A stretch of DNA of 41,688 bases from a virus, in IMG/VR virus record IMGVR_UViG_3300042507_002956, positions 1 to 41,688 of that record. One strand, written 5' to 3'. The position numbers were made by a program, and so were the translations under genes. Below, in pieces: positions 1 to 41,688 of the stretch. Positions within the stretch are counted from its first letter, which is position 1, and every line of letters begins with the position of its first letter. A model generated the notes under the pieces. That model was not told where the DNA came from. It did not search any database and was given only the letters and a program-made list of their open reading frames with translations.

Positions 1-121
1 ATTAGCTCCTGGAATTTATAATATAACTGTTACTTCTCAAACAACAAATGGCTGTTCAATTACTGGAACAGGAACAGTCACTATAAACCCTTTACCAACT
101 GGAATTATATACACTGATTAA
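1..121 (+). CDS. C-terminal end of an Ig/PKD-like repeat protein (partial)
   Basis: Only the last 39 or so residues lie in the window, read from base 2 to a TAA at 119-121. The fragment contains a pattern typical of Bacteroidota PKD/Ig-like beta-sandwich repeats: a Gly-x-Tyr-N-I-T-V-T strand, then N-G-C-S and T-V-T-I-N-P-L-P. Such repeats are common in surface adhesins and in phage tail fibres. The stop codon overlaps the ATG of the next gene by one base (TAATG), so the two are probably translationally coupled. A tail fibre or receptor-binding role is inferred from the repeat type and phage context, and the rest of the gene is outside the window. Confidence 0.55.
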   Translation, partial: LAPGIYNITVTSQTTNGCSITGTGTVTINPLPTGIIYTD

Positions 122-687
122 TGAAATATATACTGTTTGTATTTATTTATTTATTTAGTTTAAATATAAATTCACAAACAACAATAAGAGAATATGAGAT
201 ATGTGAAGAATATTTAAATAAAGAAATTAGAGCTGTTACAAATAGCAACTCTATTGTCTGGGATGTTAACCCTGAGATACCATATCAGGTTAATAGTAAT
301 ACCATGTATATTACTTTTAATAATATAGGTACTTATGTAATAACTGCTGAATTTAGTAATGGTCTCTGCATAGCAGAAGATAAACTAATTATTAAGATAA
401 TAGAATGCAATGAAACATTTATCTATTTTCCTAATGTATTTACTCCTAATGATGATAGAAACAATGATAACTTTGGTGCTTATGGTATAAATGTATTAGA
501 CTTTACAATGCTTGTATTTAATAGGTGGGGAGAGATTATCTTCCGTGCAGAAGATATTAATGATAGATGGAATGGATTTTATAAAGGCAGACTTTGTCAG
601 AATGATGTATATGTTTACAAGGTAACTTATAAAAATACTAAGGGTAAACAATTCACTAAAATTGGTAGAGTAGCATTAATAAATTAA
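121..687 (+). CDS. secreted protein with CHU_C / gliding-motility-associated (T9SS type B) C-terminal domain
   Basis: This 188-residue protein starts with a hydrophobic signal-peptide-like segment (residues 1-19, MKYILFVFIYLFSLN then a polar end). The middle (about 20-95) looks like one beta-sandwich. Residues 100-188 match the CHU_C/TIGR04131 gliding-motility-associated C-terminal domain: FPNVFTPN at 103-110, FNRWGE at 133-138, then a W-x-G motif, a V-Y-V-Y-K-V-T-Y strand and a final short beta strand. In Bacteroidota this domain is a type B sorting signal for type IX secretion. Its presence in a phage gene, directly after an Ig-repeat protein and before the lysis cassette, suggests either a tail decoration borrowed from the host or a protein exported by the host's T9SS during infection. 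The domain call is strong; the role is inference. Confidence 0.75.
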   Translation: MKYILFVFIYLFSLNINSQTTIREYEICEEYLNKEIRAVTNSNSIVWDVNPEIPYQVNSNTMYITFNNIGTYVITAEFSNGLCIAEDKLIIKIIECNETFIYFPNVFTPNDDRNNDNFGAYGINVLDFTMLVFNRWGEIIFRAEDINDRWNGFYKGRLCQNDVYVYKVTYKNTKGKQFTKIGRVALIN

Positions 688-704
688 CCTAACCTAACTT
701 AACT
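685..704 (+). repeat. four tandem 5-bp units (TAACC/TAACT)
   Basis: The stop codon of the CHU_C gene starts a short run of four 5-base units, TAACC TAACC TAACT TAACT, which fills the gap up to the next ATG. It may reflect replication slippage. No function is evident. Confidence 0.6.
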
Positions 705-1013
705 ATGGAACAACCTATTTTTTTAGCACTTATAGCATTTGGTTCAGCTTTAGCAACAGCTTTGATACCAAGGCTATTTTCTAGAAAGAAAGATACAGTA
801 GATATGTTTGCTGAATTACAAGATAAGTTATATGCAGAAATAGAAAGACTTGAGAAAAAAATAACAATACTTGAAAATCGTGAAGCTGAAGCTGCTGAAT
901 TAGAAGCAAAACTTATTGGTAGAATTGCAGAGTTAGAACAGCAAAATGTAGTTCAAGCATTGGAAATAGATAGATTAAAAACAGAACTTGAAAAATATGT
1001 CAAAAACACTTAA
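705..1013 (+). CDS. membrane-anchored coiled-coil protein (lysis-cassette candidate)
   Basis: This 102-residue protein has one hydrophobic N-terminal segment (about residues 5-22, FLALIAFGSALATALIP) followed by a basic stretch (RLFSRKKD). A long, Glu/Lys/Leu-rich helix with clear heptad character then runs from about 33 to 98. The topology is N-terminal anchor plus extended coiled coil, as in inner-membrane spanins or holin accessory proteins. Its 3' end overlaps the start of the following holin-like gene, which is itself overlapped by an endolysin gene, so a lysis role is a reasonable guess. I do not recognise a specific family. Confidence 0.5.
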   Translation: MEQPIFLALIAFGSALATALIPRLFSRKKDTVDMFAELQDKLYAEIERLEKKITILENREAEAAELEAKLIGRIAELEQQNVVQALEIDRLKTELEKYVKNT

Positions 1014-1284
1014 ACAAATATTTATGGAATCATTTATTGGAAGTAATGGTAAAGTAGATCATAAAAGATTAACCACATTTGCTTTTGTGATAATGTTTTT
1101 CTTTACTACAATAATGGTATTATTTAATAATAATAAACTAAAAAACCCATCACTAATTGATACAGTATTAATAACAATGGCATCTGTTATAGTAGGAGGA
1201 ATGGGATTAACTAAAATACCAACAAAAACAAAAACTATAAATTATGAAACTGAGCAAAAACTTTACTCTGGAGGAGATGCTTAA
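997..1284 (+). CDS. holin-like small membrane protein
   Basis: I chose the ATG at 997 (MSKTLKQIF...) over an in-frame TTG at 988, which gives 95 residues. Residues roughly 25-45 (TFAFVIMFFFTTIMVLF) and 58-75 (DTVLITMASVIVGGMGL) are two hydrophobic segments joined by a short polar loop. A charged N-terminus and a polar C-terminal tail flank them. Size, two membrane segments and the position immediately before, and overlapping, the endolysin gene fit a class II-like holin that permeabilises the inner membrane at lysis. The assignment is by topology and context, since no sequence motif is diagnostic for holins. Confidence 0.6.
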   Translation: MSKTLKQIFMESFIGSNGKVDHKRLTTFAFVIMFFFTTIMVLFNNNKLKNPSLIDTVLITMASVIVGGMGLTKIPTKTKTINYETEQKLYSGGDA

Positions 1285-1756
1285 ATCTCCTACTGCAAGT
1301 AGATGGGGATTTGATGAGCAATTTAACCCTCCTGATGAGGTAATTAACAACCTAATGTTACTTTGTAATAAAGTACTTCAACCTATTAGAGATACTTTAA
1401 AAGCACCTATAATTGTTTCTTCAGGTTATAGATGTCCTAGATTAAATGCTAAAATAGGTGGTGCTTATACTGTAATCAATGGTAAACCTGTACAAACTTC
1501 ACAACACTGCTATGGTCAAGCTGCAGATATTAACTTTATTAAAGATGGTAAAGACTTTAATGGTTCTTTAGTAGCTGTAATAAAAGAGTTAGTAGCTGAT
1601 ACAGATTTTGAGTTTGATCAATGTATATTAGAATTTGGTACAGATGAAAATCCTTCATGGATACACATATCTTATGCTGAAGGTAAAAACAGAATGAATG
1701 TATTAAGAGCTTATAAATCTGGTAAAAAGACTTTATATAAACCTTGGCACCTATGA
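1244..1756 (+). CDS. M15-family peptidoglycan peptidase (endolysin)
   Basis: This 170-residue protein matches the VanY/peptidase M15 fold of D-Ala-D-Ala-type carboxypeptidases and L-Ala-D-Glu endopeptidases. The N-terminal part (NFTLEEMLKSPTA) is typical of the M15A group. S-S-G-Y-R-C-P at about 59-65 precedes the zinc site. SQHCYGQAADINF supplies H88 and D95 (the SxHxxGxAxD motif), and WIHISY supplies the third ligand H141. The whole length is one catalytic domain with no separate cell-wall-binding domain, as usual for endolysins of Gram-negative hosts. Its start (ATG at 1244) lies inside the holin-like gene and its TGA overlaps the next ATG. It most likely cleaves peptidoglycan cross-links at host lysis. 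Confidence 0.85.
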   Translation: MKLSKNFTLEEMLKSPTASRWGFDEQFNPPDEVINNLMLLCNKVLQPIRDTLKAPIIVSSGYRCPRLNAKIGGAYTVINGKPVQTSQHCYGQAADINFIKDGKDFNGSLVAVIKELVADTDFEFDQCILEFGTDENPSWIHISYAEGKNRMNVLRAYKSGKKTLYKPWHL

Positions 1757-2337
1757 GTAAAACTAAATCCTGGTTTACATTAGAAAGAACAGTAATAGTA
1801 ATACTATTAGCAATGTTGTTTTTACTACAACAATGTCACAAGTCTTGTCCTAAAGAACCTTGGGAAGTAGTTAAAACTAAAGTTAAGACTTATAGAGATA
1901 CTATTATTACTACAAAAATAGATACTATTACAAAGTATGTTACTTTAAAAGTACCTGTTCCTGTACCTGCACCTGATGATACTACATTAAACTTATATAC
2001 TCAAGAGTTTAAAGATAGTACATTAGATGTTACTTTTGTTACAAAGGTTGATGGATTACTAATAAACTCTGATTTTAAATATAAGCTTAAAGTACCTAAA
2101 GAGATATTTACTACTATTATTCAGAAAGATACTATAGATAAAATAATTAAAGTGCCTAAAAACATTCTTGCTATAAATGGTATCTTAATGGGTAGTCAAC
2201 TTAACAATGGATTTGATGCTGGTATAGGGTTATCTTTTTATCATAAAAAAGGTTATCTTTACCAAGCAAACTATTTACCACTGTCTAAAACAGTTATAAT
2301 AGGATTTTCTTACCAATTAAATAGAGATTATGATTAG
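1753..2337 (+). CDS. membrane-anchored protein, spanin-like candidate
   Basis: I start at the ATG at 1753 (MSKTKSWFTLE), overlapping the endolysin TGA as ATGA, rather than at an in-frame TTG at 1744; this gives 194 residues. A hydrophobic segment (TVIVILLAMLFLLQQC) is followed by a Lys/Thr-rich, beta-prone region with a Pro-Val repeat (VPVPVPAP). The C-terminal third alternates polar and hydrophobic residues (GIGLSFYHKKGYLYQANY... VIIGFSYQL), suggesting beta strands that could pack on the outer membrane. An inner-membrane anchor plus periplasmic rod next to holin and endolysin genes would suit a spanin or other envelope-spanning protein. I do not recognise a named family and there is no clean lipobox. 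Confidence 0.45.
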   Translation: MSKTKSWFTLERTVIVILLAMLFLLQQCHKSCPKEPWEVVKTKVKTYRDTIITTKIDTITKYVTLKVPVPVPAPDDTTLNLYTQEFKDSTLDVTFVTKVDGLLINSDFKYKLKVPKEIFTTIIQKDTIDKIIKVPKNILAINGILMGSQLNNGFDAGIGLSFYHKKGYLYQANYLPLSKTVIIGFSYQLNRDYD

Positions 2338-3088
2338 TCTAAACCAAATGATTTATCAAGTCTATGAAGATCTACAGATTACTTCTGATGATACTTCATT
2401 AGATAAAAGGTTAATTAAAGATTTAATTAATCAAGAAAGAGCTAACTGGATTAGGAAAGAACACAACAAGAATAGAAGTATTGATGATAACATTATTCAA
2501 GACTTAGGTTGTGTAGAACTTGAATTAGTTAATAGACAATCTGATAGATGTTGTGAAGTATTTGTTGATTGTAAAATAATTAGAAGTAAAAATCCTATTC
2601 CAAATGCTATAGAACTTAATCATGAAAAGATTATTACGAGAATTAGCCCTGTGGATTTTATGTCAATTCCCATTTATTTTATGGATTATGATCATGCTAT
2701 TTACTATGGTAATGGTAGATATAATACTAAAGCATTAGGGGCATTCTTAAAAAACAATTATTTATATATTGTATATAACAAAGGTAATTATAACAAGTTA
2801 CTTCAATACATTAACATACAAGGAGTATTTGAAGATCCTACAGAAGCTGCTAAATATGTTAATTGTGAAACAAAAAAACCTTGTTTTGATTGGGATGATA
2901 GGTATCCTATTAATGCTTGGATGTGGCAAACACTTGTTAAACCTGCTGTTCTTAATGAATTAAGAACTAAGAGAACTCTTTATAAAGATGAAAGTAACAA
3001 CAGCAAGGATGATGCTATACCTACTGTAGCATTAAATTTTACACAAGCTGGTACTGATCCTGGTCAAGGTAAACAAAGTCAAGAATAA
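2330..3088 (+). CDS. putative head-tail connector ring protein
   Basis: This 252-residue protein begins with a helical stretch (MISLNQMIYQVYEDLQ) like those in crAss-like connector ring proteins. It lies in the expected place, just before the IHF-like gene and upstream of a second ring protein and the long tail protein. Four cysteines occur as a C-C pair plus two more near residues 73-82, and two more lie near 179-185 (CETKKPC). The C-terminal 30 residues are polar, probably flexible. It overlaps the preceding gene by 8 bases and the following gene by one (TAATG). Family membership is from memory of crAss-like gene order and the general look of the sequence; no catalytic motif is expected. 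Confidence 0.5.
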   Translation: MISLNQMIYQVYEDLQITSDDTSLDKRLIKDLINQERANWIRKEHNKNRSIDDNIIQDLGCVELELVNRQSDRCCEVFVDCKIIRSKNPIPNAIELNHEKIITRISPVDFMSIPIYFMDYDHAIYYGNGRYNTKALGAFLKNNYLYIVYNKGNYNKLLQYINIQGVFEDPTEAAKYVNCETKKPCFDWDDRYPINAWMWQTLVKPAVLNELRTKRTLYKDESNNSKDDAIPTVALNFTQAGTDPGQGKQSQE

Positions 3089-3612
3089 TGACAAGAAAAG
3101 ATTCTAAAAATAAGTTTGAAGTTAATATTGGTTATAATGAAATATATAATCATTATAAAGAGCATTCACCTAATGGTGTTGATAAAAAGAAACATAATAA
3201 AGTTTTTTCAGAAATATTTGACAATATAATGGAACTTGTTATTAAAGAAGGTTATAACATTAAATTTCCACATAAGTTTGGAAGTCTTGAAATACAGAAG
3301 AAAAAACAAAAGATAGTTTATAATACAGATGGTAGTGTTAATAGGATATACTATAAAGTAGATTGGGATGCTACTAAAAAACATTGGAAAAATAAATATG
3401 GTGATATTCCTTTGAATGAATTAAAGGATATTAAAAATAAACCTAAAATATATTGTAAAAATAAATATAGGATGAAGTTTAAATATATTAAGGATGATGC
3501 TACTTATAAATCAAAATCTGTTGTAATGTTTATTCCTAACAGAAAATGGTGTAGAGAGTTAGCTAATCATTTAAAAACTAATCCTTATGCTACAGATTAC
3601 AAAGAACAATAA
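3088..3612 (+). CDS. IHF/HU-like DNA-binding protein
   Basis: This 174-residue protein has an N-terminal helical region (NEIYNHYKEHS... VFSEIFDNIMELVIKEGYNIKF). It is followed by a KFGSLEIQKKK stretch that resembles the GFGSFEVRKR strand of HU/IHF DNA-bending proteins. The order matches: helices, a GY-N-I strand for the usual G-x-x-V strand, then the F-G-S-L/F motif. The remainder (about 75-174) is rich in Lys, Asn and Tyr and contains a second basic strand pair (YRMKFKYIK ... MFIPNRKW). An IHF-like gene among the tail genes is a known feature of crAss-like phages. It may bind or bend phage DNA during packaging or be a virion component. The HU-like call is moderately firm; the role is inferred. 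Confidence 0.6.
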   Translation: MTRKDSKNKFEVNIGYNEIYNHYKEHSPNGVDKKKHNKVFSEIFDNIMELVIKEGYNIKFPHKFGSLEIQKKKQKIVYNTDGSVNRIYYKVDWDATKKHWKNKYGDIPLNELKDIKNKPKIYCKNKYRMKFKYIKDDATYKSKSVVMFIPNRKWCRELANHLKTNPYATDYKEQ

Positions 3613-3614
3613 TT

Positions 3615-3890
3615 ATGCATTTAATAGAAAAAACTATGGATAATAAACATAAACGCTGGGAAAAATCTGAAACTGCTGATGGTATCACCAAGAGAGTATG
3701 TGTAGAACAAGTTGAGAATGGGTTTGTGATTACTATGGAGAAATATGGTTCAGGTTCAGATGAGAAATATGTTAGTGAATGTAAAAAATATATTTCTAAA
3801 AAAAATCCTCTTGAAGGTGAAAATCCTAAAACAGAAGAAGAGTCTTATGAAGATAAGATTCTTGATGGACTTGATAAATTAATTTTTTAA
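3615..3890 (+). CDS. small hypothetical protein
   Basis: This 91-residue protein follows the IHF-like gene by two bases and lies six bases before the next ring protein. A second in-frame ATG (Met8, at 3636) could be the true start. The sequence is hydrophilic, with a central beta-like stretch (TKRVCVEQVENGFVITMEKYG) and an acidic C-terminus ending in a short amphipathic helix (YEDKILDGLDKLIF). No family is recognised. Its fixed position between IHF-like and ring genes suggests a small virion or assembly protein of the same operon. Confidence 0.6.
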   Translation: MHLIEKTMDNKHKRWEKSETADGITKRVCVEQVENGFVITMEKYGSGSDEKYVSECKKYISKKNPLEGENPKTEEESYEDKILDGLDKLIF

Positions 3891-3896
3891 TAAACT

Positions 3897-4835
3897 ATGG
3901 CAATCTCTGGAAAACATGTTAGTCTTAAAACCATTGTAGAAAGAGTCTACATGGATTTTGGCTTTAATTACAGCCTATCATTTACTGAAGCAGCTGAATG
4001 GGCAGGTAGTATTTTAGCTTTGTTAAAAGTTCCTCTTAGTCTTCAAAACAAGGTTGAAGAAATTACTATTGAAGAATCCAGAGGTGTATTACCTTGTGAT
4101 TTAGAATCTATTGTACAAACTGCTAGAATGGTAGAAGCAGGTAATGATGGTTGTACATCAATGGTAATTTCTACATTAGATAGAGGTACAGAATATGTTG
4201 AGGTATCTGCAATTGATATAGTTAATAGAAGATTTAAACTATGTGGATGTAATTCATTTACTACTTGTGATGAATGTACACCAGAAGGATGTGATCCTAA
4301 AACACCTATTATTAGATCTGCAGGTGGAAAATTAGCTAAACCTAATTATAGATTAGAGCCTATGAGATGGGCTACTGATACTTTCCATACTAAACAACAT
4401 TGTTCAGATTTTGATTTCTATTGTAAGTCTGCAAGTACTTATACAGTAAGTGGTAATCATATATTTGCAAACTTTGAACATGGTAGAGTGTTAATGTCCT
4501 ATTTAGCTATTCCTACTGATGATGAAGGATTTCCTTTAATACCAGCTGATGAATGGTGGAGACAAGCTGTACAGTATGAGATTGCTTACAAGATTGCATT
4601 TAAATTGTTTGTACAAGGTACTATTACTGATAAAGTTTTTCAAATGATTGAAAGAGAAAGAGATTGGAAAGTTGCTCAAGCAGTTAATAAAACCAAGATT
4701 CCTTCTATTGATGAAATGGAATCATTCAAGAATCAATGGCTTAAACTTATTCCTCAATATAATAATCATAACAACATGTTTAGAAACATGCAATTACCTG
4801 AGAAAATGTTTAACCACCCATACAGATATTTCTAA
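3897..4835 (+). CDS. putative connector ring protein with a cysteine cluster
   Basis: The protein is 312 residues long. Its N-terminus (VSLKTIVERVYMDFGFNYSLSFTEAAEWAGSILALLKVP, about residues 8-50) and the following E-E-I-T-I-E-ESRGVLPCD stretch resemble crAss-like tail/connector ring proteins, in which helices pack around a portal-tail channel. Residues 116-132 hold five cysteines in 17 positions (C116, C118, C124, C127, C132), including a C-x-C and a C-x-x-C pair. These could bind zinc or form a stabilising loop. Two more cysteines occur near residues 168-177. The C-terminal part returns to long helices (WWRQAVQYEIAYKIAFKLF). It sits directly upstream of the long tail protein with a 10-base gap. 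Confidence 0.55.
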   Translation: MAISGKHVSLKTIVERVYMDFGFNYSLSFTEAAEWAGSILALLKVPLSLQNKVEEITIEESRGVLPCDLESIVQTARMVEAGNDGCTSMVISTLDRGTEYVEVSAIDIVNRRFKLCGCNSFTTCDECTPEGCDPKTPIIRSAGGKLAKPNYRLEPMRWATDTFHTKQHCSDFDFYCKSASTYTVSGNHIFANFEHGRVLMSYLAIPTDDEGFPLIPADEWWRQAVQYEIAYKIAFKLFVQGTITDKVFQMIERERDWKVAQAVNKTKIPSIDEMESFKNQWLKLIPQYNNHNNMFRNMQLPEKMFNHPYRYF

Positions 4836-4845
4836 ATAATTACAT

Positions 4846-7800
4846 ATGGCAGTAAGTAAAAATACTTGGAACAAAGGTTTAAATTCAGATTTATCAAAAC
4901 TTAAAACTCAACAGGATACATATCTTGATGCTAAAAATATTAGGGTAATTACTGATGAAGGTTCATCAACACTTGCTATAGAAAACATTAGAGGTAATAA
5001 ATTTAACTTTAAATTACCTCCTATTGAATCTACTTACTTAATAAAAATTATACCTAACTCTTCTGGTATAGCAACAATCACTTTACAAAGATCAGTTTAT
5101 TATCCTCAATCAGGTTTATCTGTTTCAGAAACAGCTACTTTTCAAATAGTTAATATTGAAAATAAATCATATGAGTTTATAGCAAATGAGTTAAATGCTT
5201 CATTAGAAGATCCAACATTAATATTTACAGGTAAACAATATATAAGATTTTATTATAATTCAGGTTCTGTAATACTATATGACTTTAAACCTGAATCAGA
5301 AGTTAATCTTTCAAGTTTAATAATTACTGAAACTAACATTGATGTAAGTCAAAGAACTAATAAAGTAAATTATCATACTATATTAGGATGGGGTGTATAT
5401 AATGATAATGTTGTTTTAATAAGTTGTGACTTTGGTTCTATAAGTGAAGATCCTGTTAATAGTGAAGGATTTTTATGGGATTTAACTTATGATAATGCTA
5501 CTAATGAAATAATATCTTCACAATTAGATGGAGATTATTTAAATCCTAATACTACATTAAAGTATGCAGGTAACTTAAGTCTATCTAGAAACTATGCTAT
5601 TAGTGAACATTTAAAATGTAGATATGAAAGTGTAGAAGTTACAAGAGTAGTGTGGACAGATTGGTATAATAACTTAAGAACTTGTAATATAAATGATCCT
5701 CAAATATGGGGAACACCTGAAGAATTATTTTCTTATATACCATTACACTTACCACAAAAACCTATTATACAACAGATAATACAAGGTGGTACATTACCTA
5801 CAGGTAAATATCAATACTTCTATCAACTATATTCTACACAAGGAGCTAAATCTACATACTCACCTGTAAGTAGTTTAATAGGACTATATCCTGGTGACTT
5901 ATCTAAATATGTAACTCCTGGTAATAAACCAGGAATTAACTCACAAAAGTCAGTTAAAATTGAATTAACTAATTTAGATACTAATTATGATACTATTAGA
6001 ATAGGTTATATAGTATATCAGATTGCAGATTTTCCAGAAGCATTCTTTTTTGATGAAAGATTTATTCCAGAAAATGGAAATATAACTTTAGTTCATAATG
6101 GTAATGAGAATGATATTTCTGTAGATTCTACAGAAGTAGCTAATCTTAATAGACCACCAGAAGTATTTAAAACTATTGATGTTGTAAGAAATAGGTTATT
6201 TGCAGCTAATGCAATTACTAAATACTTTGATCCTGTATTTGATGCAAGAGCTTATAGATTTAATTCTTCAAGAATAGCTAAATTATATAATTCAAATGAT
6301 ACTATTAATAATCCATCAGTATTAATAGATGCTGCAAATAATACAATATCTATTGAAGGTAACTCACCACAATCACTTAACTATTCATTAATACCTGAAA
6401 AGTTTGATGTTATTAATCCATTTAATGATGAGAATCCTGATATATCTGTAAACCCATTATCTGCTGGTAGTTGGGAAGCTAACTCTCAATATAAATATAA
6501 ATCTGATGGAGTAACTATTGGTGGTGAAGGTTTAAATATTAGTTATGAATTTATTACTGATATTAAACTAGCTAAACTTGCAGGATTACCAGATGTAACA
6601 CCTTACATTAGACCTGCTATAGATAGTGTTAATGATTTTACAGTACCCTTTACAGATACATATACTTACTATCTATCTGATAATACATCATTAGATTCTA
6701 TGAAGAATCCTTACATAGAATCCTTATTTACAGGATATGCTAGAGGTGAAGTATATAGATTTGGTATTGTATTCTATGATATATATGGTTACCCATCTTA
6801 TGTTAATTGGATAGGTGATATTAAATTTCCATTTGCTTATGATTCAGATGGATACTTTGGATTAACTGAAAATAAAGTTGGTGCTGCAAATAGTGAACTA
6901 GTATCTCCTGCAACTACTGATATAGTAGATGGTTTAAATTTACCTGCAAATGGAGGTGGAGATTTTAGTATAGTTCAAAATTTTTCAGAATTTGAAATAT
7001 ATGCATTGTCACCTGATCTTTCACAATTAATTCAACTTTCAGGATCAAATGGTAATTATGTTTGGAATCCAGATTCAAATGATACTGTAACAGATTTTAG
7101 AATAAATTTTAATAATGCTATATTAAGTTTTACAGATGCAGTTAGTGGAATAAGTACAAATGTGGTTTGTGAAAACTATGGTAACAATATTAAATTTGTT
7201 TTATCTAATGTAAGTTCTGTATTTTTAGGATGGAAAATACGCATACTTAGAATAAATACTATAAATGGTAACGAAGAAAAGTGTGATCTTGTACTTAAAG
7301 GTCAATTATTATCAAATGCAATAGGTGAACTATATACTAAACAAATAGGTATTAAGTTTACTCTTAATATTCAAAATGATCAGTTTCAAGCTATTAAAAA
7401 TCAAATATCTGGATGGTCTTATGTTAGAGTTAGAAGAGATGTTAGTAATAGTACTAGATTAGGTACAGGTTATGTACATTCTTTATTATATATATTTGAT
7501 AATAAGTTTGCAGGTTGTTATACATTAACACCATTTTACAGAGATAATAATTTAACTCAATTAGATAATGATTGGTACTTTAAGAATCAAGCACCTAATC
7601 TAAGAACTGTAAATAGATTACAAACCTTTTATGCTCCTAACTTTTTAACCAGAAAAGCTAATTTTTTTATATCAGGTGATTATATGAGAATGATAGGTAG
7701 AACTAATGATTTTGGTTTTTTAAATCAGTATTCTCAAAAAATATTTTTATTACCTGATTGGCCTGTTAACACTGAATTATATTATTTAGCATCTGCAGAT

Positions 7801-9741
7801 TTTAATTACATTTATGATGATACTTTTACTTCAATTTATCCTGATTCTGATGTTTCAAGTTCACTTGATTCAACAGGTAAAAATAAATTTACTATACTAG
7901 GAAGAACATATGTTAATTATTCTACAACTCAAAATTATGTACCAGCTAATACTATTACAGGTTTAGATTTTCCATTTATAAATATGGCAGCTTCAGATTT
8001 AACTGATTCTCAAAATAATGAATATATGGAATGGGGTAATGCTTGTGAATTAATTTCATATTTAAATAAAGGACCTGATGTTACTTATGATAATAATCCA
8101 TTACTTAGATTACCAATATATTTAACATCATATGAAAGATATTTAACAAGTCAATATGGTGGATGGTTAAGATCTGATAGATATGGTAATGAATATATAT
8201 TAACTAATCACTTTCAACCTTGGGATAAAAATACATCAGAAGCATTATATTCTAATGGATTAGTAACTAATGGTGTATTTGGTGGAGACACTTATGTTAA
8301 TTATTTTGATTGGCAAAGAAGTAATATAAATTATAAAAGTGGTAGTGGATGGAATATAAGTGGTACTTCTGGAAATGAACCATTTGGATTAGCTGTATTT
8401 TTTCCTTGTGAATCATCATTTAATACTGAATTAAATATAATTAATCAACATGCATCTAATAGATTAGATAATGTTGAAGGTAGTTATTCAATATTACCAA
8501 ATAATTATATTTATAATGATGCACTATCTCAAGAAAATACAACTAACATATTTATATCCAAAGCATTAAATCAAACTAATGTAGTTCGTGAACCACATAC
8601 TATATATGGTACTGAACCTAAGTTAGATAATGAAAGATTAGATAGTTGGAGATCATTTTTAATTAACAATGCACTTACTGTTAATGGTAACTATGGTGAG
8701 ATTAATAGACTAGTTCAGTTTAAAGATAAATTGTTTTACTATCAAAATGATGCTCTTGGTGTAGCATCAGTTGATGAAAGAGTACTTGCTCAAGAAAATG
8801 ATACTTCACAAACTCAATTAGGTACAGGTACTTTACTTCAAAGATTTGACTATGTATCTACTGAAACAGGAGCTAAACATTCTTTTGCTGTTAAAGCTAC
8901 AGGTTCTGCTATCTATCACTATGATGCTTTTATTAATAAGTTATTTAGATATTCAACATCTAAAAGTAAAGATGGTACTTCTACAGCAGGTGTATCACCA
9001 CTTACTGATATTAATGGTTTAAGTGGATTCTTTAGAACTGCATTTGTTAATACTGAATTAAAAACTAAAGATAAAATTTTATTACCACCTACTAAACAAG
9101 GTACACCACAAAGATGTGGTATTGTATCAGGATACAACTCAGAATACAATACAGTTTATTTTACATTTTTTGTTCCAAATGGACCATTTGAAACTTCTTA
9201 TACTATTGCATATAATGAATTATTAGAGTCTTTTGAATCCTTCTGTGACTTCTATCCATCATTATATCTCAATATGAGAAAAAGATTTTTGTCAATTAAT
9301 CCTTCAGAAACTTCTGAAGTATATACACATAATGTAGGATTAAGAAATACTTTTTACGAAGAAACATTTCCATCATATATTAAATTTAGAGTTAATGAAA
9401 ACTCAGACTTTGTAAAGACATTTGATAACTTTCATATTAATACTGAAGTTATTGATGTAGCAACAGATCAACAGTTAAATGAAACAATTACTAGTTATGG
9501 TATAACAAATGACTATCAGGTAGTTAATGAAAGAATTGCTAACTTTACTGAGAAGATTAGAACATGGAGGTTGCAAATACCAAGAGATGAAACTAATCCT
9601 AATTTAACTATAAAACCTAGAATGTCTGACAAATACATTGATGTACTATTTAAACATACCATTAATGGAGGAGATAAGATATTTAGATTACATGATGTGT
9701 TAACTGAATATTCAATGAGAAGTAAAATACTACCTAGATAA
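4846..9741 (+). CDS. large tail protein, muzzle/tail-stabilisation type
   Basis: This 1631-residue protein starts MAVSKNTWNKGLNSDLSKLK and continues with T-Y-L-D-A-KNIRV. That start is characteristic, as I recall it, of the long tail protein of crAss-like phages that forms the tail muzzle (a tail-stabilisation protein in older annotations). The body is beta-rich, dominated by Asn, Tyr, Ser and Thr, with few charged clusters and no enzymatic motif. This suggests a long beta-propeller or beta-barrel structural protein. Only the last 100 residues become helix- and charge-rich. It follows the ring proteins and precedes the cargo genes. The stop TAA is two bases from the next ATG. The start has an AT-rich leader without a Shine-Dalgarno sequence. 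Confidence rests on the N-terminal pattern, length and position. Confidence 0.65.
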   Translation: MAVSKNTWNKGLNSDLSKLKTQQDTYLDAKNIRVITDEGSSTLAIENIRGNKFNFKLPPIESTYLIKIIPNSSGIATITLQRSVYYPQSGLSVSETATFQIVNIENKSYEFIANELNASLEDPTLIFTGKQYIRFYYNSGSVILYDFKPESEVNLSSLIITETNIDVSQRTNKVNYHTILGWGVYNDNVVLISCDFGSISEDPVNSEGFLWDLTYDNATNEIISSQLDGDYLNPNTTLKYAGNLSLSRNYAISEHLKCRYESVEVTRVVWTDWYNNLRTCNINDPQIWGTPEELFSYIPLHLPQKPIIQQIIQGGTLPTGKYQYFYQLYSTQGAKSTYSPVSSLIGLYPGDLSKYVTPGNKPGINSQKSVKIELTNLDTNYDTIRIGYIVYQIADFPEAFFFDERFIPENGNITLVHNGNENDISVDSTEVANLNRPPEVFKTIDVVRNRLFAANAITKYFDPVFDARAYRFNSSRIAKLYNSNDTINNPSVLIDAANNTISIEGNSPQSLNYSLIPEKFDVINPFNDENPDISVNPLSAGSWEANSQYKYKSDGVTIGGEGLNISYEFITDIKLAKLAGLPDVTPYIRPAIDSVNDFTVPFTDTYTYYLSDNTSLDSMKNPYIESLFTGYARGEVYRFGIVFYDIYGYPSYVNWIGDIKFPFAYDSDGYFGLTENKVGAANSELVSPATTDIVDGLNLPANGGGDFSIVQNFSEFEIYALSPDLSQLIQLSGSNGNYVWNPDSNDTVTDFRINFNNAILSFTDAVSGISTNVVCENYGNNIKFVLSNVSSVFLGWKIRILRINTINGNEEKCDLVLKGQLLSNAIGELYTKQIGIKFTLNIQNDQFQAIKNQISGWSYVRVRRDVSNSTRLGTGYVHSLLYIFDNKFAGCYTLTPFYRDNNLTQLDNDWYFKNQAPNLRTVNRLQTFYAPNFLTRKANFFISGDYMRMIGRTNDFGFLNQYSQKIFLLPDWPVNTELYYLASADFNYIYDDTFTSIYPDSDVSSSLDSTGKNKFTILGRTYVNYSTTQNYVPANTITGLDFPFINMAASDLTDSQNNEYMEWGNACELISYLNKGPDVTYDNNPLLRLPIYLTSYERYLTSQYGGWLRSDRYGNEYILTNHFQPWDKNTSEALYSNGLVTNGVFGGDTYVNYFDWQRSNINYKSGSGWNISGTSGNEPFGLAVFFPCESSFNTELNIINQHASNRLDNVEGSYSILPNNYIYNDALSQENTTNIFISKALNQTNVVREPHTIYGTEPKLDNERLDSWRSFLINNALTVNGNYGEINRLVQFKDKLFYYQNDALGVASVDERVLAQENDTSQTQLGTGTLLQRFDYVSTETGAKHSFAVKATGSAIYHYDAFINKLFRYSTSKSKDGTSTAGVSPLTDINGLSGFFRTAFVNTELKTKDKILLPPTKQGTPQRCGIVSGYNSEYNTVYFTFFVPNGPFETSYTIAYNELLESFESFCDFYPSLYLNMRKRFLSINPSETSEVYTHNVGLRNTFYEETFPSYIKFRVNENSDFVKTFDNFHINTEVIDVATDQQLNETITSYGITNDYQVVNERIANFTEKIRTWRLQIPRDETNPNLTIKPRMSDKYIDVLFKHTINGGDKIFRLHDVLTEYSMRSKILPR

Positions 9742-9743
9742 TT

Positions 9744-12700
9744 ATGGCTGAAAAAAATTCACTCTGGAAAAACATTAGAAAAAAGGCTGAACAAAACAGA
9801 AGGACTGGTGCTAAACCTAAGAAGCCTACTGCAGAAATGCTTAGGCAAGAAAAAAAAATTAAAGCTAAGCAATACTTTAAAGGTGGTCCAACAGATCCTA
9901 CTGATGGTGATTTTAAAAAATCTTCTCAAGCTACAACTGATTTTTTTACACAATGGTATAAAGGCAGAGCAATGAATCCTAAATTTACAGATGTTGCTAA
10001 TAAAAGATTAGAATTATTAAATTCAAATATTTATCCTAAAACAGAAATATTACCTTATGATAAAATGTCTAAAGAAGGATTTTATGATCCTACTAATAAT
10101 ATTATTAAATACAGCGATAAAGATTTAAATGATAGATATTATAATGATAATATAAATTCATTAATAACTCATGAAACTGATCATTACTTAAGTAACAAGG
10201 CTCCTCAAGAGTTTATAAATGCAAATAGTATTATAGATAATAATGTAAAGCAAAATAAAAAATGGTTAGCTGGTGAAAATGATTTACATCAAGATGAAGA
10301 AATTAGAGCTAGGTTAAGTGTGTGGAGACAATTAAATAATATTGATCCTACTAAAGATTATTCATTAAAAGAATTAAGAAGTATAATTAACAAAAATCTT
10401 GATGATGAAAATTTAGACAATGATATTAAAGACTTATATGAATCAATAAAATTTGATGCAGAAAAGTTAAAATATTTTAATGATAGTTTTGTAAGTAATC
10501 CTCAAAGTACATCTTACAACCAATATGCAGCACAAGGTGGATACATGTATCCTGATGGTGGTGATATTCCACCAATTAGTATTAGAGATTATTTAAAAGT
10601 TTATAGAACAGCTTTAAAAAATAATGAAATATTAAGTAATAGAAAAGATTATAGTAAAGTAACAGATAGAGAAGAATATAATAAAAGAAAAGCTAACATT
10701 AAAAATTATTTAGATTATCTAGAAAATTCTAGATATGAAGCTATTAATACATATCAATTACCTGCTCACATTAATACACAAAAAGAATATAAAGATTTAA
10801 TAAATATTGATTATCCAACATATTTAAAAAATTATTCATTATCTGATTCTATAAAAAATAATTTTTCTGAAAATTTATCTAAAGAAGATTTTGAAAAACA
10901 GCTTAATGATATAAAAACTCACTATAACCAAAGCTATTGGGCAAAACCAGAAGATTATTATAAAGAAGATTCTCCTAATACATTTTACCAACGAGAATTA
11001 AACTGGATGAACATGAATCCAGAATTACCAATATCTTTTTATGATAAAAGAATAGTACCTCATGATTATGTTGAATATAAAAGTAATGTTGGAACAGATG
11101 TTTATGGTACATATTTATATGACCCTATACAAGTAAAAAAGGAAGCAATGTCAGCTTATCCTCAAGCTAAAGAAGGTGAATATAAAATATATCAAATTAG
11201 TGGTGGTGCAGGAACTACAGGCAATTCTTACGATTATCAAGTATGGTTACCTGGTCAAGGATGGAAATCTTACAATAAAAATGATTTTGATAAATTATAT
11301 AATGAAAATTTTTTAATTCAAAATGAAAACTCATTACCTTATGAGGGTAATGAACTTAATACAAATTATAAAGATCAAAAAGCTAAAGGTGGATATTTAT
11401 ATCCTGATGGTGGTAAAACTAAATCATTAGTACAACCTCCAGTATTATTAGATGATAATATTATATATCTAACAGATTATCCTCTTTTACCAGGATTAAA
11501 TAAAGATATTATAGATGCTAGATATAATCAATATGATAAATTGAGAAGAGAGTTTATACATGATGAAGGAATGACTCCTGAAGAGTATTATCAAATGTAT
11601 CCTACAAAACAAGAATTTGAACGTAAAACATTTGATCCTTCAAATAGAGGTGTACAATTAGCTAATGGTGGTCTAACAGGTGATGATGAAGATGGTCGCA
11701 AAACTAAAGTATATACTGACATTAATAAATTTAGAGAGGCTGAAAAAGCTTACAATGATAGTTTAATGTTATCTACAAGATTTCCAATGCCTCCTAAAGG
11801 ATATGATATAACTCCATATGTATTTAATAAAAATGCAACAGAAGTTATAGGAAGAGATAGAAGTGGTAGAGAAATAGTAAGAAATGTAGAAAATAAAAGA
11901 AAAATACAACCAATAGGTAATACTTCACATAATGCTAGAAGACTAACTTCTTCTAATACATATAATGTTAGTACAGGAAAAAGTGGTGAAATAATATCAA
12001 CAAAAAGACCTATATATAAATCTCCAGAAGTAAAACCTATATACATACCACCATTAGAATATTTAAAACCTATAACATTTAAAGCTTTTGAAACAAATGA
12101 AGAACCTATAAAATTAAAACCTATTGAAATGCCATTTTTTCCATCAAAAGTGTTCCTTAGAGAAATGGGTGATCTTGATAGAAATAGACCAAGAGGAGAG
12201 AAAAAACTTCCAGAATTATATATGGATGATGGAAAAGGATGGAGACCTATTGATTTTAATGAATATAAAATGTATAAGGAACAATATCCTGGTGCTGATA
12301 AACCTGGAGGATGGATAAAAAATAATAAAGCTAATGGAGGTTATATGTATGCTAATGGAGGTGGACCAGGTGATGATGAAACTCCTAAAATTAGTTTAGA
12401 AGATTATTTAAGATTATATGAGGAAGCTTTAAAAACAGAAATGTTAATGAAGTCAAATCCAGATTATGTAAAAGCTCGTTCATATACTAATACTAAAGAC
12501 TTTTTAGATGAATTAAAAGACTCAAAAATAAGATATAATAATATGATCAATGATCCAGAATATATATCAAAAAAGTGGTCATATGTAGATAAGTTAAAAA
12601 AGGGAAAACCTGAAGGAATGTCAGATGAAGATTGGGAATCAGAAAAATCCTTCTTAGAAAAATTAGTTCAATCAAAATATAATGATGAAACTAATAAATC

Positions 12701-15700
12701 TTATTATAATGAATTAGATTCTTATAGATTTTATCAAAGAGATTTATTAAATAATACCATAAATCCTGATTTACCTCCAATATATTATGATAGAAGAGTT
12801 ACACCACATAATATAAATTGGTATAATTCTACTAAAACATATGAACATGATAGTTATCCTGGAGAAGTTGTTAATGATGCTTATAATTATTATACTTATG
12901 ATCCAATAAAATTAGAAGAAGAAATTGGTATTAAATATCCTACAAGCAAAAATCCAATTGATGAGATTAAGAAAAAATATAATTTAATCACTGATAATAA
13001 TAATGTTACAAATACAAATACAACAACAACTAATACTCCTCCACCTGCTGTAAGTAAACCAACAGGTATTTATTCAAATTCTTCTAGTGGTAATTATTAT
13101 TATATACATACTGATGATAATAACAAAACAATGAGAATAGATTCTTCAGAATTACCTTCTTATTTTGATAAATATGATTTACAATATAGATCATCAGATA
13201 CAGGATCAAGTAATAATGTACCAACAAATAGTTTATTAATGTGGGATCCAAATTTACCTGTTGGAGAATATATTGATCCAAATAAACCAGATTATTATCA
13301 TTATTATAATACACCAAATGCTCAATTTCATCCTAAAATAAATACAGAAGGATTTAAGTTTATTAAAGCAACTGGTGGTTATATGTATGATGGTGGTGGT
13401 AATTTTACAAGTGATGGTGATAAAGATGGTAAAAAAGGTTTGTTTAACAAAAATGTTGCAAAAATTGGAGATGATAAAAATACATTAATAGCATCTTCTT
13501 TAAGTGAAGTAGATGTTAGTGAAGAAAAACCTGATTGGTTAAAAGATAAAGAAAGTAAACAACCAGATTATATTGATTGGTATGAATCATTTAATCCTAA
13601 AAAATGGGGATTAAATGATTATAGTAATTATAGTTCTTTTAGTTCTGCTTTTAGAAATGCTAGAGAAGCTGGTGAAAATGAATTTGTTTATAATACAAAT
13701 AGATATAATACAAAATTAAAATCAGATAATGAACAAAACATAATACCTACTGAAGATTCTTATGAAAGACAACCTGAAATAATTAATCTTGTTGATAAAA
13801 GAAAATATAATCCTGTAACTAAAGGACCTATTAATCCTAATAGAGATTTAGTTAGTGGTCAATTTGAAGATCCTATTATTAATGAAATTATTATTAGTTC
13901 ATATAAACGTGATGTAGATCCTTATACAGCATTAGCCATTGGTTTACAAGAAAGTAGATGGGGTCAAACAGATTCTAATATAGGACATGTTTCATCTGAT
14001 AGTGAAGATTATGCACCTGGTGTTGATGAAATGGTTTCATTTATAAAAGAAAAAGAAAAATATGCTAAAAAACTAGGTTATAAAGATAAAAAACATTTTA
14101 TTCAAGCTTATAATGGTTTAGGTAATGTATATCCTGAAACAGAACAGGATTATCATGGTTTTAAAATGAAATCCATTTATGGCGTACCTGTTCCTAAAGA
14201 AGGAATAAATTTAGCTGAAAATCCTTTATATGGTGAAAAAATTATTAATCTTGAAGATTCTGTTTTAAAACAAAATCCTGAAATTGTTAAAAGAGTAGAA
14301 TATTATAAACCAAAAGCAACTGGCGGTTATACTAATCCATACATGTATTATGCAGGTGGACCAATGTACTATGGTGATGGTGGTAAAGTATGGAAGCATA
14401 TAGGTGCAGGAGCTTATGCATTAGGTGAAGGTTTATTAGATACTCTTACTATGGGTGCTACTGACCAATTAACAGATAAAGGTTATTATGCTTTACAAAA
14501 ATTAGGTAATAAAAATTTAGATTTAAGTGATCCTAAAGTACAGAAGTATATTAAAACTCAAGATCAAATTAAAGGTTATGGTAATGCAGCAGCAGCAATA
14601 ACAACAGGTATTTTTACAGGTAATGTAAAAGGTGCTACTACTCAAACTGCTAAAGGACTTAATACTGCTTTTCAAGCATCAGATTGGGCTACTGATGATT
14701 TTAAAAAATGGTCTAATATAGCTAACACTGCTATAGGTATGGGTGTAGGATTATCTGGAAAATCATTAAGCAGTGGAAACATTGATTCAGAATTAGGAAA
14801 AGCAGCATCTGAATTTGGTGCTAAAGCAAGTAAATATGCACCATATGCCAATCAAGCTATGGGAATGTTTGGTGGTAGTAATAACAATCAAACTCTTTTA
14901 CAACAAGTACAAGAAAGAGAAGAGTATTTAAACTCTCCTGAATACTTAGCTATGAAGGAACAACAAAACCAAGCTTATGTAAATCAAGGACTATCATTTG
15001 CTAGTCAAGGTGGTAATATAAATAATAATTTAGTAAATTTGCAAACAGACTCTATGAAAAATAGATACAACGATTACAGAAAAAAATATAAAACAGGTGG
15101 TAAACTTGAAGGTTATGGTATTAAGAAAGTATCTTCTCGTGTAGGTTTACATAAAAACCATCCTAATAATGGTATGCAATTAGGACCTGATGCTTTAGTT
15201 GAAGGTGAAGAACTTATTAGATATGCTGAAGGAGGAATGATGGGATTACAAGGTCCAGAATATATTTATCCTGCTCATGCAAATGGTGAAAAAAATATTA
15301 AAATGCCACAACTAGATAGTAATTATAAAATAATTACTGATAAATATGGTATGCCTAGATTTACTAATAAATCACCTGCTCAATGGTTAGAAGAAAAATT
15401 AAATAGAGGTAGTGAATTTAGAACTGAAGTTGATAACATAGGTAAACAATCTGGTGATCAAGCAATGCTTCATGCTGAAGGTGGTAGAGAAATATCAGTA
15501 TCAGTTAATCAATTAAAAGAACAACTTGCTCAAGAGGATGCTATGAGAATAGCTCAAGAAGATGCAGTAGCTGCTTATGGTGGATACATGCCTAAAAATA
15601 AAAATCTTAATATGCCTAATTCTTATGCTAAAGGTGGTGGTATTCATATTAAAGAATCTAAAAAAGGTACATTTACTGCTGCAGCTAAAAAGCATGGAAT

Positions 15701-17303
15701 GGGTGTTCAAGAATTTGCAAGAAAAGTATTAGCTAATAAAGGTAAATATTCATCAGCAATGGTTAAGAAAGCTAACTTTGCTAGAAATGCTGCTAAGTGG
15801 AAACATGCTGAAGGTGGACCATTAGAAGAAGAATATGAAATAAAACCAACAAATAATTTAGAACGCTATAAACAACTTTTAGAGGCATATGATAAATATC
15901 GTAATTATGATTTTAAAGGAGAAGATGTTAGTGGAAATTTAGGAGATCAACTTATGCGTATAATTCGTAATGAATATCCTGAATTATATAATTATAATGC
16001 TCAAAATAATGAAGATTTAGCAAGATATATTTATAACAATGAACCTGCACTTTTTCCTAGTTTAGTAAGTAACGAATTTAGTAATACGTTTCCTACAAGA
16101 GAAGAATTCTTTAAACAAAGAGATTTAACTGCAGAATTAGATGATCAAGAAGCCTTTCAAAAAGGCATGTATTATAGAAAAGGTCGATTAGATTATAATA
16201 CTTTAGAATCAAAAAATAAAGGAACTTATGAAGATCGTGGAACTTATTATCAAAGTCCTGTAACAGGAGATATAATATATAAATCAAATTATGTAAAACC
16301 TTATGAATTTGGTCAAGGTGGTCCAATGGTATCTAATGTTCCACAACCTTTTAGTGGACCTTCTGCACAGAACAGAGGTGGTATGATGATACAGTATGCA
16401 ATGGGTGGCATGATGCAACAATCTGGTCAAGAAGACCAAATGATGCAAATGATGCAACAAGTTCAAGAAATGTTAATGCAAGGTGCTAATCCTCAAGAGC
16501 TTTTAAAACAACTTATGAAATCAGGATTACCACAAGATCAAGCACAACAACTTGTTCAAGCTGCAATGCAAGACTTACAATCACAACAAACACAAATGGC
16601 TATGGGTGGTAAAATGTATGGTGTAGGTACACCTCCTGAAGGTATTCAAAAAGGTGAAGCTTGGTATGATGAACCTGGTTATTCTAAATTTGCTAGATAT
16701 AGTCAAGCTTTACCTGGAGTTGCTGCTACTGTTACTGGAATGCAAAATAAAAGTAGAAAACTTACTCCTACATTTGCAAAAGATATAACAGTTAATTATG
16801 AACCAGAAAGAATAGCTGATAGAGAAGAGTCTAGAAGAAAATTTGATGTTTATAAAAACATGTTAAAAAATGTTGCAAATAGTTCAGGAATGTTTGGAGA
16901 TAATGCTAGACTAGGATTTTTAAATTATAATAAAGATTTAGCAAATAGAATATCTCAAAGTATTATGAGAGAAAAAAATACAAAGGCTCAATTAGAACAA
17001 CAAACTAATTTAGCTAATACACAAATTGCTAATACATTTAAAGAAAAGAATGAAGAAATATTCCAGAATGCACAAACTCAAGCATTACTTGGTGCTCAAG
17101 ATACAACTTCTAAATTAGCAGGTGTAGCAACTGATGAAAGAAAACAGTATTTACAAGAATGGATTGCTAAGAATAGATTAAAAACAAGAAACATAGTAAC
17201 AGGACCTACAGGGCAAGATTATTTTTATAATCCTGCTACTAAGAAATATACTGATATGAATACTGGAGAAACATATGATATATTACCAACATTAAAAGAA
17301 TAA
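9744..17303 (+). CDS. giant modular internal virion protein: zincin, lytic transglycosylase and glycine-motif array
   Basis: This 2519-residue protein appears to be built from modules. After a basic start (SLWKNIRKKAEQNRR), residues 60-200 contain a zincin-type metalloprotease site, H143-E-T-D-H147, with a likely third ligand in DEEIRARL (E185/E186). Residues 270-1210 hold two related blocks separated by an unrelated one. Residues about 1390-1500 look like a lytic transglycosylase: ALAIGLQESRWG with E1403 as probable catalytic acid, followed by Y-N-G-L-G. Hydrophobic Gly/Ala-rich segments at about 1555-1670 could contact membrane. Residues about 1964-2024 carry a conserved phage-virion module (IHIKESKKGTFTAAAKKHG ... 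KKANFARNAAKWK). A Met/Gln-rich stretch lies at about 2220-2290. Short GG-containing motifs punctuate the chain. It is probably a capsid cargo protein ejected with the DNA; the zincin and transglycosylase calls are by motif only. Confidence 0.65.
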   Translation: MAEKNSLWKNIRKKAEQNRRTGAKPKKPTAEMLRQEKKIKAKQYFKGGPTDPTDGDFKKSSQATTDFFTQWYKGRAMNPKFTDVANKRLELLNSNIYPKTEILPYDKMSKEGFYDPTNNIIKYSDKDLNDRYYNDNINSLITHETDHYLSNKAPQEFINANSIIDNNVKQNKKWLAGENDLHQDEEIRARLSVWRQLNNIDPTKDYSLKELRSIINKNLDDENLDNDIKDLYESIKFDAEKLKYFNDSFVSNPQSTSYNQYAAQGGYMYPDGGDIPPISIRDYLKVYRTALKNNEILSNRKDYSKVTDREEYNKRKANIKNYLDYLENSRYEAINTYQLPAHINTQKEYKDLINIDYPTYLKNYSLSDSIKNNFSENLSKEDFEKQLNDIKTHYNQSYWAKPEDYYKEDSPNTFYQRELNWMNMNPELPISFYDKRIVPHDYVEYKSNVGTDVYGTYLYDPIQVKKEAMSAYPQAKEGEYKIYQISGGAGTTGNSYDYQVWLPGQGWKSYNKNDFDKLYNENFLIQNENSLPYEGNELNTNYKDQKAKGGYLYPDGGKTKSLVQPPVLLDDNIIYLTDYPLLPGLNKDIIDARYNQYDKLRREFIHDEGMTPEEYYQMYPTKQEFERKTFDPSNRGVQLANGGLTGDDEDGRKTKVYTDINKFREAEKAYNDSLMLSTRFPMPPKGYDITPYVFNKNATEVIGRDRSGREIVRNVENKRKIQPIGNTSHNARRLTSSNTYNVSTGKSGEIISTKRPIYKSPEVKPIYIPPLEYLKPITFKAFETNEEPIKLKPIEMPFFPSKVFLREMGDLDRNRPRGEKKLPELYMDDGKGWRPIDFNEYKMYKEQYPGADKPGGWIKNNKANGGYMYANGGGPGDDETPKISLEDYLRLYEEALKTEMLMKSNPDYVKARSYTNTKDFLDELKDSKIRYNNMINDPEYISKKWSYVDKLKKGKPEGMSDEDWESEKSFLEKLVQSKYNDETNKSYYNELDSYRFYQRDLLNNTINPDLPPIYYDRRVTPHNINWYNSTKTYEHDSYPGEVVNDAYNYYTYDPIKLEEEIGIKYPTSKNPIDEIKKKYNLITDNNNVTNTNTTTTNTPPPAVSKPTGIYSNSSSGNYYYIHTDDNNKTMRIDSSELPSYFDKYDLQYRSSDTGSSNNVPTNSLLMWDPNLPVGEYIDPNKPDYYHYYNTPNAQFHPKINTEGFKFIKATGGYMYDGGGNFTSDGDKDGKKGLFNKNVAKIGDDKNTLIASSLSEVDVSEEKPDWLKDKESKQPDYIDWYESFNPKKWGLNDYSNYSSFSSAFRNAREAGENEFVYNTNRYNTKLKSDNEQNIIPTEDSYERQPEIINLVDKRKYNPVTKGPINPNRDLVSGQFEDPIINEIIISSYKRDVDPYTALAIGLQESRWGQTDSNIGHVSSDSEDYAPGVDEMVSFIKEKEKYAKKLGYKDKKHFIQAYNGLGNVYPETEQDYHGFKMKSIYGVPVPKEGINLAENPLYGEKIINLEDSVLKQNPEIVKRVEYYKPKATGGYTNPYMYYAGGPMYYGDGGKVWKHIGAGAYALGEGLLDTLTMGATDQLTDKGYYALQKLGNKNLDLSDPKVQKYIKTQDQIKGYGNAAAAITTGIFTGNVKGATTQTAKGLNTAFQASDWATDDFKKWSNIANTAIGMGVGLSGKSLSSGNIDSELGKAASEFGAKASKYAPYANQAMGMFGGSNNNQTLLQQVQEREEYLNSPEYLAMKEQQNQAYVNQGLSFASQGGNINNNLVNLQTDSMKNRYNDYRKKYKTGGKLEGYGIKKVSSRVGLHKNHPNNGMQLGPDALVEGEELIRYAEGGMMGLQGPEYIYPAHANGEKNIKMPQLDSNYKIITDKYGMPRFTNKSPAQWLEEKLNRGSEFRTEVDNIGKQSGDQAMLHAEGGREISVSVNQLKEQLAQEDAMRIAQEDAVAAYGGYMPKNKNLNMPNSYAKGGGIHIKESKKGTFTAAAKKHGMGVQEFARKVLANKGKYSSAMVKKANFARNAAKWKHAEGGPLEEEYEIKPTNNLERYKQLLEAYDKYRNYDFKGEDVSGNLGDQLMRIIRNEYPELYNYNAQNNEDLARYIYNNEPALFPSLVSNEFSNTFPTREEFFKQRDLTAELDDQEAFQKGMYYRKGRLDYNTLESKNKGTYEDRGTYYQSPVTGDIIYKSNYVKPYEFGQGGPMVSNVPQPFSGPSAQNRGGMMIQYAMGGMMQQSGQEDQMMQMMQQVQEMLMQGANPQELLKQLMKSGLPQDQAQQLVQAAMQDLQSQQTQMAMGGKMYGVGTPPEGIQKGEAWYDEPGYSKFARYSQALPGVAATVTGMQNKSRKLTPTFAKDITVNYEPERIADREESRRKFDVYKNMLKNVANSSGMFGDNARLGFLNYNKDLANRISQSIMREKNTKAQLEQQTNLANTQIANTFKEKNEEIFQNAQTQALLGAQDTTSKLAGVATDERKQYLQEWIAKNRLKTRNIVTGPTGQDYFYNPATKKYTDMNTGETYDILPTLKE
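10564..11387 (+). repeat. internal duplicated protein module, copy 1
   Basis: This covers residues about 274-548 of the 2519-residue protein. The block starts ISIRDYLKVYRTALKNN and contains FYQRELNWMNMNPELP, a Y-D-K-R-I-V-P-H segment and YLYDPIQVKKEAM. The same order of motifs occurs again about 600 residues later, bounded on both sides by the GGYMY-type motif. Confidence 0.7.
12360..13373 (+). repeat. internal duplicated protein module, copy 2
   Basis: This covers residues about 873-1210 of the same protein. It begins ISLEDYLRLYEEALKTE and has FYQRDLLNNTINPDLP, YYDRRVTPHN and YTYDPIKLEEEIG in the same order as copy 1. The alignment is obvious at protein level but the DNA has diverged, so the duplication is old. 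Copy 2 is longer because of an Asn/Thr-rich insertion (about residues 1085-1115). Confidence 0.7.
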
Positions 17304-17306
17304 AAT

Positions 17307-19664
17307 ATGAATTTATTTAAATATACACCATCACCTTATATATCAACTCAAGTTGATTTACCTTTAGATTTTATTTATAAGCAACTTGAAACTCAACAAA
17401 AAGAGTTTGATGCTGAAACTGCTTTAGTTAATAAGACTACAGAAAACTTATTAAATCTTGATTTTGGTTTACTTACAGAAGATGCACAAAAAAGAGTTAT
17501 GCAAAACTATTTACCTAGAATTGAAAAAATAAGAGATGATTTATTTAATACAGGTAATGTAGCAATGGCTGTACCAGCTTTATCTAAATTTACAACAGAT
17601 CTTGCAGGTGATCCTGAAGTTAAAAATATGTTAAAAGATGCTAAATTAACTGAAACATATAGACAAGCTTTACAACAAGGATTATATACAGATAAAGATC
17701 TTCCTTTTATATTTGGTGAAAATGGTAAAATAAGACCCCAACTTGGTCCAGGTGAAACAGTACAAGCTTCGTGGTATGCTCCTTTGACTTATGTAGATCC
17801 TGTAAAAAAATTAGGAGATGAAGCTAGAGTAATGGTAGAAGAATGGTGGAGTAGTCTTCCAGCAAATCAAAAAGTTGATAAATTTGGTAACATTATAACA
17901 ACTGAATCACAAATAAAAGAAAAAAAGGCTGAATGGATAGAAGAATATTTAATGGGTAGACGTTTAGCATGGCAAAGTGATCCTACAAGTCAAGCAGCTA
18001 TTTATAGAATGACAGGTTATAAACCTCAACTTTTTGATGAAGATTTTTATAAAAAAAATATAGTAGATCCATTAAAAGAAGCACTATCATATGTAAGAAG
18101 AACTGATCAAACATCTATAACAAAAAATCAAATACCATCACCAATTGATCCAAAACCAACACCAGATCCAGATAAAACTAAAGTACAAATAACAGTACAT
18201 CCAAATACAACAAATGTATCAACACAAAATTCTGGTATTCCTGCTTGGAATACTGCACAATATCCTGAAGGTATAACATCATTGTTTGAATTTGAATCAG
18301 ATTTAGAAAAAAACAATGAAGATCTTGGTTTAGCATATGATGCAGTTTGGAATTTATCAGGTGGAGAAATAGATGAAGATAAAGGAATTCCTGCAGCAAG
18401 TGATTGGATAAATGAAAACTATATAAATGAAAATGGATTTTGGAAAGTAAAACCTGGTTCTTCAGCACCTCCTGTAAATAAATCTGTATCAGATGCTCTT
18501 AACAATTTTACAAATGCTAGATATTCACTTAGAAATAGACAAAGTTTATTTGAAGAACTAAAAGAAGCTACAGATGTAAAAAGTTATAATCCAAACATTA
18601 TTATTGAAGCAAAAAAGAAAGTATTAGATAAAATTGAAGGTACATATACTTCTTATTTACAACTTACTGGTCAAGATGATCTTCTTAAACAATATGAATC
18701 TTTATCTGTAGATAAAAAATTAGAAAAAGTTTCATTACTTCCCGCAAATAATAAACGTATAAATGAAGAAATGACTTTAGCATTAAAAGGTACTCCTGAA
18801 GGAAAAATATATCAAGCATTTGAAAACTATAAGAATAGAATAAGTCAAATGACTTTAATGGGTTTAAAAGATGATGATAAAGTAAATAGTATGGAAGGTC
18901 AGTTAATAAATAATGTATTAGGTGGTCATATATCAGCAAGAAGTCTACTTACTGGAGAAAAATTAGATAAAGGTGATTTAGATGAAACTTTTACAGAATA
19001 TATACCATATAAAGAAGGTGATCCTAGCAAAGGAGTTGACTATAGTCAAGTACAAACTAGTATTGGTTTACATCCTAAATATGGTGTTGTAGGTGTAATG
19101 TCAATGAATGGTAAATCATTTACAATAGATTTAAAAGATGCTAACATTGATCAAATATTTACAGATGAAAATCCTCATTATAAACAGCAAATACAAGTTT
19201 TCCAACAAGTAGCTGATTCATTTAAGAGAAGTGGAACAAATGAAGGTAGTTTTAAAATTGGTAATACACAATTTGTTTTTGAAGTAGAATCTGAAAACAT
19301 AGGTGGTGATAATCCTCAATTTTATTATTCTGAAAAATTTGATGGAACTAATACACAATCTCATGAAAATCTTGGTACAATATTTACACGTGCTTATGAA
19401 ATTGCAGATAATAATAACAAAGCATTTGATATTCTTTTACAAGTTAAAAAAGAAGAGTTATTACAACAGTATAATGATGAGTTTAATAGGTTAGGTCTTT
19501 ATGATACAGATGGTGCAACTAAATTGAAAAAGAAATATGAACAAAAACTTTTAGATTTAGAAGAACAACTAAAAACAGAGTTTAGTGCACCTAAAGTTGT
19601 AGGAGGAAGTTCGTCGGGAAAAGCGACGCCTCAACCAGGGGGTCCACTGGGGTTGGGGCGGTAG
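17307..19664 (+). CDS. cargo protein, zero-frame product; N-terminal part of a probable -1 frameshift fusion
   Basis: The zero-frame product is 785 residues, starting MNLFKYTPSPYIS three bases after the previous stop. The first 250 residues are mostly helical and soluble. A Pro-rich linker (SPIDPKPTPDPDK) lies at about 275-290, and the C-terminal region (about 715-765) is a Glu/Lys/Leu-rich coiled coil. At the end the frame runs through a Gly/Ser linker (VVGGSSSGK) into a GC-rich stretch coding ATPQPGGPLGLGR and stops at TAG 19662-19664. At codons 771-772 (GGA AAA) there is a -1 slippery heptamer followed by a strong hairpin. Slippage there would make a 956-residue protein with a lytic transglycosylase domain. 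I do not know the family of the N-terminal part; position suggests an internal virion protein. Confidence 0.7.
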   Translation: MNLFKYTPSPYISTQVDLPLDFIYKQLETQQKEFDAETALVNKTTENLLNLDFGLLTEDAQKRVMQNYLPRIEKIRDDLFNTGNVAMAVPALSKFTTDLAGDPEVKNMLKDAKLTETYRQALQQGLYTDKDLPFIFGENGKIRPQLGPGETVQASWYAPLTYVDPVKKLGDEARVMVEEWWSSLPANQKVDKFGNIITTESQIKEKKAEWIEEYLMGRRLAWQSDPTSQAAIYRMTGYKPQLFDEDFYKKNIVDPLKEALSYVRRTDQTSITKNQIPSPIDPKPTPDPDKTKVQITVHPNTTNVSTQNSGIPAWNTAQYPEGITSLFEFESDLEKNNEDLGLAYDAVWNLSGGEIDEDKGIPAASDWINENYINENGFWKVKPGSSAPPVNKSVSDALNNFTNARYSLRNRQSLFEELKEATDVKSYNPNIIIEAKKKVLDKIEGTYTSYLQLTGQDDLLKQYESLSVDKKLEKVSLLPANNKRINEEMTLALKGTPEGKIYQAFENYKNRISQMTLMGLKDDDKVNSMEGQLINNVLGGHISARSLLTGEKLDKGDLDETFTEYIPYKEGDPSKGVDYSQVQTSIGLHPKYGVVGVMSMNGKSFTIDLKDANIDQIFTDENPHYKQQIQVFQQVADSFKRSGTNEGSFKIGNTQFVFEVESENIGGDNPQFYYSEKFDGTNTQSHENLGTIFTRAYEIADNNNKAFDILLQVKKEELLQQYNDEFNRLGLYDTDGATKLKKKYEQKLLDLEEQLKTEFSAPKVVGGSSSGKATPQPGGPLGLGR
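19601..19606 (+). promoter_or_regulatory. internal Shine-Dalgarno-like element upstream of the slippery site
   Basis: AGGAGG lies nine bases before the slippery heptamer. Bacterial -1 frameshift sites such as dnaX use such an element to stimulate slippage. The gene starts in this window generally lack one. AGGAGG also occurs by chance elsewhere in the window, so its weight comes from the spacing. Confidence 0.65.
19612..19628 (+). other. small hairpin overlapping the slippery site
   Basis: CGTCG at 19612-19616 can pair with CGACG at 19624-19628, placing most of the slippery bases in the loop. The pairing shares two bases with the downstream stem, so the two structures would be alternatives or slightly trimmed. 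A translating ribosome would melt it. Its function is unclear. Confidence 0.4.
19616..19622 (+). promoter_or_regulatory. -1 ribosomal frameshift slippery heptamer G_GGA_AAA
   Basis: The heptamer GGGAAAA is phased with the zero frame as G_GGA_AAA, the X_XXY_YYZ pattern. After a -1 slip both tRNAs re-pair (GGG and AAA), and the next codon, AGC at 19622, is in the frame of the downstream transglycosylase. That frame then stays open to 20176. Confidence 0.8.
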
Positions 19665-20176
19665 CAAACTTTAATAATGCAATAGGACCACAAGAAAGTG
19701 GAAAAGATGTTTACAGAGCAAAGAACCCTCAAAAGGGTTCTACTGCTACTGGTAAGTATCAACATATTTGGAGTACACATGGAGTACCTCAAAAAGGACA
19801 AAAAATTTCTGAAATAGAAAGAATAACTGGTGTTACTACTAGAGAAGATTATTTAAATAATCCTGATGCTCAAGAAAAATATCAAGAACATTTATCTCAA
19901 GCATACCTAGATAAAGTACCTATGTTAAGAAGTAAGTATAATATACCTGATGCTATTAGAGATGAAACTTTAATGGCAATTCAACATTTTGCAGGACTTG
20001 GTGGAGCACAAGTTTACTTAAAAGAACTAATGACTTCTGGAAGTTATGATAAAGCTCAAGAGGTATATGATAATTGGCTTAGAGATAAAAATGATGGTAA
20101 GCTTTTTATAAATGATACTATATTTGAATATTTAACTAAGTTTGATAATAGTTTAAAAAAAATATTAAAAAAATAA
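19622..20176 (+). CDS. lytic transglycosylase domain reached by -1 frameshift (no own start)
   Basis: In the -1 frame 184 codons run from 19622 to a TAA at 20174-20176. The product begins with a Ser/Gly/Thr linker and continues as a lysozyme-like lytic transglycosylase: AIGPQESGKDVYRAKNP with the probable catalytic Glu encoded at 19694-19696 (residue 797 of the fusion). GSTATGKYQHIW, the usual G-x-ATG-x-Y-Q motif, follows, and then an alpha-helical C-terminal half (TLMAIQHFAGLGG...). There is no ATG, GTG or TTG in this frame between the slippery site and ATG 19922. That ATG lies after the catalytic motifs, so an independent start would give a non-catalytic fragment. The domain is therefore best explained as the C-terminus of the upstream cargo protein, made when ribosomes slip. 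It should cut glycan strands during DNA entry. Confidence 0.75.
   Translation, partial: SDASTRGSTGVGAVANFNNAIGPQESGKDVYRAKNPQKGSTATGKYQHIWSTHGVPQKGQKISEIERITGVTTREDYLNNPDAQEKYQEHLSQAYLDKVPMLRSKYNIPDAIRDETLMAIQHFAGLGGAQVYLKELMTSGSYDKAQEVYDNWLRDKNDGKLFINDTIFEYLTKFDNSLKKILKK
19627..19660 (+). other. frameshift-stimulating stem-loop
   Basis: Bases 19627-19636 pair with 19651-19660 to make a 10-base-pair stem (nine Watson-Crick pairs and one G-U), starting four bases after the slippery heptamer. An alternative inner pairing, CCAG 19635-19638 with CTGG 19647-19650, gives 12 pairs with a GG bulge. The 19612-19660 stretch is about two-thirds G+C in a visibly AT-rich genome. No U-run follows, so it is not an intrinsic terminator. 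Confidence 0.75.
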
Positions 20177-20259
20177 ATTCATGAAGTTGTATAGAAAAAG
20201 GTTAGCTTTTCCTAGTAATTAAATTTTGTATATTTACATAATAATCACTATCATATAAT
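20177..20259 (+). promoter_or_regulatory. 83-base intergenic spacer, possible promoter
   Basis: This is the longest gap in the forward block. It is very AT-rich and contains TATATTTA at 20229-20236, one mismatch from the Bacteroidota -7 element TAnnTTTG, but I see no convincing -33 TTG at the right distance. A weak AAAAG/CTTTT hairpin near 20196-20210 lacks a T-run. A late promoter for the giant RNA polymerase gene is possible but unproven. Confidence 0.25.
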
Positions 20260-23200
20260 ATGGATGAAATAGAAAAAATGTTTCAAGAAGGTAAGATAGA
20301 TGCTGCTACTTACCAAAAAATAAAACAAAGGTATAATCAACAATTAATAAATGAAGAGTATAGAGCTAATGTAGGAGCTTTACAAGAAGCTGAAGCATAT
20401 ATTCAAAGTCAATCTCAATCAGGTTTAGGTTCAGTAAGAATTGGTGCAGATGCTAATAGAAATGTTTATGTTGATCCTAGTGAAATGGAATCTTACCTCT
20501 CAAGAGGTATTATGCCATCATATGGTGTAGATTATGAAAATCTTAGAGCTGAAAGACAAACATGGCAAGATCAACTTGCTAATGGTGCTGTAAAGTTTGT
20601 AGGTAAAACTGCTACTGGTGTTGTGGGTGGGTTAGCAATGCTACCTACTATTGCTGTTGTAGGTTTAGGACAACTTACAGATGCGTTAACTCCAATGGAT
20701 AATTTTCACTTTAAAGATATTTATGATAATGATTTTCAAAGAATGATGGATTTTGCAAATGAATCTATGGATTCTGCATTACCTAATTATGTAAGTAATG
20801 CTGAAAGAGAAGCTAGTGTTTGGAATTCAATGGGTACAATGAACTTCTGGGCTAATGATTTTCTAGGAGGAGCTTCTTTTGTTGCATCAGCATTATTAAC
20901 TGAATACTTATCAGCAGGTATGGCTAGTGGTTTAGTTGTAACTAGAGCAGGTAAATATTTAAAAGCAGCAAGTACAGCAGATAAAATGGAGAGTATAATT
21001 ACTCAAGCAAATAGATTTTCTGGAGGTGTTTTACCTCCAGGAGTTCAGGCAAATAGAGCTGCAAGACTTGCAAGACAAATGGTAACAGGTGCTGGTTATG
21101 AAGCTGGTGTTGAAGCTAGACATTTTGTAGACCAAGCTAAAGAACAATATATTGCAGAATATATGGAAGCAAGTGGTGGTATAGAACCTACTGAAGAAGA
21201 ACTTGCTGCTGCAATGAATGAAATTTATTCAGTAGGTAATGGTGTATTTGGAATTAATTTAGGATTAGTTTCATTGGGTAACATGGTTACATTACCTAAA
21301 ACATTTGCTCCAGGATTAGCTTCTAAGTTTGGTTTTAAAGCAGGTAAGGTTACAGATGCTGATTGGGTAGTTAAACCATCAGAACTTACAGATACTCAAT
21401 TAACTAGAATGGCTAAAAAGACTGGTAAGTCTATAGAAGAACTTAAAGCAACAGATTATGTAAATAAGTGGGATGGTTTATCTAAAGTAGAAAGATTAGC
21501 AAGAGCAGGTAAAGGTAGATTTGCACCAATGGTAACAGAAGGTTTCTTTGAAGAAGGTCTTCAAGGTGTTACTCAAAATGCTGCTTTAGATTATGTAAGT
21601 AATAGATTAAATCCTGATAATATAAATGAAGTTGCTGATTTAAGTGAATCTATTATTAGAGGTTTTGAAGAACAGTATGATGTTAGTAAGGCTGAAGGAT
21701 GGAAGGAAATTATTATAGGTTCTATTCTTGGTGGTATTGGTGCTCCTAATATTGGTAGAGCTAAAGGACAACCTATTTGGCAAGGTGGAGTATTTGGTTA
21801 TCAATCTCCTGGTAAAAGAGAAAACATTCAAAGCTTAGTTAATGATGCTATTAAGTATGGTAAAGCAACTACTGAAAATATAAAGCATGCTGCTACTGTT
21901 GCAGGTGTTACTAAAAGACAAGATGATGCTATTGCACAAGGAGACATGTTTGAAGCTAAGAATCAAGAATATGCTTCAATGTATTCCTATGTAAGTACAA
22001 TGGTTAAACTTGGAAGATTTGATGAAATTGATTCTGAAGTAAGTAAGATGGTTCAGGATATGACACCTGATGAATTTGCAGAAAACTTTGGTTATACTAA
22101 TAAAACAGAAGAAGAATTAAGTAAAAGAAAATCAGAAGTACTTAGTACATTTAAACAAAGAGCTAATGATATTAGAGAAGCTAGAGAGTTAGCTGATAAA
22201 GTTTCTATTTATGAAGATGATGAAGATTTAAAAGATGGTCTTGGTTATGTATTTGGTATTGCTAAAAACATTGACCAAAGAGAAGAACAAGTTTTTAAAT
22301 CTCTTCAAGAAAAATTAGGATTACTTTATGATAAATCAGTAATTAAACAATTTGCTGAGTTTGTTGAGTTTGAAAAAACTGCTAATGGTAAACTAGTACA
22401 AGAGCATACTAAAAAAATAAATGAACTTGAAAAGTTAACATCTGAAGAATTAAAAGCAAATAAAAATCGTACCTCTAAACAAATTATGGATAGAGGTAAG
22501 GAGATAGATAAACTTCAAAAAGAGATTTCAGATTTAGAAGATAAACTTGAAAAAGAGTTTTCTAAGTTTATTCAAACATATGAAGCAACAGGTAAAGGAG
22601 AACCTATTTCATATAATAGAGATAAGTCTAAGTTTTTAACAGCATTAAATAATTTTAAGATGCTTCAAGAAGAAGCTGAAAAGAATGTTGGTGAAAACTT
22701 TTATAATAGACCTGATATTGAACCTTTACTTAAGGACTTAATGAAGCTTGCTACTTATAGACAACAGCAGATTACATTAGCTAATTATTACATGACTAAG
22801 AAAGGTCAGACTAAGTTAGCTAATGAAATTGATAATCTTAAAAAGATGGCAGAAGAAGAACTTGTTAGTGATGAGTTAAATCGTTCAGCAAATGAGTTTG
22901 GTTTAACAGGTAATGTAGATACTAGAATGCAAGATATTGCTGCAAGAGCTTATAAGAAAAAACAATTAGGTATAAATCCAAATGAAACTTATGATCCATC
23001 AGAGTCACTTGAAACTATTAATAAGATATTAGAAAATTTACCCGAAGGTCCACAAAAAGATGCTTTTCTAAAAGCAATGCAAATTGTTAATCAAAAGTTA
23101 AATTCTAAAGATGTAGATGATATAGAACCTTATTTAAATAATGTTTATACTGAATTTTTTAATTCTGAATTAGGTGAAACACCAGAAGGTAAAGTAATAT

Positions 23201-26200
23201 TAGATAATATTAGAAATGCATTTGATGAAATTATAAGTTATTTAAAAGCACCTAAAACAACAGCTGCCATTTCATCTATTAATAGATTTTTTAGAGTTTA
23301 TATTCCAGAAGAAGTAGATGCCTATTTAGCAAATACATTTACACACCCTTCTGACTTTACAGTAAATCTTGAAGAAATTGATCCTGAAGATCCCTATGTT
23401 AAAAAACAAGAGGAAAATAATAGAATTATTTACTTAAAAGAATCTGATGATAATAAAAAACCTGAAGATAGAAAAAAAATACTTACTCCTTATGTAGCAA
23501 TGCAATCTTTAATTAAGCATAATGGTAAATACTATGCTATTAAATTGATGCACAATAATAATTTTGTTGGTTACATATTAGATCCTAATAGATATAAGTT
23601 TAAAAATCCTAACACAAATGCTTATGAAGATTTTAATCCAAAATCATTAGCACACTTAAGATTAATAAACCCAGCATTTGTATCAAAAGATAAAATTACA
23701 ACTGAAGGTCTTGAGTTTATTGAAGCATATACTCAAGGTATGAAGATGTTTAAATTCTTTTTAGATAAGATTGATGAAGGTAAATCTAAAGTTCAAACTA
23801 GAGATTTATTAGAAAATGGATTTTTACTTTTTGATAGTAAGTTTAATAAATATGATAATGGTGTTCCTGGTGAATTAATAAAAGAACTTAGAGATAAACC
23901 AGAACTTTACAACTTAATTCCTATGGATGAACCTAGAGGAATTGAAGTTAGAGAAGGTGAATTTGTAAAAGCTCCTTTCATTCAAGTTAAAAGTGGTAAT
24001 GCTATAGATTATTTTTACTATGATAAAACAGATGATTCTGTTAAGAGAGTTATTTACCAAGGAGGTATAGATAAACTAAATACTTTATTAAAAGTAAATT
24101 CTAAAAATTCACAATTTGGTATTAGTAGTTCTAGAAACTTTATTAAAATAGTTAAACCTAGTGATAGTGGATTTAGTCCAATAAGTGTAAGAATACCAAC
24201 TATAAACTTAGAAGATGAAAACTCTTCTTTTATAAATGATTTTAAAACTTACCTTGATCAATATATTGGAAAAAAGAAAGGTGAGTTTAAATACAAGTCT
24301 AATTTCTTTAATACTAATATTGTAGGATACAGTGAAGAAGATGAATCTGTTAATCTTAAAATATATTTAGATCATTTAAATTCAAAAGGTACTCAGTTTT
24401 TAAAACTACAGATTAGTCATAATGGTAAGTTTGTAGATATTATCTTAGATGAGGTTAATGAAGTTTTAGATATTAAAAGTGGTAAAGAGCTTATTGATTT
24501 AATTAATACTAAAATTAAAAAACAAGCAGGTACTATATCAAAAGCAGGTGTTGAGTTACCAAAATCATTTGTTGCTACAGGATTTAACTATGCAACAAAA
24601 ACTGCTGATATAAAAACTATTTTAGAAACAGGTATTCCAACCTTGTTATCAAAAAGAGGTATTGTTTATAAACCTAAAGAAATTCAATTTAAAGATAAAC
24701 CTGATGAAACTACAAAAGAATCTACAGGTAGTTTTTCAAAAGATGACTTTTTATCAGCAGATGAAGTTGAAGAAGCTGGTGGATTTAATTGGGAAGAAGA
24801 ACCTGCTAGTGAAGAACAACCTCAAGGAACACCATTAGGAAATGTAGGAACAGCTGCTAGTGATGCTTTAAAAGCTAAGGGTGTAAAGTTTGGATTTACT
24901 GAAGAACAAGTAGATTCAATGTCTGTTGAAGAAAGAGATATTATTAGAACATCTCTTGATAAGAGTGATGTTGCGATAAAAGATCTTTTTGATAAGTATA
25001 ATAAGAAAGATGAAGATACTACTGAAGATGATGATTTTATTCCTGCTTATAAAATTGAAGAAAACATTTCAGACTATGAAGAAAGTTTAGAAAGTAGACA
25101 AGAAAAACTTGAAGGAATATTACCAAGTTGGATACCTATTAGAGATCTTGAACAAATAAGAAGTAGATTTAAAAATAAAGGTTTTACATATGGTGTATTT
25201 ATTGACAGTGTAATATACCTATCTAGGAATGCACCTAAAGGTGTAGAGTACCATGAAGCATTCCATGCTGTATTTAGAACTTTACTTAGTGATGTTCAAA
25301 TATCAAAAGTATTACAAGAAGCTGTTTCAAGATATGGAAAACCTACTAATCAACAGATTGAAGAACTTAGAAGTAAGTCTGCTGAATATTCTAATTTAAA
25401 CTTAGATACTTTAGTTAAACTATGGTATGAAGAAAAGTTAGCAGATGAGTTTCAAAACTACATGCTTAAACCAGTAGAACCAAAATCATTCATTCAAAAA
25501 ATGTTTGAATTAATTAAAAAGTTTATTGGATGGGCTTCTAATAATAGAGGTTATATTGATGGTTTATTTAAAGATATTAAAAGAGGTGTTTACAAAAATG
25601 CATCACAAGTTAAAAATCAATACTATCAAAAACCATTAGCTGTATTTAAAACTCTTGAGTTTGAAGAAGAGTATGAAGGTGCTAAAAGAACTAGAACATT
25701 AGATTCAAGAACAACTTCAAATATTACAAATAAAATTTTAAAGAAAGCTTTTGACTTAAGTAAAATTACTGAAGTTACTGATCTTGATATAAAAAATATA
25801 ATTGAAGATTTAAAAAACAATTATTATACTGAAGAAAACTTTGAAGAGTTATTTAAACAATCAACTCCTTCAAAAGTTAATTCAGCTAAAAAGCAATTAA
25901 GTCAAGTTAGGAATGCTTTATCTAATCCTAAAAATATAACAGAGATAGTTAAAGAAGTACAAAACTTGTTATCAATGTATAAGATTGTAGATTATACTTT
26001 AGAAGCAGATGAAGATCAAGATACTCAAGAACTTCCTACAGAATTCTTTGCAAAAGAAGTTTCTACTATTGGTGGTATAGGAAGTCTTTCTAAAGAAATG
26101 CGTAAGTATTTACAGTTTATACCTTCACCAGTAGATGAATTTGATTTAGGTGTAACAATAGATCCATCTTCTCAATTTGTATCATATGCTGACTCTTATG

Positions 26201-29200
26201 AGCTTTATAATGGTATTGCTAGAATATTAGCTAATAGAAAACCAAGTGATATAATTAAAGCATTATATTCTCAATCTAAAACTAATGAACAATTAAAATA
26301 TTTTACTGTACAAATATTTTCAGATATAGCAAAAGACTTAGGACTTACAAATTATAGTCCTAAAGAAATATCTCAACTAGGTTTACTTACTTTAGAAAAA
26401 TCAACAACATTCCAAATGTTTGTTGCCAACTTTAGAAAAAATAAAATTGATTACATAAGTATAACTCCTGATGTTGAAACTAATAAGTTTAAATTATTTA
26501 GATCTAATATAAATGATGTTAAAGACATTCAAGTTAATACTTGGGGTAATGCTAACATGAGTAATCCAGTAAGCAGTGAAACTCAAAGAGATCTATTAAA
26601 TAAACTAAGAAATTCTTTTAAAAACATAAGAGAAGGAGAAGTTGGTATAAAGAATCTAAAACAATTTGTTGATACTGTTGAAGAAATTAAAGCTAATCTA
26701 AATGCTTTACATATTGATGTAAGTGATTTATATATAAGATTATCATTGTTTAATACTATTCCTAATAAGAATGATTTAGCTGTATTAGATGATGATGGTA
26801 CTTTTGAAAACCTTTTAGAAACATTACAAGTGTATCCTGATGTTTCATATTTAAGTGATGAAATGTTTTCAGGAATGTTAAATGCAACAACTAAGGGTGG
26901 ATCTATATATGAAAAAGTTGAAGGTAAAGATTCTGGTGCTATTAGTAAACTAAAAAATATTGCTGAAGCAAATTCTTATTTTGATTTTGCAGTAATACCT
27001 ACAACATTTAAAAACATTGAAGGTAAAACAATATACTCTTATATTCAACCTAACTATATTACAGATATTGTAAATAGTTTAAAAGAAAATCCTGATGCAA
27101 TTATTGATGCATTAAATGATCCTAACCCTGAAACAGGTTATTTAACATTTAGAGACTTCTTAATTAATAATAATTTAGAGTCAAATGATTTCCTTCAAAG
27201 AAAGTTTTATAATTCATTAAGATATAATCCTCAATTAAGTTCTGTTGATGCTAAAACATTCTTAGCAGGAGTAAATGCATTTATACTTGATGGTTCAAGA
27301 GTAGTAAGACTTGATGACAACTATAAAGAAATAACTTATTTAAGTAATGATGAAGGTAAAAGCTTTCAATCTTTAGATCCTAGAGGTAAGATACTTACAT
27401 ACTTTATGTTGTATAGTACAAAAGGTGGACAAAACTCTATGACAAAAAATGTTGATGGAGTTGAGTTTGTACCTTATATACCTTTTCAAAATGAAGGTAA
27501 GAATACACAGTGGGCAGTTAGCATGCCTAAAACTAAAGATGCTTTTTCAGAAGGTAGAATATCACAAGAAGCTTATAGTAAAATATTTAAGATATTTCAA
27601 CTTGAACATAGTAACCTACTATCATTTTTTGAAAGTTTAAAAAATGATGAACAATTACCAACTGTAAAAGGAGTTACTGAGTTTAAAAATGAAGAATTAA
27701 AAAATGATGTTGTTAATGCTTTAAAGAATGATGACTTCAATGCTTTGTTAGAAATATATAAAACAAAGTATAATGAATTACCAAGAGCAATGAAGTTTAG
27801 TAATATTGAAGTTTTATTTAAAACTGATAATATTGATTACTTAATTAAATCAGCATTTGATGGTGTTGAACTTGATTTAAATGAAGATACTAAATCATCT
27901 ATTAATAAACTTGTAGACAATATAACTAACGAAACATTAGAATTATTATCATCTGACAATGTTAAACTAATTAATAAAGTTGAAGAAGGTAAATATTCAA
28001 ATGTATTATTACCAAGAGAATTTTTATTTGATAATGGTGATGTTAATGTTGGAACACTTAAAAACTTTTTAATTAATGATTATATAAACTCTGTATCATT
28101 TATTAATATGTTAGTTGGAGATATGGCATTTAATTTTAAAGATGCTATTGATTTTCCAAAAAGAATGGCTGGTCTTAATGCTTCTGGTCCATCATTAGGT
28201 TTAACTAAAACTAATGTTACTATTATAGAAGATGTTGAAGGTATACATGTTGATACTGAAACAGGTAAAATAGTTTCTAAAGAAAGAACAGATGGTCAAA
28301 GTTATTCTACACAAACTTGGTATGAAAGAAAATACTTAAGAACATTTAAAAAGTGGAATCCTGAGATTGAAAGATTATATAAAAAGATGAGAAAGTGTCA
28401 AAAACTTTCTTGGGATGAAAAAGAGTTTCTAGAAAATTATGGGGCACTAGCTAATTCTAGAAAGATTGCAATGTTTAACTATGCAGTATATGGTAAAACA
28501 TCTATTAATCCTATTGTAAGAAATGAAGTTTCTTTTGTTAAGAAAGAAAACATTAAAGCAGTTAATGAACTTGTAGAAAGACTTTATCAAACAGATGATT
28601 TAGTTGAATATAAAAAGATTCTTGTTAAACTTCACAAGTATTATGAAGCTTATCCACATACTAAAAAGATGCATGATCTTCTTAATAAGATGGAAAATAG
28701 TGATACTGATATAGCTTTAAGTGAAAGTGCTGTAAAAACTGTTGTTTATAATTCACAAAACCCAGACAATGTTAATGCTTTTGAAAACATTGTAATGGGA
28801 GATACATATATTAGAGAGCAGGTTGTAACTGATGGTATGAAAACTAAAGTTGTAGATCCTACTCAGTTACTACAATTAATAGATAGTGAACAAAAACCTG
28901 GAACTAAAGTAAGTGTACTAGGTAAAGAATATGATATTGAAACTATTGTTAATGTATTTAAAAGAACTAAAGAATATAGAGTAAAACAAAAGTATGAAGA
29001 GTTAAAGCAATCTTATGTTGAAAATAATAAACCTAGATATAAAGCTTTATTAAAGTCATTTAGAGAAAGCTTATTAAACATGGGTACTGATCCTATTATG
29101 TTAGAATTACTATCAGCTAGTGAAAACCTTGATAGTTCTAAATATAATTGGAACATGAATAAAACTATTAGTACAGTTGAAAAGATGCTCTATTCATATT

Positions 29201-32200
29201 TATCAGCATCATTATCTCACAAAGTAGCTGGACAAAAGTTTACATTATTAACAGATGATGCTTATAAAGTAATGGAAGATTCTAATGGTAACATTGTTAC
29301 TATGGAAGATTTTAAAAACAATCCTATAGAAAACTTTACTACAAGAGATCTTGAAGTTAAATATGATCCTATTAAGAAGTGTTATTATGCAGAATGTGTT
29401 ATATCTCCTCAGACAGCTTACAGATATGGATTAAAACCAGGAGATACTATACCAGCTAATAAAAAATTATTAGAATATGTAGGTACTCGTATTCCTACAC
29501 AGGAAAACTCTTCAATGGCATATTTAAAAATTGTAGATTATTTACCTGTTGAAAAAGGTAACTCTATTATATTACCATTTGAAATAATGTATTACTCAGG
29601 TGCTGACTTTGATATTGACTCATTGTTTACACAAACTTATGATACCTATGAGGATGAAAATGGTAATGAAGTTATCTATGGAAACTATTTAAATATAGAA
29701 GATGAGCAAGCTAGATTAAGTGCAGCTTTTGAAGAGTACTATAATCACTTTTCACAAACAAAGTCTGTAAGAGCTGATTATGATAGATATGTGGAAATAG
29801 ATGAAAAGTTAGCAAAATATAATGATGAATTAGAATATTCTAAAAATGTTTTGAAGCTTGCATCAATGAGAAACATATTTGATCTTATTGATTTTGTTCA
29901 ACAAGAAATGCCTGAATTTGAAGAAAATGTTAAACAAGAATTTAATAAGCATAAAGACTTTTTAAAGACATTAACTTTTGTAATTAAGAATACAACTGCT
30001 CTAGATATTAAACAAGAAACTGTTGAGTTAATTAGATCATTATCTGAAAAAATTAAAAACAGAAAGAAAGAACTTCTTAATATTTCACTTAAGAGAAATA
30101 ACTATATTTCTACACTTGAAGATTTTAAAAACAATATAGAGCTTGTTAAAAAAGTAAATAAAAATTACAAGGCTGTTAATGAAAATGATTTACTTGAGTA
30201 TGTACCTTTAAATACTTCTGAAACAAATAACTTCATGTTAGAACTTAAATCAGTTCTTATTAAGAATGAAGGTAACAAAGAATCTTCTAGAAGAGATGTT
30301 GAAAGAGAGGATGCTAAGAAATTAACAGAAATGTTAAAAGAGTATGGTATTAAAGATCCTACTGAAATATCTCATTATTCTAGTTTAACTTCAAAAGTTA
30401 AAATGTCAATGGCTAATGCTGTTGGTGGTAAAAACATTGGTATTGCTGCATTAGGTAATATTATGGCTCAATACTTAATTAAAAATAAAGCTGTAATAGG
30501 TAATGTTGGTATAGCTTCTGATTTTAATTGGAAAGGTAATAATGAATCAATTAATAAAATTCTTTCATTATGGATTACATTAGGTGTGGATAATGCCAAA
30601 CATCAAGATGCTGGTAGATTTTCTATAACAAGTCAAATGCAATCAGTATTTGTATTTGATGCTATCATTAATAAAGATAGTCCATCATATTCATCTAAGC
30701 ATATAATGGCTTTAGGTTTATTACCTAGAGTTAAACAAATGCTAAATGAAATATCTTTTTCTACAGAAAACTTTAAAACTAAAAGTGAAGAAAGAAAGAG
30801 TGCAACTAAAAATGAAATGCTTAAATCATATTTTAGACCATCAAATATTAATTGGAACAATCTTACATTAGATCAAATACTAAATAATGTTAAAAAGTTA
30901 GAAAATGGTGAAGAGGTTGATGCTAATTTTGAACAAGCTGCAATTAATAAGATAATTGATCTTATGAAAGTTGCAGACTATGCAATACCATTTACTCAAT
31001 TATTAGGTTTGATTAAAGGTAATAAGTCTACATCTGCTGAAAACTTTGTATTACTTGATACACTTAATTCATTAGGTATTGAAATTAAAGATGGTGAATT
31101 AGTAAATACTCAAGAATATTTATACTCAAAAGCTTCTGATAAAGATGTTCATCCTATTGACTTCTTATCTATAATAAAATCAGATCCTTTCTTAAAACAA
31201 GAAATACTGACATTTAATAAAATTATAAATGATTCAGGTATGTTCTTAATTCCTGCATCATCTTTTGGACAAAAGGTTTATAAAAAGATTGTAGATAATT
31301 TAAAGAAAAGCTTTTTTTACAATGAAAGTAATGTTAAAAGATTAGTTTATTTAATGAACAACTCATTAGCATTTGCATCATTAAGACATGAACAATCTTT
31401 AAATAATCAAAGATCTACAAGTACTACTGAATTTATAACTTCTTCTCCTGAAGATTTACCAAAATACATTAAGGTATTTAATGAATTAAAAGGTAGTGAT
31501 TTATTAAAAAATAATTATTTCTTAAAAAATCTTAAACCATCTTTTGTTGAAGGTAGAGATGGTAGTCCTTTAAGTGGACTTACTGTACACTATATATCTA
31601 CAAATTCAAGATTGAACATATCTCCTAACATGAAAAAGAAGATTGCTGATGATATGTATGATTTATTTGTAGGTAATGTATATAATAAAGATGGTAGTTT
31701 AAATAAAGACTTAAGTACTAAAGCTAAATACTTGATAGGTACAATGATAAATCAGATATATCAAAAAGATGCTGGTTTATTTTTAAATGAAACATTGTTA
31801 CCTTATACAGAACCTTTCTTTTTAAATAACTATTCAGCAGCTTTAGATAGAATTCAACAAGCTATTTCTGGTGAAAAATCTTTTAAAGATGTAATTGGTA
31901 TGACAGAAGATGAGTTTTCTAATATGTTTATGGAAAACTTCATGAGAGATTTTAACAATAGTATTTTAATTAGAGGTAACAGGATAGATTATATATTAGG
32001 AAATATTAAAAAAGAACTTATAAGTAATTTAGGTTCTCTTGAAAATCTTCAAGATGCTGATATTCAAGATGTAATTGCAAAAATTAAAAAACTAGATGGT
32101 GATGATGTAAAGTCAGAAGATTATGATTTAATCTCTCCAATTAAATTTAATGAAGATAGAAGTAAGTTTACACTTATGATTTCTCCTGAATTTAGTAATG

Positions 32201-33270
32201 AAAACAAAACAACATTGTTCTTTGATAAAGAGAGAGTTAAAACATTAGGTTCTTTATACAGATCAGCATTAGCTAAGACAGGTCTTGTAAACTTTAACTA
32301 TGAGTATAAAGATTCTAAAGTTATAAGAAAAACTGAATTCTTAGATTATTTAGTAATATCTAGAAAAGTTGGTAATAAGACTGAAAGAAGATATTACAAG
32401 AGAATAAATAAAGATAATTGGAAAGCTGATTATGTAGAAGTAGCACCTTTTGGTAGCATGGCATTCTTACATTACTTTAGAACTCCTAAAGAAAATGAAG
32501 AGATATATGCTTCTTTGCAAGATAAAAAAGTAAAGAAAGAAGAAGTATCTACAAGTTTAGAAATTAGTTCTAATGCTAAAGGTTTAGCTGCAGCTCTTAC
32601 AAATCCTACAGAACTTGCTAAATCTAAAGGTAATCTTACAGAATCTTATCCTGTAGAATTTAGAGGCAAAACTTATAAAGACGCTGAAGCAGCATATCAA
32701 GCTTTAAAATCAACAGCTACTAAAGATGAAGGTCCTAATAGTACTTATAACTTAATGGTAGAAATTATTAAAGCTAAACTTCAACAACATCCTTCTCTTG
32801 TTAAACAAATTAAAGAAAAAGGTGGTTCAAAATGGATATTAGCATCTACACATCAACCTACTAAACAAAATACTGTATGGGAAACAGGTGGTAAAAATTG
32901 GTTTATTAAAGCACTTAATGAAGCATATTTATCTACTCAAGTTTCTACAAGTACACCATTACCAGGTAAATCATCAGATCTTGTACAAGGTTTGTATACA
33001 TTCTTAAATGATGTAGGAATATTAAAAGCTAAATCAATAGGTATAACTTCTTTAGAAGACTTTACTAAAAACTTCTCACCAACTGTTAAGAAAGTGTTTG
33101 ATATGATACAATCATCAGGTAAAATGGCTCAGATTAAAAGCAGAGCTATTGATGGTGAAGAGTTTCAAGGAAGTAAAGCAACTTTCCCAGGTTCAAAAGA
33201 ATTTATTAAATTTGTAGAAGCTTATGAACAAAATAAGTTAGATGAAATAATTAATAAATGTAAGCAATGA
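20260..33270 (+). CDS. giant virion RNA polymerase polyprotein with zincin and NADAR-like domains
   Basis: This single 4336-residue frame seems to fuse several cargo functions. Two Gly/Ala-rich hydrophobic segments (about 115-135 and 204-228) near the N-terminus could insert in membrane. A coiled coil lies at about 705-780 and an acidic disordered linker at about 1490-1550. A zincin site, H1665-E-A-F-H1669, follows, with E-E-K-L-A-D-E-F at 1724-1731 supplying a likely third ligand. RIPTQ at 3077-3081 and SGADFDIDSL with D3116, D3118 and D3120 form the double-psi-barrel catalytic signature known from the crAss-like phage phi14:2 virion RNA polymerase. Residues about 4110-4230 (EFRGKTYKDAEAAYQALK ... 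TVWETGGKNWF) resemble NADAR/YbiA-like domains. The expected role is co-ejection with DNA and transcription of early genes. Polymerase identity is firm, zincin likely, NADAR tentative. The stop overlaps the next gene as ATGA. Confidence 0.8.
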   Translation: MDEIEKMFQEGKIDAATYQKIKQRYNQQLINEEYRANVGALQEAEAYIQSQSQSGLGSVRIGADANRNVYVDPSEMESYLSRGIMPSYGVDYENLRAERQTWQDQLANGAVKFVGKTATGVVGGLAMLPTIAVVGLGQLTDALTPMDNFHFKDIYDNDFQRMMDFANESMDSALPNYVSNAEREASVWNSMGTMNFWANDFLGGASFVASALLTEYLSAGMASGLVVTRAGKYLKAASTADKMESIITQANRFSGGVLPPGVQANRAARLARQMVTGAGYEAGVEARHFVDQAKEQYIAEYMEASGGIEPTEEELAAAMNEIYSVGNGVFGINLGLVSLGNMVTLPKTFAPGLASKFGFKAGKVTDADWVVKPSELTDTQLTRMAKKTGKSIEELKATDYVNKWDGLSKVERLARAGKGRFAPMVTEGFFEEGLQGVTQNAALDYVSNRLNPDNINEVADLSESIIRGFEEQYDVSKAEGWKEIIIGSILGGIGAPNIGRAKGQPIWQGGVFGYQSPGKRENIQSLVNDAIKYGKATTENIKHAATVAGVTKRQDDAIAQGDMFEAKNQEYASMYSYVSTMVKLGRFDEIDSEVSKMVQDMTPDEFAENFGYTNKTEEELSKRKSEVLSTFKQRANDIREARELADKVSIYEDDEDLKDGLGYVFGIAKNIDQREEQVFKSLQEKLGLLYDKSVIKQFAEFVEFEKTANGKLVQEHTKKINELEKLTSEELKANKNRTSKQIMDRGKEIDKLQKEISDLEDKLEKEFSKFIQTYEATGKGEPISYNRDKSKFLTALNNFKMLQEEAEKNVGENFYNRPDIEPLLKDLMKLATYRQQQITLANYYMTKKGQTKLANEIDNLKKMAEEELVSDELNRSANEFGLTGNVDTRMQDIAARAYKKKQLGINPNETYDPSESLETINKILENLPEGPQKDAFLKAMQIVNQKLNSKDVDDIEPYLNNVYTEFFNSELGETPEGKVILDNIRNAFDEIISYLKAPKTTAAISSINRFFRVYIPEEVDAYLANTFTHPSDFTVNLEEIDPEDPYVKKQEENNRIIYLKESDDNKKPEDRKKILTPYVAMQSLIKHNGKYYAIKLMHNNNFVGYILDPNRYKFKNPNTNAYEDFNPKSLAHLRLINPAFVSKDKITTEGLEFIEAYTQGMKMFKFFLDKIDEGKSKVQTRDLLENGFLLFDSKFNKYDNGVPGELIKELRDKPELYNLIPMDEPRGIEVREGEFVKAPFIQVKSGNAIDYFYYDKTDDSVKRVIYQGGIDKLNTLLKVNSKNSQFGISSSRNFIKIVKPSDSGFSPISVRIPTINLEDENSSFINDFKTYLDQYIGKKKGEFKYKSNFFNTNIVGYSEEDESVNLKIYLDHLNSKGTQFLKLQISHNGKFVDIILDEVNEVLDIKSGKELIDLINTKIKKQAGTISKAGVELPKSFVATGFNYATKTADIKTILETGIPTLLSKRGIVYKPKEIQFKDKPDETTKESTGSFSKDDFLSADEVEEAGGFNWEEEPASEEQPQGTPLGNVGTAASDALKAKGVKFGFTEEQVDSMSVEERDIIRTSLDKSDVAIKDLFDKYNKKDEDTTEDDDFIPAYKIEENISDYEESLESRQEKLEGILPSWIPIRDLEQIRSRFKNKGFTYGVFIDSVIYLSRNAPKGVEYHEAFHAVFRTLLSDVQISKVLQEAVSRYGKPTNQQIEELRSKSAEYSNLNLDTLVKLWYEEKLADEFQNYMLKPVEPKSFIQKMFELIKKFIGWASNNRGYIDGLFKDIKRGVYKNASQVKNQYYQKPLAVFKTLEFEEEYEGAKRTRTLDSRTTSNITNKILKKAFDLSKITEVTDLDIKNIIEDLKNNYYTEENFEELFKQSTPSKVNSAKKQLSQVRNALSNPKNITEIVKEVQNLLSMYKIVDYTLEADEDQDTQELPTEFFAKEVSTIGGIGSLSKEMRKYLQFIPSPVDEFDLGVTIDPSSQFVSYADSYELYNGIARILANRKPSDIIKALYSQSKTNEQLKYFTVQIFSDIAKDLGLTNYSPKEISQLGLLTLEKSTTFQMFVANFRKNKIDYISITPDVETNKFKLFRSNINDVKDIQVNTWGNANMSNPVSSETQRDLLNKLRNSFKNIREGEVGIKNLKQFVDTVEEIKANLNALHIDVSDLYIRLSLFNTIPNKNDLAVLDDDGTFENLLETLQVYPDVSYLSDEMFSGMLNATTKGGSIYEKVEGKDSGAISKLKNIAEANSYFDFAVIPTTFKNIEGKTIYSYIQPNYITDIVNSLKENPDAIIDALNDPNPETGYLTFRDFLINNNLESNDFLQRKFYNSLRYNPQLSSVDAKTFLAGVNAFILDGSRVVRLDDNYKEITYLSNDEGKSFQSLDPRGKILTYFMLYSTKGGQNSMTKNVDGVEFVPYIPFQNEGKNTQWAVSMPKTKDAFSEGRISQEAYSKIFKIFQLEHSNLLSFFESLKNDEQLPTVKGVTEFKNEELKNDVVNALKNDDFNALLEIYKTKYNELPRAMKFSNIEVLFKTDNIDYLIKSAFDGVELDLNEDTKSSINKLVDNITNETLELLSSDNVKLINKVEEGKYSNVLLPREFLFDNGDVNVGTLKNFLINDYINSVSFINMLVGDMAFNFKDAIDFPKRMAGLNASGPSLGLTKTNVTIIEDVEGIHVDTETGKIVSKERTDGQSYSTQTWYERKYLRTFKKWNPEIERLYKKMRKCQKLSWDEKEFLENYGALANSRKIAMFNYAVYGKTSINPIVRNEVSFVKKENIKAVNELVERLYQTDDLVEYKKILVKLHKYYEAYPHTKKMHDLLNKMENSDTDIALSESAVKTVVYNSQNPDNVNAFENIVMGDTYIREQVVTDGMKTKVVDPTQLLQLIDSEQKPGTKVSVLGKEYDIETIVNVFKRTKEYRVKQKYEELKQSYVENNKPRYKALLKSFRESLLNMGTDPIMLELLSASENLDSSKYNWNMNKTISTVEKMLYSYLSASLSHKVAGQKFTLLTDDAYKVMEDSNGNIVTMEDFKNNPIENFTTRDLEVKYDPIKKCYYAECVISPQTAYRYGLKPGDTIPANKKLLEYVGTRIPTQENSSMAYLKIVDYLPVEKGNSIILPFEIMYYSGADFDIDSLFTQTYDTYEDENGNEVIYGNYLNIEDEQARLSAAFEEYYNHFSQTKSVRADYDRYVEIDEKLAKYNDELEYSKNVLKLASMRNIFDLIDFVQQEMPEFEENVKQEFNKHKDFLKTLTFVIKNTTALDIKQETVELIRSLSEKIKNRKKELLNISLKRNNYISTLEDFKNNIELVKKVNKNYKAVNENDLLEYVPLNTSETNNFMLELKSVLIKNEGNKESSRRDVEREDAKKLTEMLKEYGIKDPTEISHYSSLTSKVKMSMANAVGGKNIGIAALGNIMAQYLIKNKAVIGNVGIASDFNWKGNNESINKILSLWITLGVDNAKHQDAGRFSITSQMQSVFVFDAIINKDSPSYSSKHIMALGLLPRVKQMLNEISFSTENFKTKSEERKSATKNEMLKSYFRPSNINWNNLTLDQILNNVKKLENGEEVDANFEQAAINKIIDLMKVADYAIPFTQLLGLIKGNKSTSAENFVLLDTLNSLGIEIKDGELVNTQEYLYSKASDKDVHPIDFLSIIKSDPFLKQEILTFNKIINDSGMFLIPASSFGQKVYKKIVDNLKKSFFYNESNVKRLVYLMNNSLAFASLRHEQSLNNQRSTSTTEFITSSPEDLPKYIKVFNELKGSDLLKNNYFLKNLKPSFVEGRDGSPLSGLTVHYISTNSRLNISPNMKKKIADDMYDLFVGNVYNKDGSLNKDLSTKAKYLIGTMINQIYQKDAGLFLNETLLPYTEPFFLNNYSAALDRIQQAISGEKSFKDVIGMTEDEFSNMFMENFMRDFNNSILIRGNRIDYILGNIKKELISNLGSLENLQDADIQDVIAKIKKLDGDDVKSEDYDLISPIKFNEDRSKFTLMISPEFSNENKTTLFFDKERVKTLGSLYRSALAKTGLVNFNYEYKDSKVIRKTEFLDYLVISRKVGNKTERRYYKRINKDNWKADYVEVAPFGSMAFLHYFRTPKENEEIYASLQDKKVKKEEVSTSLEISSNAKGLAAALTNPTELAKSKGNLTESYPVEFRGKTYKDAEAAYQALKSTATKDEGPNSTYNLMVEIIKAKLQQHPSLVKQIKEKGGSKWILASTHQPTKQNTVWETGGKNWFIKALNEAYLSTQVSTSTPLPGKSSDLVQGLYTFLNDVGILKAKSIGITSLEDFTKNFSPTVKKVFDMIQSSGKMAQIKSRAIDGEEFQGSKATFPGSKEFIKFVEAYEQNKLDEIINKCKQ

Positions 33271-36200
33271 GTATAGTTTGTCCAAACCCTAATTATCCAG
33301 ATTTTGTTAAACTTACAGAACAATTAGGTGAAAAAGAAGCATATAGACAATATATGCTAAATGCTAATGAAATTCCAAATCCTGACTTATATGAAAATAT
33401 AATTAAAGATTATACTGATGATGATATTCCATTATCAGATGATAAACTATATGAATTAGCAAATGGTTTCTTAAAGAAATTAAAAGTTCAGTTTGATCTT
33501 ATCTCAGAAGAAGATGTTAAATTATACAATGAAAGAAATCCAGGTAGAAGAATAGGTAATACTACAAAAGGATTTTATGATTCTGATTCAAATAAAATAT
33601 ATTTAATAAAAGGAAGAGCTGGTTTTTATACAACACTACATGAGTTTACACACCCATTAGTAGAGTGGTTGTATAGAAACAACAATACATTGTTTAAAAC
33701 AATGATAAATAAACTTAAAGTTGAAGCATTAAATCAACCTGGATATTGGATTGATAGGTTAAGAGCTTTAGGTTATAATGATTATATAGTAAATGGTGAA
33801 ATAACAACTGATGGTTGGAAAGAACTATTAACACTAGAAATTGAAAAAGCTTCAAGAACAATATTAAATAATAGTGGTGTAAAACCAGGTAGTTTTATTG
33901 ATTCTGTAAAACTTTTTTGGAAAAAAATTAAAGAAGCTATTGGTAATTTAGTTGGTAAAAATATTGGTAAGCTAAATGAAAAGCAGTTAATGAATTTAAC
34001 TATTAATGATTTAGCTACATTTATGTTAGATGGTGATGTTAAACTTGATTTATATTCACCATTTATTTCAAACTTAAAACAAGTTCCTAATGAATCATTT
34101 GGTAAATTATACTTTAGTAAAGGAAGTCCAAAGTTTCAAAGTGCTGTATCTGCTCAAGTAGCAGATTATAAAAAAAGAACAGGTAAGGATATTACATCAA
34201 ATCAACTTAGAGTAATTAATACTCTTGTTGCTATGCAAAGTCTAACTAAAAACAAAGATGTATATTTTGATTCAGTTACTGGTGTTGAGTTTCAAAGAGC
34301 TACTCAATTTATAAAAACTTTAAAAGGACCTAATGGTGAAGAAGGATTTTATGAATATAAAGGTAGTGAAGATGATGAAGTTGGTTTAAAAGCTGCTGAA
34401 AGAGGTAATCAAATAGATGATCTTGTACAATTTATAATTGAAGGTTTAGATGTTGATTCTGCAATTAATCAAGTTATTGATAATCGTAATACAAGAACAA
34501 AAGATAATCCTGAAATAAATAAAGTTGCAGTTGATGAAGAGGTATTAAAAGAACTTTATAATAGTATAAAAAATGTAATAGGTAATAAGTTTAAAGATTA
34601 TATTGTATTACCTCAAGTTGTTCTTGCTGATCCTGAAAAAGGAATTGCAGGTACAGCAGATATATTTTTAATATCTCCAGAAGGTAAGGTTAGAATATTA
34701 GATGTTAAAACAAGTAAGTATTCTACAGATGGAGTTACCTTTACAAAAAATTATGGTGACTCAGCATCTGTAAAACAAAAGTATACTGCTCAGTTATCTG
34801 TATATAAAGCATTAGCTAAATCAATGGGTTTAATGTTTGAAGAATCAGATGACTTATCTATTATACCTGTTTATTTTCCAGGTAAAAGTATAGAAGAAAT
34901 AGATGAAGCTAGGTTAGAACCAGAAGTAAAGATATCAGCTTTAAATTATATACTTGAAATGTTTAACATAGGTGAAACAACAGCACCTGAAGAAACACTT
35001 AGTGATGATCCTGAAGTTAATCTTATTAAGAAAGTTAAAGTTATTCTTACAAAAAGATTAAGTGAAATAAATAAAATGCCAGCAGGGTATAGAAAAGAAT
35101 CTGCTAAATCAGAAACTGAATCTATATTAAATACTTTGAATCAAGCAGAAAGTATTAAAAAGTTAACTGAGTTTGTAACTGGTTTACATAAACAATTTAC
35201 AAACCAGATTAAAGAAAGTAAGTCTGGTAAAAAATATACAATCTTTGGATTACCATCTCAGATTAAATACATTACTTTACAATTAGCATCTGGAGAAATT
35301 AATAGAGAAGAAGCATTGTCTAAGTTTTTATATATAAAAAACATAAATGATTTATATTCTCCAATCTTAGAAGACATTAGAAACATAATTAATTCTAAAG
35401 ATGATGAAACTGTTAAATCAGGTATGTTAGATAAGTTAAATGAAATTCAAGATGGAATTGCATTTATTAATAAAACCTATAATAATGAAACTGTAGAAAT
35501 AATGGCAGATATACTTTCTGAAAATGTTTCTCAGAAGGCTAATGAAAAGGCTAAAGATTATTTAAAACATCTTAAAGACAAAGCTGCTAATGAATCAAAT
35601 CCTAAGAAAAAAGAACAGTATACTAAAGAGTTTGAAAAAGCAGTTACAAAACTTAAATCTGAAGAAGGTATTACTAGACAGGTTATCTTAAAGTCTTTAA
35701 AGGAAGGTAGTTCTGAAGATATTAATTGGTTAGACTTATGGTTTACACCTGCTGTAACATCATCTTCAGAATTAATATCTCCTTTTATGAAACTATTAAA
35801 AGATAAACTTGAAGATGCTAGACAAGAACTTATTCAATTTGAAAGACAAGCAGGTGAAGCTTTTGAAAAATTTGGAAATTTTGGAAACAAAGATAACCCT
35901 GCTGAATTTAATAAAGGTTTATATGAAGAAGTTGAAGTGTTTGATAAATTAGATGAAGCTGGTAAACCTATATTTAAAAAAAGAATGATGTTTGTTTCTC
36001 CTATAGATTTAAATAAGTTTTATAAAGAGAAAGCTATTGTTGAACAAATGTTAAATAAAGCTGAACCTAAATATAGGTCAGCTATAATTGGTAGATATTA
36101 TCAGGATAATTTTGTAAGAAAGCCTCAAAAAGATATTACAGTAAGAAATCCTGTTACTAATGAAGAGATTGTTATAGAAGAAGGTATAGACACTTTAATT

Positions 36201-38222
36201 GAAAAACAAAGAGAATTGTTAGAAAGAAATGTTATTACTGAAATTGATTTCAATGAATTTGTTAGATCATCTAAAGGATATGTTAAAGATGGTCTTACTT
36301 ATTACAATGAACAATTTTTAATGATTAACCCTGTTAAGTTTAAAAACAAAGCTTATGATGAATTACAATCTTCTCCTAAAAAGAAGTATTATGATTTTTT
36401 AATTGGCTCATATTTTAAATCACAAGCAAGATTACCTAGAAAAATGGGTTACACATTACCTTCAATTCACAAATCAGGTTATGATAGTATTAGAGAAGGT
36501 GGTTTAATTAACTACATTAAATATGAAGGTAGCCAATTATTAAATGTTAAACCTGAAGAAGTAAACTTATATGGTGAAGAAGGTAAGAGTATACCTTTAG
36601 TTTACAACTTTGAAATGGAATCTTCAGATGTATCATTAGATTTAATTCAATCTATTGTAATGTATGAAGCTGAATCATTAGAATATGATGCTAAATTTAA
36701 ACTTGCAGATACAGGTGAAGTATTATTATCATTAGCTAGTAAATCACCAATAGAAACTGATGAAGCAGGTAATAAATACTTTGATAAGTTTGCTGAACAA
36801 GCTGGAATTAAAGATGAGTTTTTAAAGTATAAAAGAAAACTTGGTGGTAATAATATTGCTGCAATGTTAGCAATGACAATTGATGCTCAAATATATGGTA
36901 AATTAAATATACCTACTAAAACCAAGATTTTAGGAATGAATGCTGATAAACTTGTTAATGGTGTTATGAAATTTGCATCTGTAACACAAGTAGGTGGTAA
37001 CCCAATTGGTTCTGTTGCTAACTGGTTACAAGCAGCTTTACAAGCTAATATTGAAGCTGCAGCTAAAGATAGTATATCAGATATGTCTTGGCAAAAATCA
37101 GGTTTAATATATGATAAACATATATTAGATTACATTAAGGATTTAAATTCTCCATATTCAAAATCAAAGATTGGACAATTAATAGATTTATATGATCCTA
37201 TGCAAGGTGAGTTTAAAGATTCAGCTGGTAGAAATATATCTAAATCAATGTTTAAAAAGATGTGGTCAAGTAATACTTGGTTTGCAATGCAGCATATGGG
37301 AGAACATGCTGTTCAAGTAAGAACAATGATTGCTATGATGCTTGATACAAAAGCTATTGATAAAACTGGTAAATATATAAATCTATATGATGCATATACT
37401 TTAGATGAAAAAACTGGTAAAATAAAATTGAAAGAAGGGGTTAGACTACAAGGTAAGTTATCATCTAATGGATTAATTTCAAGAGATTTTCAATCTTCTT
37501 TACATGGATTAAATAAAAAACTTCATGGTGTATACAATAAAGAAGATAAAATTAATATTGAAAGACACTGGTATGGTAGATTAACTACCATGTATAAAAA
37601 GTTTTTAGCACCTGGTTTAAAAAGAAGATTTAAAGCTTTAGGTTATGATCAAGAATTAGGAACTGTAACAGAAGGTTACATGTCATTCTTTTATAAGAAT
37701 CTATTTAAAGAAGCTAAACAGTTAGGTAGATTTTTAATTGGTTCTGATAATGGATTTTATCATGAACATGAAAAACAAAACTTAAGAAGAGCAAGAAGAG
37801 AAATACTAATTGTAGCTGCAACAGGTGCTTTAGTAATGTTATTAACTTCTTTAATAGAAGGTTCTGATGATGATGATGAAAAGAAAAACCTTAGATATTT
37901 TCTTTACTTAACAATGAGAATTAATAATGAACTTGGTATTTATGGTACTATAGGTGACCCACAAAATATATTAGGATTACCATCTCCAGGTGAAATGTAT
38001 AAAACAGTTAAGAATCCAATTCCTGCTTTTTCTGTTACAGATAAACTTATAAAAGTATTACAACAAGCTACTGATCCAACAGCAGTTTATGAAAGAGATT
38101 CTGGTGTTTGGGAAAAAGGTGATAGTAAACTTTGGGCTAAGTTTTTAAAGTTTTGGGGATACAATGGTGTAAACTTTGATCCAGAGAACTCAATTAAATT
38201 TATGCAAATGTCCACTAAATAA
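33267..38222 (+). CDS. large cargo protein with zincin and PD-(D/E)XK nuclease domains
   Basis: This 1651-residue protein overlaps the polymerase gene by four bases (ATGA), implying coupled translation. Residues 75-160 contain a zincin-like site, H125-E-F-T-H129, with acidic residues in a following helix (KELLTLEIEKA) as possible third ligand. Residues about 440-520 form a RecB-like PD-(D/E)XK nuclease: GTAD with D465, then RILDVKTSK with D479 and K481, and a QxxxY motif (Q509 to Y513). The centre is helical, with coiled-coil stretches at about 760-810. A hydrophobic segment (IVAATGALVMLLTSLIEG, about 1513-1530) lies near the C-terminus. It is probably packaged with the polymerase and ejected. 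The nuclease could process phage DNA ends or degrade host DNA. The domain calls are by motif; the roles are inferred. It is the last gene of the forward block. Confidence 0.75.
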   Translation: MSIVCPNPNYPDFVKLTEQLGEKEAYRQYMLNANEIPNPDLYENIIKDYTDDDIPLSDDKLYELANGFLKKLKVQFDLISEEDVKLYNERNPGRRIGNTTKGFYDSDSNKIYLIKGRAGFYTTLHEFTHPLVEWLYRNNNTLFKTMINKLKVEALNQPGYWIDRLRALGYNDYIVNGEITTDGWKELLTLEIEKASRTILNNSGVKPGSFIDSVKLFWKKIKEAIGNLVGKNIGKLNEKQLMNLTINDLATFMLDGDVKLDLYSPFISNLKQVPNESFGKLYFSKGSPKFQSAVSAQVADYKKRTGKDITSNQLRVINTLVAMQSLTKNKDVYFDSVTGVEFQRATQFIKTLKGPNGEEGFYEYKGSEDDEVGLKAAERGNQIDDLVQFIIEGLDVDSAINQVIDNRNTRTKDNPEINKVAVDEEVLKELYNSIKNVIGNKFKDYIVLPQVVLADPEKGIAGTADIFLISPEGKVRILDVKTSKYSTDGVTFTKNYGDSASVKQKYTAQLSVYKALAKSMGLMFEESDDLSIIPVYFPGKSIEEIDEARLEPEVKISALNYILEMFNIGETTAPEETLSDDPEVNLIKKVKVILTKRLSEINKMPAGYRKESAKSETESILNTLNQAESIKKLTEFVTGLHKQFTNQIKESKSGKKYTIFGLPSQIKYITLQLASGEINREEALSKFLYIKNINDLYSPILEDIRNIINSKDDETVKSGMLDKLNEIQDGIAFINKTYNNETVEIMADILSENVSQKANEKAKDYLKHLKDKAANESNPKKKEQYTKEFEKAVTKLKSEEGITRQVILKSLKEGSSEDINWLDLWFTPAVTSSSELISPFMKLLKDKLEDARQELIQFERQAGEAFEKFGNFGNKDNPAEFNKGLYEEVEVFDKLDEAGKPIFKKRMMFVSPIDLNKFYKEKAIVEQMLNKAEPKYRSAIIGRYYQDNFVRKPQKDITVRNPVTNEEIVIEEGIDTLIEKQRELLERNVITEIDFNEFVRSSKGYVKDGLTYYNEQFLMINPVKFKNKAYDELQSSPKKKYYDFLIGSYFKSQARLPRKMGYTLPSIHKSGYDSIREGGLINYIKYEGSQLLNVKPEEVNLYGEEGKSIPLVYNFEMESSDVSLDLIQSIVMYEAESLEYDAKFKLADTGEVLLSLASKSPIETDEAGNKYFDKFAEQAGIKDEFLKYKRKLGGNNIAAMLAMTIDAQIYGKLNIPTKTKILGMNADKLVNGVMKFASVTQVGGNPIGSVANWLQAALQANIEAAAKDSISDMSWQKSGLIYDKHILDYIKDLNSPYSKSKIGQLIDLYDPMQGEFKDSAGRNISKSMFKKMWSSNTWFAMQHMGEHAVQVRTMIAMMLDTKAIDKTGKYINLYDAYTLDEKTGKIKLKEGVRLQGKLSSNGLISRDFQSSLHGLNKKLHGVYNKEDKINIERHWYGRLTTMYKKFLAPGLKRRFKALGYDQELGTVTEGYMSFFYKNLFKEAKQLGRFLIGSDNGFYHEHEKQNLRRARREILIVAATGALVMLLTSLIEGSDDDDEKKNLRYFLYLTMRINNELGIYGTIGDPQNILGLPSPGEMYKTVKNPIPAFSVTDKLIKVLQQATDPTAVYERDSGVWEKGDSKLWAKFLKFWGYNGVNFDPENSIKFMQMSTK

Positions 38223-38229
38223 AGGTGTA

Positions 38230-38258
38230 AGAGGGGCTTAAAACACCCCTCTTTTTTT
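38230..38258 (+). terminator. intrinsic terminator of the structural-gene block
   Basis: AGAGGGG at 38230-38236 pairs with CCCCTCT at 38246-38252 around a nine-base loop, and seven T residues follow (38252-38258). It starts 8 bases after the stop of the last forward gene and reaches the stop of the convergent reverse gene. The reverse strand has only a weak T-run, so it should act mainly on forward transcripts. Confidence 0.85.
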
Positions 38259-38475
38259 AGTCCAATGAAACACCATAGTTATTTAGTAAGTCAATGAGAT
38301 GCTCATTTAGCTTTGTAGCTAATTTGATTTCATGCTCATCTTCACTATACTTCCAATACCTTCTAAGTTCTTGTTTCATATCCCAAAGAACCATTTTATA
38401 ATCTGAAGCATGAACTGCATCAGTAAAATCTGATTGTTCTTCAGGTAAAGTAAATGTTATAACAGCTTGTGCCAT
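38257..38475 (-). CDS. small conserved phage protein of unknown function
   Basis: This 72-residue acidic protein starts MAQAVITFTLPEEQSDF and has one long helix containing D-Y-K-M-V-L-W-D-M-KQELRRYWKY. I recall similar small proteins, with the F-T-L-P-E-E-x-x-x-F start and W-D-x-x-x-x-L-R core, in many unrelated phages next to nucleotide-metabolism or replication genes, always without known function. It is the last gene of the reverse block, two bases after the dUTPase stop, and converges on the terminator of the forward block. Confidence 0.65.
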   Translation of the reverse strand: MAQAVITFTLPEEQSDFTDAVHASDYKMVLWDMKQELRRYWKYSEDEHEIKLATKLNEHLIDLLNNYGVSLD

Positions 38476-38477
38476 AA

Positions 38478-38903
38478 TTAGTTAGTGCTTCCAAATCCAC
38501 CCTCACCTCTTTCAGTAGAAGATAATTCTTCAACTTCTTGAAAGTTAATCTGTGGATAAGGCATTATTATTAATTGTCCAATTCTATCACCAGGTTTATA
38601 GTATGAAGTATCAGGAATGTGTTTAAACCTAAGTTTAATCTCTCCTCTATACCCAGAGTCAATAACTCCTACAGAGTTAGTTAATATAAGACCTGAATTA
38701 CTTATAGAGCTTCTAGGAAATAAAAGTCCTACATGTCCTTCTGGAATTTCAATAGCTAATCCTGTACCATATTCCATATAACCAAACTCATCTCTATCAA
38801 CTTTAGCTATACTAATAGCTGTAAGATCCACAGCAGCATCCCCAGCCTTTGCATAAGCTGGAGTTACTGCTTTAGGATCAAGTTTTTTAATCTTGACTAC
38901 CAT
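38478..38903 (-). CDS. dut: dUTP diphosphatase (dUTPase)
   Basis: This 141-residue trimeric-type dUTPase hydrolyses dUTP to dUMP and pyrophosphate. It keeps uracil out of DNA and feeds thymidylate synthase. All five conserved motifs are present: AGDAAVDL (20-27), PRSSISNSG (63-71), GVIDSGYRGEIKL with D82 and Y85, GDRIGQLII, and the Gly-rich arm RGEGGFGST at the C-terminus. Length is normal for the family and the protein looks complete. Its start overlaps the stop of the upstream gene by one base, and it lies in the same reverse operon as ThyX, which uses its product dUMP. Confidence is high. Confidence 0.95.
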   Translation of the reverse strand: MVVKIKKLDPKAVTPAYAKAGDAAVDLTAISIAKVDRDEFGYMEYGTGLAIEIPEGHVGLLFPRSSISNSGLILTNSVGVIDSGYRGEIKLRFKHIPDTSYYKPGDRIGQLIIMPYPQINFQEVEELSSTERGEGGFGSTN

Positions 38904-39232
38904 TAGTTTACACCAAATAAATATTTAACCCAACCAGGAATACTGTCAAGTTTACTTTTTAAATTATTTACCTCATGTGTTAATCCTGTAACATTGAATT
39001 TAGCACTTCTAATGTCATTAGAAAGATCTAGAATCTTTTTATCAAGACCTCTTACAATGTTTTCAGCAGCTCTAACAGCATTTTCTAATGTAGTAATTTG
39101 TGAAGTTTTACTATCAATTTCTTTTTGATGTTCTTCAATACTTACAAACATTACTGGACTACCTGCTTCTGTAGTTACATCTACTTTCTGAGATAGTTTT
39201 TTTCTTGGTTTTCTTTTAACTTGATTTTCCAT
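38903..39232 (-). CDS. coiled-coil protein of unknown function
   Basis: This 109-residue protein has a basic N-terminus (KRKPRKKLSQK), a short beta-like stretch (SPVMFVSIEEHQ) and a helix with heptad-like leucines and isoleucines from about 40 to 95. It ends in a hydrophobic tail (WVKYLFGVN). No enzymatic motif is visible. The gene is sandwiched between dUTPase and ThyX: it overlaps the 3' end of thyX by 17 bases and the dut start by one. It may be a small accessory or oligomerising protein. I do not recognise a family. Confidence 0.6.
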   Translation of the reverse strand: MENQVKRKPRKKLSQKVDVTTEAGSPVMFVSIEEHQKEIDSKTSQITTLENAVRAAENIVRGLDKKILDLSNDIRSAKFNVTGLTHEVNNLKSKLDSIPGWVKYLFGVN

Positions 39233-39908
39233 TTTTAGTTATTGATTTTATTGTTTGTTCAAAAGGGTTACCTTCTATACTTTGTACCAAAGATAACATT
39301 TCTTGTGCTATTTCTCTAATTTCAACTTGAGCATGTTCACTATTTCTAAGTTTTAGAAAGTTAGCAAAGCTTCTCATGTTAAACATTACATCAGCTTGTA
39401 TTTGAGAATTATAAGTTTTAAAGAACCTAGCAGATTCTTTAGCTCTTTTTCTACCTAATATTGGAGTTAATTGAGTAAGTGCTTGATGATATAATTCATT
39501 AGTCATGTTAGAACAATGTTCTAAAACTTCTTCCCAAGTACTAAATCCTCTAAATGCTTCTTCTGTTCCCATTGAAAATTCAGAATAATCTACTGCAATA
39601 TTTACCCAATCTTCAGGTAAATAATACTTATCTTCCTTTAACTCTTTATACCTAGCTGATTCTGCATTAATAGAAGCTATCCTATGCTTTAATAGATGTA
39701 TATGTGAAGCTATATCACAGTTAACTAAAAAGTGAACTGTAGCTTTTTCAAATGGTGTTTCATGACCATTACTCCATAACATATCTATTAGAGAAGGTAT
39801 CCTACTTTTCTTATCATCAGTTAGCTCTCTTGAGGTGCTTGTCCAAGCTGAACAAGCTATTACCTCATCAGAGCCATACCAACCTAACAATTCTACAGTA
39901 TTATTCAT
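39216..39908 (-). CDS. thyX: flavin-dependent thymidylate synthase ThyX
   Basis: This 230-residue enzyme makes dTMP from dUMP using methylene-tetrahydrofolate, NADPH and FAD. The ThyX signature RHRxxSxNExSxRY appears at 74-87 as KHRIASINAESARY, with two conservative departures (K for the first R, A for E) but the catalytic S and the R-Y retained. Upstream is HETPFEKATVHF (49-60), the usual H-x-PFEH-like flavin/substrate motif. Near the C-terminus R-S-F-A-NFLKLRNSEHAQVEIREIA is the other conserved block. Length is normal. It lies one base after the ribonucleotide reductase stop and upstream of dUTPase in a nucleotide-supply operon. Confidence is high. Confidence 0.93.
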   Translation of the reverse strand: MNNTVELLGWYGSDEVIACSAWTSTSRELTDDKKSRIPSLIDMLWSNGHETPFEKATVHFLVNCDIASHIHLLKHRIASINAESARYKELKEDKYYLPEDWVNIAVDYSEFSMGTEEAFRGFSTWEEVLEHCSNMTNELYHQALTQLTPILGRKRAKESARFFKTYNSQIQADVMFNMRSFANFLKLRNSEHAQVEIREIAQEMLSLVQSIEGNPFEQTIKSITKNGKSS

Positions 39909-39909
39909 A

Positions 39910-41688
39910 TTATAAAGTTGTTACTTCACAAGCTCCACCTGCACAGGCTGCTTGATCCATTAAGCTAGTAACATCATCCTCTTCAATTACTTGAGTTAAA
40001 TTAATAGAAGTTAGGTGACCTACAAGATTGTTATATTGTTTTTCTGTAATGTCTTCAAAAGGTGCTTGTGAATAGCTACCTCCATCAAATGGAAGTACAG
40101 ATAAACCATTATAATATTCCTTGTTTTCCCACATCCATTCTCCAACTACTTCCCATTCATCTTTTAAACCACCAAGCATTTTACCACCTTCACTATTTGC
40201 CATTAATTTATAGTCTTGATACATTCTATTTTTATCAATAGAAATAGTAGCACTGACATTATGTGTGTTATCTCCGTGTATATGTCCAGGTTTTATCCAT
40301 TTCATGGACACGTTCTTAACTCTTTCTAATGTATCTAAAGCAGATTCAGTTCTTAATACAGAACCAGCAGGTGCTTTAATAGGAATTTCTACTACTGCAG
40401 AATTAGGAATTAATAAATGGTCTTTAACTAAGCTAGGATGGTTAGTAGCTAGATACTTATAAAGGTCTTCTGATTTAGACATTTGCATTCTTCTAATATA
40501 GAAGTCATTATGCCAAGCATGAATACCTGATGCAGTACCTAATACACAGCTTGTAGTACCTGATGGTTTAACACAGGTAATTCTAGCTGCTCTATTAATA
40601 CCAAGAGTTTGACTAACTTCAATATTAGTTAACTCAGCTTGTCTAGCAGCTTCTGTAAGGTCATATTTAAATACTTCCATACTAGCAATACCTGTCATAC
40701 CTACACCAATAAGAGCATCCTTTTCAGTAGTCTTTTTCCAAATAGGTCTTAGGTAATGAAAGTCTGTAAACCCTGCTTGTAAAGTACCAAAGAAAGCAGC
40801 AACAGCTACTCTATTGTTTAAATCTTCTTGAGATTCAACATTACTTACATTAACCTCACAAAGATTACAGAACTGATATGGTCTTAAAGCAATCTCACAA
40901 CATGGGTTAGTACCCCAATCTGGATTGTTAGTAAAGTAAATACCAGGTTCACCAGCATAACTCAATTCTATTTTCTTCCATAAGTCTAAAAAGAACTCTT
41001 TAGTTACTCTATGTCTTACTAATACTGCTGAGTTATTTGCTCTACCTCTTTGTGGGTTAGTTTCCCACCAACTTCCAAACTTACAAGTTAACATTTGCTC
41101 ATCATCTGCTGAAAACAAACTAATTAGAGCTGCTCTACGGATACCTCCTGCAAGTACTGCATCAGCAATATGGCAAACCATATCATGAACCTCAATACTT
41201 TGTAGTTTTTCACCATTAGCTTTTCTTTCTAATATTTGTTCAAGTTCAAATAAACATTTCTTAAGAGGTTCAGGACCAGGTGCTTTACCACCAGCAGTAA
41301 TTAATCTCTGTCCTTTAGCTCTAATATCACTAAAATCAAATCTTGGTTTAGTGTTTCTATAACCTAAATAACTTCCAATTAAATGCTTAACTGCATCAGC
41401 CCATCCCTCAATAGAATCTCCTACTAAAAACTTTTGTTCTTTACTAGGCTTTCTAATCTCAGGTAGTTTTTCAATGTGTTTAAATTGTACAGAGTAACCA
41501 ACTCCTGTTCCTCCTAATAAGAGAAACATAATCTCAGCAAATGCTCTGTAATCATCTACTGGTAAATAACAGCAATTGTAAATCCTAGCTTCATTCTTCT
41601 GAATAGCAGGACCTGCAAATTGCAAAGCTCTCATAGAAGGTAATACCTTTTTATCAAATATATACTGAGAGTTTTTCATAATATCACC
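39910..41688 (-). CDS. nrdJ: adenosylcobalamin-dependent (class II) ribonucleoside-triphosphate reductase, 5' end beyond window
   Basis: At least 592 residues are in the window. The reading frame continues upstream of the Met codon at 41677-41679 to the window edge (codons GGT GAT ATT). The family normally has roughly 100 or more residues before the LPSMRALQFAG motif, so the true start is outside. Visible motifs fit the monomeric class II RTPR family: YNCCYLP, G-G-T-G-V-G-Y-S, NPCCEIALRPYQFCNL (radical-site Cys region), CVKPSGTTS and GTASGIHAWH. A C-terminal C-A-G-G-A-C pair completes the shuttle thiols. The enzyme reduces ribonucleotides using vitamin B12, independent of oxygen. It heads the visible reverse operon with thyX and dut. 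Class II rather than class I is judged from the motifs and lack of a visible small-subunit gene. Confidence 0.88.
   Translation of the reverse strand, partial: GDIMKNSQYIFDKKVLPSMRALQFAGPAIQKNEARIYNCCYLPVDDYRAFAEIMFLLLGGTGVGYSVQFKHIEKLPEIRKPSKEQKFLVGDSIEGWADAVKHLIGSYLGYRNTKPRFDFSDIRAKGQRLITAGGKAPGPEPLKKCLFELEQILERKANGEKLQSIEVHDMVCHIADAVLAGGIRRAALISLFSADDEQMLTCKFGSWWETNPQRGRANNSAVLVRHRVTKEFFLDLWKKIELSYAGEPGIYFTNNPDWGTNPCCEIALRPYQFCNLCEVNVSNVESQEDLNNRVAVAAFFGTLQAGFTDFHYLRPIWKKTTEKDALIGVGMTGIASMEVFKYDLTEAARQAELTNIEVSQTLGINRAARITCVKPSGTTSCVLGTASGIHAWHNDFYIRRMQMSKSEDLYKYLATNHPSLVKDHLLIPNSAVVEIPIKAPAGSVLRTESALDTLERVKNVSMKWIKPGHIHGDNTHNVSATISIDKNRMYQDYKLMANSEGGKMLGGLKDEWEVVGEWMWENKEYYNGLSVLPFDGGSYSQAPFEDITEKQYNNLVGHLTSINLTQVIEEDDVTSLMDQAACAGGACEVTTL

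Follow-up and report, generated by a model that had tools for sequence, protein, structure and literature searches.

A conserved slippery site at the end of a cargo-type gene of crAss-like phages and a proposed -1 frameshift to exchangeable peptidoglycan hydrolase-like domains

The end of one gene in a virus record of 41,688 bases, a metagenome-derived contig (the whole of which is called here the window), raises the question of whether a cargo-type protein and a lysozyme/transglycosylase-like domain encoded behind it in the -1 frame are joined by programmed ribosomal frameshifting, and what such a fusion would be for. We consider it very probable that a programmed -1 frameshift yields mostly a 785-aa C2-type cargo protein and, in part, a 956-aa form with a transglycosylase-like end. 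This had been proposed in the original prediction, and the frameshift is supported by the conserved heptamer, the covarying stem, the start-less relatives and the clade-wide retention described below.

The cargo gene and its slip site

The window carries a muzzle protein gene, which marks the phage as crAss-like, and a ring protein (PF24228, E 5e-47). The order of the muzzle, 2519-aa, 785-aa and 4336-aa open reading frames (ORFs) matches that of phi-crAss001 gp44, gp45 (C1), gp46 (C2) and gp47; thus, the 785-aa ORF lies 3' of the muzzle gene, between C1 and the giant ORF, the position of C2. A profile built from nine frameshift-type cargo proteins matches one built from eleven proteins in the C2 position (probability 96.4, E 1.2e-9), which supports this assignment; the match covers the N-terminal 220 columns only. 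The single-sequence profile comparison with gp45/gp46 gave no informative result. Both gp45 and gp46 of phi-crAss001 are virion cargo, and a role in channel formation during ejection is expected for them (PMC10172136). Searches of the annotated phage collection returned no match for P0001, P0004 and P0006 and a single weak match for P0002; the species genomes searched gave no match, and the PDB sequence search nothing relevant. The features considered are as follows.

4846–9741, + strand: muzzle protein gene (PF25731, E 6.6e-144)
9744–17303, + strand: 2519-aa ORF in the C1 (gp45) position, upstream neighbour (synteny, weak local similarity to gp45)
17307–19664, + strand: C2-type cargo protein ORF, zero frame, 785 aa (synteny with the phi-crAss001 gp46 position, N-terminal profile match)
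19601–19606, + strand: AGGAGG, possible Shine-Dalgarno (SD)-like stimulator ending 9 nt 5' of the heptamer (the strongest anti-SD complementarity of the ORF; role proposed)
19616–19622, + strand: slippery heptamer G_GGA_AAA, in phase with the ORF from 17307 (G_GGA_AAR at the corresponding place in 15 phages)
19627–19636, + strand: downstream stem, 5' arm (fold and covariation); its core, CCTCAACC, starts 6 nt past the heptamer
19651–19660, + strand: downstream stem, 3' arm (fold and covariation)
19662–19664, + strand: zero-frame stop TAG, ending the 785-aa form (sequence)
19616–20176, + strand: -1 extension, 186 aa, predicted lysozyme/transglycosylase-like domain (relatives 46–58% identical; AF2 pLDDT 82.5)
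20260–33270, + strand: 4336-aa giant ORF, downstream neighbour and anchor for the search of relatives

The positions predicted for AGGAGG, the heptamer, the stem, the TAG and the -1 frame, together with the lengths of 785 and 956 residues, proved exact to the base. The -1 frame is open from 19595 to 20173, with its stop at 20174–20176, and slippage at the heptamer is predicted to give a fusion of 770 + 186 = 956 residues. It had also been claimed that this frame has no usable start before its catalytic part; the earliest ATG, GTG or TTG is indeed found at 19922, 102 codons on and 3' of the conserved GKYQ motif. Taken alone, GGGAAAA (5 occurrences in the window vs 6.0 expected) and AGGAGG (12 vs 7.7 expected) are at chance level. 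The phase and surroundings are distinctive. Within the 786 codons of the cargo ORF there is a single in-phase G_GGA_AAR, which is the slip site. The 10-bp stem (one G-U included) belongs to a stretch of 45 nt 3' of the heptamer that folds at -24.2 kcal/mol, beating all 754 other windows of the ORF (median -2.9), and the anti-SD complementarity upstream of the heptamer is the highest in the ORF. As anticipated for a genome poor in SD sequences, none of the 12 listed gene starts in the window has a recognisable one.

Two further observations concern the genome as a whole. The giant ORF contains DFDID, an RNA-polymerase-like DxDxD motif, at residue 3116 and may be a fused virion RNA polymerase, and a divergent minus-strand block at 38257–41679 carries thymidylate synthase and ribonucleotide reductase genes.

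Recurrence of the signal and exchange of the extension

Relatives were drawn from IMG/VR. A search with the -1 domain led to L001 (47% identity) and an alignment-based search to L003, L004 and L005; in all four, an ORF of about 720–775 aa with G_GGA_AAG in phase is followed by the domain in the -1 frame. Further crAss-like loci were gathered with the N-terminus of the giant ORF as an anchor, and all were scanned by one rule: the heptamer had to be in phase and to lie where the ORF overlaps an open -1 frame. The scan found the cargo-gene signal in the window, L001, L023, L024, L025, L026 (the same as L004), L027 (the same as L003), L028, L029, L122, L123, L125 (whose site is identical in L126 and L127), L133 and L134. 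A homology-free DNA pattern scan independently added L105, its other matches being mostly in unrelated contexts. In total, 15 phages (the window and 14 others, of which L029 and L125 are close kin) have the heptamer 24–54 nt from the end of the zero-frame ORF together with an open -1 frame. The site is an in-phase heptamer of the X_XXY_YYZ type within an overlap, and the signal is conserved across diverged sequences. About 50 other crAss-like loci, some of them near-duplicates, show no G_GGA_AAR overlap at the cargo gene, and no heptamer overlap was found in the scanned structural genes of Cellulophaga phage phi14:2, the cultured crAss-like control.

The rate of in-phase G_GGA_AAR is 1.6e-4 per codon in 145,216 codons of crAss-like ORFs, true sites included, which gives an expectation of about 0.003 for a tail of 20 codons. 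At all nine sites tested, G is the last base of the codon preceding GGA, compared with 6–9% of the codons of these ORFs; multiplying over nine G-ending codons gives 1e-10, which assumes independence and is indicative only. In the tree of the giant ORF, 14 of the 15 carriers and one non-carrier, L030, form one clade (support 100/99), while L001, whose giant ORF is not alignable, stands outside it. One gain and one loss suffice to account for the distribution within that clade. Since L030 has neither signal nor extension, the device is dispensable in that phage.

The extensions behind the slip site differ between the carriers. Type-1 transglycosylase-like domains are present in the window, L001, L026, L027 and L028 (46–58% identical), a second type in L023, L025 and L105, and a third, by motif, in L134. 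The extension of L122 is an M23 domain (PF01551, E 6e-29, 100.5 bits vs a cut-off of 28.7), those of L029 and L125 are M15/VanY-like (VanY E 6e-4; PHROG endolysin 5.5e-6), and so, by motif, are those of L123 and L133. The L024 extension is a domain without an assigned family; judged by eye, the same domain follows M23 in L122. The window, L023, L122 and L024 have giant-ORF neighbours 72–81% identical to that of the window, yet four different extensions. On this comparison, which goes further than the original prediction, the -1 domain is exchanged among close relatives, whose slip site is retained in front of transglycosylase-like types, M15-like or M23 domains. The identification of the extension as a transglycosylase in the original prediction consequently holds for the motifs of the window and some relatives, but not for the phages with M23 or M15-like domains.

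In the window itself, the name transglycosylase is a prediction drawn from motifs, from remote Pfam links by way of relatives, and from a lysozyme-like fold match below significance. The domain has no significant family match in Pfam, PHROGs or NCBIfam; its homologues L012, L014 and L015 give sub-threshold Transglycosylas/SLT matches. In the Foldseek search with the AF2 model, T4 lysozyme and T4-lysozyme fusions recur, none of them significant. The motif QES..GKYQ is conserved in type-1 relatives, with variation around the Glu. A motif of the G-[KLR]-YQ type comes after this Glu, which by analogy may be the catalytic residue. The extensions of L023, L024, L025, L027, L122 and L123 reach about 590–715 aa, far beyond one enzyme domain, and at least about 400 further -1 residues, partly common to these phages, stand behind the hydrolase.

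Several loci outside the cargo set are worth noticing. At L063:2550-5663, a cargo-position ORF of 1038 aa has an M15-like domain at its C-terminus with no change of frame, as an in-frame counterpart to the frameshift fusions. At L032:3070-3591, G_GGA_AAG immediately precedes the stop of an ORF that is not the cargo gene but lies upstream of it, and the -1 product of 174 aa, whose frame opens exactly at the heptamer, has M15-like motifs (HASGNAVD...HFHLEF); it may represent a separate adoption of this device and was kept apart from the cargo set. The G_GGA_AAA near the end of the L037 giant ORF was rejected as a false positive, its -1 extension being only 2 codons. Other heptamer types, in L040 and L062, lie in ordinary gene overlaps. 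The DNA pattern (heptamer, 6 nt, CCYCAR ... YTGGGG) also matched other phage genes whose -1 frame is open; of these, L092, L095 and L101 resemble tail-chaperone (G/GT) overlaps, and L073 resembles another structural gene.

Putative stimulatory elements and comparison with known frameshift signals

A downstream stem is present at 10 sites (window, L001, L023, L024, L025, L026, L027, L028, L105 and L122), and there is no strong stem in the 45 nt after the heptamer in L029, L123, L125, L133 and L134. Of the first 9 cargo sites, 7 have a downstream fold that is the best of its own ORF; that of L024 ranks 7 of 822, and that of L029 is unremarkable. In eight aligned stems, 96.9% of the cells are paired, with changes on both sides in 5/8 pairs, and the covariation score was reached by none of 500 shuffles; the arms were aligned by hand and picked by inspection, which favours pairing, and sliding the partners breaks it. 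Upstream anti-SD complementarity was called strong when no more than 1.4% of the positions within the ORF equalled it; 8 of the 15 sites (window, L001, L029, L122, L123, L125, L133 and L134) have such complementarity and the other 7 do not. A stimulator was taken to be a downstream structure at 5–9 nt or an upstream SD, and every site has a stem, anti-SD complementarity or, in three phages (window, L001 and L122), both. The spacing between GGAGG (AGGAGA in L122) and the heptamer is exactly 9 nt in the window, L001, L122, L123 and L133. Among the relatives, the heptamer is kept and the stem covaries, as the original prediction would have it, whereas AGGAGG is not universal.

The reading of the purine-rich element requires caution, because it coincides with Gly-Gly codons at 7 of the 8 sites (the exception is L122), and a flexible Gly-Gly linker is an alternative reason for its presence. 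Furthermore, Bacteroidia ribosomes are reported to be blind to SDs, with the anti-SD sequestered (PMC9976891). The zero-frame cargo tails are also alike (GK..PQ....PLGLGK/R; window 19617-19661). The stem sequences CCNCAR and YTGGGG encode PQ and LG, so this likeness of the tail peptides may be a by-product of the RNA stem.

The resemblance to the E. coli dnaX signal was also predicted. The same trio of SD-like element, heptamer and stem occurs in the window, L001 and L122, but it does not hold as a set for the family, in which the upstream element and the stem are each partly missing; the stimulators vary between sites (stem, SD-like element or both), and the dnaX-like trio is not the rule. 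The dnaX heptamer is A_AAA_AAG (PMC5009743), compared with G_GGA_AAR here. A closer counterpart for the heptamer is found in phage λ, in which gpG/gpGT uses G_GGA_AAG. The crAss-like site belongs to the same heptamer class, and in both systems the slip occurs near the end of the upstream gene, producing a long form besides the short one. Frameshift-extended phage proteins are well known, both gpG/gpGT and the capsids of T7, T3 and A2 (PMC5009743). The gpG/gpGT frameshift is conserved widely in long-tailed phages, and neither gpG nor gpGT is present in mature virions (PMC5009743); here, in contrast, the upstream product is of cargo type, the phages are short-tailed and the predicted extension is wall-cutting. 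In T7 gene 10 and T3/A2-type capsids, a -1 frameshift adds a C-terminal extension, variable between relatives, to a fraction of a virion protein (PMC5009743). However, those are capsid surface proteins with Ig-like, binding or uncharacterised domains, whereas in the present case predicted hydrolases extend an internal protein of the cargo type. The window lineage shares its gene order, and homology at the N-terminus, with phi-crAss001 gp45/gp46, which have no -1 extension and for which frameshifting is not mentioned (PMC10172136).

Proposed mechanism, rival explanations and significance

At the level of sequence, the signal, its conservation in 15 phages, the covariation of the stem, the start-less relatives and the exchange of domains are demonstrated, and the following mechanism is proposed. 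Most ribosomes would be expected to terminate at 19664, giving the 785-aa cargo protein. The downstream stem, and possibly also pairing of AGGAGG with 16S rRNA, would slow some of them, and the slowed ribosomes would slip, GGA_AAA being re-read as GGG_AAA, to produce the 956-aa form as a minority event. Both forms would then enter the virion, where the -1 domain, presumably an active peptidoglycan hydrolase, would leave together with the cargo and breach the wall as ejection proceeds. A comparable wall-opening role has been proposed for the transglycosylase domain of the T7 ejection protein gp16, which is encoded in-frame and therefore present on every copy. The likeness lies in a muralytic domain, here predicted, on an ejected internal protein; the difference is that here it depends on frameshifting and is exchangeable. 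The window has a separate endolysin-like gene (1244–1756), so end-of-infection lysis is unlikely to be the main role of the extension.

For ALTERNATIVES, an indel, TAG recoding, an internal start and transcriptional slippage were weighed as alternatives. That one in-frame fusion gene has been split, whether by an indel from sequencing or assembly or by a recent inactivating mutation, is conceivable for a metagenome-derived contig, but the overlap and heptamer recur in 15 contigs from different metagenomes with diverged flanking sequence; as the set refutes it, this explanation has a negligible chance of being right. A separate gene in an ordinary overlap, reached by re-initiation or an internal start past the cargo stop, is suggested by the -1 frame ATG just past the zero-frame stop of L001 and by GTG codons at most 13 codons from the heptamer in L023, L025, L105 and L122. 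However, the first start in the window comes only past the GKYQ motif, the -1 products of L029, L125 and L133 have no ATG, GTG or TTG at all, the L026 frame opens exactly at the heptamer, and the heptamer and covarying stem would be left unexplained, which makes a separate gene very improbable; an additional short form made from the ATG (L001) or GTG codons (some others) is possible. Transcriptional slippage and TAG reassignment are mechanisms known in bacteria or crAss-like phages, and either might produce the long form. Nevertheless, the A run here is just 3–4 bases, too short for usual slippage of RNA polymerase, and if TAG were read as Gln, the zero frame would hit further stops with no recognisable product; moreover, other ORFs of the window end in TAA and TGA, and those of relatives in TAA or TAG. 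The likelihood of this pair is vanishingly small. The three start-less -1 products, together with the L026 frame opening at the heptamer, mean that an indel, re-initiation and TAG recoding cannot explain the set.

The last debatable issue is the function of the extension. Even if the frameshift is real, the extension might be something other than a minor wall-cutting ejection enzyme and serve instead as a scaffold, in lysis or in modifying the host, or else the fusion might be the main product, as the six extensions of about 590–715 aa could suggest. We regard this as rather unlikely, because a peptidoglycan-hydrolase theme is common to extensions of unrelated folds, C2-family proteins occur in virions (phi-crAss001, PMC10172136) and the window encodes its own endolysin-like protein elsewhere. 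The programmed frameshift onto a hydrolase domain is thus preferred. Its widest formulation, in which the slip site is a conserved hinge for interchangeable peptidoglycan hydrolases placed on only some of the ejected cargo and, in a subset of phages, anti-SD pairing is used during elongation by the ribosomes of hosts in which SDs are ignored when translation starts, is put forward tentatively, with more doubt than confidence.

No description of crAss-like frameshifting, or of a frameshifted virion peptidoglycan hydrolase of this arrangement, was found in the open-access papers searched, in line with the original prediction, which knew of no such description in crAss-like phages. The finding would thus be a new, testable use of a known trick, the frameshift-extended protein, in uncultured crAss-like phages. 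It also has a practical side, as standard gene callers will split or lose frameshift fusion proteins. If these phages infect Bacteroidia, the SD-like elements at some sites raise a sharp question, given the reported sequestration of the Bacteroidia anti-SD (PMC9976891). Finally, peptidoglycan goes unmentioned in the structural account of phi-crAss001 (PMC10172136). To the question of how crassvirus cargo and DNA pass the wall, the lineage described here offers a testable answer: a predicted wall-cutting enzyme that a conserved frameshift would place on a fraction of the C2 cargo, its type swapped between close relatives.
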